The position numbers were made by a program, and so were the translations under genes. Under the pieces are notes generated by a model. The model saw nothing but the letters and a program-made list of their open reading frames with translations, was not told the DNA's origin and made no database searches. This document shows positions 1 to 64,000 of a DNA stretch of 64,000 nucleotides, in pieces. Source of the stretch: Kocuria marina (GTDB lineage Bacteria > Actinomycetota > Actinomycetes > Actinomycetales > Micrococcaceae); contig NZ_JROM01000016.1 in NCBI RefSeq assembly GCF_000786655.1, forward strand, positions 310,001-374,000, written 5' to 3'. The stretch's first letter is position 1, and every line of letters begins with the position of its first letter.

Positions 1-312
1 TCCCCCGCCCTGGACATCGCCGCCCGGCTGCACTCCATGGGCGCGGACGTGCGCCTCTACGACCCCCAAGCCAACGCCAACGCCGCCCAGCGCTACCCCC
101 GCCTGGACTACGTGGACTCGCTCGACGCCGCCGTGTCCGGTGCGCAGGTGACCCTGCTGCTCACGGAGTGGCGGGAGTTCCGGGAGATGGATCCCGTGTC
201 CGTGAAGTCGCTGGTGGAGTCCCCCACGATCATCGACGGGCGCAACGTGCTGGACCCCGGCGCCTGGCGGTATGCCGGGTGGCGGTATGTGGCGTTGGGG
301 CGGCGAAGTTGA
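1..312 (+). CDS. UDP-glucose 6-dehydrogenase, C-terminal fragment (5' end outside window)
   Basis: The frame is open from base 1 and gives about 103 residues that match the C-terminal UDP-binding domain of UDP-glucose/GDP-mannose dehydrogenases. Visible landmarks are SPALDIAARL, the YDP turn, LLLTEW and DGRNVLDP, the usual end of actinobacterial UDP-glucose dehydrogenases. The family oxidises UDP-glucose to UDP-glucuronate in two NAD-dependent steps in the cytoplasm. The catalytic Cys and Rossmann domain lie outside the window. The gene sits in front of a polysaccharide cluster, so it probably supplies uronic acid precursor. A related but distinct dehydrogenase (WecC type) lies at 13668-14915. 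Confidence 0.85.
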   Translation, partial: SPALDIAARLHSMGADVRLYDPQANANAAQRYPRLDYVDSLDAAVSGAQVTLLLTEWREFREMDPVSVKSLVESPTIIDGRNVLDPGAWRYAGWRYVALGRRS

Positions 313-429
313 CGCACAATCGCATGTCCGCCGCTGTCGCCACTTCTCCCACCTGTTCTCCGCGTTAAAGTTCTCCCCCTTTTCTCCCCCCTCAGCTGGG
401 TTCACCCCCGGCGAGAAAGGACCAGTGAC

Positions 430-2415
430 GTGAAGGCTCCGACACCCTTCCCCCGGGGTTTCGTTCTTGGACGCTTGCGAACGGAGCACGCGCATGGCAT
501 CCCCGGTGCCTGGACGAGCACCGACCTGCCCGCAGAAGGGTGGTTCTTCTCGTACCCGAGCAACGAGCCCCCGGCCATCGAGCGCGACCCCCAGACAGGT
601 GCCTGGGTGCTCGTCCACGGACTGTGCCTCAACGCCGACCCTCAGAACCCCGATACTCCGCCAGCCCGATACCTTTTGGAGCACCTGCTCATCGGGCAGG
701 ATGCTTTCTACCACGCCCTAGACAGGCTGGGTGGACGTCACCTGATCCTTCAGGGCACGCCAGACTTTCTGACCGTCTACAACGACGCGGCCGGCACCCG
801 CTCCGTCTACTGGTCCGAGTCGGCCCAGGTCGTAGCCTCCCACCTGGCACTCCTGAACGAGGTGCACCCCCACGACCGACGAAACGATGCCCAGGAGCAA
901 CGCGCTTCACTGGGTACATGGGACGACACGCGCTTCGCGGGCATCAAGCCGCTGCTGCCCAATCACGAGTTGCAGATTCCGCAGTGGTCCACCGAACGGT
1001 TCTTTCCTCGCGCATCGAACCGCTACACGGAATGGTCCGATGACGACCGGCGGGAAGAGTTTCGCTCCATGTGGGCGACCCAAATCAGAAATCTCCGCAC
1101 ACATCACGACGACCTCGTCATGTCCATCACGGGAGGAGCTGACAGCCGGACGGCGCTCTCATTGTTGCTCGAGTTCGCCGACGACATCGAGTTCTTCACC
1201 TACACGTCTGCCGAAGGCGATCAGAGCAGGTGGGGCAGAGCGCTCGCCATGGACAAGACGATCGTGGACCAGCTGATGACGGTCGTGAGCTTGAAGCACC
1301 AATACTTCCGAGCAACAGAGCAGGACGCCCGCGTTCTGGACGAGCTCCTGCCGGTGGTGTCCCGGAACACCCCTCACTCACACGGACGGTGGTTGCTGCC
1401 CTTCTATTACCAGAATTTCGGGCACCGACAGCCGATCCACCTTCGGGCCAACGGGTTCGAGATTGGGCGGGCCCACTGGGGTGTTCGCGCGGACAACAAC
1501 ACCTTTGACGCGCTGAAAGGGGTGTACTGGGCGGAGACACGAACGCGATCCACTGGGCTTCCGGAGGAAGAACGTCGTCGACGCTTTGAAGCGGGTCTCG
1601 TGGACTGGCAGTGGAATGGTGAACTGCACGACTACCATCTCCTCGATCTCTACTACTGGGAAGTCCGCAGTGGTCGGTGGTTGGCAGAGGTGTTCAACGA
1701 AACAGACATTGCGTTCGACACGCTTCTGCCGATCAATGTGCGCGCACTCTACGAGATCAGCCTGTCCTATCCCCCGGTTTCACGACACGGTGGACACTTG
1801 TTCTCGGAGCTAATCAACGACACCCACCCCGTCCTGAACTTCTTCGGCAAGAACGACGTCCGCAACCTGTACGAGCAGAAACGCGACGAATCGCTCGGTG
1901 GCGCGGACACCCCCAGAGATGCGCACCATCTCGGCTCAACTCTGCTTCTCACGCACCAGGACGGGTCGGAGACCAGGACCGCACGGACCGACACCGTCAT
2001 CATGATCCCGAAGCGACACTTCCTCGCGGGCGCCACTGTCGCTCGCGAGGTGCGGGTGCCCACCGACGTGGACCGTTCCACCCTATCCTTCACCGTCGAC
2101 GCGCCCTACGGCAATCAGAGGGGTGGGGACAACTTCCGCTACGAGATCCACGTCGATGGCGAGGTTAGCGCCTGCTGGGATGGCGCGCTCGTGAGCCGGC
2201 CGGTCCGAGTCTCGGTGGACGAATGCCGACCAACTACCAACGTTGCGGTCGTCGTCAGGGCGCTGCGCGACAGGCAGGACATCCCGTCGTGGGAGAACGC
2301 TACGCGTGCGTCGGTCCACCACATCACGCGACACCGCGGGCAGGGAGCGGCTACGGGCGCAGGACCAATGACCTCGATCGACGCTCCGTGTCCTTCGATG
2401 CCCCGAGGATCATGA
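430..2415 (+). CDS. Asparagine-synthetase-like protein with C-terminal beta-rich domain
   Basis: This 661-residue protein carries an ATP-pyrophosphatase loop, SITGGADSR at residues 232-240, the signature of asparagine synthetase-type amide ligases that adenylate a carboxylate. Residues 1-200 resemble the Ntn glutaminase fold (YNDAAGTRSVYW, VASHLALL), but there is no Cys at position 2, so glutamine hydrolysis is unlikely and the nitrogen donor is probably ammonia or an amine. Residues about 515-640 look like a beta-sandwich with no family I can name. The start is a GTG at 430 preceded by GAGAAAGG. Such proteins occur in capsule and teichuronic acid clusters of Gram-positives. The substrate is unknown; amidation of a uronic acid is my inference. 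Confidence 0.75.
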   Translation: MKAPTPFPRGFVLGRLRTEHAHGIPGAWTSTDLPAEGWFFSYPSNEPPAIERDPQTGAWVLVHGLCLNADPQNPDTPPARYLLEHLLIGQDAFYHALDRLGGRHLILQGTPDFLTVYNDAAGTRSVYWSESAQVVASHLALLNEVHPHDRRNDAQEQRASLGTWDDTRFAGIKPLLPNHELQIPQWSTERFFPRASNRYTEWSDDDRREEFRSMWATQIRNLRTHHDDLVMSITGGADSRTALSLLLEFADDIEFFTYTSAEGDQSRWGRALAMDKTIVDQLMTVVSLKHQYFRATEQDARVLDELLPVVSRNTPHSHGRWLLPFYYQNFGHRQPIHLRANGFEIGRAHWGVRADNNTFDALKGVYWAETRTRSTGLPEEERRRRFEAGLVDWQWNGELHDYHLLDLYYWEVRSGRWLAEVFNETDIAFDTLLPINVRALYEISLSYPPVSRHGGHLFSELINDTHPVLNFFGKNDVRNLYEQKRDESLGGADTPRDAHHLGSTLLLTHQDGSETRTARTDTVIMIPKRHFLAGATVAREVRVPTDVDRSTLSFTVDAPYGNQRGGDNFRYEIHVDGEVSACWDGALVSRPVRVSVDECRPTTNVAVVVRALRDRQDIPSWENATRASVHHITRHRGQGAATGAGPMTSIDAPCPSMPRGS

Positions 2416-2441
2416 ACATATTCCGTGCTGTGGCCTAACAT
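2413..2441 (+). promoter_or_regulatory. Sigma70-type promoter ahead of the 2478 glycosyltransferase
   Basis: TGAACA (2413-2418) and TAACAT (2436-2441) are separated by 17 bp and overlap the end of the preceding gene. This is one of the best -35/-10 pairs in the window and would give a leader of about 30 nt. The glycosyltransferase and genes behind it may therefore be transcribed separately from the asparagine-synthetase-like gene. Confidence 0.5.
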
Positions 2442-2477
2442 GGGGACAGCCTGCATCCCCCCACACCGAGGTCACGC

Positions 2478-4358
2478 ATGAATTGGCACAGCCTGTCCCC
2501 CGCCCTCTCTCTTCGGCCGGGCGAGGAGGCTGACGAGTGCCATGTGGAGTCGCTGTCGGAGAGCCACGGATACCTGGGATATCTGCGTGATAATTCCAAG
2601 TTCGGGACGCCCCCCGCACAGACCTCCTTCGCACCTCAAGCAGGTCGCACGGTTCATGTGGCCGTTCCCGCCGCGATCCACCGAGGAAACGTGCGGCTAC
2701 GACTGTGTGTGATTTGCTATGTAGGCGACGTTCGGGATGTCAGAAAATTCTGGTCGGGGAACGGCACCACGGCCGCGCAACTCGAGATACCTTACGACAC
2801 CAGGGAAGTTTCTCTCCTGCTACGAGTCCAGGGCGAGGGAACACTGACTGTGGGCACCCCGGTGACGCACTATGGTGTGAGTCTGGACTCATGGCGGGAG
2901 ATCGTCCCCGTACTTCCGAATACGCGTCTTCGGGTGGAGATCGAGACCAGCTCCACACAGGACTTGGCAAATTCGGCGCTCGCGATGATCGAGTTCCAGG
3001 ACGCTGACGAGCAACCACTGGATCCATCTCCGGACCTGGCCATCAACGTCAAACTCGGAAATTACTGCTATCTCACCACAGGCTCGAGCACAGACGTATC
3101 GAAGACTGACATCGAGATTGAGGTCCCCGCAGACGCGTCCGCCCTGAAAATCTCCGGTCGGCAGTGGAAGACCCGTAATGCCACCACGGTGCTCGACTCC
3201 CCCCGAGTGAGTGAGGTCGAGGGGCAAACGCATGACGACGTCTTCGTAAAGAACATGGAGTGGTTGCGGAACCTGCCCGCCCAGTCGGCCCTCGTCGTGC
3301 TCTACACGACTGCCCCGCCTGTAGGACACCCCACGCTTTCACTGCGCCCCAACCGTCTTGCCGAAGAATATCGAAGACTTGGGATCGAGGTTATCTTCTT
3401 CCCGTTCAGCAGCATCAAGAATGATCAGCGGCTGACGGACACGGGGATCGTCCAGTTCAGCCGCACGGAACTCGACCAGGTGAACGAGGTGCTCCGCACC
3501 CGGCACGGCACCGGCAACCTTTTCATCTGCAGCTCGTTCCCGGATATTGGAGCTCTCACGACGATCGATCTCCTGAAGGCCTCAGGATGGCTGACGATGT
3601 ACGAGGTGCGGGATGAGATGGAGGAATTCAACCGGGTGGGCTACTCGAAGTGGTTCGAGCCCGAACTCGAGCGGCAGGTGGTGCAACGGGTGGACAGCAT
3701 CGTGACCGTGAGCCCACGTTTGGCGGAGAAGATGAGTATTATTTCTCGCGGCACGGCCAGTCCCGTGGTGATACAGAACGCCGCACCGCCGGCCCTGATT
3801 GCCAAGGGCGCGACCCTACGGACCCCGGAGGCCCTTGCCTCCCGCCTCGACCACCGGGTCATCGGCTACATGGGACACCTCACGGACTCCTGGTTCGACT
3901 GGGACCTCCTCATCACCTGCGCGGTGACGAACCCTGACCTCCAGTTCGAGATCATCGGCCATGGTCTGCCCAAGAACCTGGACCTGCCGGAGAACGTAAC
4001 CCACCTCGGACCTCGGACACACGAAGAATTCCTTAAGATCTGCCGTCGATGGCTCGTGGGCATCATTCCCTTCCAGCCCACGCCGCTGACCTACGCGGTG
4101 GACCCGAACAAGATCTACGAATACCTTGCGGCCGGGCTGCGCACGGTCACCGCCCCGATGGGGTCGGTCGCCCTCTGCCCCTCCACCTACGTCTACGAAC
4201 GTCCTGAGGACTTTCCTTCGACGCTGCGGCGGGCCGTGGAGGAGGAATTCTCCGAGGGTGAGCTGCAGATCATCAACGAGTACGTCGTAGGCGCCGGGTG
4301 GGAGAACCGAGCTCGCACGATGGTCACCGTTTCCGGCTTGGAAGGAATGGACCTCTAA
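2478..4358 (+). CDS. GT4-like glycosyltransferase with N-terminal beta-rich region
   Basis: The 626-residue product has a GT-B style C-terminal half. VDSIVTVSPRLAEKM and VIGYMGHLTDSWFDW mark the domain junction, and DPNKIYEYLAAG is the nucleotide-sugar binding region typical of GT4 enzymes. Residues 1 to about 270 are predicted largely beta (alternating hydrophobic strands), have no signal peptide and are unassigned; they may be a sugar-binding module. The start is ATG 2478 with CGAGGT upstream. The stop overlaps the next ATG (TAATG), so the following transferase is translationally coupled. The enzyme likely adds one sugar to a lipid-linked wall polymer on the cytoplasmic face. Donor and acceptor cannot be told from sequence. 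Confidence 0.8.
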   Translation: MNWHSLSPALSLRPGEEADECHVESLSESHGYLGYLRDNSKFGTPPAQTSFAPQAGRTVHVAVPAAIHRGNVRLRLCVICYVGDVRDVRKFWSGNGTTAAQLEIPYDTREVSLLLRVQGEGTLTVGTPVTHYGVSLDSWREIVPVLPNTRLRVEIETSSTQDLANSALAMIEFQDADEQPLDPSPDLAINVKLGNYCYLTTGSSTDVSKTDIEIEVPADASALKISGRQWKTRNATTVLDSPRVSEVEGQTHDDVFVKNMEWLRNLPAQSALVVLYTTAPPVGHPTLSLRPNRLAEEYRRLGIEVIFFPFSSIKNDQRLTDTGIVQFSRTELDQVNEVLRTRHGTGNLFICSSFPDIGALTTIDLLKASGWLTMYEVRDEMEEFNRVGYSKWFEPELERQVVQRVDSIVTVSPRLAEKMSIISRGTASPVVIQNAAPPALIAKGATLRTPEALASRLDHRVIGYMGHLTDSWFDWDLLITCAVTNPDLQFEIIGHGLPKNLDLPENVTHLGPRTHEEFLKICRRWLVGIIPFQPTPLTYAVDPNKIYEYLAAGLRTVTAPMGSVALCPSTYVYERPEDFPSTLRRAVEEEFSEGELQIINEYVVGAGWENRARTMVTVSGLEGMDL

Positions 4359-5341
4359 TGGCACGCATTCTCTCGATCTACCCCAACTGCAGCAAAGGCG
4401 GAATGACCACCGTCTACCGGTCACGAGCAGCTGCTGATCCGAATTCCCAGTTCGACTTCCTGTTCAAGAACGACGCGGGCGGGCGGGATTCCTTCGCAAC
4501 CCTGCCCAACGGGTCGTTTCGCATCTACCCCGAAGCACGGTTCGAAGCGGCCGTCAGGTACGTGGCCTCGCACTCTCACTTCGACGAGATACGTGTGACC
4601 TCGTTGCCCGAACTGGCATCTGCGCTGGCTCAAGAGCATCCGGGCAGAGTGACCTACGAATTCCATTCCTCCAACATGGCAATCATCGACAAGGAGCTGA
4701 AAAGACTCGACCTCGAGTCCATCGTGGCAGTTCAGACACCGAGCCGGTGGCTGACGGCGGCCGTCGTGCGACGCGTTGACGCCCAGTGGGCAGATAAATG
4801 CGTGACGGTGCCCAACCTTGTGGACCACCTCACCTTCCACAAGGAGGTGCCGGCTGCCGACATGGACCTTGGTGACCACGCGGTTCCCCTGCTGTGGATT
4901 GGCCGTTTCGACAAGGGCAAGAACTTCAACGACTTTCTCCGTGTTGTTGCGTCCCTTCCCGAGGAGTTCGTGCCTGTCTCGATCGTGTCCTTGGAGAGCG
5001 AACCGCAGCGGCTCGCTCGTGCGCTCCTGGAAGCCCGGGCCTACGGCGTCGACCAAAAGCTGCGAACGTTCCTCAACCTCAGCCAGGGACACCTCGCTTC
5101 GCTGTACACCTGGGCACGGGACCGCGGAGGTGTTTTGGTGAGCACGTCCTTGGCCGAGTCCTTCGGATATTCGGTGGCGGAGGCACTCGCCTGCGGACTG
5201 CCTGCTGCCGCCTACCGTGTGGGCGGCATCTCGGAGGTCCCAGACTCTGGCACAGCGCATCGGCTCATCCCGGTCGGAGACGTTCCCGCACTGTCACGCG
5301 CTGTTCTGGAGGTGTCCGGTGCACCCGTCCACACCGCTTGA
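4358..5341 (+). CDS. GT4 family glycosyltransferase
   Basis: A compact 327-residue GT-B glycosyltransferase. The C-terminal domain begins near PLLWIGRFDKGKN and contains the EX7E motif ESFGYSVAEALACGLP followed by GGISEV, classic for retaining GT4 enzymes. I chose ATG 4358 because it overlaps the previous stop (TAATG) and has GGAAGGA 10-16 nt upstream; the longer frame from 4298 has no ribosome site. The last 23 bases overlap the next gene. It belongs to the plus-strand polysaccharide cassette; its acceptor is not identifiable. Confidence 0.82.
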   Translation: MARILSIYPNCSKGGMTTVYRSRAAADPNSQFDFLFKNDAGGRDSFATLPNGSFRIYPEARFEAAVRYVASHSHFDEIRVTSLPELASALAQEHPGRVTYEFHSSNMAIIDKELKRLDLESIVAVQTPSRWLTAAVVRRVDAQWADKCVTVPNLVDHLTFHKEVPAADMDLGDHAVPLLWIGRFDKGKNFNDFLRVVASLPEEFVPVSIVSLESEPQRLARALLEARAYGVDQKLRTFLNLSQGHLASLYTWARDRGGVLVSTSLAESFGYSVAEALACGLPAAAYRVGGISEVPDSGTAHRLIPVGDVPALSRAVLEVSGAPVHTA

Positions 5342-6800
5342 ACGCTTGCCACAGATGTCTCCCGACACTGCGTCAGGAATTATCATCCGCATCCGCGATC
5401 CTAAAGCTCCCGGAGGGCCGGTGAGCCGCCGGTCGGGGCCGGGCTGCTTGGAACTGACCCCCGATCCCAGCTGGGCCTGGGACGGCGACGACTGGCTCAA
5501 CGAGGCGGACCGGCAGCTGGTGGCCCTCTGCGGCCGCGCCGAAGCAACCACTTCGGCGGCCACCGTGGTCATCGCGGAGGCCGGGGCGATCCCCTACGCC
5601 GTGTCGTGGAGCACCAGCCGCGCGGGCCTGGACGTCTTGCTGTTGTTCCCGCGCTCCGTGGGCGAAGACATTCCCCCCGAGAACGCTCTGGGCGTCGTGG
5701 ACTCGGGCTCCGGTACGCCGCTGACACTCCTGAGCTACCCGCGCATCCAGAGCGGATCCAACGGCCCGCGCAACGACTCCTGGTTGAAGCTGTTCGGCCG
5801 TAGCCGTCTTGCGCGGGAGTCCCATTTCGAATATCTCCCCTCGGGCCCTCCGAGCGCCTCCCCCCTCAGCACACCCCGAGTCGTGGAGCACCTGGTCGCC
5901 AAGGCACTGATCATGCGGCAGTCCCTGGGCGCGTTGAAAAAGATCAAGGAGGCCGTTGGCGCCCAGGTACCGGAGGAGACCCTCGACCGCGCGCAGACGA
6001 CATACCAGGGCCTGGTGGCTCTCGCCATGGATCGTCTGCGCAGAGCGGGGGGATCTCCTGACTGGATTCTGGACAAACTTGAATCAAAAGAGTGGGCGGT
6101 CAGCCACGGATTTCCCGTAGCCCGGCTTCGAGACGTGATCTACGATCCGGGAGAACTGCGCCTTGAACACTTCACTACCGCTGGAGTCCTGAAGCCTGTA
6201 AGGGGTAGCTCCTCCATGGGCGTCAAGATTCTGCACACGAACGGTGCCTCCCTGGTGTCCCCCGGCTCACCACAGGGCATGGAGCTCGAGGACCTGCGAG
6301 ACCTGGAGGCTGATGCCCTTCGCCGTCTTTCGGACGACGCAGTCTCTCGGGGACTGCTCATCGAGGACCCCGTCCTCGACGTCGAAGGCCACCCCGTCCG
6401 AGTGGACTACAAGTTCTTCTTCAGCGGAGACGCCCCTGTCCTCGCCATGATGGGGGAACGTCGCAACGGCGGCATCTACTGCCACTGGACGGATCCCCAC
6501 GGTGTCGTCACCCACCCGAATCCAGTGTGGACCAACACCCACTACCGTCACGTGACAGAGATGCCGAAACCTGATGCCTGGTCTGACCTGCTGGACATGG
6601 CAACCGACATCTACCGTGCCACGGGGTTCGACTTCACGAGAATCGACATGTATTTGGGGGCTGACGGTCCTGTCTTTGGAGAAGTCACTCCCAGCCCGGG
6701 TAACTTCTTCTTCGGCAACGGAGACAAGTTAGCACTCAGCACGTCGTTGGACATCGCACGCAAAGTGCACGCCGCTTCCGTTTCCGAGGAGACGCATTGA
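5319..6800 (+). CDS. TupA-like ATP-grasp ligase
   Basis: The 493-residue protein ends in an ATP-grasp fold resembling the TupA-like family named after the teichuronopeptide gene. GVLKPVRGSSSMGVKIL is the phosphate-binding loop region, VRVDYKFFF the nucleotide strand, and FDFTRIDMYL with FGEVTPSPGNF the acidic metal-binding strand. ATP-grasp enzymes join a carboxylate to an amine through an acyl-phosphate, so coupling of an amino acid to a uronic acid polymer is plausible. Residues 1-180 are unassigned. The start is inferred as GTG 5319, 6 nt after GGAGG (5308-5312) and inside the preceding gene; ATG 5355 lacks a ribosome site. The stop overlaps the next TTG start (TTGA). Confidence 0.75.
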   Translation: MHPSTPLERLPQMSPDTASGIIIRIRDPKAPGGPVSRRSGPGCLELTPDPSWAWDGDDWLNEADRQLVALCGRAEATTSAATVVIAEAGAIPYAVSWSTSRAGLDVLLLFPRSVGEDIPPENALGVVDSGSGTPLTLLSYPRIQSGSNGPRNDSWLKLFGRSRLARESHFEYLPSGPPSASPLSTPRVVEHLVAKALIMRQSLGALKKIKEAVGAQVPEETLDRAQTTYQGLVALAMDRLRRAGGSPDWILDKLESKEWAVSHGFPVARLRDVIYDPGELRLEHFTTAGVLKPVRGSSSMGVKILHTNGASLVSPGSPQGMELEDLRDLEADALRRLSDDAVSRGLLIEDPVLDVEGHPVRVDYKFFFSGDAPVLAMMGERRNGGIYCHWTDPHGVVTHPNPVWTNTHYRHVTEMPKPDAWSDLLDMATDIYRATGFDFTRIDMYLGADGPVFGEVTPSPGNFFFGNGDKLALSTSLDIARKVHAASVSEETH

Positions 6801-9019
6801 CAGCTATCACACGTGACCTCTCCAAGTACGAGTCCGATCGCAAGGAATTTGACTCGTTGGACTCCCTGCTGCGTTCAGACGAGAGCGCGTCTGGTTTGTA
6901 CAGCATTCGCCACCGGGCTGACGTGTACACGGACGTCCTCTTCTGGAATCAGCAGTCGGATGTCACCATCGTCTGTTTCAATGGTGCCGGAGCACCCGCG
7001 GGCGGAAAACGCCCAGGGTTCAACGGCACATCCATGTTCAATAGCTGGAAACTGGTGAACAAGGCGAACTTCGTATTCATTCACGATGCCACCTTGTATC
7101 TGCATGAGAACCTTCGGCTTGCTTGGTATATAGGTGAAGCAAATTTTGACTATACTAATACTGTCGAGGGTATTATCCGGCATTTCGTCAATGCAACAGA
7201 CCCTGACCACTTGATATTTTTTGGGATCTCGGGGGGCGGGCACGCTGCGCTCAATTATTCGACCAAGTTCCCTGGCAGTGTCGCGGTGGCAGGAAACCCC
7301 CAAACTAATATCGACAAGTATGAAAGTCCGTTCAGGGACAATTATTACAAAACGTGCTGGGTGGAGTCGAATTCTCCGGCATCGGAGGGCGATAATCCCA
7401 AGAACTTCGATTTGACGGCACGATATGCGGACGGAACTGATAATTTCGCATATTGCTTGGTAAATATAAATGACAAGCACCATGTAGAGCAGCATCTTAT
7501 CCCGCTCATTGAGGCGGCAAGTAGGCACTTGAATGTTCGAACGCTCATCAGGTACTGGGGATCCGGGCATGCTGCGCCATCCCCTCAATTTCTTCTGGAG
7601 TTCTTTGATGAGCTCGTATCCCGCTTGCGAGAGGGATCCATTTTTCCCGCTGTGAAGGAATCTCGGCTACTCGAGAACAAGAATGACGTTTACGCAATCG
7701 CCAAGTATCAATCTTCACCCGCTCAACAGGAATTATTTACGGGTCTAATTCAGGGGGTGGACCAAGCGGCGTTCGCGCTCAACGCGGGAGTCACTGAAAC
7801 TCTGGAAGTGAATGCGGACGTAGAGTTCACGGGACATAGTCCAGGGAAAGGCAAGATTGAATTGATCCTGGACTCTAATTCCAATGGCCAATATATTTAT
7901 GGTCTCCGGGCAACCAGTTCAGGTTACGAATCAACCTTTGTGTTTCGCTCTGGCGGGGCCTCCGTCCTGCGGACCTATGTACCAAGCCATCTGGTAGTAC
8001 GAGGGATACGAATTATATTTCCTCCTGGCGAAAACGTGGCGCTCCGGAGAGTTTTGTTGACGTCTTATAACAACAATCGTGTCCCCCAGGCCGACCAGTG
8101 GCGGCCCGAAATATTGTGGAACAATAGTTCAGACGCCAAGAACCCGAAGGGTCCCGCCGAGGTTGCTTCTCCGGATGATAGCCCCAGGATTGAAATAAAA
8201 GATATTCCGAGTTTATCTTCAACGGTATTTCCGGTTGATACCCCGACGCGATTAAATGTGGTCACTAGTAGCTGTACGATACCGCTGCTTGTTGTAAGGC
8301 GTAAATTTGCGGATCGGACCGTAGTATTTTCCAACGGGGCCGTGGATCTCAATCGCTCCAATAGGGCACCTGTGTTTCAGCGGAGCACTTGGTGGGAGTC
8401 GGTGGTCGGTCATCAGATTTTTGTCTGTGATCCGGGGACCGTGGGGCCTGAGGCTCTGGGCTTGTCCTGGGGACATTTATCTCAGACATGCTGGTGCATA
8501 CCGGACATATCCGTGGTGGTCCATCAACTTGCCGAGGTTTTGGGTACAGCTCAGGCGAGCCAGCGTATCTACTTCGGCTCATCTGGAGGCGGCTTCATGT
8601 CGATTGGTCTATGCCATTACGACCCGGGGTCGAGAGCAGTTGTTAACAACGCTCAACTGGATTGGACTCTCTGGATGACCGGCGCAGTCAATGCGTTACG
8701 GTCAGCGCGATTCGACAATCTGATGCCTGCAGATATTCGTATGAAATGGCCAACCACCACAAGCGTCTTAAAATTGATTCAATCCGGCAACACTTCCCCT
8801 CAGATAGATTACCTGGTCAATTTGGCGTCGAAGCATGACAGCTCTGTGGAATTGCCGCTGATGGAACAATTTATTAAAGATAACCCACAGTCCGCTTCAA
8901 ATATCCGGGTTTTCAAATACCGGCACCAGGCTTCGGGTCACAACCCTCTTTTCAAAGATATCGCGATCAAATACATCAATGGAGACGTCGCGAATGTAAA
9001 GCTGCCAGGGGTCTCTTAG
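6797..9019 (+). CDS. Tandem alpha/beta-hydrolase-like protein, AT-rich
   Basis: A 740-residue protein I cannot assign to a named family. It has two similar halves. Half one contains FFGISGGGHAALN (nucleophile Ser145), NINDKHH (Asp226) and WGSGHAAP (His258). Half two contains YFGSSGGGFMSIG (Ser596) and ASGHNPLF (His715), but the segment matching NINDKHH reads NLASKHD. Between them, about residues 325-500, lies a beta-rich stretch. No signal peptide or membrane segment is visible, so it should be cytoplasmic. Start is TTG 6797 with GAGGAGA upstream, overlapping the ATP-grasp stop. From about 7100 onward base composition falls sharply (22 of 60 G+C at 7141-7200, 20 of 60 at 7441-7500), unlike its neighbours. 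An acyl transferase or esterase acting on the polymer or a precursor is the best guess. Confidence 0.6.
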   Translation: MTAITRDLSKYESDRKEFDSLDSLLRSDESASGLYSIRHRADVYTDVLFWNQQSDVTIVCFNGAGAPAGGKRPGFNGTSMFNSWKLVNKANFVFIHDATLYLHENLRLAWYIGEANFDYTNTVEGIIRHFVNATDPDHLIFFGISGGGHAALNYSTKFPGSVAVAGNPQTNIDKYESPFRDNYYKTCWVESNSPASEGDNPKNFDLTARYADGTDNFAYCLVNINDKHHVEQHLIPLIEAASRHLNVRTLIRYWGSGHAAPSPQFLLEFFDELVSRLREGSIFPAVKESRLLENKNDVYAIAKYQSSPAQQELFTGLIQGVDQAAFALNAGVTETLEVNADVEFTGHSPGKGKIELILDSNSNGQYIYGLRATSSGYESTFVFRSGGASVLRTYVPSHLVVRGIRIIFPPGENVALRRVLLTSYNNNRVPQADQWRPEILWNNSSDAKNPKGPAEVASPDDSPRIEIKDIPSLSSTVFPVDTPTRLNVVTSSCTIPLLVVRRKFADRTVVFSNGAVDLNRSNRAPVFQRSTWWESVVGHQIFVCDPGTVGPEALGLSWGHLSQTCWCIPDISVVVHQLAEVLGTAQASQRIYFGSSGGGFMSIGLCHYDPGSRAVVNNAQLDWTLWMTGAVNALRSARFDNLMPADIRMKWPTTTSVLKLIQSGNTSPQIDYLVNLASKHDSSVELPLMEQFIKDNPQSASNIRVFKYRHQASGHNPLFKDIAIKYINGDVANVKLPGVS

Positions 9020-9133
9020 GCTAGATGGGTGTTCTGGCGTTGGTTACATGGGTGCAGACCGGGGTATCCCAGGGGATTGCTGCACGGATAGGTGAACCGA
9101 ACCTGGCTGGCCGACGGGGGTCGGCCTGGAAGG

Positions 9134-9451
9134 ATGATCACCGTGCCCAAGCCCTACCCTCAAGAGTTCCGTGACGACGTCGTGCGTGTCGCGCGCGCCC
9201 GTGAAGCGGGCGTCACCCTCGCTCAGATCGCCAAGGACTTCGGCGTCCACGCGATGATGCTGAACAAGTGGATGCGCCAAGCCGACATCGACGACGTCAA
9301 CAAACCCGGCGTCAGCCGCCCAGAGTCCCACGAGCTACGCGACGCACGCCGGCGCATCGGCCTGCTCGAGCAAGAGAACGAGGTCCTGCGCTGCGCGGCC
9401 GCGTACCTGAGTCAGGCCAACCTGCCGGGAAAAGGATCTTCCCGCTCGTGA
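9134..9451 (+). CDS. IS3-family transposase OrfA
   Basis: The 105-residue product is a helix-turn-helix OrfA (YPQEFRDDVVRVARAREAG, QIAKDFGVHAMMLNKWMRQAD) followed by a leucine-zipper-like helix (RRRIGLLEQENEVLRCAAAYL), as in the IS3 family. It binds the element ends. ATG 9134 has GGAAGG just upstream. Near its 3' end GGAAAAGG (9428-9435) is a typical -1 slippage site at which ribosomes would enter the orfB frame. OrfA looks intact, but orfB is broken, so the element should be immobile unless helped in trans. Confidence 0.85.
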   Translation: MITVPKPYPQEFRDDVVRVARAREAGVTLAQIAKDFGVHAMMLNKWMRQADIDDVNKPGVSRPESHELRDARRRIGLLEQENEVLRCAAAYLSQANLPGKGSSRS

Positions 9452-10208
9452 CGCAGCTGGCTACCGAGGGAATCTCGGTGGCGCTCACGTGCCGGTACTG
9501 AAGCTGTGTCGCCAGCAGTACTACCGATGATGCACCGAACCGGTCACCCAGGCCGAGTGGGACCACGCGCATCGCGCGAACGCGCTGTCCGATGCTCACC
9601 GTGAGGACCCGGAGTTCGGTTACCGCTACCTCCACGAAGAAGCCCTCACCCGGGGCGCCGCGATGTCGGCCCGGACGGCGTGGAAGCTGTGCTCAGCGAA
9701 CGCGTGGTGGTCGAGCTCCGGCAAGAAGCGCGGCAAGAATGGAAAGAAGCCCGGCCCGCCCGTTCACGACGACCTGCTCGCGATCATTGATGAGCATGGT
9801 GTGACGCGGCACGAATTCGTCGCCGATCACGCGAACGAGGTGTGGTTGAGCGATATCACGGAGCACTGGACGGCTAAAGGCAAGCTGTACCTGTGCGCGG
9901 TCAAGGACGTGTGTTCCGGGCGCATTGTCGGCTACTCGATCAGAGATCGGGTGACGTCGAGTGTGGCTGTGGCAGCGCGGGATTCGGCCGTAGCCCGCAG
10001 GCGTGCTGACGGCGTCGATGTGGCCATGGAAAGTTTCTTCGCGCTACTGCAGAAGAACGTCCTCGACCGCCGAACCTGGACGACATGAGAGGCGCTGCAT
10101 AGCGATCGTCACCTGGAACGAACGTACCACCGCCGCCGACGTCAGGACCAGCTCGGGCGATTGATGCCGATCGAGTTCGAAAACCATCATGACCACAGCA
10201 GCCGATTT
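9430..10208 (+). pseudogene. IS3-family transposase OrfB remnant (DDE integrase)
   Basis: Pieces of an rve/DDE transposase are readable: IFPLVTQLATEGISVALTCR, the YRYLHEEALTRGAAM region, KKRGKNGKKPGPPVHDDL, NEVWLSDITEHWTAKGKLYL with the first catalytic Asp, then AMESFFALLQKNVLDRR with the final Glu. Lesions are a one-base loss near 9491-9497, a TGA at 9528-9530 where the family has Trp (YYRW), an internal deletion near 9999-10025 that removes the HSDRGSQF block with the second Asp, and a TGA at 10086-10088 followed by out-of-frame remnants (RTYHRRRRQ). It cannot encode an active enzyme. Confidence 0.85.
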
Positions 10209-10227
10209 GGCTGCCTAACCACTGCCA

Positions 10228-10549
10228 CCTGATCGTGCCACAGTCCCGTCCGGACTCAAGCAGCAGCGGCATGAAACCCAGGACGATCCACTCCGTCACA
10301 ATGGCGGGAAGAGGAACTACGGTCGACTGCCGGTCGAGGAGGTTCCTCCAAACAAGCCATGCTGTGTAAGTGGGTCTGCCGGGAAGCGACTTAGTATGAG
10401 TGGCCTATGCTGTCCATTACCGGCGCCAGGTCACCTGTGCCAACGGTGGCGACCGGGTCAGGCCCCCTGCGCCCCAGAGTTGTCGTCTCCCATGCGACAC
10501 GCGGTCTGCACGTTTACCCCGCGAGGATAAGCTCGTAGCGGTTACTCGG
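10228..10549. other. Intergenic stretch between IS remnant and convergent gene
   Basis: These 322 bases contain no frame with coding character that I recognise. Short repeats (CGGTCGA twice near 10321-10340, and GGAGGTTCCTCC at about 10340-10351) are visible, but no clear terminator with a T-run. It is probably non-coding debris from insertion-sequence activity. Confidence 0.4.
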
Positions 10550-13246
10550 TCAGAATGCCGCGTTGGGAGGCGGCTCCGTGCCTGTGGAACCCCTTTCTGC
10601 CACTCTAAGCGCGGAGAGGGGATCTGATGAATCGGTTGGTTCGAGGACCACGCCATACAGGGCGCACAGTTCGTCGAGTAGAGCTCTGCAAACTTCCTTG
10701 TCCTCTGGACGAACACTCGTGTTGAACTTCTTCACGAGCCACCCGTCGAAGAACGGGTCCACTCGCAGCCGGCAGTAGTCCTCCAGCAGTCCCTCGGACT
10801 CGAGCCACTGCTTCCTGTACCTTTCGAGTGGGAGGTACTTCCGGAAAAAACCTGGCCCCACGGTGTTCACCATCGAGTTGGAGACGGCCCCGTAGTACAC
10901 GTGAATGGGTACGGGGACGGTTGCGATGCGCGTGGCCTGAGAAAGCATCTGTTGGAAAGCCAGGGAGTCCTGACCAAGTGCGCCCACTGGTTGATGCAGG
11001 CCGATTTCCCGCAACCAGCTGGTCCTCGCGATAAGCGCCTGAATGCTCATGGGCTGAAACCGTGTCCGCGCCATCACGTCCTCGGGTACCGACAGGGTGC
11101 CGTCGTCGTTCGGTGTGAGGTTCTTGTTGAGCAGGGAAACATTGTTCACGAGGCGCCGCCACGTGGACAGTTTCACCATATTTCCGATGGCGAATTCGAC
11201 CCCGGTCTCCCGCGCAAGTTCCAGAAGACTGGCGAAGCCGTCGTTGAGGGCTTCGTTGTCCGGATCGAGGTACGTTATGTGCTCGGCACTGGCCAGTTCC
11301 AGCCCGCGGTTGCGCGGCCGGGATGCGCTTCCGGATCCCCCCTCGGGGTAGAAGTGCGCCGTGACGTTGGAGTACCGGTCGGCCAGTTCGGCGACGGTCG
11401 TGCGGGTGGAACCGTCGGTGGATCCGTCGTCTATGAGGAGGATCTCCATGCGTTGGAAGACGCTTGAGCGTTTCAATGATCGGAAGCACTTCGACAGCAG
11501 GTGCGCACCGTTGTTGTAGACGGGCACAACGACGGTGAGATCGTAAGAATTTGGCTGAGCCAAAGCAATGGGCGAGGTGCGTCGAGGACCCGCTCCGAAG
11601 GGGGCAGTCGAGTATCCCACGCCCGCGACCTCACCATCTCGGAGCCACATTTGGAGCACACCGGCGTTCTCAGTGCGAATTGCACTGCGCTGGGCAGAGG
11701 CCGCTCGAGACACGAGCTCGTGGTCGTCCTCCGAGACCACCGCGTCGGCCTCTTCGTAGCCATTCTTCGTGGCGAAGTCCACGTCGGCGTAGCGGAAGAC
11801 GTTGAGCAGGTCGCGCACGTGGTCCGCGCTGTACTGCAGGTCGGATGCCACAGGGACTAGGGCGTCGAAATCTTCGACCGCCCTTGGGACATCGGCCACG
11901 GAGACCACGTCCACCGGGTGACTCTGCATGGTCGCCAACTCGCGAGCCCAAGGGAGATCCTGATCCGAGGCCACTAAAGCTGTGCTTTCACTCAAGGACC
12001 GCACGGGGGCTCCCGCAGCCGCAAGAATGTCTCCCATCCGCTGCCAGGCAGTGTCATGGGTCCACACCCGTCGAAGCCCATCGGTCTGTGCTCGGTACAG
12101 GTCGTGGCCGGACATGGCATCCAGTACGTGCCCCACCTCCCCCGGTCGGTCGATTAGCTGCACCTCTGGATAGAGGTCATTGACTGCCATCGAGTAGTTA
12201 GACAGTACGAACTTTCCCATGGCCTGCAGCTCAACGACCCGGTTGGCGTACATCGTGGGCGATGCGTACACAGAGTTCAGGTTCAGATGCACATCCACGG
12301 TGCGCTGCAACTTCATCAGCGCTCTGTGCTCGACCCCTGGTCCGACGAATTCGAGGTACGACTGAGGAAAGTAGTAACGCTCATCACCGAGCTGCGAGTT
12401 ACGATCCACGATCAGCAGCTCGCGATCAGTGCCCAGCACACCGTCAAAGAGAACCTTTGCGTCCCGCCGTCGCTGCGGATACTTGTGGCTCAGCCATGAG
12501 CCGGCGAAGAGCACTTCTTGACGTTGGAGACGGCGAGATCCTATGGGCGTATGCAGGTAGGGGTTCGCCCCGAAGGTCAGAGATTGCACGGTAGAGACAT
12601 TGGGACAATCTTTGCGGTAAGCGGGGATCATGTCCTGCGCGGAGGTGAAGACCACATCGGCCTCAGCGGCCAGCGGCCGGAATCGCACGTAGTTGGGCGG
12701 GTCTTCCTTGGAGTAGAAGACGATCGGTACGCCGTTGGCGCGGAAGGCGGGGATCACCTCAGTGCGGACAAGACCGGGGGCTGTGGACGTCCCGTGCCAG
12801 TCTTCGTAGCGCCCGCGCCACGTGGACGCAATCACCAAGACGTCACTGTTCTGCGCCACAGTCCGGAAGTTCTCGGGCGTGAGGTAAGTGATGTTTGCAG
12901 TTTGCTCGAACGTCTCGAAGAGGAACGCGTCGGCAATCATTGCGACACGAGCAGGATGAGGTGAAAGTGTTCTGCTCCCTGCATAATCCGGCAGCTGCTG
13001 CGCGGCCCTGACCATCTCCTCGATGCGCTCCGCTTGGCCGTTGCTGGAAAGAATCGCCTGCACATCCGCTGCGGACCGGACAGGCGCCAGCCGCGCTACG
13101 TCGCGGCGGTCGACGGCCGCGCGGAAGCTCGCGGAGGTGAACCACGCGTGGTCGGCTGCTGCTCGGTCTTGGGTTTTCTCGAGGCCTTGGATCAGGCGTT
13201 TTACCTTGGCTTTGCGCTTGGCCACCTCGTGACTGATCATCGCCAT
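10550..13246 (-). CDS. CgeB-like / GT2 fusion glycosyltransferase
   Basis: The 898-residue protein joins two glycosyltransferase modules. The N-terminal half (about 80-420) is CgeB/GT4-like: VFYSKEDPPNYVRF, the SWLSHKYPQRR segment and LNLNSVYASPTMYANRVVELQAMG. The C-terminal half (from about 570) is GT2: LTVVVPVYNNG, IDDGSTDGS and the metal-binding YLDPDNEAL. It shares this architecture, including the KEDPPxY motif, with the gene at 15004-16929. ATG 13246 is preferred because GGAAGGCGG lies 7 nt upstream; GTG 13279 and ATG 13240 (ATGA overlap with the previous stop) are alternatives. Likely role: chain assembly of the wall polymer at the inner membrane face. Confidence 0.8.
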   Translation of the reverse strand: MAMISHEVAKRKAKVKRLIQGLEKTQDRAAADHAWFTSASFRAAVDRRDVARLAPVRSAADVQAILSSNGQAERIEEMVRAAQQLPDYAGSRTLSPHPARVAMIADAFLFETFEQTANITYLTPENFRTVAQNSDVLVIASTWRGRYEDWHGTSTAPGLVRTEVIPAFRANGVPIVFYSKEDPPNYVRFRPLAAEADVVFTSAQDMIPAYRKDCPNVSTVQSLTFGANPYLHTPIGSRRLQRQEVLFAGSWLSHKYPQRRRDAKVLFDGVLGTDRELLIVDRNSQLGDERYYFPQSYLEFVGPGVEHRALMKLQRTVDVHLNLNSVYASPTMYANRVVELQAMGKFVLSNYSMAVNDLYPEVQLIDRPGEVGHVLDAMSGHDLYRAQTDGLRRVWTHDTAWQRMGDILAAAGAPVRSLSESTALVASDQDLPWARELATMQSHPVDVVSVADVPRAVEDFDALVPVASDLQYSADHVRDLLNVFRYADVDFATKNGYEEADAVVSEDDHELVSRAASAQRSAIRTENAGVLQMWLRDGEVAGVGYSTAPFGAGPRRTSPIALAQPNSYDLTVVVPVYNNGAHLLSKCFRSLKRSSVFQRMEILLIDDGSTDGSTRTTVAELADRYSNVTAHFYPEGGSGSASRPRNRGLELASAEHITYLDPDNEALNDGFASLLELARETGVEFAIGNMVKLSTWRRLVNNVSLLNKNLTPNDDGTLSVPEDVMARTRFQPMSIQALIARTSWLREIGLHQPVGALGQDSLAFQQMLSQATRIATVPVPIHVYYGAVSNSMVNTVGPGFFRKYLPLERYRKQWLESEGLLEDYCRLRVDPFFDGWLVKKFNTSVRPEDKEVCRALLDELCALYGVVLEPTDSSDPLSALRVAERGSTGTEPPPNAAF

Positions 13247-13587
13247 GCCCGAACCGCCTTCCGCGCGTGCCACGCCCACCTACGAGCCCGGTGGATTGCT
13301 ACCCGTGCATTCGCCCCGCCTTGTGAAGACCGGTTACGCAACTGTTCGTTCTCCTCCAGTAACCTGCGGCGTTCCGACTCCAGCCACCAGATCTTCTTGA
13401 GATACTGGCGTTCCTGATTTCTTAGCTGACGGTCCCGCTGCTCGAGGTTCTCGAAGAACCTCAACTCCTTCTCGTACGATCGCGCTAGATCTCGGCTCAG
13501 GTGCTGGACCTTCTGCGTCTGAATCGACAGCAGGTCACTGACCTCTTTCCCCAGAGACTTTTGGTCCCCGTCGCGCTCCATGCTCAC
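13237..13587 (-). CDS. Small coiled-coil protein of polysaccharide cluster
   Basis: A 116-residue, highly charged protein without recognisable homologue. Residues about 15-90 show long heptad-like runs rich in Leu, Glu, Arg and Gln (VSDLLSIQTQKVQHLSRDLA, then LEQRDRQLRNQERQYLKKI and LESERRRLLEENEQL), so a coiled coil is likely. The tail is basic with several Trp and Arg. There is no signal peptide or membrane span. GTG 13587 follows AAGGAG by 5-6 nt. The stop overlaps the following glycosyltransferase start region, so it is translationally coupled. It could be a scaffold or length-control subunit for the neighbouring transferases; that is inference from position only. Confidence 0.65.
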   Translation of the reverse strand: MSMERDGDQKSLGKEVSDLLSIQTQKVQHLSRDLARSYEKELRFFENLEQRDRQLRNQERQYLKKIWWLESERRRLLEENEQLRNRSSQGGANARVAIHRARRWAWHARKAVRAWR

Positions 13588-13667
13588 GTCTTCTCCTTGC
13601 TGGGTGGACTGCGGCCCGTTCCCGTGGCGGCGTGTGGTTCGGGGGGCGTCGCCGCGGGTTCAGCGCC

Positions 13668-14915
13668 TCAGCGCCACAGACCCTTGGTGTCCACCACGGC
13701 CTTGCCCTTTAGGGCGGTCGCGGGCAGAGCCTTGAACTCGTCGTGGTCCACGAGCAGCAACACCACGTCCGCGCGCTCGATCGCGTCCTGGTACTCGGCG
13801 AACTCCACGTTGCCCAGACCCTGCAGGGCCTGGGGCAGTTCCTTGACGTTGGGCTCCACGGCCAGCACGGTCGCGTGGCTCACGTGCTCGGCCAGGTCCT
13901 TGGTGATGTTCATGGCCGGGGATTCACGCAGGTCGTCGATGTTGGCCTTGAACGCGAGGCCCAGGGCTGCGATCACCGGGGACTCCACGTGGGAGCAGGC
14001 TTCCTCCACCTTGGAGATGACCCACTTCGGCTTCCCGTCGTTGACCTCGCGGGCGGTGCGGATGAGGTTGGAGTTCTCCCGGTCCGCCGCCACGATGAAC
14101 CAGGGGTCCACCGCGATGCAGTGCCCGCCCACGCCGGGGCCCGGCTGCAGGATGTTCACCCGCGGGTGGTGGTTGGCCAGCTCAATGAGCTCCCATACGT
14201 CGATGCCCAGCTTGTCCGCGATCAGGGACAGCTCGTTGGCGAACGCGATGTTTACGTCACGGAACGAGTTCTCCGTGAGCTTGGACATCTCCGCCGTGAC
14301 GTCGTCCGTGGCGAGCAGTTCACCCTGACAGAAGGACGCGTAGACCTCCTTGGCGCGGCGCGCGGCCTCGGGGGTGCTGCCGCCGATGATGCGGTCGTTG
14401 CTGATCAGTTCCTCGAGTGCTTTGCCCGGCAGGATGCGCTCGGGGCAGTACGCGAAGTACACCACGGGCTTGCCGTCCTCGCCGTCCAGGGACAGGTCCG
14501 GCCGCAGCTCCATGATCTTACGGGCGAGCGTCTGGGTGGTGCGCGGCGGGGAGGTGGATTCGAGGATCACGGTCTCGTCCCCGCGCAGCTGCGGAGCGAT
14601 GGATTCCGCGGCGGAGAGGATGTAGGACAGGTCGCCCTCGTAGTTCTCCTTGAACGGGGTGGGCACCGCGATCACGAACGCGTCACCGTGCTGCATCTCG
14701 GTCGTCGCGGTGAGCTGGCCGCTATCGATCGCCTTCTTGAGCTGCTCCTCGAGCCCCGGCTCCACGATCGTGACCTCGCCGCGCTGGATCCGCTCCACCG
14801 CGGAGGCGTTCACGTCCACGCCGTGGACCCGCACCCCGTGATTCGCCATGACTACGGCGGTGGGTAACCCGATGTACCCCAGCCCCACGAACACGACTTC
14901 CAACGGCTCACTCAT
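13668..14915 (-). CDS. wecC: UDP-N-acetyl-D-mannosamine dehydrogenase (WecC-type)
   Basis: The 415-residue enzyme has the N-terminal Rossmann motif GLGYIGLPTA (residues 11-20), the central helix region AEMSKLTENSFRDVNIAFAN and the catalytic Cys in GPGVGGHCIAVDPWF, followed by the C-terminal UDP-binding domain (ALGLAFKANIDDLRESPA). PGVGGHCIAVDPWF and ENSFRDVNIAF are typical of the WecC/CapL group, which oxidises UDP-ManNAc to UDP-ManNAcA using two NAD+. ManNAcA is a component of micrococcal teichuronic acid, which fits the locus. Start ATG 14915 has GTGAGGTG upstream. A UDP-GlcNAc 2-epimerase (WecB) is not in the window. UDP-GlcNAc as substrate cannot be excluded. Confidence 0.85.
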   Translation of the reverse strand: MSEPLEVVFVGLGYIGLPTAVVMANHGVRVHGVDVNASAVERIQRGEVTIVEPGLEEQLKKAIDSGQLTATTEMQHGDAFVIAVPTPFKENYEGDLSYILSAAESIAPQLRGDETVILESTSPPRTTQTLARKIMELRPDLSLDGEDGKPVVYFAYCPERILPGKALEELISNDRIIGGSTPEAARRAKEVYASFCQGELLATDDVTAEMSKLTENSFRDVNIAFANELSLIADKLGIDVWELIELANHHPRVNILQPGPGVGGHCIAVDPWFIVAADRENSNLIRTAREVNDGKPKWVISKVEEACSHVESPVIAALGLAFKANIDDLRESPAMNITKDLAEHVSHATVLAVEPNVKELPQALQGLGNVEFAEYQDAIERADVVLLLVDHDEFKALPATALKGKAVVDTKGLWR

Positions 14916-14945
14916 TGACGCACCTCACCACGCGGTTGATGGTTC

Positions 14946-14963
14946 GTTCCGATTGACCGGAAC
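14946..14963. repeat. Inverted repeat upstream of wecC
   Basis: GTTCCG and CGGAAC face each other across 6 bp in an AT-richer 88-bp gap between wecC and the upstream glycosyltransferase gene. It could be an operator or a small intercistronic hairpin. It lies 31-48 bases before the wecC start, outside any coding frame. Confidence 0.35.
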
Positions 14964-15003
14964 TTCCATTCATTTTCAACGTAAACATGCAGAATCCTTA
15001 GGA

Positions 15004-16929
15004 TCATATCGTCACATGACGGGTGCTGTCCCCGAACATGACGACACGTCCCGAGGCCAGCGCAGCGGCGTCGGACACCTGCCACGTGTGGCTGTCCGAG
15101 CCGCGGAACTGGATGAAATTGAAGCGGTCCGCCGAATAGATGACGTAGCCGGCTTCGCGCACCGCGGCCAGGAAGGAGGTGTCCTCCCCCGTGCTGCGCC
15201 GCTGGAACGGGATCTGCCGGAAGACCTCGCGGTAGCCCGTGATCGTGGGCCCCATGACGAAGTCCGTGTATCGGTGCTCTCGGTGTGGGAAGCGCACCAG
15301 GGTGGCGTCCTGAGACTCCACGTACATGTAGTGCCCCTGCTTGCGCACCACGTCCGCGTTCGCGTAACGCAGGGCGTCCAGGAGGTCGGCGAGGTAACGC
15401 GGGGCGTAGTAGTCGTCGTCGTCCATCTTGGACAGCACGTCCCCGGTGGCGTGCTCGACCGCGAGGTTGAGGCACTCCCCCAGCGTGAGGGACGCGTCCG
15501 CGGCCACGGTGGTCACGCGCTGGATCCCGCAGTCCTCGACGACGCGCTGGACGTCCCGCGCGCGGGGGTCGAAGCCGTGGGCCACGAGCACCACGTCCAG
15601 CTCCACGTCCACCTGGGCCGCGATCCCGCGCAGGGCGTCCGAGAGTCGATGCGGGCGGTTGGTGCACAGCAACACGGTGACGCTGGGCCGGGTGCGGGCG
15701 ACGGCGAGCTGCGGGACGGCGCGTTCCACGATCGTCTCCACGCGGTGCGTGTAGGTGTGCTGCGCCCAGATCTCGCGCTGCGCGCGGTGGACCATGCGGT
15801 CGGCGAGTTCCGGGCTGCGCACGAGGGCACGGATGACGTCCGCGGCGTGCTCGCGGTCCGCAACAACGGACAGTTGGTCGTGGGAGAAGTACCGTCGCAC
15901 GGCCTCGGACGGTGTGGAGACCACGGGGGTGCCGCACGCGGTGATCTCGAAGATCCTCCGCGCGCACATGGACGGGGAATCCACGACCGAGTTCACGTTG
16001 AGGAAGACCCGGTACGCCTTGTAGGCGGTGAGCATCTGGTCGTAACCCAGCGAGCCCACCACATGCTGGTCCAGGGGCTCGGGGAACTGGTAGCGCTCGT
16101 CCTGGCCCAGGTAGCGGGAGAAGATCTCGAGCCCCCTGTCAAGTTTCGCCGAGGCATCATGTGCGCCGCCGAGCAGCACGTCCATCTGCTCGCGCCGCTC
16201 GGGGAACTTGTGGGCGAAGTACATCCCCCCGAAGGCCACGTCCCGCTCGTGGAACCCGTGCCGGGGCCGCGCGGGGTTGTGCACGGCGGGTTGCGCGGCG
16301 AAGGGCAGTACCCCCACGCGGTCGTGGCCCAGGTCCCGGTGGTAGTCCGGGATCTTGTTGACGTCCGTGGTGAGAACGACGTCGAACAGTCGCGCGCACT
16401 CCAGGAAGTCGTCGTAGTGCGGCGGGTCCTCCTTGTTCCAGAACACGGTGGGGATCCCCTGCTCGCGACAGTGGGCCACGAGCTCGCGCACCGACTCCTT
16501 CACGCCCGAGGTCCCGGTGAGCTGGTACTGCCACTCGTCCGCGTTGCCGTGCCACGCGGACTCCACGAATAACAGGTCCACGGGCTGCGCGGCCACTTCG
16601 GCGCGCCAGTCACGCTGCGTTAGCACCACCTGATGCCACTCGTAGTGGAAAGCACGCAGAGAGAAGTCGTCCAGGATCACCGCCGCGGTGAGGTCCCCGC
16701 GCACCGGTGCGCGCTCGGGCCACTCCTGCGCCGCGAACGAGACCGTGCGCTGCGCGCCGTCGTTCCCGGCGGAGGCGGCGTCGCGGCCGGCTCCGGTGAC
16801 GACGGCGCTCGCGGACGGCCCCGCGGGCAGCCCCGCCCTGCGCCGATAGGTCCGCCACTGGGACACCCCGCCGTGGCGCAGGTGCCACAACTGGGTGCGC
16901 AGATCACCGGTCAGCGAGCGGGGGCTCAT
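15004..16929 (-). CDS. CgeB-like / GT2 fusion glycosyltransferase
   Basis: The 641-residue protein repeats the two-module design of the 10550 gene. A CgeB-like half covers about 80-400 (FWNKEDPPHYDDF at 163-175, FAHKFPERREQM, NVNSVVDSPSMCARRIFEITACGTP). A GT2 half follows from about 415 (SVTVLLCTNRPHRL, and SKMDDDDYYAPRYL with the acidic metal-binding motif at 502-506). Start ATG 16929 overlaps the stop of the TagH-like gene (ATGA), so it is coupled to the exporter. It probably builds the chain or linkage unit that the adjacent ABC transporter exports. Sugar specificity is unknown. Confidence 0.82.
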   Translation of the reverse strand: MSPRSLTGDLRTQLWHLRHGGVSQWRTYRRRAGLPAGPSASAVVTGAGRDAASAGNDGAQRTVSFAAQEWPERAPVRGDLTAAVILDDFSLRAFHYEWHQVVLTQRDWRAEVAAQPVDLLFVESAWHGNADEWQYQLTGTSGVKESVRELVAHCREQGIPTVFWNKEDPPHYDDFLECARLFDVVLTTDVNKIPDYHRDLGHDRVGVLPFAAQPAVHNPARPRHGFHERDVAFGGMYFAHKFPERREQMDVLLGGAHDASAKLDRGLEIFSRYLGQDERYQFPEPLDQHVVGSLGYDQMLTAYKAYRVFLNVNSVVDSPSMCARRIFEITACGTPVVSTPSEAVRRYFSHDQLSVVADREHAADVIRALVRSPELADRMVHRAQREIWAQHTYTHRVETIVERAVPQLAVARTRPSVTVLLCTNRPHRLSDALRGIAAQVDVELDVVLVAHGFDPRARDVQRVVEDCGIQRVTTVAADASLTLGECLNLAVEHATGDVLSKMDDDDYYAPRYLADLLDALRYANADVVRKQGHYMYVESQDATLVRFPHREHRYTDFVMGPTITGYREVFRQIPFQRRSTGEDTSFLAAVREAGYVIYSADRFNFIQFRGSDSHTWQVSDAAALASGRVVMFGDSTRHVTI

Positions 16930-17894
16930 GCGTGCATCTCCCGCAGTTCAGTGCGCACGAGCCGATCCATCAGCTCGAACTTGCGTTTGTGGGCGGCCAG
17001 GTTGTTGCCGGCGGCGAGCTGCTTCATGAACCGCTCGTACTCCTCCGTGACGGTCTCGGGGTCCCCGTCCATGAGCATGTCCCCCTGGTCCAGCCACACC
17101 ACCCGGGTGCACATCTCCCGCACCTCGGCCATGGAATGGGACACGAACAGGACGCACCCGGCCTGTTCGCGGATCTGGGCCATGCGGGCCTGCCCGCGTT
17201 CGCGGAACTGGGCGTCCCCGGTGGACAGGGCCTCGTCCAGGATGAGGATGTGCGGGTCCGTGGCGGTGGCCACGGCGAAGCGCAAGCGCGCGGCCATGCC
17301 GGAGGAGTACGCCTTCATGGGCCAGTGGATGGCCTTGCCCAGCGCCGCGACCTCCACTAGCTCCGGCAGGATCTCGTCCACCCGGCGCGGGTGCATGCCC
17401 TGCGCCAGGCAACCCAGGCGGATGTTCTTCTCCCCCGACAACGCTGGAACCAGGGAAACGTTGACCCCCAGTTTCACGGGGGTGTCCACGGAGTAGACCC
17501 GCCCGGACGTGGGATTCATCTGCCCGGCCACGATGTTCATGAGCGTGGACTTCCCGGAACCGTTGCGCCCGATGAAGCCCACGAACTCACCCTGGTGCAC
17601 CGCGAGCGTGACGTCGTGGACGGCCAGGTTCTGCACGATCGGGGGCCGCCCGAGTGCGCGTCGGGCCCAGCGCACCGGCGCCGAGACAGGGACCTCGTCC
17701 CCGCCGCCCGTGGAGGTGACGTTGTAGATCATGCTCACGTGGTCGATCACCACGGCGGGCCCGGCGCCGGGTTCCCGCGCAGGTGCGGGAGCGCCGTCGC
17801 CGGGGGCGGGTGCGCAGTTGGCGCGCTCCGCGGAAAGGCCCGACGCATCCGGGGCGTGCGACGCGACGTCGTCGTGCCTAGCGTTCATCCGCAT
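16926..17894 (-). CDS. Polysaccharide/teichoic acid ABC exporter, ATP-binding subunit (TagH/Wzt type)
   Basis: The 322-residue ATPase has Walker A GRNGSGKST, signature YSSGMAARLRF and Walker B ILILDEALSTGD followed by the H-loop FVSHSMAEV. The YSSGM signature and the STGD after Walker B are characteristic of the TagH/RfbE/Wzt family that powers export of lipid-linked polymers. It lacks the long C-terminal carbohydrate-binding domain of O-antigen Wzt, so the cargo is probably recognised as in TagGH. The first 45 residues are a low-complexity Ala/Pro-rich leader. Start ATG 17894 has GAGGAGAG upstream and overlaps the permease gene by 17 bases; ATG 17888 is possible. Confidence 0.88.
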   Translation of the reverse strand: MRMNARHDDVASHAPDASGLSAERANCAPAPGDGAPAPAREPGAGPAVVIDHVSMIYNVTSTGGGDEVPVSAPVRWARRALGRPPIVQNLAVHDVTLAVHQGEFVGFIGRNGSGKSTLMNIVAGQMNPTSGRVYSVDTPVKLGVNVSLVPALSGEKNIRLGCLAQGMHPRRVDEILPELVEVAALGKAIHWPMKAYSSGMAARLRFAVATATDPHILILDEALSTGDAQFRERGQARMAQIREQAGCVLFVSHSMAEVREMCTRVVWLDQGDMLMDGDPETVTEEYERFMKQLAAGNNLAAHKRKFELMDRLVRTELREMHA

Positions 17895-18780
17895 AGCTCT
17901 CCTCGTTGCGCCAGAACACCAGGAACCCGATGATCAGGATCCCGAGGGAAGCCGTGACCAACACGGCCCACGAGGACCAGCTGGGAACCTGCGCGCGCAG
18001 CACCAGGTCGCGGCTGATGTAGAGCACCTGGTACAGGGGGTTGAAGTGGAACAGGGCCAGGACGCGCTCGTCGCTCACGAAGCGTGAGGGGTCGTAGAAG
18101 ATCCCGGAGGCGTACATCCACAGCCGCATGAAGAAGGACAGGATGTTGGAGACGTCCGGGATCCGGTGCACCGCCGGGGCCAGGAGCATGCCCAGACCCC
18201 AGTTGAAGATCGTCTGCAGCACGAACACCGGGATGAGCAACAGCCACGTCCACGAGATCGGCTCCAGCGGCGGGACGATCAACAGGAACACCAGGATGAC
18301 CCCGAGCGCGTAGAGCTGGGTCATGGCGTCCCGGACCACGATGGACAGCGTGAGCGCGGCGCGCGGGAACATGAACCCGCGCACCAGCGCCTTGGCGGAG
18401 GTCATGGAGCGGGAGACCGAAACGACGGAACGGGAGCTGTACATGAACATCGTGAGACCGAGCACGATGAACGCCACGAAGTTGTCGATGCCGCGTCCCG
18501 TGCGCAGTAGCAGGCCGAAGATCACGTAAAAGGTGAATCCCAGCAGCAGCGGGTTGAGCACGATCCACGCCTTGCCCAGGAGGGTGTGGTCCTGGCTCAC
18601 GGCCAGGCGGACGCGGGCGTCGTACAGGATGAAGTGACGGGAGCCCCACAGGTCCTTGAGGTACGTGCGCAGCGGTGGGCGGGCGCCCACGGCCTGCATC
18701 GCGGTGGGGTCGAAGGTCTCGACGATGCGGTCCTCCGGTCGCCCGTGTCCCCCGCTGACCTGGGCGGTGTTGCTAGTCAT
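17878..18780 (-). CDS. Polysaccharide ABC exporter permease (TagG/Wzm type)
   Basis: The 300-residue protein is an ABC-2 type permease with about six membrane segments, for example ILNPLLLGFTFYVIFGLLL, FVAFIVLGLTMFMY and a last segment ending GFLVFWRNEESYADER. The FYDPSRF and FNPLYQVLYISRDLVL stretches are usual near the last helices of TagG/Wzm. It forms the membrane channel for the ATPase encoded directly downstream. ATG 18780 was chosen because GAGGAGA lies 7 nt upstream and the start overlaps the preceding stop by 8 bases. Pairing and overlap strongly support a TagGH-like exporter. Confidence 0.87.
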   Translation of the reverse strand: MTSNTAQVSGGHGRPEDRIVETFDPTAMQAVGARPPLRTYLKDLWGSRHFILYDARVRLAVSQDHTLLGKAWIVLNPLLLGFTFYVIFGLLLRTGRGIDNFVAFIVLGLTMFMYSSRSVVSVSRSMTSAKALVRGFMFPRAALTLSIVVRDAMTQLYALGVILVFLLIVPPLEPISWTWLLLIPVFVLQTIFNWGLGMLLAPAVHRIPDVSNILSFFMRLWMYASGIFYDPSRFVSDERVLALFHFNPLYQVLYISRDLVLRAQVPSWSSWAVLVTASLGILIIGFLVFWRNEESYADER

Positions 18781-20728
18781 GCGTCGGTCTCCTCGGGGGG
18801 TGGGTAGCCGTCCGGGGGACGTCTTCATTCAATTCACCATACCGCGTGGATGCTTGCTGGGCGATCACCCGCCACGTCCTGTGCGCGAGCACCCAGTCCC
18901 GCCCGGCGCTCGTGAGGCGTTCGCGGTGCTCGGGGTCCCGGGCCAGGCCGAGCAGGGTCTCGGCAAGGGTGTCCGGGTCCTCGGGGGGTGTGAGGAGTCC
19001 GGTCTCCCCCGGGCGCACGGTCTCGCGCAGGGCGGGAAGGTCGCTCGCGACCACGGCGGTGCGGGCGGCCATGGCCTCGACCGGCTTCAGGGGGGTCACC
19101 GCCCGGGTCACGGAGCGGTCCTTGCGCGGGATCACGAAGACGTCCAGGGCCGCGGTGTACTGCGGTGCGAGGGCTCGGTCCACGCGGCCGGTGAAGGTCA
19201 CGACGTCCTCGAGACCGAGCTCGCGGGTCAGTCGCTGCAAGGCGGGGCGGGCCACGCCGTCCCCCACCACGAGCACCCCCAGGGAGGGGATATGCGGCCG
19301 CAGCCGGGCCGCGGCGCGCAACAGGTCATCGATGCCTTCGTAGTCCACCACGGAGGTCACGGTGCCGATCAGGAATGTCTCCTGGGCGAGGCCCAGGGCG
19401 GCGCGGGCGTCGTGCCGGGAGGGCGAAGTCTCCACGAGGGCCCCGCCCACGGCATTGGGGGCCAGGTCCACGCGCAGGGGGATGTCGAAGGCGGATGCCG
19501 AGGCGGTCAGCTCCTCGAGTCGCCGGGCCATTTCAGATCCCAGCGTCACGGTGCGGTCCGCGGTGGTCACGGCCCACGCCTCGCGAGCCTGGAAGCGCTC
19601 GTAGCGCTCGGACGTGAGGGCCTCCGGCGGACGGGTCGCGGCCCACGTGTCTGCGAGCAACCCGCGGACCTCGTAGACCCACGGGATCCCCAAGGCCTCG
19701 GCCACCGCATGCACGGCCAACGCGTTGACGTAGTGGCTCGTGGTGTGCAGGACAGCGGGCCGCGTGCGCAGCGCGAGCTCCAGCAGCGCCTCCGCATGTT
19801 GCTGCACGCGTCCCGTGGCGGTCGCGGACAGCCGCCGCGGGAGCACGCGGTGGTACGGGATACCGTCCACCACGTCCGTGTGGCGGGCGAGCACCTTGCC
19901 CACCTGCACGGGGTATCCCGGGCGGGTCATGGCATGCACATCCCACCCCTCGTCCCGCAGTGCGGTGAGGTACGAGTGCGAGCGCTGCGCGTAGCCGCTC
20001 GCGGTGTGCGGCAGGGAGTTGGTCACGGCGTAGAGCACGGTGCGGTCCCTGGGCCGATAATCGCGCACGGGTTCCAGCCGCGGGAAGAAGTCGCCCAGCA
20101 GGTCCCGTTCGGCAGCCAGGCGGCGCGCGAGGGCTCGTTCACCGCGGGTGGCCCGGCCGTGGGCCTCGGCGTCGCGCAGCACCTCCACGGCGGGGTCCAC
20201 GTTGCCGTGGTACCACTCGAGGCGCGCGCAGGTCGCGGCCGCCCCCGGGTGGTCGGCGGGGATCGCGGCGAGCAACCGTGCGGTGAGCTCGGTGTCCCCC
20301 ATGCTCAGGGCCACTTCAGCGCCGCCGCGTAACGACGCCGGTGTGCCCCCGCCCCTGCCTCGGCGCACCCGGGTGCTCGGTGCCGTTGTCGGCCGGTGGT
20401 GGCCCGAGCGTACTCGATCCGGTTGCGCGCGTTCTCGGTGCCCATGACCCGGATCCCCCGCGGAGGCGAGGGCGCGGGAGAGGGCGGCGCGAGCGGCGTC
20501 GTCGTCACCCAGGACGTGGAACGCGGTGGCCCGGGCCGACAGGCACCGCAGGCCGGGAAGGCGTGCCAGCACGCGCGTCGCGGGGGTGACCCAGCGTCGC
20601 GGCAGCCGGCGGGAGACCTGCAACCAGAAGACCACGGGATCGTCGGTGACGTGCTGACCGACCGTGCGCGCGGTGAGCCACGCGTTGACCGCGAGCTCAC
20701 GGGACCGTTCGCGGCGCCGTGAACTCAT
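18773..20728 (-). CDS. GT4 family glycosyltransferase with N-terminal helical region
   Basis: The 651-residue protein has a GT4 core from about residue 220 (LPHTASGYAQRSHSYLTAL, PWVYEVRGLLADTW, FLIGTVTSVVDYEGIDDLL, VTPLKPVEAMAARTAVVASD). The N-terminal 200 residues look alpha-helical and TPR-like (FHVLGDDDAARAALSRALA, MGDTELTARLLAAIPADHP). Residues about 93-130 are an abrupt His/Arg-rich stretch not typical of the family and may reflect two compensating frame changes (see findings). Start ATG 20728 overlaps the previous stop (ATGA). It likely adds a sugar during polymer synthesis. Confidence 0.78.
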   Translation of the reverse strand: MSSRRRERSRELAVNAWLTARTVGQHVTDDPVVFWLQVSRRLPRRWVTPATRVLARLPGLRCLSARATAFHVLGDDDAARAALSRALASAGDPGHGHRERAQPDRVRSGHHRPTTAPSTRVRRGRGGGTPASLRGGAEVALSMGDTELTARLLAAIPADHPGAAATCARLEWYHGNVDPAVEVLRDAEAHGRATRGERALARRLAAERDLLGDFFPRLEPVRDYRPRDRTVLYAVTNSLPHTASGYAQRSHSYLTALRDEGWDVHAMTRPGYPVQVGKVLARHTDVVDGIPYHRVLPRRLSATATGRVQQHAEALLELALRTRPAVLHTTSHYVNALAVHAVAEALGIPWVYEVRGLLADTWAATRPPEALTSERYERFQAREAWAVTTADRTVTLGSEMARRLEELTASASAFDIPLRVDLAPNAVGGALVETSPSRHDARAALGLAQETFLIGTVTSVVDYEGIDDLLRAAARLRPHIPSLGVLVVGDGVARPALQRLTRELGLEDVVTFTGRVDRALAPQYTAALDVFVIPRKDRSVTRAVTPLKPVEAMAARTAVVASDLPALRETVRPGETGLLTPPEDPDTLAETLLGLARDPEHRERLTSAGRDWVLAHRTWRVIAQQASTRYGELNEDVPRTATHPPRRPTHD

Positions 20729-22209
20729 GAGGCCATCCGCTCGACGCCACCGAGGCTCCCGCCCGCGACGCCCTGGCGTCGAGAGGCGTGGTCGGTATCA
20801 GGGGTGCCGGAATCCGCCTCGACGGCGGGACGACCCTGCGCCGCTCCGCCGTCGGCCGTGCGGGCGGTGAACGGCGACTCGCGCGAACCCGCCCCCGCGA
20901 CGCCGCGCGTGACGGCACGCAGCACCCTACCCAGGCGGGGCAACACCCCCTGGCCGCACACGCGCGAGTACTCACGGACGGTGGCGCGCAAGTGCTGGTC
21001 GTACTGCACGGACAGGTCCGCGTAGTCCGCATTGTGCCGCACCCACTCCCGGCCGGAACCGCTGGGGACGAGCCGCGAACGGTCGGCCTCGAGCGCGCGC
21101 CACAGGGCCGCGATCTGCTCGGGGTCCGAGGCGACGATGTCCCCCTCACCCGCGTCGGTGAGCACGTGGGCGGCCTCGCCGCGAACGACCGCGGTGATGT
21201 GCCGGCCCACGGCGAGCACCTCGTAGGTCTTGGAGGGGATGGTGTCCTCGAACGACTTCCAGTCGTCGCGCAGGGAGATCACCACCGAATCCGCGTCCCG
21301 GTAGCGCTCGAACACGCGCTCGCGGTATTCCGGGGGCAGGAACTCCACGTTCGCGCCCAGTCGGCGTGCCAGTTGCTGCAGCGCGGGCTTGCGGCTGCCG
21401 TGACCCACGAGTGTGAGACGGACCGAGTTCCCGGCCAGGTGGGCGGCGCGGATGAGCCGGTCCAGGGACTGGGACTCGCCGTGGTTGCCCAGGTACAGCA
21501 CCCGCAGCCCCCGCCGTCGTGCCGGGGGCGGGGGCAGCTGCGGTGTGCGCTCCAGGAGGATGCCGTTGCGCACCGTGACCACGTTGTGCACCCCTCGTTC
21601 GCGCAGGGTGCGCGCGAAACCCTGGGTCACCGTGACCACGAGGTCCGCGCGGTTCTGCACGTACACCACGGCGCGGTTGACCACGGACTTGGACCCGCCG
21701 CGCACCAGGGAGGCGTCCTCGGCCAGGTTGGGCCACGCGTCCCGCATCTCCACGACCAGGGGGATCCCCTTGACGCGCGCCACGAGCAACGCGGACGCCA
21801 GCAACGGTAACGACGGCGCCGTGACCACCACGACGTTCTGGCGGCCCGTGAACAGCCCGCGCGCCACGGACGCGGCCGCGCTCACGAGCTGGTCCAGCAA
21901 CTTCCCGGCACGATTGTCCCCGAGGAACACGTAGGGCACCCGGTAGATGTGTTCACCCAGGAACCCCGCCTGCCGCCGCCACGCCCGACCGCGCGTCTGC
22001 GTCGAGTAGTCCGGGCCCGCCCCGTAGTGCGCCACGGGACACACCACGGACACGGTCCACCCCCGCTCCCGCAGGTGGCTCACGAGCGAGTACCACCGCC
22101 GCTGGGGCGGCGAGTGCTCGGGCCAGTAGGAACTGGCCATGAGCAGCACCCTCAACGGGGGCTGGTCACCCGGTGAGGTACCGGTTGCGGGGGGTTGTGT
22201 GCGGTTCAT
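20725..22209 (-). CDS. GT4 family glycosyltransferase (WbuB-like)
   Basis: The 494-residue product resembles WbuB-type GT4 enzymes. LRVLLMASSYWPEHSPPQRRW starts the N-domain, VVVVTAPSLPLLASALL and GIPLVVEMRDAWP follow, then LRVLYLGNHGESQSLDRLI and SKTYEVLAVGRHITAVVRGEAA in the C-domain. The last 70 residues are low complexity. I prefer ATG 22209, preceded closely by GAGAGG, over GTG 22230, which has no ribosome site. The stop overlaps the next start. It sits immediately downstream of the LCP gene, in the same minus-strand operon as the exporter. Confidence 0.8.
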   Translation of the reverse strand: MNRTQPPATGTSPGDQPPLRVLLMASSYWPEHSPPQRRWYSLVSHLRERGWTVSVVCPVAHYGAGPDYSTQTRGRAWRRQAGFLGEHIYRVPYVFLGDNRAGKLLDQLVSAAASVARGLFTGRQNVVVVTAPSLPLLASALLVARVKGIPLVVEMRDAWPNLAEDASLVRGGSKSVVNRAVVYVQNRADLVVTVTQGFARTLRERGVHNVVTVRNGILLERTPQLPPPPARRRGLRVLYLGNHGESQSLDRLIRAAHLAGNSVRLTLVGHGSRKPALQQLARRLGANVEFLPPEYRERVFERYRDADSVVISLRDDWKSFEDTIPSKTYEVLAVGRHITAVVRGEAAHVLTDAGEGDIVASDPEQIAALWRALEADRSRLVPSGSGREWVRHNADYADLSVQYDQHLRATVREYSRVCGQGVLPRLGRVLRAVTRGVAGAGSRESPFTARTADGGAAQGRPAVEADSGTPDTDHASRRQGVAGGSLGGVERMAS

Positions 22210-22256
22210 GGGCCTCTCGCGGGGGGTCACGAGTCGGGATGGGGGTGGTCGAGCGG

Positions 22257-23285
22257 TTACTGGCCTTGCTGGTCCAGGGACGTGGCGTACTGGTCCAGGG
22301 TGCCGTCGGAGATGGCCTTGCCGATCCGTTGCATGGCGTCGGTGTCCGCGACGATGATCGACTGGCCGTCCGCGGAGGTGCCCACGCCGTTGTTGGGCAC
22401 CGTGAACATGTGGATGTCACTGCTGCTCAGGCCCACGAGCTTGGGGGCCTGCTGGGCGATCCACCCGGAGGTGAGGCCGTCACTCACGGTCAGGTACGGG
22501 GAGATCTCCTTGACCACCTCGTTGAGCTTCAGCGGATTGGTCAGGGTGCCGGCGCTGACGAGCTTGTTGATCATGGCCTGCAGGTACGCGCGCTGATTGC
22601 GCACCCGTTGGTAGTCACCGTCCGCGAACGCGTAGCGCTCCCGCACGAACGCGAGCGCCTGTTCCCCGCTCAGCTTTTGGGGTCCGGCCTCGAAGCGGTG
22701 TCCGTCCTGGGAGGTGAAGGCCTCGGGGACGTTGACCGTGACACCGCCCAGGGCGTTGGTGAGGCCCTCGAAGCCCGCGAAGTCCACGAGCGCGACCTCG
22801 TCCACGCGGGTCCCGAAGTTCTGCTCGATGGTCTCGACCATCAACGGCATCCCGCCGTGGTCCAGGGCGGCGTTGATCTTGGACTCCCCCACCCCGGGGA
22901 TGTCCACCCACGTGTCGCGCATGATGGACATGACGTACATCTGCCCCCCGTCCTCGGGGACGTGCAGCAGCATGATGGAGTCCGCGCGGGAGCCGGTGAC
23001 GTTGGGGTTCACGCCGTCGGGGCGCTTGTCCGAACCCAGGAGCAACACGGTGGTGCCGGCGTCCTGGGCGGAGCCCTTGGCCGGGCGGGCCGACTCCTCG
23101 GGGAACGCCGATTCCAGGGTGGACGCCCCGCGGTCGAAGTTGCGGCCCAGGTTCCACACGAACAGACCGGCGACCACGCCCACCACCAGCAGGAGGGCCA
23201 GCACCGTGAGCAGGATGTTGCGTCCGGTGTGTTTTCCGCGCGGGCGGGACTGTTCTTCGTCGAACTCGAACTGGTTCATGGACAC
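22257..23285 (-). CDS. LytR-CpsA-Psr (LCP) family glycopolymer ligase
   Basis: The 342-residue protein has a short cytoplasmic N-terminus, one signal-anchor helix at about 22-44 (ILLTVLALLLVVGVVAGLFVW) and an extracellular LCP domain. LCP landmarks are VLLLGSDKRPDG, SRADSIMLL, VMSIMRDTWVDIPG, KINAAL and LSGEQALAFVRERYAFADGD with RVRNQRAYL, which include the Arg and Asp residues that hold the polyprenyl pyrophosphate. LCP proteins transfer lipid-linked wall polymers onto peptidoglycan. Start GTG 23285 lies 6 nt after GGAG; ATG 23279 is the alternative. As first gene of the exporter operon it probably attaches the polymer made here. Confidence 0.88.
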   Translation of the reverse strand: MSMNQFEFDEEQSRPRGKHTGRNILLTVLALLLVVGVVAGLFVWNLGRNFDRGASTLESAFPEESARPAKGSAQDAGTTVLLLGSDKRPDGVNPNVTGSRADSIMLLHVPEDGGQMYVMSIMRDTWVDIPGVGESKINAALDHGGMPLMVETIEQNFGTRVDEVALVDFAGFEGLTNALGGVTVNVPEAFTSQDGHRFEAGPQKLSGEQALAFVRERYAFADGDYQRVRNQRAYLQAMINKLVSAGTLTNPLKLNEVVKEISPYLTVSDGLTSGWIAQQAPKLVGLSSSDIHMFTVPNNGVGTSADGQSIIVADTDAMQRIGKAISDGTLDQYATSLDQQGQ

Positions 23286-23381
23286 GTGGCACTCCGTGGG
23301 TGGGGGGATCGGAATCGAGCGACACTCACCGGGCAGCGCTGCCGCCACGGCGACGCTGGGGATCACGTCCCGGCGGGGCGG

Positions 23382-23405
23382 ACCAATGGCCAATTGGCCA
23401 CTGGT
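23382..23405. promoter_or_regulatory. 24-bp inverted repeat in LCP gene leader
   Basis: The 14-bp perfect palindrome TGGCCAATTGGCCA (23387-23400) is flanked by ACCA on the left and TGGT on the right, giving a 24-bp dyad with a single mismatched pair. It lies about 100-120 bases before the LCP start and just downstream of a possible minus-strand -10 box TACTAT (23416-23421). The placement suits a repressor operator or a 5' leader hairpin for the whole LCP-exporter operon. Confidence 0.5.
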
Positions 23406-23423
23406 TGCTTTCGCACATAGTAC

Positions 23424-24488
23424 CTAGGGCACGCGGTGAATCCATGCCTCGGTACCGAATTTGTGCTCCACCAGCTCCCGGGCGGCGGCGAGTTCGCTGT
23501 CTGAGACCTTACCAACACCGGCCGAGTAGCGTTCCGTGAACGTGCGGGTCAGCGCCGAGATCACGTCCCGGCGGGCCATCCCCGTCTGCCGTCGCAACGG
23601 GTCCACACGCTTCTTCGCGGAACGGGTGCCCTTGTCCGAGAGCTTCTCCTTACCGATGCGCAACACGTCCGTCATCTTCTCGGCGTCGATGTCGTAACTC
23701 ATGGTCACGTGGTGCACCATCCCGCCGTTGGCGAAGCGCTTCTGCGCCGCTCCCCCGATCTTGCCCTGGGGTGTGGCGATGTCGTTGAGCGGTACGTAGA
23801 ACGCCTCGACCCCCAGGTCCGCGAAGCCCTGCATGACCCACGCGTCCAGGAACGGGTAGGAATCCGCGAAGCTCATCCCGTCCACCAGGGTCTGCGGCAC
23901 GTACAGCGAGTACGTGATGCAGTTGCCGGCCTCCATGAACATGGCCCCGCCCCCGGAGACCCGGCGTACCACCTGTACCCCGTGACGCGCGGCCCCTTCC
24001 GGGTCCACCTCGTTACGTACGGACTGGAACGAGCCGATCACCACCGCCGGTTCGTCCCAGTCCCAGATCCGCAGCGTGGGGTTGCGGTGTCCCGCGCCCA
24101 CCTCCTTGGCGAGCACCTCGTCCAGCGCAAGGTTCTCGAGCGTGGGGCGCACCTGCGCGGGGATCACCTCCCACGCGTGATCGGACCAGCTCGTGGCCCG
24201 GGCCAGCGCTCGGCGCACCGCGATCACCACGGCGCGCGCGTCGAAGCCGAACAACACGGCGTCGCGCGGCACGGCCGCCTCGATCCGCTCGATCATGTCC
24301 TGCGGCGCGGTGTCCTCGGCCAGACCGGTCAGGGCCGCGTTGATGTCCGCGAGCGCCTCGTCCGGTTCCAGGAAGAAGTCCCCGTTGATGGAGACGTTCT
24401 CCAGGTGTCCGTCCGTGACGTCGAAGTCCGCGACCACCAGTTTCCCGCCGGGGACCTTGTACTCCCCGTGCGCGCTCGTCGTGCTCAT
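23424..24488 (-). CDS. lplA: Lipoate-protein ligase with N-terminal accessory domain
   Basis: The 354-residue protein has a BPL/LplA catalytic domain from about residue 105: PTLENLALDEVLA, RVSGGGAMFMEAGN (lipoyl-AMP binding loop) and the catalytic Lys in TPQGKIGGAAQKRFANG. Residues about 8-90 (KVPGGKLVVADFD, SINGDFFLEP, LADINAALTGL) match the small LplA C-terminal accessory domain, here moved to the N-terminus. The enzyme activates lipoate and attaches it to E2 and H-protein lysines in the cytoplasm. ATG 24488 follows GGAGGTCAGTGA, directly abutting the upstream stop, so it is coupled to the GH79-like gene. Confidence 0.85.
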   Translation of the reverse strand: MSTTSAHGEYKVPGGKLVVADFDVTDGHLENVSINGDFFLEPDEALADINAALTGLAEDTAPQDMIERIEAAVPRDAVLFGFDARAVVIAVRRALARATSWSDHAWEVIPAQVRPTLENLALDEVLAKEVGAGHRNPTLRIWDWDEPAVVIGSFQSVRNEVDPEGAARHGVQVVRRVSGGGAMFMEAGNCITYSLYVPQTLVDGMSFADSYPFLDAWVMQGFADLGVEAFYVPLNDIATPQGKIGGAAQKRFANGGMVHHVTMSYDIDAEKMTDVLRIGKEKLSDKGTRSAKKRVDPLRRQTGMARRDVISALTRTFTERYSAGVGKVSDSELAAARELVEHKFGTEAWIHRVP

Positions 24489-26516
24489 TCACTGACCTCC
24501 GCTGCGTGTGGTGGCTCGGGGCGTCCCCGATGTGGCCTTCGGGGCGGGGGTTCCGTCCCCGGAGGGTGATGCGGTGGCGCTCGGCCGGGCCGTGGCGTGC
24601 TTTGTCTCGATGGTAAGCACCGTGGTGGTGCCGGGGGGCAGCGAGACCGCGAACGACGTCGCTCCCGACCGCACCCCAGCGACCTCGGGTCGGTCCGCGG
24701 GCGGGGTGATGGGCAGGCCGTAGCCGTCCACGCTCACCGCGTCATCGTCCGCGGGGCGCAGGGCGTTCTCCACGCTCAGGTGCACGCGCGGGTCCGCGGG
24801 GTACGACGCCGCGGCGTCGTCCGGTGCGGGAGCCCCCGTCCCCTGCGCCGAGGGGCTCCCGGACGCGCCGTGCGGGTCCGCGGCGTCGCCCGCCGGGGCG
24901 GTGGCCCGCCACGAGCCGCCGCGCAGCTGGGATTGGGTGACGCGCTGCACCGCGGCGGGTGTGCGCACCGTGGTGGTGCGGGGGCCCGCGGTGGCCGGGT
25001 CCCGGAAGTCGGAGAGCACGAGCGAGGTGCTCCCGTCCGGGTGGCTGACCGCGAATGCGGTGAGGTCCTCGGAACCGGCGCGCGCGGGCGTCATGGTGCC
25101 CTGCGGGATGCTCGCGATCAACGCGAGCGCGAGGCCGTTGGCGCGCAGCCCGAAGCGCTCGCCCGGGGAGCCCACGGTGCCGTCCGAGCACAGCGGGGAC
25201 ATGGGCGGGCCGCCGTGACACGGGCCCAGGGACGAGTGCGCGGTGACCCGCTCCGCGGCCAGGGCCTGCACACGCATCGAGTAGTCGGCATGGTAGACGG
25301 CCGCGGCCAGGGTCTCCGTGATCTGGTTCCCGCCAGGGCACGAGGACAGCGAGGTCTCGGTGATCCACAGCGGTACGCGGTGCTCGTCCGCCGCGGAGCG
25401 GGCGCGGGAGACCAGGGCGTCCACGCGCTCGCGGGTCTGCGGGGCCACCGCGTTGGTCACCGTGGGCTTCTGCCGGGTCCATCGCGTCCCACACTCGGAG
25501 AGTGGGTATTGGTGCAGTGCGAGCGCGAAGGGAGCCGTGCCCGGGGCCCCGGCGGCGACTTCCCACCACGGATCGGAATAGGCCCCCGGTGCCACGATGC
25601 GCAGGTGCGGAACCTTCCGGTGCACCGCGCGGGCGTAGGCGGTGAGTTGACGAGCGTAGACCGTCCGGTTCCACTCCGGTCCCTTGACGTTGAGGGGATC
25701 GTCCGAGCCCCGGTGAAACCCGTTGGGCTCGTTACCGATCATCAGCCCCACGAGCCGGTCCCCGAACGCCGCACGCGCGTGCGCCGCCAGATCTGCCGCC
25801 CGGTCCGGGTCGTAGCGGGCCAGGTTGGCGCTCAGGATCACGGAGGTCCCCGTACGGCGGGCAAGGGCCGCGACGCGTTCCAGGTCCGTCGGGGTGACCT
25901 TCGTGATCTTCTCCCCCTTGGCCAGGGGCCACTCGGTGGGGATCGGTTCGTCGGTCGAGGTGAAGAAAAACCGCCGGTCCGTGGAGTTGCCACCGAAGCG
26001 CAGGGTCGGTTCATGGAGGGACTGCAGGATCGAGACGAGGTCGTGATTGTCCTCCTCCAGCCGAGGGTCCGCCAGATCCGTGGACTCCAAGGACAGCCCC
26101 ACGGAACCGTGCCGGTAGTCCTCGTCCCCGGGACTCGTCCGGCCCAGGGTCACCCGGGCTGTGGGATCCCCGTCCCGGGGTGCACTCCCCGGATAGGTCT
26201 CGGGGATGTCCCGGGCGGCCACCACGAGACCCGGGTCCACGGCATGCAACGGCGCATTACGGGCCACCCCGGGAACGGGTCCGGTGGGCTCGGGCGCCGA
26301 CGACGCGGACGGGTCGGGCTGCGGTCCCGCGCAGGCGGTCGCGCCCAACAGGACGGTGCTCAGGATGGCGAGCGCGCGGCGTCGTACCGGGAGTGTGCGG
26401 TGTGGGAGGGACGATGCGCTCGGCCCGGAGCACGCGGGGGCCTGCGACGAACGGGACGGATTGGGTGACGGTGCGGTGCGCCCCGGGGTGACGGGAGGGC
26501 GGGGGGAGGTCCTCAC
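24489..26516 (-). CDS. Lipoprotein with GH79-like (heparanase/beta-glucuronidase) domain
   Basis: The 675-residue product has a signal segment ([15 protein letters not shown]) ending in a lipobox Cys at about residue 62 after a long Pro/Ser-rich lead-in. The mature part resembles a GH79-type TIM barrel: [14 protein letters not shown], the acid/base Glu in IGNEPNGF (about 263) and the nucleophile Glu in [10 protein letters not shown] (about 387). The C-terminal part is beta-rich with low-complexity linkers. It would cleave uronic-acid-containing glycans outside the cell, anchored to the membrane. GTG 26516 is chosen because a TACGCT box sits 6 nt upstream; the GTG 45 residues inside the longest frame is the only reasonable start before the signal. 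Substrate unproven. Confidence 0.65.
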
Positions 26517-26522
26517 GGGCCC

Positions 26523-26528
26523 AGCGTA
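26523..26528 (-). promoter_or_regulatory. -10 box for leaderless GH79-like gene
   Basis: On the minus strand TACGCT is followed by six bases and then the GTG at 26516, with no Shine-Dalgarno sequence. Transcription would begin at or beside the start codon. Confidence 0.4.
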
Positions 26529-26666
26529 CCGGGATGCGCGCGGCCCGGATCGACTGTGCGTCGCCACGGGCGTATCATAGTGCGTTGGTGTGCCCACGTT
26601 CGGGTGCGCCGCATCCGAGCAACGCCGTGCCTGGCAAAATCCAGACACCTACAGAAGGTTGACACC

Positions 26667-26927
26667 ATGAAGGCTGACATTCACCCGGATTACCACCCGG
26701 TCCTGTTCCGCGATCTCGCGTCCGGCAAGGTCGTGCTGACCCGTTCCACCGCCACCTCCTCCAAGACGGAGACGTGGGAGGACGGCAACGAGTACCCCAT
26801 CATCGAGGTGGAGATCTCTTCCGAGTCACACCCGTTCTACACCGGCAAGCAGCGCATCATGGACTCCGCCGGTCGTGTGGAGCGCTTCAACCAGCGGTTC
26901 GCGAACTTCGGGAAGTCCGGCAAGTAA
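26667..26927 (+). CDS. rpmE2: 50S ribosomal protein L31 type B
   Basis: The 86-residue protein begins [16 protein letters not shown] and contains [22 protein letters not shown], diagnostic of L31. It lacks the CxxC pairs of zinc-binding L31, so it is the type B (zinc-independent) paralogue, which replaces the zinc form when zinc is scarce. ATG 26667 has AGAAGG nine bases upstream. It is monocistronic: a GC-rich terminator follows 16 bases after the stop. I see no convincing Zur box upstream, though TATCATA near 26573 is a possible -10. Confidence 0.93.
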
Positions 26928-26942
26928 GTCCGACTTCTCCCC

Positions 26943-26978
26943 CGACGCCCGGTCCACCCTTCGGTGGGCCGGGCGTCG
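26943..26978 (+). terminator. Terminator after rpmE2
   Basis: CGACGCCCGG-T-CCACC pairs with GGTGGG-CCGGGCGTCG across a CTTC loop, giving about 16 paired bases. No long T-run follows, which is common in high-G+C actinobacteria. Confidence 0.75.
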
Positions 26979-27122
26979 TCGTGTGCGGGCACGTGGCGAC
27001 ATGAAACATGTAATCGTCACCAAAATGTGATCTCTCCCCTAGGATGGTCAAGGCTCTATCCCCCCAGGTTCCGGTGCTCCCCCCTCTTTCGTGCCGGGAC
27101 CACCGAAAGGTCTCCCCCACCT

Positions 27123-29123
27123 ATGAGTTCTGCACACCTGCACTCCCCCCTGCCCCCTGCCACAACTCCTCCGTCGATTGGTTCCATGGGCGCCCTGGTG
27201 CGCCGCGCGGTCCTGCCTCTCGCCGTCACCGCCGCATTGGCACTGACGGCACAACCCGCCGTGGCCGCACCCACCAACCCGGCCGCCGGCCCGGATGCCC
27301 CCGCCGCCACGGTGCCCTCGGATCCGCCCACCGAATCCGATCGCGTGATCGTGAAGTTCCGCGACACAGCGGCCCCGGAGGCCGCCAAGGAGAAGGTCGT
27401 GGACACCGCCGCCCAGCAGGCGCTGGGTGACGCCAAGACCCCCGAGGTCGAGGAACACGTCAAGCAGACCACCGCGCGAGCGGACGTCATCAAACTGGAC
27501 CGCGAGTTGGACGAGTCCGAGCAGAAGGACCTCGTGCGCGAGATCGAGGCGAACCCCGCCGTCGAATACGCGGAAGCGGACAGGCTCGCCTCCGCGTCCT
27601 GGGTGCCCAACGACACCTACACACAGTTCCAGTGGAGCCTGCTCCCCCAGCAGGGCGGCGTGAACTTCCCCGCCGCGTGGGACATGTCCCGCGGCAACGG
27701 ACAGACCATCGCCGTGTTGGACACCGGGATCACCCCGCACGGGGACCTGGACTCCAAGGTGGTGCCCGGACGGGACTTCATCAACGACACGAACCTCTCC
27801 CGCGACTACGACCTGCGTGACGCCAACCCCCGCGACGAGGGTGACTGGAGTGCTCCCGGCGAGTGCTCCGCGGGAGCCCGCAACTCCTCGTGGCACGGGA
27901 CCCACGTGGCCGGACTCGCCGCCGGTGTGACCCACAACGGTGCGGGGATCAGCGGCGCGGCACCCGGCGCCAAGATCCTCCCCGTGCGTGTGCTCGGCAA
28001 GTGCACCAATGGGTGGGTCTCGGACATCGCTGACGGCATCTCGTGGTCCGCGGGTGCTCCCGTGGCCGGACAGTCGGCCAACCGCAATCCCGCGGCCGTG
28101 ATCAACCTGTCCCTGAACTACCCGGGCCAGTGCGGCACCACGATGCAAAACGCGATCAACACCGCGGTCAGCCGTAAGGTCCCCGTGGTCGTGGCCGCAG
28201 GCAACAGCTCGGTCAACGCCGGTGGCACGGCTCCCGCCAACTGCGCGAACACCATCGTGGTGGGCGCCTCGGACACCACGGGCTACACCGCCGGCTACTC
28301 CAACACCGGCGCGGTCGTGGACATCCTGGCCCCGGGCGGGACCGCCGCCAACCCCATGCTCTCCACCTTCAACTCCGGCACCACGGTCCCGGGTGCTCCT
28401 ACGTACGGCAACCTCTACGGGACCTCGATGGCCACCCCACTGGTCTCCGGCACCGTGGCGCTCATGAAGCAGCGGGACCCCGGGCTCACCCCTGCGCGGA
28501 TCGAGCAGCTGCTGACCTCCACCGCGAGCGGCCCGCTGGGTTCGCTCAACCTGGACCCCGCCGCCGCCGTGCGCGCCGTCACGCCTCGCACCACCGTCCA
28601 GGCGTCCTACACCGCCGCGGGTGGGATCGGTTCCAAGTGGCGTGCCACCGGTGGCGCCGCCAAGTGGGGCAACCCCGTGATGAACGAGGCCAACGCCGCC
28701 AACGGTGGTCGCTACCAGGAGTTCGTGAAGAACGGACGCAAGACCACCATTTACTGGAGCCGCTCCACGGGCGCCTACGTGGTGGAGAACCCCACGGCCA
28801 TCGGTTCCAGGTTCATCTCCGCCGGCCGCGAGCGCGGTTACGGGTACCCCAGCTCGGACGAGCGCCGGGTCCCCGGCGGCGCCTACCAGCTCTTCCGCAA
28901 CGGGTCCTCGCTCACCAAGGTGCTGTGGACCCCCGCCACGGGCCCTCATGCCGTGAAGGAGACCGGCGGGATCGGTGGCGCGTGGAAGCGCGCGGGCTTC
29001 GAACGCGGATGGGGTTGGCCCGTCACGGATGAATACCGCAGCGGCGGCGAGGTGCTCCAGCGCTTCTCCAACGGCGTGACCGCCCACTGGACCCCCCAGC
29101 GCGGCGTGTGGACCACCCGCTGA
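27123..29123 (+). CDS. Secreted subtilisin-like serine protease with LGFP repeats
   Basis: The 666-residue protein has an N-terminal signal (VRRAVLPLAVTAALALTA, cleavage after AVAA), an I9-type propeptide (RVIVKFRDTAAPEAAK to AVEYAEADRLAS), and a peptidase S8 domain with Asp200 in AVLDTGI, His258 in WHGTHVAG and Ser435 in YGTSMATP. The C-terminal 190 residues contain about three LGFP-type repeats (GGIGSKWRATGGAAKWGNPV, AIGSRFISAGRERGYGYP, GGIGGAWKRAGFERGWGWP), which bind the cell wall. It is therefore a wall-associated exported protease. ATG 27123 is 11 nt after AAAGG; ATG 27186, at the signal peptide itself, is an alternative. A TAGGAT -10 box lies at 27040-27045. Confidence 0.88.
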   Translation: MSSAHLHSPLPPATTPPSIGSMGALVRRAVLPLAVTAALALTAQPAVAAPTNPAAGPDAPAATVPSDPPTESDRVIVKFRDTAAPEAAKEKVVDTAAQQALGDAKTPEVEEHVKQTTARADVIKLDRELDESEQKDLVREIEANPAVEYAEADRLASASWVPNDTYTQFQWSLLPQQGGVNFPAAWDMSRGNGQTIAVLDTGITPHGDLDSKVVPGRDFINDTNLSRDYDLRDANPRDEGDWSAPGECSAGARNSSWHGTHVAGLAAGVTHNGAGISGAAPGAKILPVRVLGKCTNGWVSDIADGISWSAGAPVAGQSANRNPAAVINLSLNYPGQCGTTMQNAINTAVSRKVPVVVAAGNSSVNAGGTAPANCANTIVVGASDTTGYTAGYSNTGAVVDILAPGGTAANPMLSTFNSGTTVPGAPTYGNLYGTSMATPLVSGTVALMKQRDPGLTPARIEQLLTSTASGPLGSLNLDPAAAVRAVTPRTTVQASYTAAGGIGSKWRATGGAAKWGNPVMNEANAANGGRYQEFVKNGRKTTIYWSRSTGAYVVENPTAIGSRFISAGRERGYGYPSSDERRVPGGAYQLFRNGSSLTKVLWTPATGPHAVKETGGIGGAWKRAGFERGWGWPVTDEYRSGGEVLQRFSNGVTAHWTPQRGVWTTR

Positions 29124-29167
29124 CCCCTCCCCCGGTCGCCCCTCCCTCGTGAGGGACATCGACAACG

Positions 29168-29205
29168 CCGCAGGGCGGTTCCCTTCCCGGGGAGCCGCCC
29201 TGCGG
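29168..29205 (+). terminator. Terminator after the subtilase gene
   Basis: CCGCAGGGCGG (29168-29178) pairs perfectly with CCGCCCTGCGG (29195-29205), with extra partial pairing inside the loop. It lies between convergent genes and may stop transcription from both sides. Confidence 0.75.
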
Positions 29206-29262
29206 ACATTCCCACCCCGCATCCGCCGACGGCGCAGCGCCACCGCCCCGCCGCCCGTGCAG

Positions 29263-30093
29263 CTAGTCCCGCGGGCGGGTCTCCCAGAACGCCACCGCGC
29301 TCGCCGCGGCCACGTTGAGCGAGTCCACGCCGTGGCTCATGGGAATGATCACGTGCCGCTCGGCGTGATGCAGCGTGGCCGCGCTCAGCCCCTGGCCCTC
29401 GGTCTCGAGGATCAGCGCCAACTTCTCCGGGTGCTCGGCCGCGAGCTCGTCCACCGTGACGGCGTCGTCGGACAGGGCGAGGGCCGCCGTGAGGAACCCT
29501 GCATCCTTGACCTGCTGCAGATCCGCGGTCCAGTGCTCCAGGCGCACCCACGGGACCTGGAACACGGTTCCCATGGACACCCGCACGGCACGGCGGTAGA
29601 GCGGGTCGGCGCAGCGCGGGGTGACCAGAACGGCGTCGACGTCCAGGGCCGCCGCCGAACGGAAGATCGCCCCCACGTTCGTGTGGTCCACGATGTCCTC
29701 CAGAATGGCCACGCGCCGCGCGGAGGCCAGCACGTTCTCCAGGGGCAGCGGCGCCGGCCGGTGCATCGCGGCCATCGCCCCGCGGTGCAGGTGGAAACCG
29801 GTGATCTGCTCGAGCACCTCGTCCGTGCCCACGTACACGGGCACGTCGTGAGCCTCCAGCACGTCACGGAGCCCGTCCAGCCACTTCTCCGCCATGAAGA
29901 AGGAGCGTGGCCGGTGCCCGGCGTCCATGGCACGGCGCAGCACCTTGGAGGACTCCGCGAGGTACAGCCCACGCTCGGGCTCGAGCTTGCGGCGCAGGGA
30001 CACGTCCGTGAGGCTCGTGTAGTCGGCCACGCGGGGATCGGCGGGGTCGCTCAGCTGGACGAGACGCTCGGACAGGGGTGCGGGTGAGGTCAC
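29263..30093 (-). CDS. TrmH/SpoU family RNA 2'-O-methyltransferase
   Basis: The 276-residue protein has an N-terminal L30e-like substrate-binding domain (about 30-110) and a SpoU methyltransferase domain with the three knot motifs: NVGAIFRSA, LILETEGQGLS and IPMSHGVDSLNVAAASAVAFWE. It uses SAM to methylate ribose 2'-OH groups of tRNA or rRNA; which RNA cannot be told. GTG 30093 has AGGAAG upstream. It is followed by nothing on the same strand until the minus-strand lipoprotein and appears to be transcribed alone. Confidence 0.88.
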   Translation of the reverse strand: MTSPAPLSERLVQLSDPADPRVADYTSLTDVSLRRKLEPERGLYLAESSKVLRRAMDAGHRPRSFFMAEKWLDGLRDVLEAHDVPVYVGTDEVLEQITGFHLHRGAMAAMHRPAPLPLENVLASARRVAILEDIVDHTNVGAIFRSAAALDVDAVLVTPRCADPLYRRAVRVSMGTVFQVPWVRLEHWTADLQQVKDAGFLTAALALSDDAVTVDELAAEHPEKLALILETEGQGLSAATLHHAERHVIIPMSHGVDSLNVAAASAVAFWETRPRD

Positions 30094-30228
30094 GGGTCTT
30101 CCTGGGGTGTCGGGGTCGGGGTTCGTTCCGGTGCGTGCCGTGCGTGCGCCTGGACGGTGCGTGGGATCCGGGAGGGCCTGAGACGGGCCGACCCGGCGCG
30201 GCGGGCTCAGAGTACGGTCGGGGGTGCG

Positions 30229-31134
30229 TCAGAGCAGGCTGGACACCATGTTGGCCAGGGCCACGAGCCCCAGGACCACGATCACCGTGCGCAGCACCAT
30301 CGGGGACAGCCGCTTACCGATCTTGGCGCCCAACCACGACCCCAGAGTGGAGCTCAGGGCGATGAACACCACGACCCACCAGTTGATCCGGTCAAAGGCG
30401 AGCAGCACGTAGGACACCGCCGCCACGATGTTCACCGCCGCGACCAGGGCGTTCTTGACCGCGTTCGCCGATTGCAGCGGGGCCAGCAGGAACACACCCA
30501 GGATGCCCACGAGCAACACGCCCTGCGCGGCCACGAAGTACCCACCGTAGATGCCCGCGAAGAACACGAGCACGTACAACATCAAGGGTTGCTTGGACCG
30601 GTCCACGGCCTCGGTGTCCGTGGCCGTCTTCCCCGCCCGCGGGGCATCCAGGCCGCCGGCCGCGGCGTCCCGCGCCTGACGTTCCTTGCGCTCGCGGACC
30701 CTGGCCTGGAGCTTGGGCTGGAACACCACGAACAGCAGCGCGACCACGATCAGCACGGGCGCGGCCACACCGAAGACTTCCTCGGGCAGGTGCAGCAGCA
30801 GGGAAGCGCCGATCACCCCGCCCAGGATCGAACACGGCAGCAGTTTCAACAGCGTGCGGGTCAGCCCACGCAGTTCACTGCGGTAGCTCCACGCGCCGGT
30901 GAGGTTACCGGCGATCAGCCCCATGGCGTTGGACATGGACGCCGTGACCGGGGGAACCCCCATGGTCACGAGCACCGGGAACGTCACGAGCGTGCCGGAC
31001 CCCACGATGGTGTTGATCGTCCCGGCCCACAAGCCGGCCACGAGGATCAGCAGCACCTGCCACCACTCGAAGCCTACGGTCCCGCCGGAACCGAAGAACT
31101 CCGCGGGGACCATGGCGGAGGACAGTGTCAGCAT
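30229..31134 (-). CDS. TauE/SafE family sulfite/organosulfonate exporter
   Basis: The 301-residue membrane protein has about eight hydrophobic segments in two halves, as in TauE/SafE (LLILVAGLWAGTINTIVGSG near the start, TASMSNAMGLIAGNLTGAW, then GIYGGYFVAAQGVLLVGILG and WLGAKIGKRLSP in the second half). A polar cytoplasmic loop of about 50 residues joins the halves. Family members move sulfite, sulfoacetate or other sulfur compounds across the inner membrane. The start lies 9 bases after the upstream ATPase stop without a ribosome site, so translation is probably coupled. Substrate unknown. Confidence 0.82.
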   Translation of the reverse strand: MLTLSSAMVPAEFFGSGGTVGFEWWQVLLILVAGLWAGTINTIVGSGTLVTFPVLVTMGVPPVTASMSNAMGLIAGNLTGAWSYRSELRGLTRTLLKLLPCSILGGVIGASLLLHLPEEVFGVAAPVLIVVALLFVVFQPKLQARVRERKERQARDAAAGGLDAPRAGKTATDTEAVDRSKQPLMLYVLVFFAGIYGGYFVAAQGVLLVGILGVFLLAPLQSANAVKNALVAAVNIVAAVSYVLLAFDRINWWVVVFIALSSTLGSWLGAKIGKRLSPMVLRTVIVVLGLVALANMVSSLL

Positions 31135-31143
31135 GGAGGCGGA

Positions 31144-31926
31144 TCAGCGGGCGAACGCCGCGTAACGATCGGCCACGCGCACCAGCTTGAGGGGCATGTC
31201 GAAGGTGTGGGAGAGGTTCTTCTGCGTCATCACCTGCGCCACGGGACCGGCCGCCACGATCGCACCCTCACGCAACAGCAGCGCGTGGGTGAACCCGTCC
31301 GGGACCTCCTCGAGGTGGTGGGTCACCATGACCATGGCCGGGGCGGCCTCGTCCCGGGCGAGTTCGTCGAGGCGCTGCACGAGCTTCTCGCGGCCTCCCA
31401 CATCCAGGCCGGCGGCGGGTTCGTCCAGCAACAACAGTTCGGGGTCGGTCATCAGGGCACGGGCGATCAGGACACGCTTGCGCTCCCCCTCGGACAGGGT
31501 TCCGTATTTGCGCTCACGGAGGGCCCCCAGACCCCAGACCTCGAGCAGTTCCTCGCTGCGCTGGACGTCCGCGTCGTCGTACTCCTCGCGCCAGCGCCCC
31601 GTGACGCCGTACGCCGCGGTGAGCACCACGTTGGCCACGGTCTCCGCGTGCGGGATCTGACCGGCCAGGGGTGCGGAGCTCACGCCGATCCGCGGACGCA
31701 GCTCGAAGACGTCCACCGCGCCGAGGATCTCGTCGAGGATGTCCACCATGCCGCGCGTGGGGTGCAACCGGGCGGCGGCGATCGACAACAGCGTGGACTT
31801 ACCCGCGCCGTTGGGGCCCAGGATGACCCACCGTTCCCCGTCCCGCACGGTCCAGTTCACGCCGTCCAACAGGGTCTTCTCGCCGCGGACCACCGTGACG
31901 TCCACCAGATCAAGCACTGAACTCAT
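31144..31926 (-). CDS. ABC transporter ATP-binding protein
   Basis: The 260-residue ATPase carries Walker A GPNGAGKST, signature LSEGERKRV, Walker B LLLLDEPAAGLD and the H-loop MVTHHLEEV. Its layout resembles ModF/YlmA-like stand-alone ATPases (SSAPLAGQIPHAETVANVVLTA) rather than a subunit with a known permease. The only membrane gene beside it is TauE/SafE, which is not an ABC permease. A TAGAGT box 7 nt before ATG 31926 and the lack of a ribosome site suggest a leaderless mRNA. The transported substrate, if any, is unknown. Confidence 0.8.
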   Translation of the reverse strand: MSSVLDLVDVTVVRGEKTLLDGVNWTVRDGERWVILGPNGAGKSTLLSIAAARLHPTRGMVDILDEILGAVDVFELRPRIGVSSAPLAGQIPHAETVANVVLTAAYGVTGRWREEYDDADVQRSEELLEVWGLGALRERKYGTLSEGERKRVLIARALMTDPELLLLDEPAAGLDVGGREKLVQRLDELARDEAAPAMVMVTHHLEEVPDGFTHALLLREGAIVAAGPVAQVMTQKNLSHTFDMPLKLVRVADRYAAFAR

Positions 31927-31933
31927 GACGGCA

Positions 31934-31939
31934 ACTCTA
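31934..31939 (-). promoter_or_regulatory. -10 box for leaderless ABC ATPase gene
   Basis: Minus-strand TAGAGT stands 7 bases before ATG 31926. No -35 element is obvious. Confidence 0.4.
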
Positions 31940-31992
31940 GTGCCCCGCGCGCGCCGGTTCGCGGTCCGGCGCTCCGTGGCAGCCCGGCTCGG

Positions 31993-32922
31993 TCACAGAT
32001 CCAGGAAGAAGCGCAGGGCGTCCAGGTTGGGGATGCTCACCTGGGTGTCCGCGACCTCCCGCAGCGCGGGCTTGGCCCGGTACGCCACGGACAGCCCGGC
32101 CGCGTGGGCCATGTCGATGTCGTTGGCGCCGTCCCCCACGGCCATGACGTCCTCCGGTGCCACGCCCAATTCCTGGGCCCACTGACCCATAGCCTCCGCC
32201 TTCATGGCGCGGTCCACGATCCGCCCCGCCACGCGTCCCGTGAGCACGCCATCGTGGATCTCGAGCTCGTTCGCGGCCGCGCGCGTGAGCTCCAGGCGCG
32301 CCGCGAGCGGGTCCAGCACCTGGCTGAAGCCGCCCGAGACCGCGGCCACCGCGTGTCCCTCGCGCAACAGGGTCTGCACGAGCACCTTGGCTCCGGGCGA
32401 GAGCCGAACGGCGGCAGCGACGTCGTCGATCACCGAGGCGGGCAGTCCCTCCAGGACGGCCACGCGCTCGCGCAGGGACGCCGCGAAGTCGATCTCACCG
32501 CGCATCGCCCGTTCCGTGACCGCGGCGACCTCCGCCTCGCGGCCCACGTGGGCGGCGAGCAGTTCGATGACCTCCTGGCGGATGAGCGTGGAATCCACGT
32601 CCAGCACCACGAGCTTCTTGCGGGACTGGTCGAACCAGGTGTGCGGCACCACGTTGAGGTCGATCCCAGGCAGCAACTGCCGCTGCGGGTCCGGTTGCAG
32701 GGCGCGGCGCAACTGTTGCGGGTCCTCGGTCTGCACGCGCACGGTCAGGGCGTTGTAGCCCTCCACGTCCGCAGCCTGCCCGTCCGACGCGGTCCCCGTG
32801 ACCCGCACCCAGTTGTGCGTCTCGACCACGGCACCGGCACGTTCCACGGCGTCGAGGACGGCTTCGGTGGCACCGTCCTCCGGGGACACGGCCAGGGCGA
32901 CGACAGCACAGTTCAGGGACAT
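31993..32922 (-). CDS. serB: Phosphoserine phosphatase
   Basis: The 309-residue enzyme has an N-terminal ACT-like regulatory region (1-95) and a HAD phosphatase domain starting with VVLDVDSTLIRQEVIE, whose Asp108 is the nucleophile and Asp110 the acid. VSGGFSQVLDPLA is motif II, and GDGANDIDMAHAAGLSVAYRAKP carries motifs III/IV. It removes the phosphate from phosphoserine, the last step of serine synthesis. TAAACT lies 6 nt before ATG 32922 and no Shine-Dalgarno is visible, suggesting a leaderless transcript. Length matches actinobacterial SerB. Confidence 0.92.
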   Translation of the reverse strand: MSLNCAVVALAVSPEDGATEAVLDAVERAGAVVETHNWVRVTGTASDGQAADVEGYNALTVRVQTEDPQQLRRALQPDPQRQLLPGIDLNVVPHTWFDQSRKKLVVLDVDSTLIRQEVIELLAAHVGREAEVAAVTERAMRGEIDFAASLRERVAVLEGLPASVIDDVAAAVRLSPGAKVLVQTLLREGHAVAAVSGGFSQVLDPLAARLELTRAAANELEIHDGVLTGRVAGRIVDRAMKAEAMGQWAQELGVAPEDVMAVGDGANDIDMAHAAGLSVAYRAKPALREVADTQVSIPNLDALRFFLDL

Positions 32923-32928
32923 GGTCGC

Positions 32929-32934
32929 AGTTTA
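32929..32934 (-). promoter_or_regulatory. -10 box for leaderless serB
   Basis: Minus-strand TAAACT is followed by six bases and ATG 32922. A weak -35 TTGTGC lies 18 bp further upstream (32953-32958). Confidence 0.45.
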
Positions 32935-32983
32935 TCGGCCCCGCGGAAGCGCGCACAAAGAAGGCACCGGCACGACGCCCCTC

Positions 32984-32999
32984 GGCCCGTTCCCGGGCC
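32984..32999 (-). terminator. Probable terminator after MMPL gene
   Basis: GGCCCG and CGGGCC form a perfect 6-bp stem with a 4-base loop between the MMPL stop and the serB promoter. It is short and has no T-run. Confidence 0.4.
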
Positions 33000-33032
33000 T
33001 CGGGCACGTAAGCCGAGCGGCGTTAGGAAGAC

Positions 33033-35264
33033 TCAGCGCGGCGTCGTCGGCAGGGCGCGGTGCTTCCCGGGGGTGCCCACGCGCGAGGGCCACCACGAGC
33101 GGGGGCCGATGTCCAGGGCCAGGGCGGGCACCAGCAGCGAGCGCACGATGATCGTGTCCATGAGCACGCCGATCGTGACGATGATGGCCAGCTGCACCAG
33201 GAACAGGATGGGCAGCACGGCCAGCGCGGCGAACGTCGCGGCCAGCACGATGCCCGCGGAGGTGATGACCCCGCCGGTGGTGATGAGTCCGGCCAGCACG
33301 CCCTTGCGGTGGCCCGCGGTGACGACTTCCTCGCGCACGCGGCTCATGAGGAAGATGTTGTAGTCGATCCCCAGCGCCACGAGGAACACGAAGCTGAACA
33401 GTGGCACGGTGGGGTCTGCCTGGTTGATGTCCATGAGGTGGAACACCAGGGTGGCCACGCCGAGCGCGGAGAAGAAGGACAGCACGGTGGTGGCGATCAA
33501 GAGCACGGGCATCAGGATGCTGCGCAGCAACACCATGAGGATGAGCAGGATCACCGCCAGGATGATGGGGATGATCAGCGCGCGGTCACGTTCGGACGCG
33601 GCGATCGTGTCCACCTGCACGGCGGTGGTCCCGCCGATCTTCGCGTCGGGGGTGATCCCGGCGAGATCGTCGCGTAAGCGGGTGACCGTGGCCTGGGCCT
33701 CCTCGGAGTCGGACGCGTAGGTGAGGGTCGCCTGGATCAGTACGTCCCCGTTGCTCACGGTGGGTTCCGCGTTCGCCAGGGGTCCGCCCTGCGGCGTGGG
33801 ATACGGCAGGGTCCCGCTCGGGGAGTCCTGGGCGGTGAACGCGACGGACGCGACGTCGTCGTCCTGGGACAACCGCTCGGCAACCGCCTGGGCGTCCTCC
33901 TGCGGGGCCAGGACGTACACGGGATCCCCCGCGCCGCCCGGGAAGTGACGCTCGATGACCGCCAGACCGTCGCGGGCCTCGGACTCCCCCAGCACGAATT
34001 CGGACTGCGGGACGCCGTCCGCGTCGAGCTGGCTCGCGCCCACGGCGGCGGCGCCCAGCACGACGGCGCACGCGAGCCATACCGCGCGCGACCTCCGGTC
34101 CACGAGGCGCGCCACGGAGGGCCACAGCCCCTTGTGGTCGTAGGGGTTCATGGCCTGCTCGTGGGTCTCGGGGTTCTCGTCCACGCGCGGCATCTTGGGC
34201 CACAGGGCCACCCGACCGAACAGGGCGAGCAGCGCCGGCAGCAGCGTGAGACCGGCGAGGATCGCGAAGACCACGCCCATGGCGGTGGCCGGACCCACGC
34301 CGCGGTTGGAGGTCAGGGCGGAGAACAGCAGGCACAACAGACCCGCGATGACCGTGGTCCCGGACGCCAGCACGGCGGGCACGGTGCCCTTCCAGGCCAT
34401 ACGGGTCGCGGTCCAGCGCGACGGCGTGTGGTGCAGGGCCTCGCGGAACCGCGCGGTGTAGAGCAGCCCGTAGTCGGTGGCCGCACCGATCACCACGATC
34501 GACATGATCCCCTGCGTCTGCCCGCTGAGATCGATCCAGCCCTGCTGGGCCAGGAAGTAGACGGTGATGATCGCCCCGCACAGCGCGGCCACACTCGTGA
34601 GCAGCACCAGGAACGGCAGCAGCGGAGAGCGGTAGACGATCACCAGGATCACGAGCACCGCCACGAGGGCCACGATCAACAACAGCCCGTCGATCCCCGC
34701 GAACGCCGCCGAGAGGTCCGCCACGAGTCCCGCCGGACCCGTCACGGCCACCGTGAGCCCCTCGGGGGTGTCCTCGGCCAGTCGCTCGCGCAGGTGTTCG
34801 ACCACGGTGCCGGTGTCCGCCTCCGAGCTGACCAGGGCGATGATCTCCACCGCCTTGCCGTCCTCGCTCGGAATGGGCGGGGAGACCTCCAGGACGTCCT
34901 GGATCTCACCCAGGGCCTGCGCCTTCGTCCCGATCGCGCGCAGTTGCCGCGGCGTGATCTCGTCCTCGGACTCCATGACCACGATGGCCGGCACCCCATC
35001 CGAGTCCTGGAACTCCCCGAGCCGGTCCTGGACCTGCGTGGCCTGCGAGTCCACGGGCAGGAAGTCCGCCTGCGAGTTGGAGACCACGTCCGAGAGCTTG
35101 CCGAACGTGGGCCCGCCCACACCCATGACGCCCAGCCACGCGAGCACGAGCACCACGGGGATGAGCCGGCGCACCCAGCTCGGCCGCTTTCCGCCCGCCT
35201 CCGGACCGGCGCTCTTGGCGTCTTCCGCGTGCTCGGGGACGGGGCGGGTGGGGCTACTGGGCAT
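33033..35264 (-). CDS. MMPL family RND transporter
   Basis: The 743-residue protein has the twofold RND layout of actinobacterial MMPL proteins: one membrane helix near residue 35, an extracellular porter loop, five helices (LLLIVALVAVLVILVIVYRS onward), a second extracellular loop and five more helices. The MMPL proton-relay motifs appear as GAATDYGLLYTARFREAL and LGIDYNIFLMSRVREEV. Such transporters export lipids, glycolipids or drugs using the proton gradient. ATG 35264 has AGGTGAG upstream. It stands alone between serB and a divergent VTT gene; no adjacent lipid gene indicates its cargo. Confidence 0.88.
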   Translation of the reverse strand: MPSSPTRPVPEHAEDAKSAGPEAGGKRPSWVRRLIPVVLVLAWLGVMGVGGPTFGKLSDVVSNSQADFLPVDSQATQVQDRLGEFQDSDGVPAIVVMESEDEITPRQLRAIGTKAQALGEIQDVLEVSPPIPSEDGKAVEIIALVSSEADTGTVVEHLRERLAEDTPEGLTVAVTGPAGLVADLSAAFAGIDGLLLIVALVAVLVILVIVYRSPLLPFLVLLTSVAALCGAIITVYFLAQQGWIDLSGQTQGIMSIVVIGAATDYGLLYTARFREALHHTPSRWTATRMAWKGTVPAVLASGTTVIAGLLCLLFSALTSNRGVGPATAMGVVFAILAGLTLLPALLALFGRVALWPKMPRVDENPETHEQAMNPYDHKGLWPSVARLVDRRSRAVWLACAVVLGAAAVGASQLDADGVPQSEFVLGESEARDGLAVIERHFPGGAGDPVYVLAPQEDAQAVAERLSQDDDVASVAFTAQDSPSGTLPYPTPQGGPLANAEPTVSNGDVLIQATLTYASDSEEAQATVTRLRDDLAGITPDAKIGGTTAVQVDTIAASERDRALIIPIILAVILLILMVLLRSILMPVLLIATTVLSFFSALGVATLVFHLMDINQADPTVPLFSFVFLVALGIDYNIFLMSRVREEVVTAGHRKGVLAGLITTGGVITSAGIVLAATFAALAVLPILFLVQLAIIVTIGVLMDTIIVRSLLVPALALDIGPRSWWPSRVGTPGKHRALPTTPR

Positions 35265-35428
35265 GTCTCACCTGTGGGGTCTCGGCGCGAGGGTGGTCAC
35301 CGGTCGTGCCCCCGCGGGGCCGACTCCGACGACGCTGCGCTGCGGGCAGCTGCTCCCATCGTAGGGGGTACACCCGTCACCTTCGCGGTCATCGGGGGCC
35401 ACAAACGCCCGCCCGTGGATGCTGGTCG

Positions 35429-35434
35429 TACAGT
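35429..35434 (+). promoter_or_regulatory. -10 box for leaderless VTT-domain gene
   Basis: TACAGT stands 8 bases before GTG 35443, which I take as the start because the upstream ATG 35419 would lie inside or ahead of the promoter and lacks a ribosome site. Confidence 0.4.
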
Positions 35435-35442
35435 GGGTGCCC

Positions 35443-36198
35443 GTGGCCACCCGTTTCCAGCCCGAACCCTCCCGGGACGACTCCTCGACCGGGGAGGCCT
35501 CGAGCGCATCCTCCGGCCCGGACGACGGCGACTCGATGAGCAGCTGGGTCACGTGGGCCCGCAACGCCGCGCTGATCCTGGTGCTCGTCCTCATGGTGTG
35601 GCTCGCGTTCACCGTGGACCTGCCCAGCCAGGGCGAGCTCGAGGCCACGATCGACGGGTACGGCTGGGCCGGGTGGCTCGTATTCATCCTGATCTACGCG
35701 CTCGTGGCGATGACCCCGATCCCCGTGACGATCATGGCGGTCACGGCCGGCGTGCTCTTCGGTGCAACCCTGGGCAGCGTGTTCTCCGTCGTGGCCGCGC
35801 TGATCGGCGGCTGGGGTGGCTATTGGCTCGCGCGGGGACTCGGGAAGCAGACAACCCGCAAGATCATGGGCAAGCACGCGGACACCGTGGAGAACTACCT
35901 CACCGGGGCGGGCTTCGAGGCTGTGGCCACGCTTCGACTGGCCCCCGGGATCCCCTATTGGCCGGTCAATTACGGATGCGGCGCGTTGGGAATCTCCCAG
36001 AGCGTGTTCCTCTCCGCGAGTGCCCTGACCGTGATCCCCGGACAGGTGGCCCTCGTGGGGCTCGGGGCGCTGGCCACGGATCCCACGTGGGCACACCTGA
36101 TCGTGTTCGGTGTGGCGTGCCTGGTGAGTGTCGTGGCAACGATCATCGCGTTTCGCCGCTGGCGCTCGGTGGCCGCGCAGAACCGCAGAGGGCACTAG
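35443..36198 (+). CDS. TVP38/TMEM64 family (VTT domain) membrane protein
   Basis: The 251-residue protein has a polar N-terminus and about six hydrophobic segments. The VTT/DedA signature region is clear: TPIPVTIMAVTAGVLFGATLGS, then GGWGGYWLARGLG and GFEAVATLRLAPGIPYWPVNYGCGALGIS. VTT-domain proteins are implicated in phospholipid or undecaprenyl-phosphate flipping; which one applies here is unknown. GTG 35443 is used because of the nearby TACAGT box; ATG 35419 would add eight residues. A bidirectional terminator and tRNA-Leu follow. Confidence 0.82.
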   Translation: MATRFQPEPSRDDSSTGEASSASSGPDDGDSMSSWVTWARNAALILVLVLMVWLAFTVDLPSQGELEATIDGYGWAGWLVFILIYALVAMTPIPVTIMAVTAGVLFGATLGSVFSVVAALIGGWGGYWLARGLGKQTTRKIMGKHADTVENYLTGAGFEAVATLRLAPGIPYWPVNYGCGALGISQSVFLSASALTVIPGQVALVGLGALATDPTWAHLIVFGVACLVSVVATIIAFRRWRSVAAQNRRGH

Positions 36199-36368
36199 CC
36201 GGCGGAGGGCACCGCCGACGCCTGACCGGGTCCGCCCCGGCCCACATACATCTGTGCCCCGATACGGCAGGCTCCACGGCTGATGTGGTGCGGTTTCGGG
36301 CCTCAGATGTACTTAGCGCACCCCGCCCCCGAGACGCATCCCGCCCCGGGCGTTCGGGCGGGCATGCG

Positions 36369-36412
36369 AAAAGCCCCCGACCCGGAACTCATGTCTCCGG
36401 ATTGGGGGCTTC
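36369..36412 (-). terminator. Terminator after tRNA-Leu, probably bidirectional
   Basis: AAGCCCCC (36371-36378) pairs with GGGGGCTT (36404-36411). On the minus strand the stem ends in CTTTT, a usable T-run for the tRNA transcript; on the plus strand it would stop the VTT-domain gene. Confidence 0.75.
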
Positions 36413-36422
36413 CCGAATCGTG

Positions 36423-36508
36423 TGCGCGAGGGGGGACTTGAACCCCCACCCTCTAATACGAGGACTAGCACCTCAAGCTAGCGCGTCTGCCTATTCCGCC
36501 ACCCGCGC
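36423..36508 (-). tRNA. tRNA-Leu (anticodon GAG)
   Basis: The reverse complement folds into an 86-nt class II tRNA. The acceptor GCGCGGG pairs with CTCGCGC (one G-U), the anticodon loop is CTTGAGG with GAG at 36472-36474, the variable arm is long as in leucine tRNAs, and the T arm contains GGTTCAAGTCC. CCA is not encoded (CAC follows the discriminator A). It reads CUC and CUU codons. The bases between it and the next gene (36509-36654) show nothing recognisable. Confidence 0.93.
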
Positions 36509-36654
36509 AGGTGTCCGAACCGCGGCGTTTCCGATCTCCCGGAAACCTTCTCGGCCCGTGGCAACGACAAGAAACCTACCACAGTTGCGCGGTCCGTTCG
36601 AACTCGACCGGGGCCGAACCGTGCACTCCTCGGGAGCACGGCCCGGTGCGGGTG

Positions 36655-37410
36655 CTACCGACCTGCCTGCGCCAGGAAGTCCTCCGCGCCACCCACGAGT
36701 TCCACGTGACCGGTGGGGACGTCCGCAGTGACCATCGCGGCGATCTCCTGGGCGAACTCATTGACGGTGTAGAGCTTCCCGGCGGCCTCGCGGCGCTCGT
36801 CGAGTGCTCCCGGGCGGGCCCGGTTGAGCAGCGTGGCCGTGACGGTGCCCTCGATCATGTCCGCTGAGACCACCACGAAGCCGATGCCCTTGTCCTGCAG
36901 CTCGGGCACACGCGCGGTGAGAGTGTCCTCGCCGGCGCGCTTGGACTTGGCCACGGCCTCGTACTCGGGCATGGTCTCCACGTCGTTGATGAAGTGCGCC
37001 TGGTGGCTCGTGACGAACACCACGCGGCCACCCTCGGGAAGCACCCGCAGGGCCTCGGTGAGGGTGTCGTTCTGGGCGTCACGGTTCAGCCGCAGGGCGT
37101 AGTCCTCGCCCATCTCGGTCTCCATGCCCCCGGAGGCGTTGAGGATCAGCACGTCCACGCCACCGAACTCGTCCACGGCGGCACGGAACAGACCCGCGCG
37201 AGACTCGGCGTCCGTGATGTCCGCCTGCACGGCGATCGCGTGGCCGCCGGCCTCCGTGATCTCCTTGACAACCTTGTTGGCCCGGGGGGCCTTCTGACGG
37301 TAGTTGACCACCACGTTGGCGCCCTCACCGGCGAGGATCTTGGCGGTGTCCGCGCCCACGCCTCGCGAGGATCCGGTGATGACCACGGTCTTGCCTGCCA
37401 CTGAACTCAT
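36655..37410 (-). CDS. Short-chain dehydrogenase/reductase with atypical active site
   Basis: The 251-residue protein has a classic SDR cofactor motif (TGSSRGVG, 12-19), NASGG at 91-95 in place of NNAG and a catalytic-type Ser135. Instead of YxxxK the region reads Tyr150 followed by Lys155 and Lys157 (EYEAVAKSKRAGE), so the canonical spacing is lost. It may be a divergent reductase with a shifted Lys, or a non-catalytic member. ATG 37410 follows AAGGAG. It lies 43 bases downstream of fabG on the same strand and is probably co-transcribed. Confidence 0.8.
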   Translation of the reverse strand: MSSVAGKTVVITGSSRGVGADTAKILAGEGANVVVNYRQKAPRANKVVKEITEAGGHAIAVQADITDAESRAGLFRAAVDEFGGVDVLILNASGGMETEMGEDYALRLNRDAQNDTLTEALRVLPEGGRVVFVTSHQAHFINDVETMPEYEAVAKSKRAGEDTLTARVPELQDKGIGFVVVSADMIEGTVTATLLNRARPGALDERREAAGKLYTVNEFAQEIAAMVTADVPTGHVELVGGAEDFLAQAGR

Positions 37411-37453
37411 GCGGTTTCTCCTTCGAGGGGTGCGGGTGCGGGAATCGGCGGTA

Positions 37454-38179
37454 TCAGTGCCCCAGGCCCAACCCGCCGTCTACGGGGATGATAGCGCCGG
37501 AGACGTAGGCCGCGGCGTCGGAGGCAAGGTATTCCACCGCTCCGGCGACCTCTTCCACGTGCCCGAAACGCTGGGCCGGGATCATGGAGAGGTAGTTGTC
37601 CTTGACCTCGTCGGAGAGCTCATGGGTCATGGCGGTGTCGATGTAGCCGGGGGCCACCACGTTGGCGGTGATCCCGCGGGAACCGAGTTCGCGGGTGATG
37701 GCGCGGGCCATGCCGACCAGGCCGGCCTTGGAGGACGCGTAGTTCACCTGACCCGGCGCGCCCGTGTACCCCACCACGGACGAGATGAAGATGATCCGGC
37801 CGTGCTTCAGTCGCATGAACCCCTTGGTCGCGCGCTGCACCACCCGGAACGCGCCGGTGAGGTTGGTGTCGATCACGTCCTGGAAATCGGCGTCCTTCAT
37901 GCGCACCAACAGGGTGTCCTTGGTGACCCCGGCGTTCGCCACGAGTACCTCCACGGGACCGAACTTCCCCTCGATCTCCCGGAAGGCCGCGTTCACGGAG
38001 GCGGTGTCGGTGACGTCCGCCTGCACGGTGTACGCGCCGTCGGGTCCGTCCCCACCGGAGCGCGAGGTGACCACCACGTTGTCCCCGGCGGCGATGAACC
38101 GTTCCGCGATCGCGCGGCCGATACCTCGATTGCCTCCGGTGACGAGCACGGTGCGAGCGGCGAAGGACTGGTCAGACAT
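37454..38179 (-). CDS. fabG: 3-oxoacyl-ACP reductase (FabG)
   Basis: The 241-residue SDR has TGGNRGIG (14-21), NAG at 82-84, Ser134, Tyr147 and Lys151 in the canonical YASSK motif, and the FabG C-terminus SDAAAYVSGAIIPVDGGLG. It reduces 3-oxoacyl-ACP with NADPH in fatty-acid elongation. VTSRSGGDGPDGAYTVQADVTD resembles mycobacterial MabA/FabG1. ATG 38179 has GGAAGG seven bases upstream. The stand-alone position (no enoyl reductase next door) means other SDR roles are not excluded. Confidence 0.88.
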   Translation of the reverse strand: MSDQSFAARTVLVTGGNRGIGRAIAERFIAAGDNVVVTSRSGGDGPDGAYTVQADVTDTASVNAAFREIEGKFGPVEVLVANAGVTKDTLLVRMKDADFQDVIDTNLTGAFRVVQRATKGFMRLKHGRIIFISSVVGYTGAPGQVNYASSKAGLVGMARAITRELGSRGITANVVAPGYIDTAMTHELSDEVKDNYLSMIPAQRFGHVEEVAGAVEYLASDAAAYVSGAIIPVDGGLGLGH

Positions 38180-38300
38180 GGTGGACCTTCCGTGGAGGGG
38201 CGGGCGCGGCGGGGGAAGCGCACCCTCGTATCAAGACATCACAGCATCCTAACCGGCCTCTGACCGGCGGACATCCCCCGCTTGGGCGCCACACACAACG

Positions 38301-38810
38301 GTGAGACAATGGTCAGTACGCTCACAGTCAGCCGTGGCAGTGTCGCCCCGCGGGTACACCCCCAGATCGTTCGCCGAAGGACCGGTTCCCATCTCACGTT
38401 CCCAGCCGCAGTCGCATGGTTCCACCGAGGTTCATTCGATCACCTCGGCGGCGGATCCGCACACCACCGACATGGCGCACCGCATGAAGGTCTACTCCTT
38501 CCAGATGGCGCTACGCGTGGTGTGCATCATCGGAGTGGTGCTGATCGACAACTTGATCGCGCGGATCCTGCTCGTGCTGGGCGCCGCGATCCTGCCGTGG
38601 CTCGCGGTCATGATGGCCAACCGCGGCGCGGACCGCTCCGAACGTTCGGGTTCCGCGTACCGCCCGCCCACGCGCACCGAGCTGCCCACCACGGCGGAGA
38701 CGCAGGAGCGGGCACCGGACCCGGAGACCGTGGTCGTGGACGGGGAGTACACCGTCCCGCCCCCGCAGCGCGAACTGCCCCCGCCCCGCGCGGCCACGCG
38801 CCGCAACTGA
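38301..38810 (+). CDS. DUF3099 family small membrane protein
   Basis: The conserved core starts near VHSITSAADPHTTDMAHRM and continues with two hydrophobic segments (MALRVVCIIGVVLIDNLI and ILLVLGAAILPWLAVMMANR), the pattern of the actinobacterial DUF3099 family of unknown function. The C-terminus is Pro/Arg-rich and cytoplasmic or disordered. The start is uncertain: GTG 38301 gives 169 residues, while GTG 38334 or 38340 would also retain the domain; none has a ribosome site. It precedes a zinc-ribbon-like gene and SURF1. Confidence 0.75.
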   Translation: MRQWSVRSQSAVAVSPRGYTPRSFAEGPVPISRSQPQSHGSTEVHSITSAADPHTTDMAHRMKVYSFQMALRVVCIIGVVLIDNLIARILLVLGAAILPWLAVMMANRGADRSERSGSAYRPPTRTELPTTAETQERAPDPETVVVDGEYTVPPPQRELPPPRAATRRN

Positions 38811-38867
38811 AGCGGGCCCGCCCCCGCGCCCACCGCACCGCACGATTTCCGGGAGGACTTCTTCACC

Positions 38868-39320
38868 GTGGGATTCGATCTGCTCGGCTCTCTGGACCCG
38901 CAACGCCCCGCGCCCGACGACGCCGCACCCCGCCCCCGCGCGGCGGCCCCCGAGGCCGTGTGCTCGCGCAGGGGCTGTTCGCGACCCGCGCAGTGGACCC
39001 TGCTGTGGAACAACCCCCGCGTGCACACCCCCGAGCGCCGCAAGGCGTGGCTCGCGTGCGACGAGCACCGGGAGCACCTGGCCGACTTCCTGGGCCAGCG
39101 CGGCTTCCTGAAGACGATCACCCCGTTCGGGGCCCCCGACGACGCGACGCCCGACGCCGCTGCGAGCCAGGACTCCCCGCCCCGGACCTCACCCGGGGAT
39201 CCCACGGGCGAGGATTCACCGCACAAGGACTCTTCGCACGAGCCCGGCGCGGGTGACGGCCGCGCCGGGGCCGGGGACAGCGGCGTCGTCCGACCCGAGG
39301 GATCGGGGCGCACGCACTGA
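38868..39320 (+). CDS. Conserved small protein with Cys/His metal-binding-like motif
   Basis: This 150-residue protein is conserved in actinobacteria, as far as I recognise, but functionally unknown; some databases have labelled such proteins acetone carboxylase, which the sequence does not support. Residues 30-80 hold Cys32, Cys37, Cys64 and His67 in VCSRRGC and WLACDEHREHLADFLGQRGFL, a possible zinc site. The C-terminal 60 residues are low complexity. GTG 38868 follows GGGAGGAC. The stop overlaps the SURF1 start (TGATG), which suggests a link to cytochrome oxidase assembly. Confidence 0.75.
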   Translation: MGFDLLGSLDPQRPAPDDAAPRPRAAAPEAVCSRRGCSRPAQWTLLWNNPRVHTPERRKAWLACDEHREHLADFLGQRGFLKTITPFGAPDDATPDAAASQDSPPRTSPGDPTGEDSPHKDSSHEPGAGDGRAGAGDSGVVRPEGSGRTH

Positions 39321-40294
39321 TGCGCAAGTACAAGTTCCTGGGCACCCCCACGTGGCTCGGCTGGTTCGCGCTGTGCTGCGTGGCCGCGGTGCTGTGCCTC
39401 TACCTGGCCCACTGGCAGATGTCCCGCAACGACCACCTGGTCGCGGAGAACGCCAAGATCAGCAACAACTACGACGCCCCGGCGTACGACTCCGCCCGCG
39501 GCATCCCGCTGTTCCAGGACTACGACGACTCCCGGACGTGGCACCCCGTGCAGCTGCGGGGAACGTACCTGCCCGAGGAGACCGTGCTGATCCGCAACCG
39601 CCCGCATGACGGGCGCGTGGGCTACGACGTCCTGGTCCCGTTCCGCACCGTGGAGGGACCCGTGATCGCGATCGACCGCGGCTGGATCCCCACGGACGAC
39701 TCCGCGAACGGGATGCCCTCCGCGGTGCCCCCTCCCCCGTCCGGGACCGTGACCGTGACCGCCCGGCTGCGCCCCACGGAGGGCACCGTGGACCGCGGTG
39801 CGCCCGAGGGGCAGGCAGCCTCGATCGACCTGCCGGCCTTCGCCGAGCAGTGGGGCGGCGCCCTGGCCACGGGCGGGTACGGCGAACTGATCGCCGAGGA
39901 TCCCCCCGCGAGCGTGACACCGCAGGCCGGCGAGCGCCCGGCGATCGAGTACGGCCCGCATCTGTCGTACTCGCTGCAGTGGTACGCGTTCGCGGTATTG
40001 GTGTTCGTGGCGTACGGGTACTCGGCGCGCCAGCACGTGAAGAACCTGGAGTGGGATCGGGCGTACGCCGCGGAGGTGGAACGCCGGTTGGCGCAGTACT
40101 ACGACGCCGACGGCAATTACATCGGGGAAATGGACGAGTCCCTGATCATCCGGCAGTTGCAGATGGCCGACGACATGCCGGCGCACCTGAAGTCGCTGTA
40201 CCGGCCCAAGCGGCGTCGTGCCTCCACCGGCGTGAGCAACGAGGACGAGGAGGACGCCCTGCTGGACGCCCTCGAGGCCGACAGGCGACACTGA
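39320..40294 (+). CDS. SURF1 family cytochrome c oxidase assembly protein
   Basis: The 324-residue protein has two membrane helices, near residues 12-32 (WLGWFALCCVAAVLCLYLA) and 220-235 (YSLQWYAFAVLVFVAYGYS), with a periplasm-facing domain between them, the standard SURF1 topology. LARWQ-type HWQMSRND, the WHPVQLRGTYLPEETVLIRNRP stretch and DRGWIP are family hallmarks. SURF1 assists haem a insertion into aa3-type oxidase, matching ctaA and ctaB in this window. ATG 39320 overlaps the upstream stop by one base. The acidic C-terminal 90 residues are an actinobacterial extension. Confidence 0.9.
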   Translation: MRKYKFLGTPTWLGWFALCCVAAVLCLYLAHWQMSRNDHLVAENAKISNNYDAPAYDSARGIPLFQDYDDSRTWHPVQLRGTYLPEETVLIRNRPHDGRVGYDVLVPFRTVEGPVIAIDRGWIPTDDSANGMPSAVPPPPSGTVTVTARLRPTEGTVDRGAPEGQAASIDLPAFAEQWGGALATGGYGELIAEDPPASVTPQAGERPAIEYGPHLSYSLQWYAFAVLVFVAYGYSARQHVKNLEWDRAYAAEVERRLAQYYDADGNYIGEMDESLIIRQLQMADDMPAHLKSLYRPKRRRASTGVSNEDEEDALLDALEADRRH

Positions 40295-40332
40295 GACGCA
40301 GACCCGCGCCCGCTTACGGCACCCGAGGGAGC

Positions 40333-40363
40333 CGTCCAGGCGGGCGGTCCGCCCGAGCGGACG
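40333..40363 (+). terminator. Terminator after SURF1 gene
   Basis: CGTCC and GGACG enclose an inner CGGGC-GGTCC-GCCCG hairpin. It sits 38 bases after the SURF1 stop and before the dehydrogenase gene. Confidence 0.5.
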
Positions 40364-40403
40364 TTGCCTTGTCGGACGGGTCACCCGTGATGAAGGAGTC
40401 GCC

Positions 40404-41513
40404 GTGAAGATCACCGCCGCCGTGCTCGAGGAGATCGGGCTGCCGCGCCCGTACGCCGAGTCCCATCCGTTGCGCCTCCAGGAGGTGGAGCTCGCGGACC
40501 CCGGTCCGGGCGAGCTGCTGATCCAGGTCCGGGCGGCGGGACTGTGTCACTCGGACCTGTCCGTGGTGGACGGCAACCGGGTGCGTCCCACGCCCATGGT
40601 GCTGGGACACGAGGCCTCCGGGATCGTGGAGGCGGTGGGTGAGGGTGTCACGGACATCGCCGTGGGTGACCAGGTCACGACCGTGTTCCTGCCCCGCTGC
40701 GAGGAGTGCGACCAATGCGCCACGGACGGGAAGCTGCCGTGCGGTCCCGGTTCCCGCAGTAACGACGCCGGGCTGCTGCCCGGCGATGCCCGCCGATTGC
40801 ACCGCGGTGAGGAGGAGCTGTTTCACCACCTGGGGGTTTCGGGTTTCGCGACCCACGCGGTGGTCAACCGCCAATCGGTGGTGCCCGTGGACAAGGACGT
40901 GCCCCCGGAGATCGCCGCCGTGGTGGGCTGCGCGGTGCTCACGGGCGGCGGCGCCGTGATCAATGCGGGCCGTCCAGACGACGGTGACACGGTGCTCATC
41001 GTGGGTCTGGGCGGCGTGGGCATGGCTGCGCTGCTGACCGCGGTCTCGCTCGAGAAGGGCCCGGTGATCGGGGTGGACGCGAACCCGGAGAAGCTCGCGC
41101 GCGCCGTCGAACTCGGAGCAAGCGCGGTGTACTCCCCCGAGGAGCTCGCCGAGCAGGGGGTGACGGCGGCCGTGGTGATCGAGGCCGCGGGCCACCCCCG
41201 CGCGTTCGAGACGGCGGTCGCGGCGACCTCGCCCGGGGGCATCACGGTGACGGTGGGGTTGCCCTCGCCGGACGCCCGGTCCACGATCTCCCCGCTGGGG
41301 CTCACCGCGCAGGCGCGCACGATCGTGGGTTCCTACCTGGGTTCGGCGGTCCCCTCGCGGGATATCCCCGTGTACCTGGGACTGTGGCGGGAGGGGAAGC
41401 TACCCATTGAGGAGCTGATCTCCCAGCGGATCGGTTTCGAGCAGATCAACGAGGGTCTCGACGCCCTCGCCGAGGGCCGAGCAGTGCGCCAGGTCGTACT
41501 GTTCGAGAACTGA
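40404..41513 (+). CDS. Zinc-dependent alcohol dehydrogenase
   Basis: The 369-residue MDR enzyme has the catalytic zinc ligands Cys48 and His69-Glu70 (GLCHSDLS, LGHEASG) and the structural zinc site Cys99, Cys102, Cys105, Cys113. The Rossmann motif is GLGGVGMAALL. The sequence resembles class III-like ADHs (GSYLGSAVPSRDIPVYLGLWREGKLP near the end), similar to S-(hydroxymethyl)mycothiol or aryl-alcohol dehydrogenases. The substrate is not certain. GTG 40404 has AAGGAG upstream. It is monocistronic between two terminators. Confidence 0.85.
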   Translation: MKITAAVLEEIGLPRPYAESHPLRLQEVELADPGPGELLIQVRAAGLCHSDLSVVDGNRVRPTPMVLGHEASGIVEAVGEGVTDIAVGDQVTTVFLPRCEECDQCATDGKLPCGPGSRSNDAGLLPGDARRLHRGEEELFHHLGVSGFATHAVVNRQSVVPVDKDVPPEIAAVVGCAVLTGGGAVINAGRPDDGDTVLIVGLGGVGMAALLTAVSLEKGPVIGVDANPEKLARAVELGASAVYSPEELAEQGVTAAVVIEAAGHPRAFETAVAATSPGGITVTVGLPSPDARSTISPLGLTAQARTIVGSYLGSAVPSRDIPVYLGLWREGKLPIEELISQRIGFEQINEGLDALAEGRAVRQVVLFEN

Positions 41514-41560
41514 GCCCCGCCGCGCCGGGTGCGGGAGCGGTGTACGTCCCCGCACCGTAC

Positions 41561-41584
41561 GCGCCGCGGAAAGTCCCGCGGCGC
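41561..41584. terminator. Bidirectional terminator between convergent genes
   Basis: GCGCCGCGG (41561-41569) pairs perfectly with CCGCGGCGC (41576-41584) over a 6-base loop. It serves the dehydrogenase gene on the left and the ABC-F gene on the right. Confidence 0.7.
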
Positions 41585-41628
41585 GCCAGGCCCGTTGGTC
41601 CTCCGGCGGCCGCAGCTGGACGCCCGTG

Positions 41629-43227
41629 CTACGCGAGGGTGATGAGGTCCTGGTAGTCCTGGCTCCAGAGGTCCTCCACGCCGTCGGGGAGCATGACCAC
41701 GCGCTCGGGTTCGAGCGCCTCCACGGCGCCCTCGTCGTGGGAGACCAGGACCACGGCGCCTTCGTAACTGTGCAGCGCGTTGAGGATCTCCCGCCGGGAC
41801 GCGGGGTCCAGGTGGTTGGTGGGCTCGTCCAGCAGCAGCACGTTCGCCGACGACGCTACGAGCGTCGCGAGTGCGAGTCGCGTCTTCTCGCCGCCGGAGA
41901 GCACCCCGGCGGGCTTGTCCACGTCGTCGCCCTGGAACAGGAACGAGCCGAGGATCGTGCGCACCTGGGTGTCCTGCAGGTCCGGTGCGGCGCTCTTCAT
42001 GTTCTCGAGGACGGTGCGCTCGGTGTCCAGGGTGTCGTGTTCCTGCGCGAAGTAGCCGAGTTTCAGGCCGTGACCCGCGACCACCTCGCCGGTGTCCGGG
42101 TCCGCCTGGCCCGCGAGCATGCGAAGCAGCGTGGTCTTGCCCGCGCCGTTGAGCCCGAGCACGACCACGCGGGAACCGCGGTCGATCGCGAGGTCCACAT
42201 CGGTGAAAATCTCGAGTGAGCCGTAGGACTTGGACAGGCCCTTGGCCATGAGCGGGGTCTTGCCGCAATCGGCGGGCTTGGGGAAGCGGATGGCCGCGAC
42301 CTTGTCCTGCACGCGTTCACCCTCGATCCCGGCCATGAGCCGTTCGGCTCGGCGGATCATCTGCTGGGCGGCCACGGCCTTGGTGGCCTTGGCGCGCATC
42401 TTGTTGGCCTGGTCCATGAGCACCCCGGCCTTCTTCTCCGCGTTGGCGCGTTCACGCTTGCGGCGGGCCTGGTCCTGGTCGCGCTGCTGGAGGTAGTTCT
42501 TCCACGTCATGTTGTACACATCCACCACGCAGCGGTTGGCGTCCAGGTACAGCACCTTGTTCACGACCATTTCCATGAGGTCCACGTCGTGGGAGATCAT
42601 GAGGACCCCGCCCTGGTAGGAACGCAGGAACTCGCGCAGCCACACGATCGAGTCGTGGTCCAGGTGGTTGGTGGGCTCGTCCAGGAGCATGGTGTCCGCG
42701 TCCGAGAACAGGATCCGGGCGAGCTCCACACGGCGACGCTGCCCACCGGAGAGCGTGCGCAGGGGCTGGTCAAGCACGCGCTGGGGCAGGTTGAGGTTGC
42801 TCGTGATGGTCGCGGCCTCGGACTCCGCGGCGTAGCCGCCGCCGGCCAGGAACTCGGACTCGAGGCGGTCGTAGCGGCGCATGGCCTTGGCCCGCACGGC
42901 GTCGTCCTCGGAGGCCATCTCCTCCTCCGCGCGGCGCAGCTTGGTGATCACACCGGCGAGGTTACGCGCGGACAGGATGCGGTCCCGGGCCAGCTGGTCC
43001 ATGTCATCGACCTTGGGGTCCTGCGGCAGGTACCCGATCGATCCCGACCGCGTGACCTCACCCGCGGCGGGCAGCGTGAGCCCCGCGAGCACCTTGGTCA
43101 TGGTGGTCTTGCCAGCCCCGTTGCGCCCGACCAGGCCCACCTTGTCGCCCTTGTCCACCCGGAAGTTCACCTCGTCCATGAGCAATCGCGCGCCGGCGCG
43201 CAGTTCGAGGTTCGTGACGGTGATCAA
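41629..43227 (-). CDS. ABC-F family ATPase (ribosome-associated)
   Basis: The 532-residue protein has two ATP-binding cassettes without membrane segments. The first has GRNGAGKTT, LSGGQRRRVELA and MLLDEPTNHLDHDS; the second has GLNGAGKTT, LSGGEKTRLALA and LLLDEPTNHLDPAS. The charged linker of about 80 residues between them (QQRDQDQARRKRERANAEKK onward) is the P-site tRNA interaction motif of ABC-F factors. These proteins act on the ribosome, either as translation factors or as antibiotic protection proteins. TTG 43227 is preferred: it gives the family's ITVTNLEL N-terminus and GAAAGG lies 10 nt upstream. Whether it confers resistance cannot be told. Confidence 0.87.
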   Translation of the reverse strand: MITVTNLELRAGARLLMDEVNFRVDKGDKVGLVGRNGAGKTTMTKVLAGLTLPAAGEVTRSGSIGYLPQDPKVDDMDQLARDRILSARNLAGVITKLRRAEEEMASEDDAVRAKAMRRYDRLESEFLAGGGYAAESEAATITSNLNLPQRVLDQPLRTLSGGQRRRVELARILFSDADTMLLDEPTNHLDHDSIVWLREFLRSYQGGVLMISHDVDLMEMVVNKVLYLDANRCVVDVYNMTWKNYLQQRDQDQARRKRERANAEKKAGVLMDQANKMRAKATKAVAAQQMIRRAERLMAGIEGERVQDKVAAIRFPKPADCGKTPLMAKGLSKSYGSLEIFTDVDLAIDRGSRVVVLGLNGAGKTTLLRMLAGQADPDTGEVVAGHGLKLGYFAQEHDTLDTERTVLENMKSAAPDLQDTQVRTILGSFLFQGDDVDKPAGVLSGGEKTRLALATLVASSANVLLLDEPTNHLDPASRREILNALHSYEGAVVLVSHDEGAVEALEPERVVMLPDGVEDLWSQDYQDLITLA

Positions 43228-43276
43228 CGGTGCAGGGCCTTTCGTGGGGCGGTCGAGTGAGTGGTCCCGGGACGAC

Positions 43277-43378
43277 GCCGCACACCGTGCTCGGCGTGCG
43301 GCGCTTCGTGGATCGCTCCGGATGAACGCACCCGGGACAGACAGAAATCCCGTCGCTGCGGGATCCCGCACCAGTCTA
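43277..43378 (-). promoter_or_regulatory. Promoter and structured leader of the ABC-F gene
   Basis: A minus-strand -10 box TAGACT lies at 43373-43378. The transcript would begin almost at a hairpin ATCCCG-TCGCTG-CGGGAT (43347-43364) and contain a second stem, GCCGCAC and GTGCGGC (43277-43302), leaving about 140 nt before the TTG start. Long structured leaders in front of ABC-F genes can act in antibiotic-responsive attenuation; that role is inference here. The rest of the 347-bp gap up to bioY shows no gene. Confidence 0.45.
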
Positions 43379-43561
43379 CTCACGGTCGCAAATCCACTCG
43401 ATGAGCGGGCGCTGCCGGCGCGCGGGGCACCCGCGACCCATGCAGCGTCGTCCCGTGAGGTGTCGGCGCGGTGCACGGGCCGTGTGACCCGCCGGATGAG
43501 CAGGAGCGGTCGGGCGAGCGAGGGTGGGCGGGCGCCGTCGGCCCATACCACCGGGCTCCAC

Positions 43562-43567
43562 TAGACT
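43562..43567 (+). promoter_or_regulatory. -10 box for leaderless bioY
   Basis: TAGACT is followed by seven bases and ATG 43575. No clear -35 or Shine-Dalgarno is present. Confidence 0.45.
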
Positions 43568-43574
43568 GCGGACC

Positions 43575-44207
43575 ATGACAGCACCCGCGCGCGACACCCG
43601 CACCGTGACCTCATTCGACCTGGCCAACATCGCCGTGTTCGCCGCGCTGACGTGCGTGCTCGCGCTCGCTCCCGCCATCCCCGTGGGTGCGCTCGGGGTG
43701 CCCATCACACTGCAGACCCTCGGGGTGTACCTGACCGGCATGATCCTCGGGAGCCGCCGCGGCTTCGCCGCCCTGGCGCTGTACGTGATCGTGGGTCTGC
43801 TCGGCGTCCCGGTGTTCGCCGGCTTCGTGGGCGGACCGGCCGTCCTGGGCGGGCCCAGCGTGGGCTATCTGCTCTCCTTCCCGTTCGCCGCCGCCCTCGT
43901 GGGTGCGCTCGCCCACCGCAGCGTGCGCGCCGAACGCGTACGACGCCGCGCCGGCTCCACCTCCGCCGCCCCCGAACGCCGTGGCGGGCTGGTGATCACG
44001 CTCTTCGGTGCGGCGCTCGCTGGTCTCGTGCTCTCCCACGTCATGGGCATCGTGGGCATGATGCTCACCGCGGGATTGTCCCTTCGGGCGGCGCTGCTCA
44101 CCGATCTCGCGTTCGTCCCCGGTGACCTGGTTAAGGCACTCGTGGCGGCCCTGATCGCGGTGGCCGTGCACCGTGCCTTCCCCCGGATGGCCGGGGCGGT
44201 CCTCTGA
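43575..44207 (+). CDS. bioY: Biotin transporter substrate-binding subunit BioY
   Basis: The 210-residue membrane protein has about six hydrophobic segments and BioY landmarks: IPVGALGVPITLQTLGVYLTGMILG, the GGPSVGYLLSFPFAAALVG segment with conserved Gly/Pro and LAFVPGDLVKALVAALIAVAV near the C-terminus. It is the S-component that captures biotin for the ECF transporter encoded by the next two genes. The start is ATG 43575, with TAGACT 7 nt upstream. A polar loop of about 30 residues (RRRAGSTSAAPERRGG) interrupts the middle. Confidence 0.9.
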   Translation: MTAPARDTRTVTSFDLANIAVFAALTCVLALAPAIPVGALGVPITLQTLGVYLTGMILGSRRGFAALALYVIVGLLGVPVFAGFVGGPAVLGGPSVGYLLSFPFAAALVGALAHRSVRAERVRRRAGSTSAAPERRGGLVITLFGAALAGLVLSHVMGIVGMMLTAGLSLRAALLTDLAFVPGDLVKALVAALIAVAVHRAFPRMAGAVL

Positions 44208-44951
44208 GTGCAGCCCGCACGACGACCGGGCTCCTCCGAGCCCCTGTACTGCGCGGACGTCACCGTCACGGCGGAGGGACCCGCGGGTCCCGTGACCGTC
44301 CTGGACCGGGTCACGTGTGAGTTCACCGCGCCGCGCACCGCGGTGGTCGGGCTCAACGGCTCCGGCAAGTCCACGCTGCTGCGGCTGTTCAACGGGCTCG
44401 TGACCCCGACCTCGGGCGTGGTGCTCACGGGCAGCGTGGACCCCGTGGCCTTCCCCCGGGAGGCTCGCTCGCTCGTGGGGTTCGTGTTCACCGATCCGGC
44501 CTCCCAGATCCTGATGCCCACACCGCTCGAGGACATCGAACTGTCCCTGCGGCGTCGCGTCCCGGACCGGGTGCAACGCGCTGAGCAGGCCCTGTCTTGG
44601 CTGCGCCGCATGGGGCTTGAGCACCGCGCACACCACAGCGTGTTCGACCTCTCCGGCGGGGAACGCCAGCTCGTGGCGCTGGCCGCCGTGCTCGCCGTGG
44701 AACCCCGGGTGCTCATCCTGGACGAACCCACCACGTTGCTGGACCTGCGCAATCGCCTCAAGCTGCGAGAGCTGCTGGACGGATTACCCCAGCAGCAACT
44801 TGTGAGCACTCACGACCTCGACCTCGCCGAGAGCGCCGAGCACGTGGTCGTGGTCCACGAGGCGCGGATCCTCGATCAGGGTCCGCCCGAGCTCGTGCTC
44901 CCCCGGTACCGCGCGTGGTGCGCGCACGGTTTCCCCGGGGAGACTGCGTGA
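44208..44951 (+). CDS. bioM: ECF biotin transporter ATPase BioM
   Basis: The 247-residue ATPase has Walker A GLNGSGKST, the EcfA-type Q-loop region DPASQILMPTPLEDIELSL, signature LSGGERQLVALA and Walker B VLILDEPTTLLD. The DPxxQ segment is typical of ECF ATPases that couple to EcfT. GTG 44208 immediately follows the bioY stop with no spacer, and its stop overlaps the next start (GTGA). It energises biotin uptake with BioY and BioN. Confidence 0.88.
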   Translation: MQPARRPGSSEPLYCADVTVTAEGPAGPVTVLDRVTCEFTAPRTAVVGLNGSGKSTLLRLFNGLVTPTSGVVLTGSVDPVAFPREARSLVGFVFTDPASQILMPTPLEDIELSLRRRVPDRVQRAEQALSWLRRMGLEHRAHHSVFDLSGGERQLVALAAVLAVEPRVLILDEPTTLLDLRNRLKLRELLDGLPQQQLVSTHDLDLAESAEHVVVVHEARILDQGPPELVLPRYRAWCAHGFPGETA

Positions 44952-45565
44952 GGAGGTCGCGCGCCGACGACCTGCTGGGCACGTACGTCCCCGGGACCTC
45001 GATCCTGCATCGCAGTCCCCTGTGGCTCAAGACCGTGGTGCTGCTCGGCGCGTGCGTGGCGATCATGGCCGTGCGCGCGTGGCCGGTGTCCCTCGCGGCA
45101 TTCGCGCTCAGCGCGGTGGTGTCCGCGGTCTGTGGTTTGGGGTTACGGCGGTGGGCCCGCTCCCTGCGCCCACTCCTGCTGCTCGTGGGCGTGCTGAGTC
45201 TCTACCACCTCGTGGCCAACGGTCCGGCCCGCGCGGCGGACGTCGTGCTCTCCCTGCTGGCCGTCGTGGGGATCACCCGGTTGCTCATCACCACCACACC
45301 GCTGCCCCGACTCATCGACGGCCTGGTCACCCTGTGCGCACCGCTGCGCCGGCTGGGTGTGGACCCCGAGCGGGTGGGGCTCGCGGTCTCACTCATGATC
45401 CGTTCGGTGCCCTGGTTGTTCGGCGTGCTCTCCGGGCTGCGCGACGCCGCCGCGGCACGCACCGTGCGCCCGTCCCCCGTGCAGCTCGTGACACCGGCCG
45501 TGATCGCGACCGTGGACTACGCGCACCGCACCGGGGAGGCGCTCGCCGCGCGCGGACTCGAGTGA
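44948..45565 (+). CDS. bioN: ECF biotin transporter transmembrane subunit BioN (EcfT family)
   Basis: The 205-residue EcfT-type protein has about five membrane helices and two cytoplasmic coupling regions, ending in the Ala-Arg-Gly motif (GEALAARGLE); RDAAAARTV is probably the first. It links the BioM ATPase to BioY. GTG 44948 overlaps the bioM stop (GTGA) and has GGGGAG upstream, so I use it rather than the longer frame at 44915. The three genes form a complete biotin uptake operon, suggesting reliance on external biotin. Confidence 0.87.
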   Translation: MRRSRADDLLGTYVPGTSILHRSPLWLKTVVLLGACVAIMAVRAWPVSLAAFALSAVVSAVCGLGLRRWARSLRPLLLLVGVLSLYHLVANGPARAADVVLSLLAVVGITRLLITTTPLPRLIDGLVTLCAPLRRLGVDPERVGLAVSLMIRSVPWLFGVLSGLRDAAAARTVRPSPVQLVTPAVIATVDYAHRTGEALAARGLE

Positions 45566-45652
45566 GCCCCCGCGCACGCGACGCGGAGGCCGTCCGACGC
45601 GCCACGTCGCTGCGCCACGGCCCCGTACCGCACGGTTGCCCCGGTGGGGCCC

Positions 45653-45658
45653 TATGCT
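45653..45658 (+). promoter_or_regulatory. -10 box for leaderless metallopeptidase gene
   Basis: TATGCT is followed by six bases and ATG 45665, so transcription should start at the start codon. TTGCCC at 45636-45641 is too close to serve as a normal -35. Confidence 0.45.
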
Positions 45659-45664
45659 TCCCCC

Positions 45665-46570
45665 ATGAGTTTCAATGACAACTCCCAGCTCAACGGCGGC
45701 CGCGTGGGTTCGGGCGGCGGTGGCCGCGGGATCGCCGTGGGAGGCGGGCTGGGCGGCGCCGTCCTGCTGCTGCTCGCGGGACAGTTCTTCGGCCAGGACG
45801 GCATCGATGCGCTCACTGGCGGCAATCAGGACGACACCCAGAGCACGCAACAGGTGGACTCCGGGCTCGCGGACCGCTGCCGAACGGGCGAGGACGCCAA
45901 CCGGGACACCGAGTGCCGCATGGTGGCCACGGTCCAGTCCCTGGACCAGTTCTGGGGAGGGTACTTCCTCGAGGCCACGGGCAAGAAGTACTCGTTGCCG
46001 CAGGTGGAACTGTTCCGCGGGACCGATTCCACGTCCTGCGGCCAGGCGTCCTCCGCGACCGGCCCGTTCTACTGCCCGCCGGACTCCACGGTCTACCTGG
46101 ACACCGGCTTCTTCGACCAGATGCGCAGCCAGTTCGGCGCCGACGCCGACGCCCTGGCCCAGGAGTACGTCATGGCGCACGAGGTGGGGCACCACGTGCA
46201 GAACCTGCAGGGCACCCTGGGCCGGGCGCAGCAGGACCCGCACGGCGCGACGTCGGCCGCCGTGCGCACCGAGCTGCAGGCCGACTGCTATGCGGGGATG
46301 TGGGCGCATCACGCGACCGAGCCCGGCGGGGCCGTCCAGTTGGAACCGATCACGCGCACGCAGCTCGCCGACGCGATCGAGGCGGCCGGGGCGATCGGTG
46401 ACGACCGGATCCAGGAGACCACCCAGGGTCGCGCGAACCCGGAGTCCTTCACCCACGGCACCTCGGCGCAGCGCCAGGCGTGGTTCCTCACCGGCTACCA
46501 GACCGGGGACATCCGCGCGTGCAACACGTTCACCGCCTCGGACCTGAAACGTCCTGGGGCCCTGACGTAA
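45665..46570 (+). CDS. Neutral zinc metallopeptidase (YpfJ-like)
   Basis: The 301-residue protein belongs to the YpfJ/neutral zinc metallopeptidase family. It has a Gly-rich cytoplasmic N-terminus, a single membrane helix near residues 25-43 and an extracytoplasmic domain with HEVGHH (zinc ligands His172 and His176, catalytic Glu173) followed by ELQADCYAGMWAHH, which supplies the third ligand. FYCPPDSTVYLDTGFF and PESFTHGTSAQRQAWFLTGY are family-typical. Its substrate is unknown. ATG 45665 is preferred over the frame start at 45644 because of the leaderless promoter arrangement. Confidence 0.88.
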   Translation: MSFNDNSQLNGGRVGSGGGGRGIAVGGGLGGAVLLLLAGQFFGQDGIDALTGGNQDDTQSTQQVDSGLADRCRTGEDANRDTECRMVATVQSLDQFWGGYFLEATGKKYSLPQVELFRGTDSTSCGQASSATGPFYCPPDSTVYLDTGFFDQMRSQFGADADALAQEYVMAHEVGHHVQNLQGTLGRAQQDPHGATSAAVRTELQADCYAGMWAHHATEPGGAVQLEPITRTQLADAIEAAGAIGDDRIQETTQGRANPESFTHGTSAQRQAWFLTGYQTGDIRACNTFTASDLKRPGALT

Positions 46571-46587
46571 CCGTTCACACATCGTCA

Positions 46588-46621
46588 TCCGGTGCGGCAC
46601 GCCCCGGACGAGCCGCACCGG
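46588..46621 (+). terminator. Terminator after metallopeptidase gene
   Basis: CCGGTGCGGC (46589-46598) pairs perfectly with GCCGCACCGG (46612-46621) across a 13-base loop, 18 bases after the stop codon. Confidence 0.6.
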
Positions 46622-46659
46622 GGCAACACAGGTGACCGGCGCCCCGGTGTCGGGTCCGG

Positions 46660-46929
46660 GCGGCGCGTCCGGGCCCACTTCGTCGCGTACCTCGGCCAGC
46701 GCGGTCAGGGACACCGGGGCCCGGCCCTGTTGCCGGCCGCCGTGGTTCGAGACCACCAGCCCGTCGGCGCCCACGCTCAGGGCCCGGCGGGCGTCGTCGG
46801 CGGTGAGCACGCCCCCGGTCTCACCCCCCGCATGCATGAACCGCGTGAACCCCGTGGGTGCGATCCGGGTGGAAGGAGCCGAGGCGCATGAGGGGTTTCA
46901 ATTCGGTCAGCTGGGGTAGTTGGCGTTGC
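46660..46929 (-). pseudogene. lldD-like L-lactate dehydrogenase remnant
   Basis: Two pieces of an FMN-dependent alpha-hydroxyacid dehydrogenase survive on the minus strand in different frames. The first (about 46929-46857) reads QRQLPQLTELKPLMRLGSF, matching the N-terminus of LldD-type lactate dehydrogenases. The second (about 46813-46672) reads GGVLTADDARRALSVGADG followed by VVSNHGGRQ, the FMN and active-site segment near the C-terminus. Most of the roughly 400-residue protein between and after them is gone and no intact frame remains. The rest of 46622-47088 shows no other gene. Confidence 0.75.
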
Positions 46930-47088
46930 AGGGAGCATCTCCCGATCCGGACGTGGGCCGCGGGCCCGACATGAGCGTCGGATCCGAACGTAGCACCGCC
47001 CGCGCCATGGAACCCTCGGATGGGGGCCGAGCACATGGCTGCTCGGGGCTCTGCGCATCCGAGTCATGCGGGAGGGGTCCGGGTACGC

Positions 47089-47123
47089 GTGAGGGCGCGG
47101 GGTGGTTCACCCCGCGCCCTCAC
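47089..47123 (-). terminator. Terminator of the suf operon
   Basis: GTGAGGGCGCGGGGTG pairs perfectly with CACCCCGCGCCCTCAC over a GTT loop, a 16-bp stem 13 bases after the sufT stop. There is no T-run. Confidence 0.75.
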
Positions 47124-47136
47124 GACACGCATCGAC

Positions 47137-47496
47137 TCAGATGTTGAAGCCCAAAGCCCGCATCTGATCGCGTCCGTCCTCCGTGATCCGCTCGGGACCC
47201 CACGGGGGCATCCAGATCCAGTTCACGTGCCACTCGTCCACGGTGGGGGCCAGGTTCTGGGCGACCTGTTCCTCGATCACGTCCTGCAGCGGGCACGCGG
47301 CCGTGGTGAGCGTCATGTCCAGACGCAGGGAATCGTCATCCTGGTAGGCCAGCCCGTAGAGCAGCCCCAGGTCCACGATGTTGACACCCAGCTCGGGGTC
47401 GATCACGTTCTTCAACAGATCCGTGATCTCGGCAAGCGACGCCTGGCCATTGGGACCGGGGGTCTCCGCCGTGACGGTCTCGGTGGAATCGCTCAT
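47137..47496 (-). CDS. sufT: SufT-like MIP18/DUF59 iron-sulfur assembly protein
   Basis: The 119-residue protein has the MIP18/PaaD core: ITDLLKNVIDPELGVNIVDLGLLYGL, LTTAACPLQDVIEEQV with the conserved Cys and the Trp/Pro-rich VNWIWMPPWGPERITEDGRDQM end. SufT proteins help mature Fe-S proteins, as carriers or targeting factors. ATG 47496 has AGGAGGT four bases upstream. It is last in the suf operon, 31 bases after sufC, followed by a strong terminator. Confidence 0.88.
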   Translation of the reverse strand: MSDSTETVTAETPGPNGQASLAEITDLLKNVIDPELGVNIVDLGLLYGLAYQDDDSLRLDMTLTTAACPLQDVIEEQVAQNLAPTVDEWHVNWIWMPPWGPERITEDGRDQMRALGFNI

Positions 47497-47527
47497 CGCG
47501 ACCTCCTCTGAAGTGGTGTGCGGGGAC

Positions 47528-48292
47528 TTACTTGGCGGGGGCCTGCACGTAGCGGTCGTAGCCCTCGTTCTCGAGCTGGTCGGCGAGCTCGGGACCACCC
47601 TGGTCCACCACGCGCCCGTCCGAGAACACGTGCACGAACTGCGGCTTGATGTAGCGCAGGATCCGCGTGTAGTGGGTGATGAGCATGATGCCCGTGTTGT
47701 CCTCCTGCAGGGCGCGGTTGACACCCTCGGAGACGATCTTGAGGGCGTCCACGTCCAGACCGGAGTCGGTCTCGTCCAGCAGCGCGATCTTGGGCTTGAG
47801 GATCTCGAGTTGCAGGATCTCGTGACGCTTCTTCTCGCCACCGGAGAAGCCCTCGTTCACGTTGCGCTGCAACATGTCGTTGTCGATCTTCAGCTTGTCC
47901 ATGGCGGTGCGCACGTCCTTGGTCCACGTGCGCAGGGACGGGGCCTCGCCCTCGATCGCCGTCTTGGCCGAACGCAGGAAGTTGGAGGTGGTCACGCCCG
48001 GGATCTCCACGGGGTACTGCATGGCCAGGAAGAGCCCGGCGCGGGCGCGCTCGTCCACGGACATCTCCAGCACGTCCTGACCGTCCAGGGTCACGGACCC
48101 GGAGTCCACCTGGTACTTGGGGTGACCGGCGATCGTGGAGGCGAGCGTGGACTTCCCGGAACCGTTGGGGCCCATGATCGCGTGCACCTCACCGGAATTG
48201 ATGGTCAGGTTCACGCCCTTGAGGATGGGCTTGGTGGTCTCGTCGTCCAGGATGACGGACGCGTGGAGGTCCTTGATCTCCAGAGTTGACAT
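47528..48292 (-). CDS. sufC: Fe-S assembly ATPase SufC
   Basis: The 254-residue ATPase shows SufC hallmarks: GPNGSGKST, LAMQYPVEIPGVTTSNFLR, FSGGEKKRHEILQ and ALLDETDSGLDVDALKIVSEGVN, with THYTRILRYIKP in the H-loop region. With SufB and SufD it forms the SufBC2D scaffold on which Fe-S clusters are built. The ATG at 48292 lies 98 bases after sufD; the gap holds no ferredoxin gene, unlike the arrangement in some relatives. Confidence 0.95.
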   Translation of the reverse strand: MSTLEIKDLHASVILDDETTKPILKGVNLTINSGEVHAIMGPNGSGKSTLASTIAGHPKYQVDSGSVTLDGQDVLEMSVDERARAGLFLAMQYPVEIPGVTTSNFLRSAKTAIEGEAPSLRTWTKDVRTAMDKLKIDNDMLQRNVNEGFSGGEKKRHEILQLEILKPKIALLDETDSGLDVDALKIVSEGVNRALQEDNTGIMLITHYTRILRYIKPQFVHVFSDGRVVDQGGPELADQLENEGYDRYVQAPAK

Positions 48293-48390
48293 GAAGCGAT
48301 TCTCCTAGTGTTCGTGCGCACCCGATCGGTTCGCGAGCCGGATGCGGGAAGGTCGTGGATGGGAACTGCCGCGGCGCGTGGGCCGGGCGC

Positions 48391-49692
48391 TCAGTTCTCG
48401 GTGCGGGCCAGCTCGTCCTCGAGGGACGCGCGCAGCTGTTCCTCGAGGGACTCGACGCCCACCTGCTGGATGATCTCGAACAGGAACCCGCGCACCACGA
48501 GGCGCCGCGCGTCCTGCTCGGGGATCCCGCGGGACATCAGGTAGTACAGGTGCTCGTCGTCCAGCTGACCCGTGGTCGAGGCGTGACCGGCGCCGGCGAT
48601 CAGGCCGGTCTCGATCTCGAGGTTCGGCACGGAGTCCATGCGGGGGCCGTCGTTGAGGATCAGGTTGCGGTTGAGCTCGTAGGTGTCCGTGCCCTCCGCT
48701 TCCGCGCGGATCAGCACGTCCCCGACCCACACGCCGTGGGCGTTCTCACCCTGCAGCGCGGACTTGTAGGTCACGCGGGAACGGCACCGGGGCACGGAGT
48801 GGTCCACGAACAACCGGGACTCCAGGTGCTGGCCGTCGTCCACGAACGTGAGACCGTACATCTCCACGTCACCACCGGGAGCGGTGAAGCGGGTGGACGG
48901 GGTGACCCGCACGAGGTCCCCACCGAGGCTCACGAGCACGTGCTTGAAGGTCGCGTCGCGGCCCAGGCTCGCCTGCTGCGAGGAGGCGTGCACGGCGTCG
49001 TCGTCCCATTCCTGCAGCGAGACGACCGTGAGGTTGGCACCGTCCGCGACCGAGAACTCCACGTTCTGGGACAGCACGGCGGAGCCCACGTGGCGCAGCA
49101 CCACGAGCGCGCGGGAGTTCGTCCCGGCCTCGATCACGATGTGCTGGGCGGCGGGCTCGGCCGACTCACCCGTGATCGTGACGATGACCGGCTGGCTGAC
49201 CTGCGCGTCGCGCGGGACGCTGAGCACGGTGGCCTCGCGGAAGTTCGACCACGCGTTAGCGGAGACCCGGTCCTCGGGGATGCCCACCGAGCCGATGCGG
49301 GAGTCCTCGCGGGAGACCGTGGTGAGCTCCACGCCGTCGCCGCCGGAGACCGACACGGCCGGGGCGGGCCCGTCCAGGGCGGAGTCGTCGAGCCCGCGCA
49401 GGCGCTTGATCGGGGTGAAGCGCCAGTCCTCGAGCTTGGTGCTCAGCGGCGGGAAGTCCGCGACGTCGTAGGAGGTGAAACGACCCGCGCGCGAGGAATC
49501 CGGGACACCGGAGATGTCACCGTGCTCCGTGTGCCTGATCTCGGGCTCACCGGCCTGGTTACGACCCTCCTGGAGGGTCTCGCCCTCCTGGCTCATCCCG
49601 GGAATCGCCACGCGGTCCTCACCGGTGGGGACCCCGTTCACCTGTTCGGTGGTGTCCTGGGCGGTCTGATCAGTGGTGGACATATCAGCCAA
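48391..49692 (-). CDS. sufD: Fe-S assembly scaffold SufD
   Basis: The 433-residue protein has the beta-helical SufBD fold, with landmarks [43 protein letters not shown] and the C-terminal [32 protein letters not shown]. SufD pairs with SufB to form the cluster-assembly site. TTG 49692 follows GGAAGGA by about 5 nt and overlaps the sufB stop by 8 bases; ATG 49683 is the alternative start. SufD C-terminal His/Cys residues should be checked by alignment. Confidence 0.92.
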
Positions 49693-51160
49693 CGGATCCT
49701 TCCATTTGCAGTTCGATGAGACGGTTCAGCTCGAGCGCGTACTCCATGGGCAGCTCGCGGGCGATCGGCTCCACGAACCCGCGCACGATCATGGCCATGG
49801 CCTCGTCCTCGGGCAGACCGCGCTGCATGAGGTAGAACAGCTGCTCCTCGGAGACCCGGGAGACCGTGGCCTCGTGACCCATGGTGACGTCGTCCTCGCG
49901 GATGTCCACGTACGGGTAGGTGTCCGAGCGGGAGATCGTGTCCACGAGCAGGGCGTCGCACACCACGTTGGACTTCGAGTGCTTGGCGCCCTCGCGCACC
50001 TGCACCAGGCCGCGGTACGCGGAACGACCGCCGTTACGGGCCACGGACTTGGACACGATTGACGAGGACGTGTTCGGGGCGATGTGCACCATCTTGGACC
50101 CGGTGTCCTGGTGCTGGCCCTCACCCGCGAACGCGATCGACAGCGTCTCGCCGCGGGCGTGCTCGCCGGTCATGTAGACCGCGGGGTACTTCTGGGTGAC
50201 CTTGGAACCGATGTTGCCGTCCACCCATTCCATGGTGGCGCCCTCGTGGGCGATCGCGCGCTTGGTCACCAGGTTGTACACGTTGTTGGACCAGTTCTGG
50301 ATGGTCGTGTAGCGCACCCGGGCGTTCTTCTTGCAGATGATCTCCACCACGGCGGAGTGCAGCGAGTCCGTCTTGTAGATGGGGGCGGTGCAACCCTCGA
50401 TGTAGTGGACGTAGGAGTCCTCGTCCGCGATGATCAGCGTGCGCTCGAACTGGCCCATGTTCTCCGTGTTGATGCGGAAGTAGGCCTGCAGCGGGATGTC
50501 CACGTGCACGCCCTTGGGCACGTACACGAACGATCCGCCGGACCACACGGCCGTGTTCAGAGCGGCGAACTTGTTGTCGCCCACCGGGATCACGGTGCCG
50601 AAGTACTCCTCGAAGAACTCGGGGTGCTCCTTCAGCGCGGTGTCCGTGTCCATGAAGATCACGCCCTGGCGCTCCAGGTCCTCGCGGATCTGGTGGTACA
50701 CGACCTCGGACTCGTACTGCGCGGCCACACCGGCCACGAGGCGGTTGCGCTCCGCCTCGGGGATGCCGAGCTTCTCGTACGTGTTGCGGATGTCCTCGGG
50801 CAGCTCCTCCCAGGAGCCGGCCTGCTGCTCGGTGGAGCGCACGAAGTACTTGATGTTGTCGAAGTCGATCCCGGACAGGTCCGCACCCCACGTGGGCATG
50901 GGCTTGCGGTCGAAGAACTTCAGACCCTTGAGCCGCAGCTGAGTCATCCAGTCCGGTTCGCTCTTCTTGGCCGAGATGTCCCGGACCACTTCTTCGTTGA
51001 CGCCGCGGCGCGCGGAGGCACCGGCGTCGTTCTTGTCGGCCCAGCCGTACTGGTACTGACCGATCCCCTCGAGCTCCGGGTTCATCTCCAGGATCTCGGA
51101 AATCGTGGTGTCACCTGACGTGTTGCCCGCGGTCTCCGCGGGCACAATGCGCTCGGTCAT
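49685..51160 (-). CDS. sufB: Fe-S assembly scaffold SufB
   Basis: The 491-residue protein is a full-length Suf[21 protein letters not shown] near the N-terminus, [57 protein letters not shown] with the scaffold Cys and the end [26 protein letters not shown]. No intein interrupts it, unlike mycobacterial SufB. ATG 51160 overlaps the sufR stop (ATGA) and has GGGAGGG upstream. SufB receives sulfur from SufS, which is not encoded nearby in this window. Confidence 0.95.
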
Positions 51161-51918
51161 GACAACCCTCCCTGTCGTGCGGTTGTGTGGTTGGTGGAAT
51201 TCGAGTGACCCGCAGTGCGCAGTTGCAGCGGGACGTGTGTGGTGCAGACGTGGGCGCCGGCCGCCATGGTGGACAGCCTGCGGACGTCCACGTCCAACAG
51301 TTCGGAGATCAGCGCGGTTTCCTGTTCGCAGAACTCGGGGTACTCGCTCGCGATGTCCTGGATGGGGCAGTGGCCCTGGCACAGTTGCGCCGAGCGCAGC
51401 GTCACGCCCTTGGGTCCTCGCGGGGTCACGGTGGTGTGCGAGGCCACGAAGCCGTCGCGGCTCATGGCCGCGGTCAGAGCGTTGAGGCGGTCGTCGACGT
51501 CGGGCCCGGCCGCCTCGACCTGCGGGCGGTAGCGTTCGCGCATGCGCTCGATCTGCTCGGCGACGAACGCTCGCACGAGCTCCTCACCGCCCACGCGCTG
51601 CATGGTCTCCAGCGCACGGTGTGCGAGTCCCAGGTAGTCGTGGCCGAGCTGTTCGTGGCCTCCGGGGGCGACGACGTAGCGCCGGGCCGGGCGCCCCGCG
51701 CCCGATTGCGCGCTGCGCAGGGCGGAGACCTCGATGAATTGTTCGGCCTCGAGCGCGTCCAGATGGCGCCGGACGGCGGCGGGGGTCAACCCCAGGTCCT
51801 TGGCGATCTGGGCGGCGGAGATGGGACCGTGGGCGAGCACCAACGAGAGCACCCGGGAACGGGTGGTGTCATCCTGGTCCGTGCGGACCGCACCGCGGTC
51901 CGTGGCAGGTGAACTCAT
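51157..51918 (-). CDS. sufR: SufR-type Fe-S sensing repressor
   Basis: The 253-residue regulator has an N-terminal winged helix ([28 protein letters not shown]) and a C-terminal cluster-binding domain with Cys180, Cys184, Cys197 and Cys225 ([30 protein letters not shown]). SufR represses suf genes when its cluster is intact and is released under iron or oxidative stress. It heads the suf operon and overlaps sufB, so it is autoregulated in related species. ATG 51918 has GAAGGAT 12 nt upstream. An inverted repeat upstream may be its operator. Confidence 0.92.
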
Positions 51919-52031
51919 GCTCGGTGCAACATCCTTCGAGTGATGACGGTTGGCTCGGGGCGCGGCGTCCGCGTCGATCCCACCGGGTGAGCGCCATGCA
52001 GCGTAAAAACCCTCGTGGTGGGACACGCAAT

Positions 52032-52048
52032 ACATAACGAGGGTATGT
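52032..52048. promoter_or_regulatory. Candidate SufR operator (inverted repeat)
   Basis: ACATA-ACGAGGG-TATGT is a perfect 5-bp dyad with a 7-bp spacer in the 234-bp gap between sufR and the divergent ABC exporter. It overlaps AT-rich minus-strand promoter-like sequence (TTATGTATTG). Assignment to SufR rests on position only. Confidence 0.4.
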
Positions 52049-52140
52049 CCTAATCCATTCCCGGCCAAACGGCTCCGATAGGGGAACCGGGGCCCAAGAC
52101 CCTTCGGGGAACCCTTCAGCCAGTACCGGGACGGACGTTC

Positions 52141-52146
52141 TAGACT
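52141..52146 (+). promoter_or_regulatory. -10 box for leaderless ABC ATPase gene
   Basis: TAGACT is followed by six bases and GTG 52153; no ribosome site or convincing -35 is visible. Confidence 0.45.
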
Positions 52147-52152
52147 GTCCGG

Positions 52153-53151
52153 GTGCAGATCCACCCCGACCCCGTTCCCACGTCCCCGGCGACCACGACC
52201 GACACCGGTCCCGCCCTGCACATCGAGAACCTCGTGAAGACCTTCGAGGGCCGGGGTGAGCCCGTCCGGGCCGTGCGCGGGCTGAGCATGGCCGCCGAAC
52301 ACGGGAAGATCACGGCGCTGCTCGGCGCCAACGGGGCCGGCAAGACCACCACGCTGCAGTGCGCCCAGGGGCTGCAGCGCCCCACCTCGGGCAGCGTCCG
52401 GTTGCTCGGCGAGGACCCCTGGCACGCCTCCCCCGCGTTGCGGGCGCGCGTGGGCGTGATGCTCCAGGACGGCGGTCTACCGCAGTCCGTGCGCCCCGGG
52501 GAACTGTTGCGCCACGTCAGCCGGCTCTACGCGGACCCCGTGCCCGTGGCCGAACTCGTGGAGCTGCTGGGCATCGAATCGTTCCTGACCACGGGGATCC
52601 GGCGCCTGTCCGGCGGGCAGAAGCAACGCGTGGCCCTGGCCGCGGCCCTCGTGGGCCGCCCGGACGTGCTGTTCCTGGACGAACCCTCGGCCGGGTTGGA
52701 CCCCCGCTCGCGCCACATCGTCTTCGACCTGATCCGGCGGTTGCGGAACAGCGGAGTGTGCATCATCCTGACCACGCACCTCATGGACGACGCCGCCCGC
52801 CTGGCCGACTACGTCTACATCGTGGACCGGGGCACGGTCGCCGCGCAGGGAACCGTCGCGGAACTGGTCAGCGCCGAACGCCACGCACCGCTCGTGATGA
52901 GCATCACCCTGGCCAAGGAACACGCGGGCCTGCTGCGCGCGGACCCGCCCTGGCGCACCCCGCGCTTCGACGACGTCGAATGGAGCGTCCAGGACCGCAC
53001 CGTGACCCTGACCGGCCCGCTGGACGCCCAGCGGATCCGCGAACTGACCGCGTGGGCCACACAGAACGACAACCTGCCGGAGGCGCTGAGCGTGCAACCC
53101 CGATCCCTCGAGGACGTCTTCCTGGAAGTCTCCGGGCGGGATGCCCCGTGA
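52153..53151 (+). CDS. ABC exporter ATP-binding protein (DrrA/CcmA-type)
   Basis: The 332-residue ATPase has Walker A GANGAGKTT, signature LSGGQKQRVALA, Walker B VLFLDEPSAGLDPRS and the H-loop TTHLMDDAARLADYV, of the type that powers ABC-2 exporters for drugs, haem or lipids. The C-terminal 80 residues form the usual extra domain (PRSLEDVFLEVSGRD). GTG 52153 lies behind a leaderless-type promoter. It overlaps the permease gene (GTGA). The pair sits between suf genes and ctaA, where related actinobacteria keep a similar exporter; the cargo is unknown. Confidence 0.87.
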   Translation: MQIHPDPVPTSPATTTDTGPALHIENLVKTFEGRGEPVRAVRGLSMAAEHGKITALLGANGAGKTTTLQCAQGLQRPTSGSVRLLGEDPWHASPALRARVGVMLQDGGLPQSVRPGELLRHVSRLYADPVPVAELVELLGIESFLTTGIRRLSGGQKQRVALAAALVGRPDVLFLDEPSAGLDPRSRHIVFDLIRRLRNSGVCIILTTHLMDDAARLADYVYIVDRGTVAAQGTVAELVSAERHAPLVMSITLAKEHAGLLRADPPWRTPRFDDVEWSVQDRTVTLTGPLDAQRIRELTAWATQNDNLPEALSVQPRSLEDVFLEVSGRDAP

Positions 53152-53948
53152 GCACCTCGACCCACGAGTCCTCGGTGACCGCAGCGGCGTCGTCCCATGG
53201 CGGGGCCGCGTCCCTGCCCCGGCGCGTGCTCGCCCAGGCGCGCTTCGAGACCATGACCATGATCCGCAACGGCGAACAGTTGCTGCTTCTGCTGATCCTG
53301 CCCGTCATGGCACTCGTGGCCCTGACCGTGACCGACCTGCTGGACGGCTACCGCGTGGGGGACGCATCCCGCGTGGACGTGGCCGTGCCCGGGATCCTGG
53401 TGCTGTGCGTGATCTCGAGCGCGTTCTCCGGACAGGGGATCCAGACCGGTTTCGACCGCCGCTACGGGGTGCTGCGCTATCTCTCGACCACTCCCCTGGG
53501 CCGCGCGGGGCTGATCGCGGGCAAGCTGCTGGCCATTCTGGCCGTGCTCGCGGTGCAGTACGCGGTGATCGCGGCCGTGGCCGTGCCGCTGGGGTGGCGG
53601 CCCACGTGGCAGGCCGTGCTGGGGTCGATCCCCCTGTTGATCCTGGTGGCACTCGCGTTCACCGGGCTGGGGATGCTGATCGCGGGGACGCTGCGCGCGG
53701 AGGCCACCCTGGCCGTGCTCAACGTCGTGTGGGTCGCCCTCGCCGCGGCCGGCGGTGTCCTCTTCCCGGTGAGCGTGCTGCCGGGGTGGCTCTCGTGGCT
53801 CGTGGCGTGGTTGCCGTCCTCCGGGGCCGGTGAGGCGCTGCGGGAATGCTTCCTACTGGGCACCGTCCCCCCCGTGCCCCTGCTCGTGCTCGCCGCGTGG
53901 GCCGTGCTCAGCTGGGCCGCCACGGTCGCGTGGTTCAAGTGGGTGTGA
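53148..53948 (+). CDS. ABC-2 type exporter permease
   Basis: The 266-residue permease has about six membrane segments (LLLLLILPVMALVALTVTDL, VPGILVLCVISSAFSGQGI, IAGKLLAILAVLAVQYAVIAA, LLILVALAFTGLGMLIAGTL, NVVWVALAAAGGVLFPVSVL and a last one ending WFKWV). DRRYGVLRYLSTTPLGRAGLI is the cytoplasmic coupling region typical of ABC-2 permeases. GTG 53148 overlaps the ATPase stop (GTGA). The longer frame from 52359 runs antiphase to the ATPase gene and is not real upstream of this point. Confidence 0.87.
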   Translation: MSTSTHESSVTAAASSHGGAASLPRRVLAQARFETMTMIRNGEQLLLLLILPVMALVALTVTDLLDGYRVGDASRVDVAVPGILVLCVISSAFSGQGIQTGFDRRYGVLRYLSTTPLGRAGLIAGKLLAILAVLAVQYAVIAAVAVPLGWRPTWQAVLGSIPLLILVALAFTGLGMLIAGTLRAEATLAVLNVVWVALAAAGGVLFPVSVLPGWLSWLVAWLPSSGAGEALRECFLLGTVPPVPLLVLAAWAVLSWAATVAWFKWV

Positions 53949-53999
53949 GCTCACCCGCGTGAGACCGCCCCGCCCAGGGGTTTCCCACGGTGTTCTCGC

Positions 54000-54005
54000 T
54001 ACACT
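54000..54005 (+). promoter_or_regulatory. -10 box for ctaA
   Basis: TACACT lies about 38 bases before ATG 54044, which would give a leader of roughly 32 nt containing GGGAGGG far from the start. No good -35 is visible. Confidence 0.35.
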
Positions 54006-54043
54006 GGGAGGGTTCCGTTCCTTCTGCCCTTGGATGCTCCGTC

Positions 54044-55069
54044 ATGTCTGATGTCGCCCGCCGCACCGCCACCGATTCGTTCTGGTGGCCCGCCACCGTG
54101 ACCCCGTGGGTGCGGGGACTCGCGGTCGCATCTTTGCTGACCAACTCGCTGTTGATCCTCACGGGCGGGCTCGTGCGGTTGACGGGTTCCGGTCTGGGCT
54201 GCCCCACATGGCCGCGCTGCACCGCCGACTCCTGGACCAGCACGCAGGAGATGGGCGTGCACGGGCTGATCGAGTTCGGCAACCGTCTGCTGACCTTCGT
54301 ACTGACCGTGGTCGCCGTGCTCACGTTCCTCTCGGTGCTCAAACTGCGTCACGAGCACCCCAAGCTCTTCCGCCTGGCGCTGTTCCTGCTGATCGGCATC
54401 CCCCTGCAGGCCGTGATCGGCGGCATCACCGTGCACGCGGACCTGCACCCGCTCATCGTGGGCCTGCACTACCTCATCTCGGCCGTCATGATCAGCCTGG
54501 CCACCCTGCTCGTGCTCAACACCCGCCGGGACGGGCTCTCGGTGGTGGCGTACCAGCAGCGACCGGGTCAGCTGCACAGCTCGCACTCCGCCGTGCGCGT
54601 TCTCGGCGCGCTGACGGGTGTGCTCACCGCCGTCATCCTCTACCTGGGAACGCTCGTCACGGGCACGGGCCCCCACGCCGGGGACGAGGACAGCGCGCGG
54701 CTCGCGTTCGATTCCGTGATGATCGCCCGGGCCCACGCCATCCCGGTCTACCTCCTGACGTTCACGGTGATCGCGGGCATCGCCCTGACCCTCGTCAAGT
54801 CGCTGCCCCGGGTGCTGCGCAACGCGTACCTCATCATGGCGGTCGTCATCGTGGCCCAGGCGCTGCTGGGGTACTACCAGTACTTCAACGGGGTCCCGGT
54901 TCCCGCCGTGGCCCTGCATATGGTGCTCTCGGCCGTGCTGATCTGGGCGGCCACGCGGGTGGTCTCGTTCAGCGTCTACCTCGCACAGGACACCCACGAG
55001 TACGCGGCACCCATCGACGAGCCCGCCGACGACGCCGCTCGTGCCACGCCCGCGCACACCGTGCGCTGA
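54044..55069 (+). CDS. ctaA: Haem A synthase
   Basis: The 341-residue protein has about eight membrane helices and CtaA/COX15 motifs: LTGGLVRLTGSGLGCPTWPRC with the N-terminal Cys pair, GLIEFGNRLLTFVL and IGGITVHADLHPLIVGLHYLIS with conserved His residues, and matching His in the second half (IARAHAIPVYLL, ALHMVLSAVLIWAATR). It oxidises haem O to haem A for aa3-type oxidase in the membrane. ATG 54044 gives the usual N-terminus. It converges on the DapA-family gene with only 16 bases between stops. Confidence 0.9.
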   Translation: MSDVARRTATDSFWWPATVTPWVRGLAVASLLTNSLLILTGGLVRLTGSGLGCPTWPRCTADSWTSTQEMGVHGLIEFGNRLLTFVLTVVAVLTFLSVLKLRHEHPKLFRLALFLLIGIPLQAVIGGITVHADLHPLIVGLHYLISAVMISLATLLVLNTRRDGLSVVAYQQRPGQLHSSHSAVRVLGALTGVLTAVILYLGTLVTGTGPHAGDEDSARLAFDSVMIARAHAIPVYLLTFTVIAGIALTLVKSLPRVLRNAYLIMAVVIVAQALLGYYQYFNGVPVPAVALHMVLSAVLIWAATRVVSFSVYLAQDTHEYAAPIDEPADDAARATPAHTVR

Positions 55070-55085
55070 TCGCGAGGCACCGAGC

Positions 55086-56009
55086 TTATTCTGCGACGAA
55101 GGTCGCCGAGGGTGCGGACGAGCGCAGCCGCTCCACGGCGTCCGAGAGCAGCCGCTTGCTGTGGGACGGAATGGGCAGCAGGGGGCGGCGGGGAGCGCTC
55201 GTGCGCACACCGCACACCTCCGCCAACGCGTAGAGCACCGACAGGGGCCGTTCCTGACTCATGAGGTGCATGAGGGGACGCAGCGCGGCGCTCCAGGCGG
55301 CGGCGTCGTCCGCGCGGCCCTCCGCGACGGCGCGGTGGAAGGCCGCGAACTCGGGCGCGAGCAACGCCGCCATGCCGCTGTGCCACGCCGCGCCCGGGTA
55401 ATCGTCCACGATGAGTTGGTCGCGGCTCACACCGTGTACGGTGCCCGGTTCGGCCTGTTGCGCGAAGAGCAGCTGCCGGGAGTGGAAGAGCCGACCGGAG
55501 GCCGCGGTGTCTTTGAACGCGACCACGTTGTCCAGCCACGACAACTCCGAAGCCAGTTCGACCGGGTAGGTGAACCCGGTGGTGGTCGGGTTGTTGTACA
55601 GGCACAACGGCAGGGACACCGCGGAGGCGACCGTCTCCACCTGGTCCGCGATCTCCTGGGACACCAGCGGGATGTAGCTCACCGGGCTCAGCACCAGGCC
55701 GTCCGCACCGTTGTTCTCCGCGGAGTACGCGAACTGCATGACCTCCCGCGTCGTGATCGCGGAGATCCCCACGCCCACGGGCGTTCCCGAGCCCGACGCC
55801 GCGTCCACGGCCGTGCGGACCACCTGCGCCCGTTCCTGGGGGTCCAGGTAGGCGAACAGACCGGAGGTCCCGAGCACCACGATCCCGGACACCCCGCTGT
55901 GCGCGAGCTGCGCGACACTGCGTTCGAGGGAATCCAGGTCCAGCCCGCCACCGGGGAGCAAGGGGGTCACGGGGTAGGCGATCACACCGGAGAAGGTCAT
56001 GGAGAACAT
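55086..56009 (-). CDS. DapA/NanA family aldolase-like protein
   Basis: The 307-residue protein is a TIM-barrel dihydrodipicolinate synthase/N-acetylneuraminate lyase superfamily member. It starts FSGVIAYPVTPLLPGGG, has GTSGLFAYLDPQER, the Tyr in LCLYNNPTTTGF and the Schiff-base Lys in NVVAFKDTAASGR. GTSG replaces the GTTGE of true DapA, so lysine synthesis is doubtful; a sugar-acid or hydroxy-keto-acid aldolase is likelier. TAAAAT lies 6 nt before ATG 56009. It stands alone between ctaA and ctaB. Confidence 0.85.
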   Translation of the reverse strand: MFSMTFSGVIAYPVTPLLPGGGLDLDSLERSVAQLAHSGVSGIVVLGTSGLFAYLDPQERAQVVRTAVDAASGSGTPVGVGISAITTREVMQFAYSAENNGADGLVLSPVSYIPLVSQEIADQVETVASAVSLPLCLYNNPTTTGFTYPVELASELSWLDNVVAFKDTAASGRLFHSRQLLFAQQAEPGTVHGVSRDQLIVDDYPGAAWHSGMAALLAPEFAAFHRAVAEGRADDAAAWSAALRPLMHLMSQERPLSVLYALAEVCGVRTSAPRRPLLPIPSHSKRLLSDAVERLRSSAPSATFVAE

Positions 56010-56015
56010 GGACCC

Positions 56016-56021
56016 ATTTTA
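56016..56021 (-). promoter_or_regulatory. -10 box for leaderless DapA-family gene
   Basis: Minus-strand TAAAAT is followed by six bases and ATG 56009. Confidence 0.45.
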
Positions 56022-56183
56022 GGTGACCCTAACCAGCTTTCCAGGACACCCAGCCCGTGCGTGACGTCGAGAACGAGGGGCGGGCGGCGTCGTCGTCCGC
56101 GGTAACGCCCGGACGGGATCCCGCGCGCTGGAGCGGGCCGGGCGAGACGCAAGCCCGAAGGGCTCCGACGGTAACGGCCCGGG

Positions 56184-57197
56184 TCAGAAAATGGGCCCGC
56201 CCAGGAACGGGTCCAGGGCCACGCCCACGAACACGAAGGTGATGTAGGCGATCGAGCCGTGGAACACGTACATGGCCTGCTTGAGCGTGGGCTTGCCGGC
56301 GCGGGCCAGGCCGTAGAGCTTGTGGCAGTGGTACGTGAACCAGCCGCCGGAGATCAGGGCGATCACACCGTAGACCCACCCGGCGTCACCCACGGGGATC
56401 AACAGCAGCGAGCAGATCACGGTGGCCCACGCGTAGAGCACCACCTGGGCGCCCACGGTGCGTGCGGTGTCCACCGCACCGAGCATGGGCACGCCGGCGC
56501 GGGAGTAGTCCTCCGCGTACTTCATGGACAGCGGCCAGTAGTGCGGCGGGGTCCACAGGAAGATGAACGCGAAGAGCACGAACGCGGGCCATTCGAGGGT
56601 CCCGCGCACCGCGGCCCAGCCGATCAATACGGGCATGCAGCCTGCGATCCCGCCCCACACGATGTTCTGGGCGGTGCGGCGCTTGAGCACGATCGAGTAG
56701 AAGACCGCGTACAGGGCGATGGCCACCACGCCGAGCACACCGCACAGGACACTGACCCCCAGGGTCAACCACGCGACGGACACGACCGAGAGCACCCATG
56801 CGAAGATCAGGGCCTCGCGGTCCCCCACCTCGCCGGTCACGAGCGGGCGCTTGGCGGTGCGCCTCATGAGCCGGTCCTCGTTGCGGTCGATGTAGCAGTT
56901 GAACGCACCCGCCGCACCGGCTGCGAGCGCGCCGCCGATCAGGGTGTTGAGCACGAGCCAGAAATCGGGGACGCCCTGCTGGGCGAAGAACATGGTGGGC
57001 ACGGTGGCCACGAGGAGCAGTTCGATGATCCGGGGTTTCGTGAGCGCCACGTACGCTTTGAGCTTACGACCCACGGTCATCTTGCCCTGATACCCCACGG
57101 GCTCCACGGTTCCGATGCGGGTCCCGGTCACTCCGTGTCCGTGCGGCGCGTGGGATCCGTGGGATTCCGGGTGCGTCGCGGTGTCAAGGTGATTCAC
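56184..57197 (-). CDS. ctaB: Protohaem IX farnesyltransferase (haem O synthase)
   Basis: The 337-residue UbiA-family enzyme has about nine membrane helices, the first Asp-rich prenyl-diphosphate motif ([19 protein letters not shown]) and the second motif region [19 protein letters not shown]. It adds a farnesyl group to haem B, giving haem O for CtaA. The His-rich first 25 residues are variable. It is transcribed away from tkt; TATACT/TATAGG boxes on the minus strand lie in an inverted repeat at 57275-57296. A small AGCCC-GAA-GGGCT hairpin follows the stop. Confidence 0.93.
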
Positions 57198-57274
57198 GGA
57201 ATCAATGCTCCAAAGAACGTGGGTGGCCCGGCCGTGCGCCGGGAGTGCCTGGGGCGGGCGCGCCGCACGCGCAC

Positions 57275-57296
57275 CTATACCCGGTCACCAGTATAG
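57275..57296. promoter_or_regulatory. Inverted repeat in ctaB-tkt divergent region
   Basis: CTATAC and GTATAG face each other across 10 bp and provide the only TATA-like boxes in this 304-bp gap. Read on the minus strand, TATACT (57290-57295) or TATAGG (57274-57279) may be the ctaB -10 element, and the dyad could be an operator. Confidence 0.35.
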
Positions 57297-57392
57297 CCGC
57301 CGGTCCCGGCCCACGCCGGGGTGATGTCCGGCACGCGCGTGTGCCCGTGGCGCGGGCCGCGGTCGTCCCTGCCACGCAGCGTCCCACCGGAC

Positions 57393-57422
57393 TAAGGTTG
57401 ATCCCGGAACATGCGTTCCGGG
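57393..57422 (+). promoter_or_regulatory. tkt promoter box and 5' leader hairpin
   Basis: TAAGGT (57393-57398) could be the -10 box. CCCGGAAC (57403-57410) and GTTCCGGG (57415-57422) form a perfect 8-bp stem with a 4-base loop, which would stand at the very 5' end of the tkt mRNA, about 80 nt before the start. The dyad may instead be an operator. Confidence 0.4.
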
Positions 57423-57501
57423 CCGATCGTCGCGGCCGAGTCCGCGGCGGAGTGTTCCGGATCGTGACCGCACAAGCCGTCTAGGAAAGGGGCGCGTCAC
57501 C

Positions 57502-59613
57502 GTGCCGAACCTCGATCAACCGTTGAACTGGACCGAGAAGGACGCCCGTGCGGTGGACACCGCTCGTGTGCTCGCCGCGGACGCCGTGCAGAAGGTGGGC
57601 AACGGCCACCCCGGCACCGCCATGTCCCTGGCCCCGGTCGCGTACCTGTTGTTCCAGAAGATCATGCGGCACGACCCCTCCGACGACCGCTGGACCGGGC
57701 GTGACCGGTTCATCCTCTCCCCCGGTCACACGTCCCTGACCCTGTACCTGCAGCTGTACTTCTCCGGCTACGGCCTGGAGATGGAGGACCTCGAGTCCCT
57801 GCGCACGTGGGGTTCCAAGGTCCCGGGTCACCCCGAGTACCGCCACACCACGGGTGTCGAGATCACCACGGGTCCGCTGGGTCAGGGGCTCGCGTCCTCC
57901 GTGGGTTTCGCGTACGCGCAGCGCTACACGCGCGGTCTGTTCGACGCCGACGCCGCTCAGGGCACCTCCCCGTTCGACCACACCGTGTTCGTGATCGCCT
58001 CCGACGGTGACCTGCAGGAGGGCATCACCTCCGAGGCGTCGTCGCTGGCGGGCACCCAGGAGCTCGGCAACCTCGTGGTGATCTACGACGACAACAAGAT
58101 CTCCATCGAGGACGACACCAACGTGGCGTTCAACGAGGACGTCCTCAAGCGTTACGAGGCCTACGGCTGGGACACCACGCGCGTGGACTGGCGCAACGAC
58201 GGCGAGTACAAGGAAGACGTCCAGGGGCTCTACGACGCGATCGTCGCGGCCACCAAGGTCACGGACAAGCCCTCGATCATCGCCCTGAACACCATCATCG
58301 GCTGGCCCGCCCCCACCAAGCAGAACACCGGTGGCGTGCACGGTTCCGCGCTGGGCGAGGAGGAGGTCGCCGCGACCAAGACGATCCTGGGCTTCGACCC
58401 GGAGAAGTCCTTCCAGATCGAACCCGAGATCTTCGAGCACGTGCGCGAGGTCGGCGAACGCGGCAAGCAGGAGCGCGCGCAGTGGGAGAAGTCCTTCGCC
58501 GAATGGCGTGAGGCCCACCCGGACAAGGCCGCGCTGTACGACCGGATCAAGAACGAGGAACTGCCCGAGAACTATGAGGACGCGTTCCCCACGTTCCCGG
58601 CGGGCAAGGCCGTGGCCTCCCGCAAGGCCTCGGGTCAGGTCATCAACGCCATCGCGGACACCTTCCCCGAGCTGTGGGGCGGTTCGGCGGACCTCGCGGG
58701 GTCGAACAACACCACGATCGACAACGCGAAGTCCTTCATCCCCGAGGCCCGCTCCACGGCCCAGTGGTCCGGGTCCCCGTACGGTCGCGTCCTGCACTTC
58801 GGGATCCGCGAGCACGCCGCGGCGGCGATCGTCAACGGCATCGTGATGAGCAGCCAGACCCGCGCGTACTCCGGTACGTTCCTGATCTTCTCGGACTACC
58901 AGCGTCCGGCCGTGCGCCTGGGTGCGCTCATGCGCGTGCCCTCGATCTACGTGTGGACGCACGACTCGATCGGCCTGGGTGAGGACGGCCCCACGCACCA
59001 GCCCGTGGAGCAGCTCTCCGCGCTGCGCGCGATCCCGGGGCTCGACGTCGTGCGCCCCGCGGACGCCAACGAGACCTCCGTGGCGTGGCGGACCATCCTC
59101 GAGCACCACGAGCACCCGGCCGGGATCGCGCTCACGCGCCAGGACCTGCCCACGTTCGCCCGCGAGGACCTGCACCCGGATCACGACGGGGAGAAGTTCG
59201 CCTCCGCCGAGGGCGTGGCCCGCGGCGGGTACGTCCTCGCGGACACCGAGGGCGCCCCGGACGTGGTGCTCATCGGCACCGGCTCCGAGGTCCAGCTCGC
59301 CGTGGAGGCCCGCGAACAGCTCAAGGCCAAGGGTGTCTCCGCCCGCGTGGTGTCCATGCCGTGCCGCGAGTGGTTCGACGCCCAGGACGAGGACTACCGC
59401 AACTCCGTGATCCCGTCCGACGTCAAGGCCCGCGTGAGCGTGGAGGCCGGGATCCGGATGTCCTGGAACGACCTGCTGGGCGACACCGGACGCGCCGTGT
59501 CCCTCGAGCACTTCGGCGAATCCGCCGACTACCAGACCCTGTACCGCGAGTTCGGCATCACCGCCGAGGCCGTGGCCCAGGCCGCCGAGGAGTCCATCGC
59601 CGCCGCGCGCTGA
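57502..59613 (+). CDS. tkt: Transketolase
   Basis: The 703-residue enzyme is full length. The thiamine diphosphate site is ASDGDLQEGITSEASSLAG with DDNKISIE, the N-terminal NGHPGTAMSLAP and GPLGQGLASSVG segments are present, and the pyrimidine domain has FGIREHAAAAIVNGI and DSIGLGEDGPTHQPVEQLS. It transfers two-carbon units in the non-oxidative pentose phosphate pathway. GTG 57502 has AGGAAAGG upstream. It leads a cluster with tal, pgi and zwf. Confidence 0.96.
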   Translation: MPNLDQPLNWTEKDARAVDTARVLAADAVQKVGNGHPGTAMSLAPVAYLLFQKIMRHDPSDDRWTGRDRFILSPGHTSLTLYLQLYFSGYGLEMEDLESLRTWGSKVPGHPEYRHTTGVEITTGPLGQGLASSVGFAYAQRYTRGLFDADAAQGTSPFDHTVFVIASDGDLQEGITSEASSLAGTQELGNLVVIYDDNKISIEDDTNVAFNEDVLKRYEAYGWDTTRVDWRNDGEYKEDVQGLYDAIVAATKVTDKPSIIALNTIIGWPAPTKQNTGGVHGSALGEEEVAATKTILGFDPEKSFQIEPEIFEHVREVGERGKQERAQWEKSFAEWREAHPDKAALYDRIKNEELPENYEDAFPTFPAGKAVASRKASGQVINAIADTFPELWGGSADLAGSNNTTIDNAKSFIPEARSTAQWSGSPYGRVLHFGIREHAAAAIVNGIVMSSQTRAYSGTFLIFSDYQRPAVRLGALMRVPSIYVWTHDSIGLGEDGPTHQPVEQLSALRAIPGLDVVRPADANETSVAWRTILEHHEHPAGIALTRQDLPTFAREDLHPDHDGEKFASAEGVARGGYVLADTEGAPDVVLIGTGSEVQLAVEAREQLKAKGVSARVVSMPCREWFDAQDEDYRNSVIPSDVKARVSVEAGIRMSWNDLLGDTGRAVSLEHFGESADYQTLYREFGITAEAVAQAAEESIAAAR

Positions 59614-59623
59614 ACCCCGTCCC

Positions 59624-59659
59624 ACGTCGCGGGCGGCCCGCCCGGGCCGCCCGCGACGT
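59624..59659 (+). terminator. Very strong hairpin between tkt and tal
   Basis: ACGTCGCGGGCGGCCCG pairs with CGGGCCGCCCGCGACGT, about 16-17 perfect base pairs with a minimal loop, 11 bases after the tkt stop and 34 before tal. It may partly terminate or stabilise the tkt mRNA end and so set the tkt/tal ratio. Confidence 0.65.
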
Positions 59660-59692
59660 CCCCAGAATCCTTCGACATGAAGTGAGGACATC

Positions 59693-60799
59693 ATGACGAC
59701 TCCCACCCAGAAACTCTCCGACGCCGGCGTCTCCATCTGGCTCGACGACCTCTCCCGCCAGCGCCTGACGAGCGGGAACCTCCAGGAACTGATCGACACC
59801 AAGAACGTGGTGGGTGTGACCACCAACCCCACGATCTTCGCCGCGGCACTCGCGGACGGTGAGTCCTACCGCGAACAGGTCGCGGAGCTCGCCAAGGCCG
59901 GCACCTCCGTGGACGACGCCGTGTTCCGGATCACCACCGACGACGTGCGCGATGCGTGCGACCTGTTCACCCCGATCGCCCAGGCCACCCAGGGCGTGGA
60001 CGGCCGCGTGTCCATCGAGGTGGACCCCCGCCTGGCCCAGGACGCCGATGCCACGTCCGCCATGGCCCAGAAGCTCTCGCAGACCATCGACCGGCCCAAC
60101 GCGCTGATCAAGATCCCCGCCACCGAGAAGGGCCTGCCCTCGATCGCGGCCACGATCGCGGAGGGCATCTCCGTGAACGTGACCCTGATCTTTTCGCTGG
60201 ACCGCTACCGCGGGGTCATCAACGCGTACATGCAGGGCCTCGAGGAAGCGCTCGAGAACGGCAAGGACCTCTCCACGATCCACTCCGTCGCGTCCTTCTT
60301 CGTCTCCCGCGTGGACACCGAGATCGACAAGCGTCTGGACGCCGTGGGCACGGACGAGGCCAAGGCCCTGAAGGGTAAGGCGGGTCTCGCCAACGCGCGC
60401 CTGGCCTACCAGGTCTACGAGGAGCAGCTCGAGACCGAGCGTTGGAAGCGCCTGGCCGCGGCCGGGGCCAACCCGCAGCGTCCCCTGTGGGCGTCCACGG
60501 GTGTCAAGGACCCGTCGCTGCCGGACACGCTGTACGTGAGCGAACTCGTGGCCCCGAACACCGTGAACACCATGCCGGAGAAGACCCTGGACGCGACCTA
60601 CGACCACGCCGAGATCACCGGTGACACCGTGACGGGGACCTACCAACAGGCCACGGACGTGCTCAACGCCGTGGCCGAGCAGGGGATTTCCTACGAGGAG
60701 GTCGTGGACCAGCTCGAGACCGAGGGGCTGAAGAAGTTCGACAAGTCCTGGGACGAGCTGCTCGCCACGGTGCGCACTGCCCTCGACGAGGCCCGCTGA
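59693..60799 (+). CDS. tal: Transaldolase
   Basis: The 368-residue enzyme has the family signature [13 protein letters not shown] (41-53), the Schiff-base Lys140 in [15 protein letters not shown] and the second signature region [24 protein letters not shown]. Length fits the long actinobacterial Tal type. It exchanges dihydroxyacetone units between sedoheptulose-7-P and glyceraldehyde-3-P. ATG 59693 has GAGGAC upstream. Confidence 0.95.
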
Positions 60800-60919
60800 G
60801 CCGAACCCAGCCACTGCGTCGCGGCTGCGATCCCGCGCCGGGCACCCGCCCGGTGAGCGTCGGGTCGGAGCCGCGCCGCGGCGTCGTTGTCCGAAAACCC
60901 AGTTCCGAGGAGGCTCCCC

Positions 60920-62524
60920 GTGAGCTCATTGTCATTGCAGGCGGCCGGCGCCGCGCGTGAGGCGATCGATACGCACGTCCCGCGTCTGGTCGCCGAGAAC
61001 TTCGCGTCCAAACTCTTCGACCAGGACCCCGCGCTGTGGGGCTCCGCCGCGCAGGAGGAGGCCGCGATCCGGCTCGGGTGGACCGACGCCGTGCGCGTCT
61101 CGCGCCCCCTGGTGCCCGAGATCGAGCAGTTGCGCCACGACTTCGCCCGGGAGGGCGTGACCCGTTTCGTACTCGCGGGCATGGGCGGTTCGTCCCTGGC
61201 CCCCGAGGTGATCACGCGCAGCGCGGGGGTGGACCTGTTCGTGCTGGACTCCACCGACCCGGAGATGGTCACCAAGGCGCTCGAGGACCTCGAGCACACC
61301 GCGCTCGTGGTCTCCTCCAAGTCCGGGTCCACGGTCGAGACGGACTCCGCCCGGCGCGTGTTCGTGGACGCGTTCGAGCGCGCGGGCATCGACGCGCCGT
61401 CGCGCGTGGTGGTCGTGACGGATCCCGGTTCCCCCATGGACTCCGCGTCCCGTGAGGCGGGCTACCGCAAGGTCTTCACCGCGGACCCGAACGTGGGCGG
61501 ACGCTTCTCGGCGCTCACCGCGTTCGGCCTCGTGCCGTCGGGGCTCGCCGGCGTGGACGTCGCGGCGCTGCTCGACGACGCCGAAGAGGCCACCGAGATG
61601 CTGCGCGAGGACGACGAGAACAACATCGGTCTGCAGCTCGGCGCCGCCCTGGGCGGGACGTCCCCGCTGCGCGACAAGATCGTGCTCGTGAACCAGGGCG
61701 CACCGTTCGTGGGCTTCGCGGACTGGGCCGAGCAGCTGATCGCCGAGTCCACGGGCAAGTCCGGCACCGGTGTGCTGCCCGTGGTCGTGGACGACGCCGC
61801 TCCCGAAGTGACGTCGGGCGCCCCCGACGTCCTGGTGGTCTCGCTCGTGGACGACGAGTCCGTCACGGAGGAACAGGGTGAGGGCGTGCGCGTGGCCGGT
61901 TCCCTGGCCGGGCTCATGATGGCGTTCGAGGTCGCGATCGCGGTGGCCGGGCAGTTGCTGCGCATCGACCCGTTCAACCAGCCGGACGTGGAATCCGCCA
62001 AGGCCGCCACGCGCGAGCTGCTGGCCGCCAAGCCCGAGCCCTCCCCCGCCGCTGCCACGGACGGCGCGATCGAGATCCGCGGCAGTGAACAGCTCCTCGA
62101 CGGCGCCACGACCGTGCCCGAGGCGCTCGCCGCGCTGCTCGCCCAGCTGCCCGAGAACGGCTACGTGAGCGTGCAGGCGTACTTCGACCGTCTCGAGTGG
62201 GCGCAGCTCGAGTCGATCCGCGATCTGCTCGCACGGCACACGGGCCGTCCCGTGACCTTCGGCTGGGGACCCCGGTTCCTGCACTCCACCGGTCAGTACC
62301 ACAAGGGCGGCCCCGAGCAGGGTGTCTACCTGCAGATCACCGCGGCCACGGACACTGACGTGGACATCCCCGGGATCCCGTTCACGTTCGGTGAGCTCAT
62401 CGGCGCGCAGGCCGACGGCGACGCTGGCGTGCTGAGCGATCACCACCGTCCCGTCGTGCGGCTGCGGCTCACGGACCGGGCCGAGGGTGTCGCGCAGCTG
62501 CTCAGGGTGGCATCGGAGCTGTGA
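60920..62524 (+). CDS. pgi: Glucose-6-phosphate isomerase
   Basis: The 534-residue protein belongs to the actinobacterial Pgi branch often encoded with tal and zwf. FVLAGMGGSSLAPEVI and VVSSKSGSTVETDSARRVF are the first SIS domain, GGRFSALTAFGLVPSGLAG follows, and TFGWGPRFLHSTGQYHKGGPEQGVYLQ carries the second-domain active-site His and Lys. It interconverts glucose-6-P and fructose-6-P. GTG 60920 follows GAGGAGG by 7 nt; the longer frame from 60887 has no ribosome site. Confidence 0.92.
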   Translation: MSSLSLQAAGAAREAIDTHVPRLVAENFASKLFDQDPALWGSAAQEEAAIRLGWTDAVRVSRPLVPEIEQLRHDFAREGVTRFVLAGMGGSSLAPEVITRSAGVDLFVLDSTDPEMVTKALEDLEHTALVVSSKSGSTVETDSARRVFVDAFERAGIDAPSRVVVVTDPGSPMDSASREAGYRKVFTADPNVGGRFSALTAFGLVPSGLAGVDVAALLDDAEEATEMLREDDENNIGLQLGAALGGTSPLRDKIVLVNQGAPFVGFADWAEQLIAESTGKSGTGVLPVVVDDAAPEVTSGAPDVLVVSLVDDESVTEEQGEGVRVAGSLAGLMMAFEVAIAVAGQLLRIDPFNQPDVESAKAATRELLAAKPEPSPAAATDGAIEIRGSEQLLDGATTVPEALAALLAQLPENGYVSVQAYFDRLEWAQLESIRDLLARHTGRPVTFGWGPRFLHSTGQYHKGGPEQGVYLQITAATDTDVDIPGIPFTFGELIGAQADGDAGVLSDHHRPVVRLRLTDRAEGVAQLLRVASEL

Positions 62525-62557
62525 CCCGCCACCAACCGCGAACGAACAGGAACACGC

Positions 62558-64000
62558 GTGCCTGACAACAAGAACTGCAACCCGCTACGCGATCCCCGCG
62601 ACCGGCGCCTGACCCGGGTCGCCGCGCCGTCGGCCCTCGTGTTGTTCGGCGTCACGGGTGACCTCGCCAAGAAAAAGCTGCTACCGGCCATGTACGACCT
62701 GGCCAACCGTAGCCTGCTCCCGCCGGCCTTCTCCCTCGTGGGGTTCGGCCGGCGGGACTGGGACGACGCCCAGTTCGCCGAGTACGTCAAGGAACACGTC
62801 GCCGAGCACGCGCGCACGCCCTACAACGAGGACCTCTGGAACCAGTTCGCCTCGGGTCTGCGTTTCGTCCACGGCGAGTTCGACGACGACGACGCGTACC
62901 ACCGGCTCGCGCAGACCCTCGACGAGCTCGATCGGGACCGGGGCACCCGCGGCAACCACGCGTTCTACCTCTCGATTCCGCCCAAGGCGTTCGAGGTGGT
63001 GTGCCAACAGCTCGCGGACCACGACCTCGCCGACAGCGAGGACAGCACGGGCTGGCGACGCGTGGTCATCGAGAAGCCCTTCGGGCACGACCTGGAATCC
63101 GCACGGGAGCTCAACGCGATCGTGGAACGCGTGTTCCGCGCGGACAGCGTGTTCCGCATCGACCACTACCTGGGCAAGGAGACGGTGCAGAACATCCTGG
63201 CGCTGCGCTTCGCGAACCAGATGTTCGAGCCCTTGTGGGACGCCCGCTACGTGGACCACGTGCAGATCACCATGGCCGAGGAGATCGGGATCGGTTCGCG
63301 CGCCGGCTACTACGACGGCGTGGGCGCGGCCCGGGACGTGATCCAGAACCACTTGCTGCAGTTGCTCGCGTTCACCGCCATGGAGGAACCCGCGTCCTTC
63401 ACGGCGCACAACCTGCGCCGCGAGAAGGCCAAGGTACTCGAATCCGTGGTGCTGCCCGAGGACCTCGGGAAGCACTCCGCGCTGGGCCAGTACACGTCCG
63501 GGCTGCAGGGCGGGGACTACGTCAAGGGCTTCCACGAGGAGAAGGACATCCCCACGGATTCCCGTACGGAGACCTTCGCCGCACTGCGCGTGGACATCAA
63601 CAACCGCCGCTGGGCGGGCGTGCCGTTCTACCTGCGCGCGGGGAAGCGGCTGGGCCGGCGGGTCACCGAGATCGCGGTGGCGTTCAAGAAGTCGCCCAAC
63701 CTGCTGTTCCGGGACATGGACAACGACGAGTTCGGTCAGAACGCGATCGTGATCCGGATCCAACCGGACGAGGGCGTGACCATCCGCTTCGGCTCCAAGG
63801 TCCCGGGCACCCAGTCCGAGATCCGGGACGTGACCATGGACTTCGGTTACGGCCACGCGTTCACGGAGTCGAGCCCCGAGGCCTACGAGCGGTTGATCTT
63901 CGACGTCCTGCTGGGCGAGCCCCCGCTGTTCCCGGACCACTCCGAGGTGGAGCTGTCCTGGAAGATCCTGGACCCGTTCGAGGAGCACTGGGCCGAGCAG
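62558..64000 (+). CDS. zwf: Glucose-6-phosphate 1-dehydrogenase (3' end outside window)
   Basis: The frame from GTG 62558 is open to the window edge, giving 481 residues of an enzyme usually about 510 long. FGVTGDLAKKKLLPAMYDLA is the NADP-binding Rossmann loop, RVVIEKPFGHD and FRIDHYLGKETVQN carry the active-site Lys and His, and YLRAGKRLGRRVTEIAVAFK and GEPPLFPDHSEVELSW are family-typical. It commits glucose-6-P to the oxidative pentose phosphate pathway. ACAGGA upstream is a modest ribosome site. opcA and pgl usually follow in related genomes. Confidence 0.95.
   Translation, partial: MPDNKNCNPLRDPRDRRLTRVAAPSALVLFGVTGDLAKKKLLPAMYDLANRSLLPPAFSLVGFGRRDWDDAQFAEYVKEHVAEHARTPYNEDLWNQFASGLRFVHGEFDDDDAYHRLAQTLDELDRDRGTRGNHAFYLSIPPKAFEVVCQQLADHDLADSEDSTGWRRVVIEKPFGHDLESARELNAIVERVFRADSVFRIDHYLGKETVQNILALRFANQMFEPLWDARYVDHVQITMAEEIGIGSRAGYYDGVGAARDVIQNHLLQLLAFTAMEEPASFTAHNLRREKAKVLESVVLPEDLGKHSALGQYTSGLQGGDYVKGFHEEKDIPTDSRTETFAALRVDINNRRWAGVPFYLRAGKRLGRRVTEIAVAFKKSPNLLFRDMDNDEFGQNAIVIRIQPDEGVTIRFGSKVPGTQSEIRDVTMDFGYGHAFTESSPEAYERLIFDVLLGEPPLFPDHSEVELSWKILDPFEEHWAEQ

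Follow-up and report, generated by a model that had tools for sequence, protein, structure and literature searches.

A gene in the window, which is the whole analysed stretch of 64,000 nt from Kocuria marina, encodes a 740-residue protein in which two alpha/beta-hydrolase domains are fused (half 1, h1, and half 2, h2; Table 1). With a probability of roughly 0.55, the product is a cytoplasmic bifunctional polysaccharide O-acyltransferase made of two different halves, both of them probably active. This reading is built on the homology of the halves, the conservation of the active site within each of their families, their kinship in sequence and fold to CsaC and Asp2, and the context of the locus.

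Table 1. Positions within the window of the fusion gene, its predicted active-site residues and neighbouring genes.
Feature	Position	Strand	Basis
PP-loop (Asn-synthetase-like) protein	430..2415	+	homology; without h2 tail here
Glycosyltransferase, N-terminal extension, TuaH-like C-terminal part	2478..4358	+	below TuaH model cut-off
GT4-type glycosyltransferase	4298..5341	+	domain scan
TupA-like ATP-grasp ligase, start uncertain	5217..6800	+	domain scan
Shine-Dalgarno-like GAGGAG, 5 nt 5' of the TTG start of the fusion gene	6786..6791	+	sequence read
Fusion gene, 740-aa product (h1, linker with beta-rich stretch, h2)	6797..9019	+	ORF open for 740 codons
h1, alpha/beta-hydrolase domain, Asp2/CsaC-like, residues 16-278	6842..7630	+	HMM, profile, fold
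Ser145, predicted nucleophile of half 1 (GISGGG)	7229..7231	+	25/26 in h1 family alignment
Gln169, aligned with CsaC Gln138	7301..7303	+	44/51 h1-type domains; CsaC alignment E 0.042
Asp226, predicted acid of half 1	7472..7474	+	26/26 in h1 family alignment
His229, part of half 1 D-x-x-H	7481..7483	+	21/26 in h1 family alignment
His258, predicted general base of half 1	7568..7570	+	24/26 in h1 family alignment
Linker with beta-rich stretch, residues 279-459	7631..8173	+	without homologue among genes searched
h2 plus N-terminal linker, residues 460-735	8174..9001	+	HMM; homology to Kocuria fusion tails
Ser596, predicted nucleophile of half 2 (GSSGGG)	8582..8584	+	37/37 in h2 family alignment
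Gln620, aligned with CsaC Gln138	8654..8656	+	37/37 in family alignment; 42/43 h2-type domains
Ser678, in place of half 1 Asp226	8828..8830	+	profile-profile and family alignment
Asp681, predicted relocated acid of half 2	8837..8839	+	Asp 35/37, Glu 2/37 in family alignment
His715, predicted general base of half 2	8939..8941	+	35/37 in h2 family alignment
UDP-N-acetyl-mannosamine dehydrogenase	13668..14915	-	model match
ABC transporter ATPase	16926..17894	-	model match
ABC-2 permease	17878..18828	-	model match
LytR-CpsA-Psr (LCP) protein	22257..23393	-	model match

The last 4 bp of the upstream ATP-grasp gene, with its stop, overlap the TTG start of the fusion gene. As no segment of the product is strongly hydrophobic (maximum Kyte-Doolittle mean over 19 residues, 1.2) and ABC transporter genes are present in the window, the protein looks cytoplasmic and would belong to an export pathway. 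When the 740-residue protein was scanned against Pfam and NCBIfam, no match above cut-off was obtained, the best in Pfam being Peptidase_S9 (20.8 vs. a gathering value of 22.6), with serine aminopeptidase S33 also below (13.8 vs. 27). The sequence alone gave 33 pattern matches in genome contigs, none of them confirmed, and nothing at E 1 in the PDB by phmmer; family alignments succeeded.

The two halves are homologous. The motifs listed by the earlier note were located at residues 143 (GISGGG, with Ser145), 223 (NINDKHH, Asp226) and 255 (GSGHAAP, His258) of half 1 and at residues 594 (GSSGGG, Ser596), 675 (NLASKHD) and 712 (ASGHNPL, His715) of half 2. The similarity of the halves is above chance; they were aligned to each other by two-sequence BLASTP at E 9e-5, with the low-complexity filter and composition adjustment off, and a single iterated HMM with both as seeds recovered residues 16-278 (E 3e-83) and 468-735 (E 3e-76), the latter being the h2 alpha/beta-hydrolase domain proper. 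Profile-profile comparison of the separately built h1 and h2 families gave 99.9% probability (E 1.2e-36, 256 columns), and in this alignment NLASKHD pairs with NINDKHH, as had been claimed. Profile and structure comparison bear out two serine-hydrolase-fold halves with matching contexts, and neither found the folds to be unrelated. The further claim of an internal duplication fell, since the halves lie in two separate clades with proteins of other species and their sisterhood is rejected by the AU test; with the halves held together as a tandem duplication, the tree of 42 rows was worse by 105 lnL units (AU p 1e-9). Each half is a member of an old family of its own, and elsewhere these two families occur as separate genes or as h2-h1 fusions.

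The beta-rich insert that had been proposed between the halves was also predicted by structure modelling, at low confidence (10-residue pLDDT means of 31-61 from residue 281 on). Compared to the called genes of related loci, the linker matched only itself. From residue 460 on, the fusion protein matches the linker of Kocuria PP-loop fusions, and an hhalign comparison of the part before this residue with the beta-rich part of PP-loop proteins gave a convincing alignment for its end only.

In half 1, the Ser, His and Asp residues of the predicted triad are all present. The h1 family alignment consisted of 26 rows and left out L055:15792 (partial), L077 (a near copy of L076), L089:9744 and the first copy of L093; altered h1 copies without His or Ser were found in L056 (second copy), L062 and L063. 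The h2 family alignment consisted of 37 rows, leaving out the h2 genes of L060, L073, L076 and L077, missed in gene calling. The predicted triad of half 2 is non-standard, as Ser678 stands at the canonical acid position, and the acid column of its family lies three residues beyond that of half 1. Asp681 would lie one helical turn past the canonical place, where mostly a small residue is left. Among altered h2 copies, the first paralogues have Ser for His in L052 and L054 and Glu for Asp681 in L055 and L058. Second copies in L045 and L049 are without several active-site residues. The non-standard triad of half 2 and the altered copies in both families speak against the bifunctional reading. The conservation of the additional Gln was counted over 94 domains (96 over 200 aa before removal of exact duplicates), assigned to h1 and h2 as 51/43 by BLAST score, the basis of the fractions in Table 1, or as 52/42 by tree.

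Half 2 appears nearest to CsaC (SacC), the capsule O-acetyltransferase of Neisseria meningitidis serogroup A (PDB 6YUO, 6YUQ, 6YUS and 6YUV). Two CsaC sequences, deposited as SacC, were the sole PDB matches of the h2 profile under E 0.001 (best 2.7e-6). In the fold comparison of the predicted AF2 model (pLDDT 93), CsaC is clearly ahead, its four entries taking ranks 1-4 among 1000 chains that were re-aligned (Z 20.8-21.7, next 19.7; rmsd 3.4-3.7 over 231-235 residues), although Foldseek's own order placed S9 peptidases first and CsaC 15th. By sequence profile half 1 seems nearest to Asp2 (E 1.3e-4, the only match listed at 0.01; CsaC 0.042), and the fold evidence is weak in this case, with Gap2 (Z 18.7) and CsaC (18.4-18.7) at ranks 1-5 in a tie with esterases (18.0-18.3). 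These neighbours are those among the Foldseek and re-aligned chains listed, other structures being possible, and a shared fold with CsaC shows no function.

According to PMC7501274, experiments support for CsaC a mechanism with Ser114-His228-Asp198 plus Gln138 and His201 and a transfer of acetyl from acetyl-CoA to the assembled polysaccharide; the same paper states that this Gln is kept in several uncharacterised bacterial proteins. Both halves have in common with CsaC the alpha/beta-hydrolase fold over the whole domain, the nucleophile elbow, the His, the acid and the additional Gln that follows the nucleophile helix, and the fusion gene likewise lies in a polysaccharide-synthesis locus. Half 1 also has the D-x-x-H pair, in which Asp226 and His229 would be spaced as CsaC Asp198 and His201, a region outside the HMMER alignment. 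In contrast, CsaC is one domain of about 250 residues rather than two fused ones, its acid is three residues earlier than that of half 2, and half 1 has Ile144 at Ser113, a pantetheine contact. CsaC Arg148, which places the phosphodiester acceptor, is not kept, and the acceptor polymer is probably another one.

The lead to Asp2-like acetyltransferases given by the earlier note was strengthened by a weak NCBIfam Asp2 match, by the Asp2 chain found with the half 1 profile and by the place of Gap2 at the top of the fold ranking. The accessory Sec proteins Asp2/Gap2 (TIGR03712; PDB 6LNW, 6OYC) have the same fold as the halves, and the stretch that half 1 shares with Asp2 starts ahead of the nucleophile elbow and includes it. 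In the HMMER alignment, the position of the Gln of CsaC and both halves is taken by Leu in Asp2. The match to Asp2 itself stays far below the curated cut-off (TIGR03712, 15 bits vs. 210.75), and none of the window proteins scanned, which cover part of its genes, was recognised as SecA2, SecY2 or an SRR adhesin. O-acetylation of GlcNAc on GspB by Asp2 is reported in PMC5578698.

That one or both halves are instead carbohydrate esterases trimming O-acyl groups off the polymer is unlikely, though it has support. The alpha/beta-hydrolase fold is mainly hydrolytic, and Pfam's nearest match, below cut-off, is Peptidase_S9. Structures of S-formylglutathione hydrolase/esterase D and antigen 85 share the fold, the S-formylglutathione-hydrolase-like esterases differing from CsaC and Gap2 by no more than 1 Z in the case of half 1, and heparinase II/III domains, which look degradative, are joined to some other h1-type domains. 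However, these enzymes were not among the h1 or h2 profile matches at E 0.001, both profiles being led by CsaC or Asp2; for half 2 the esterases score about 2 Z or more below CsaC, level with Gap2; the CsaC Gln is conserved; and the location suggested for the protein is cytoplasmic, in an export pathway.

Polysaccharide-synthesis homologues were found near 46 of the 58 distinct related loci, in three of which (L037, L038 and L093) h2 was called weakly, and near none of 20 control stretches. Domains were found by tblastn, and this count leaves out the gene itself, the ABC ATPase and the PP-loop protein; with the PP-loop protein it reaches 51/58, and with ABC ATPases 6/20 control stretches also match. 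The 58 loci derive from 63, duplicates being of the same genome (e.g. L031/L087, L033/L067, L034/L064 and L036/L066). The h1- and h2-type domains occur in fusions with one another and with heparinase, C5-epimerase, hexapeptide-transferase, DUF6270, glycosyltransferase and PP-loop domains. No h1-h2 order in one frame was listed among 26 other genomes of the genus or 395 others of the order, where cases may be missed because at most two candidates were scored per genome. The component domains are of known kind, and the h1-h2 fusion and the altered active site of half 2 look unusual. Literature searches found no paper on DUF6270, none joining three of teichuronic acid, alpha beta hydrolase, asparagine synthase and heparinase, and nothing on point among the matches listed for Kocuria wall polymers.

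A quite improbable alternative is that half 2 receives its acyl group from an acyl-adenylate made by the PP-loop protein, and not from CoA, so that the polymer would be esterified with an amino acid or another acid. A PP-loop homologue is present, or fused, within 19 of 39 h2-bearing loci vs. 1 of 19 h1-only loci (Fisher p 1e-3, nominal because the loci are related and not independent). In other Kocuria this homologue often bears h2 as a C-terminal tail, a place held by 10 of the 16 h2 domains called in Kocuria loci, and among relatives in general h2 is often its tail or its neighbour. The PP-loop motif is kept (SITGGADSR in the window protein), which together with weak or partial Pfam matches in two of five relatives scanned (L082 and L089) accounts for the label Asn-synthetase-like; L057, L061, L070 and the window protein had no Asn-synthetase match in Pfam, and the family profile had no meaningful match in the PDB. 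Against this donor, 20/39 h2-bearing loci were without such a neighbour at the search sensitivity used, kinship to CsaC suggests acetyl-CoA, and we know of no chemistry for the PP-loop protein. A version in which the h2 family, with its displaced Asp681 in a CsaC-like, Gln-extended active site and a PP-loop adenylate donor, carries out CoA-independent wall-polysaccharide esterification beside a conventional CsaC/Asp2-like acyltransferase in half 1 is very doubtful.

Nor does half 2 look degenerate from its alignment, as the earlier note had supposed of one half: that catalysis is confined to half 1, with half 2 serving for regulation or substrate binding, would fit Ser678 in place of the canonical Asp and the altered copies in both families, but is highly improbable, as the h2 family keeps Ser (37/37), Asp/Glu681 (37/37), His (35/37) and Gln (37/37), this set is kept also where h2 occurs as stand-alone genes, and CsaC is matched better by the h2 than by the h1 profile.

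For the bifunctional O-acyltransferase, a course of catalysis may be proposed in which Ser145, activated by His258 and Asp226, and Ser596, activated by His715 and Asp681, would take up the acyl group, with Gln169 and Gln620 positioning the nucleophiles as in CsaC. The group would most likely be acetyl, donated by acetyl-CoA and passed to a hydroxyl of a surface polymer, presumably a wall polysaccharide, of which the two halves may serve two different positions or sugars; the acylated polymer would then leave via the ABC transporter, and the LCP protein would attach it to the wall.

This reading predicts that the organism has an O-acylated wall polymer and that a single chain holds two activities which can be separated. 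The two uncharacterised families conserve the Gln and are tied to polysaccharide loci, mainly in Actinomycetota and Bacillota, and the acid shift in half 2 would represent a natural experiment on rearranging the alpha/beta-hydrolase triad.

The gene coding for P0001, a protein with two alpha/beta-hydrolase domains (half 1 and half 2), is surrounded by the features listed in the table, a setting that suggests a uronic acid-containing surface polysaccharide as the product of the locus, which would be made inside the cell and exported by an ABC transporter.

Features of the window around the fusion gene
Feature	Position	Strand	Remarks
Another nucleotide-sugar dehydrogenase, C-terminal end	1-312		85 % identity to a segment of a gene of Kocuria rhizophila (L059)
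PP-loop protein (Asn-synthetase-like)	430-2415	+	upstream of fusion gene, same strand
Two glycosyltransferases, TupA-like ATP-grasp ligase	upstream of fusion gene	+	same strand
Fusion gene (P0001)	6797-9019	+	740 residues, TTG start
Transposase remnants (HTH_Tnp_1 ORF, short integrase-core ORF)	9092-10088		directly downstream of fusion gene
Glycosyltransferases, UDP-ManNAc dehydrogenase, ABC-2 permease and ATPase, LCP protein	beyond transposase remnants	-	opposite strand

At least one further gene homologous (E 1e-8) to a gene of this setting was found in 46 of 58 distinct related loci from other genomes (numbered L) vs. none of 20 control stretches, where neither the hydrolase gene nor ABC ATPases nor the PP-loop protein were counted; the controls were arbitrary stretches of 11 related genomes, Micrococcales only, and the related loci are mutually non-independent. 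Domains of the half-1 type were also found fused to heparinase II/III (L046, L057), C5-epimerase (L043), hexapeptide-transferase (L041), glycosyltransferase family 2 (L084) and, repeatedly, DUF6270 (L035, L042, L051, L053), and half 2 was fused to heparinase in L071.

P0001 starts at a TTG that overlaps, in the sequence TTGA, the stop codon of the ATP-grasp gene before it; GAGGAG lies 5 nt ahead of this start. The G+C content across 7001-9000 was 0.495-0.506 vs. 0.59-0.75 in the remaining 1-kb stretches of 1-32000, which suggests that the fusion gene was acquired from elsewhere.

The motifs that the earlier note had placed around Ser145, Asp226 and His258 and around Ser596 and His715 were found at these residues in the translation. 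Residues 16-278 (half 1) and 468-735 (half 2) were both matched by one iterated HMM, and alignments built separately from the relatives of each half, window halves included (A2, 37 rows, for half 2; A3, 26 rows, for half 1), matched each other by hhalign over 256 columns (99.9 %, E 1.2e-36). The internal duplication proposed in that note did not hold, as a 100/99 branch in a tree of 94 domains separated 42 half-2 from 52 half-1 rows. Window half 2 grouped with 16 Kocuria half-2 rows (support 100/100), and window half 1 fell on the other side without a well-supported close partner; forcing them together in a thinned set of 42 rows was 105 log-likelihood units worse (p-AU 1e-9). Matches to P0001 were obtained in 50 of 396 genomes of the order (own included; no more than two candidates per genome were scored) and in 17 of 27 of the genus (own included), and each of those listed for the order, except the own gene, spanned one half only, as again in the genus. 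As the halves split on the tree, their joint placement is rejected and the matches listed in the order and genus cover single halves, the best reading of P0001 is that two old families have been fused in it.

A scan of genome contigs with the family alignment yielded 43 loci, in genera including Kocuria, Brevibacterium, Brachybacterium, Rothia, Staphylococcus, Macrococcus, Salinicoccus, Jeotgalicoccus, Virgibacillus, Paracoccus and Thioclava. Of 39 distinct loci bearing half 2, 18 also had half 1 somewhere in the stretch fetched. The two families occur as adjacent genes in Brevibacterium (L065, L087) and as fusions in the order half 2-half 1 in L063 (578 aa) and L062 (1249 aa, PP-loop part included). 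A Geobacteraceae protein (L093:8662-11442) has three tandem hydrolase-domain copies, the first without Ser; these group together on the tree, and it is a true tandem duplication, in contrast to P0001.

Below E 0.001, the half-2 profile matched among PDB sequences only entries of CsaC (deposited as SacC; best 2.7e-6), the capsule O-acetyltransferase of Neisseria meningitidis serogroup A, whereas the half-1 profile matched best Asp2 (E 1.3e-4), with CsaC at 0.042. CsaC is reported to transfer acetyl from acetyl-CoA onto the assembled capsule by a triad Ser114-His228-Asp198 extended by His201 and Gln138, with transfer activity reduced by about 97 % in Q138A, and its authors point to high conservation of Gln138 among several uncharacterised proteins of bacteria (PMC7501274). 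By HMMER, Gln138 aligns with the columns of Gln620 in half 2 and Gln169 in half 1, and Tyr79 with the conserved Trp of half 1 (Trp110 column, Trp in 49/51 half-1 and 43/43 half-2 rows); the spacing Asp226-x-x-His229 of half 1, in a region outside that alignment, would correspond to Asp198-x-x-His201. Asp2, reported to add O-acetyl to adhesin GlcNAc during export with a required catalytic Ser (PMC5578698), has Leu at the Gln place, unlike CsaC and both halves. The reading that we favour, with a probability of about 0.55, is a fusion of two O-acyltransferases acting on polysaccharide before export.

For the predicted model of half 2, CsaC was the top fold match (Z 21.7, rmsd 3.4, 231 aligned), followed by an esterase (19.7) and Gap2 (19.6), whereas plain Foldseek placed S9 peptidases first and CsaC 15th; for half 1, Gap2 (18.7), CsaC (18.4-18.7) and several esterases (18.0-18.3) tied by Z. 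Because of the esterase tie and the S9 peptidases, the predicted fold by itself is not decisive on function, half 1 least of all. The tie also slightly weakens the acyltransferase reading and slightly strengthens its main rival, in which one or both halves remove O-acyl groups instead of adding them, although we consider this unlikely.

Half 2 has relatives attached to PP-loop proteins. In 13 Kocuria loci, 16 half-2 domains were called, ten of which (7 loci) lie either at the C-terminal end of proteins 931-974 residues long or inside the 1249-residue L062 protein; the N-terminal part of these proteins matches the window PP-loop ORF at 36-41 %, and in L057 and L061 half 2 is the gene next after the PP-loop homologue. 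Since the window PP-loop ORF ends at residue 661 without such a tail, while P0001 from residue 460 onward matches the tail of the Kocuria fusions, linker included, the simplest reading would be that the tail moved from the PP-loop gene to the half-1 gene. Homologues of the PP-loop protein occur in Kocuria and staphylococci, one relative having a weak GATase_7 match, and two PP-loop-half 2 paralogues lie side by side in L052, L054 (the second one split), L055 and L058. The window PP-loop protein itself gave no Pfam match at E 1. Acylation by half 2 fed by an adenylate from the PP-loop partner instead of CoA seems improbable to us.

In the half-1 family (A3), Ser145 is conserved in 25/26 rows, Asp226 in 26/26, His258 in 24/26 and His229 in 21/26; in that of half 2 (A2), Ser596 in 37/37, His715 in 35/37 and Gln620 in 37/37. 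Position 678, aligned with Asp226, is Ser in 26 rows of A2, Cys in 6, Thr and Leu in 2 each and Val in 1, and position 681 is Asp in 35 and Glu in 2. In the predicted models, a helix follows the strand directly after 226/678, and the first turn of this helix contains 229/681. Judged from these alignments, half 2, which had been taken for a probably degenerate copy, is not simply half 1 decayed, because its family keeps Ser, His, Gln and an acid three residues further on. Altered sites do occur: the first half-2 paralogue has Ser in place of His in L052 and L054 and Glu in place of Asp681 in L055 and L058, and half-1 copies of L056, L062 and L063 are altered too. Two tandem proteins that lost active-site residues in the second copy (L045:7899-9716, L049:4321-6039) fit the idea of a degenerate copy better than P0001 does. 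With the conservation seen in the half-2 family, we also regard an inert half 2 beside a catalytic half 1 as improbable.

From homology, conservation, fold class and context we infer the chemistry of two O-acyltransferases as follows. Each half would most likely form an acyl-Ser enzyme from acetyl-CoA and then pass the acyl group to a polymer hydroxyl in the cytoplasm, before export, and the two halves may act on different positions of the polymer. P0001 is a real and informative fusion.
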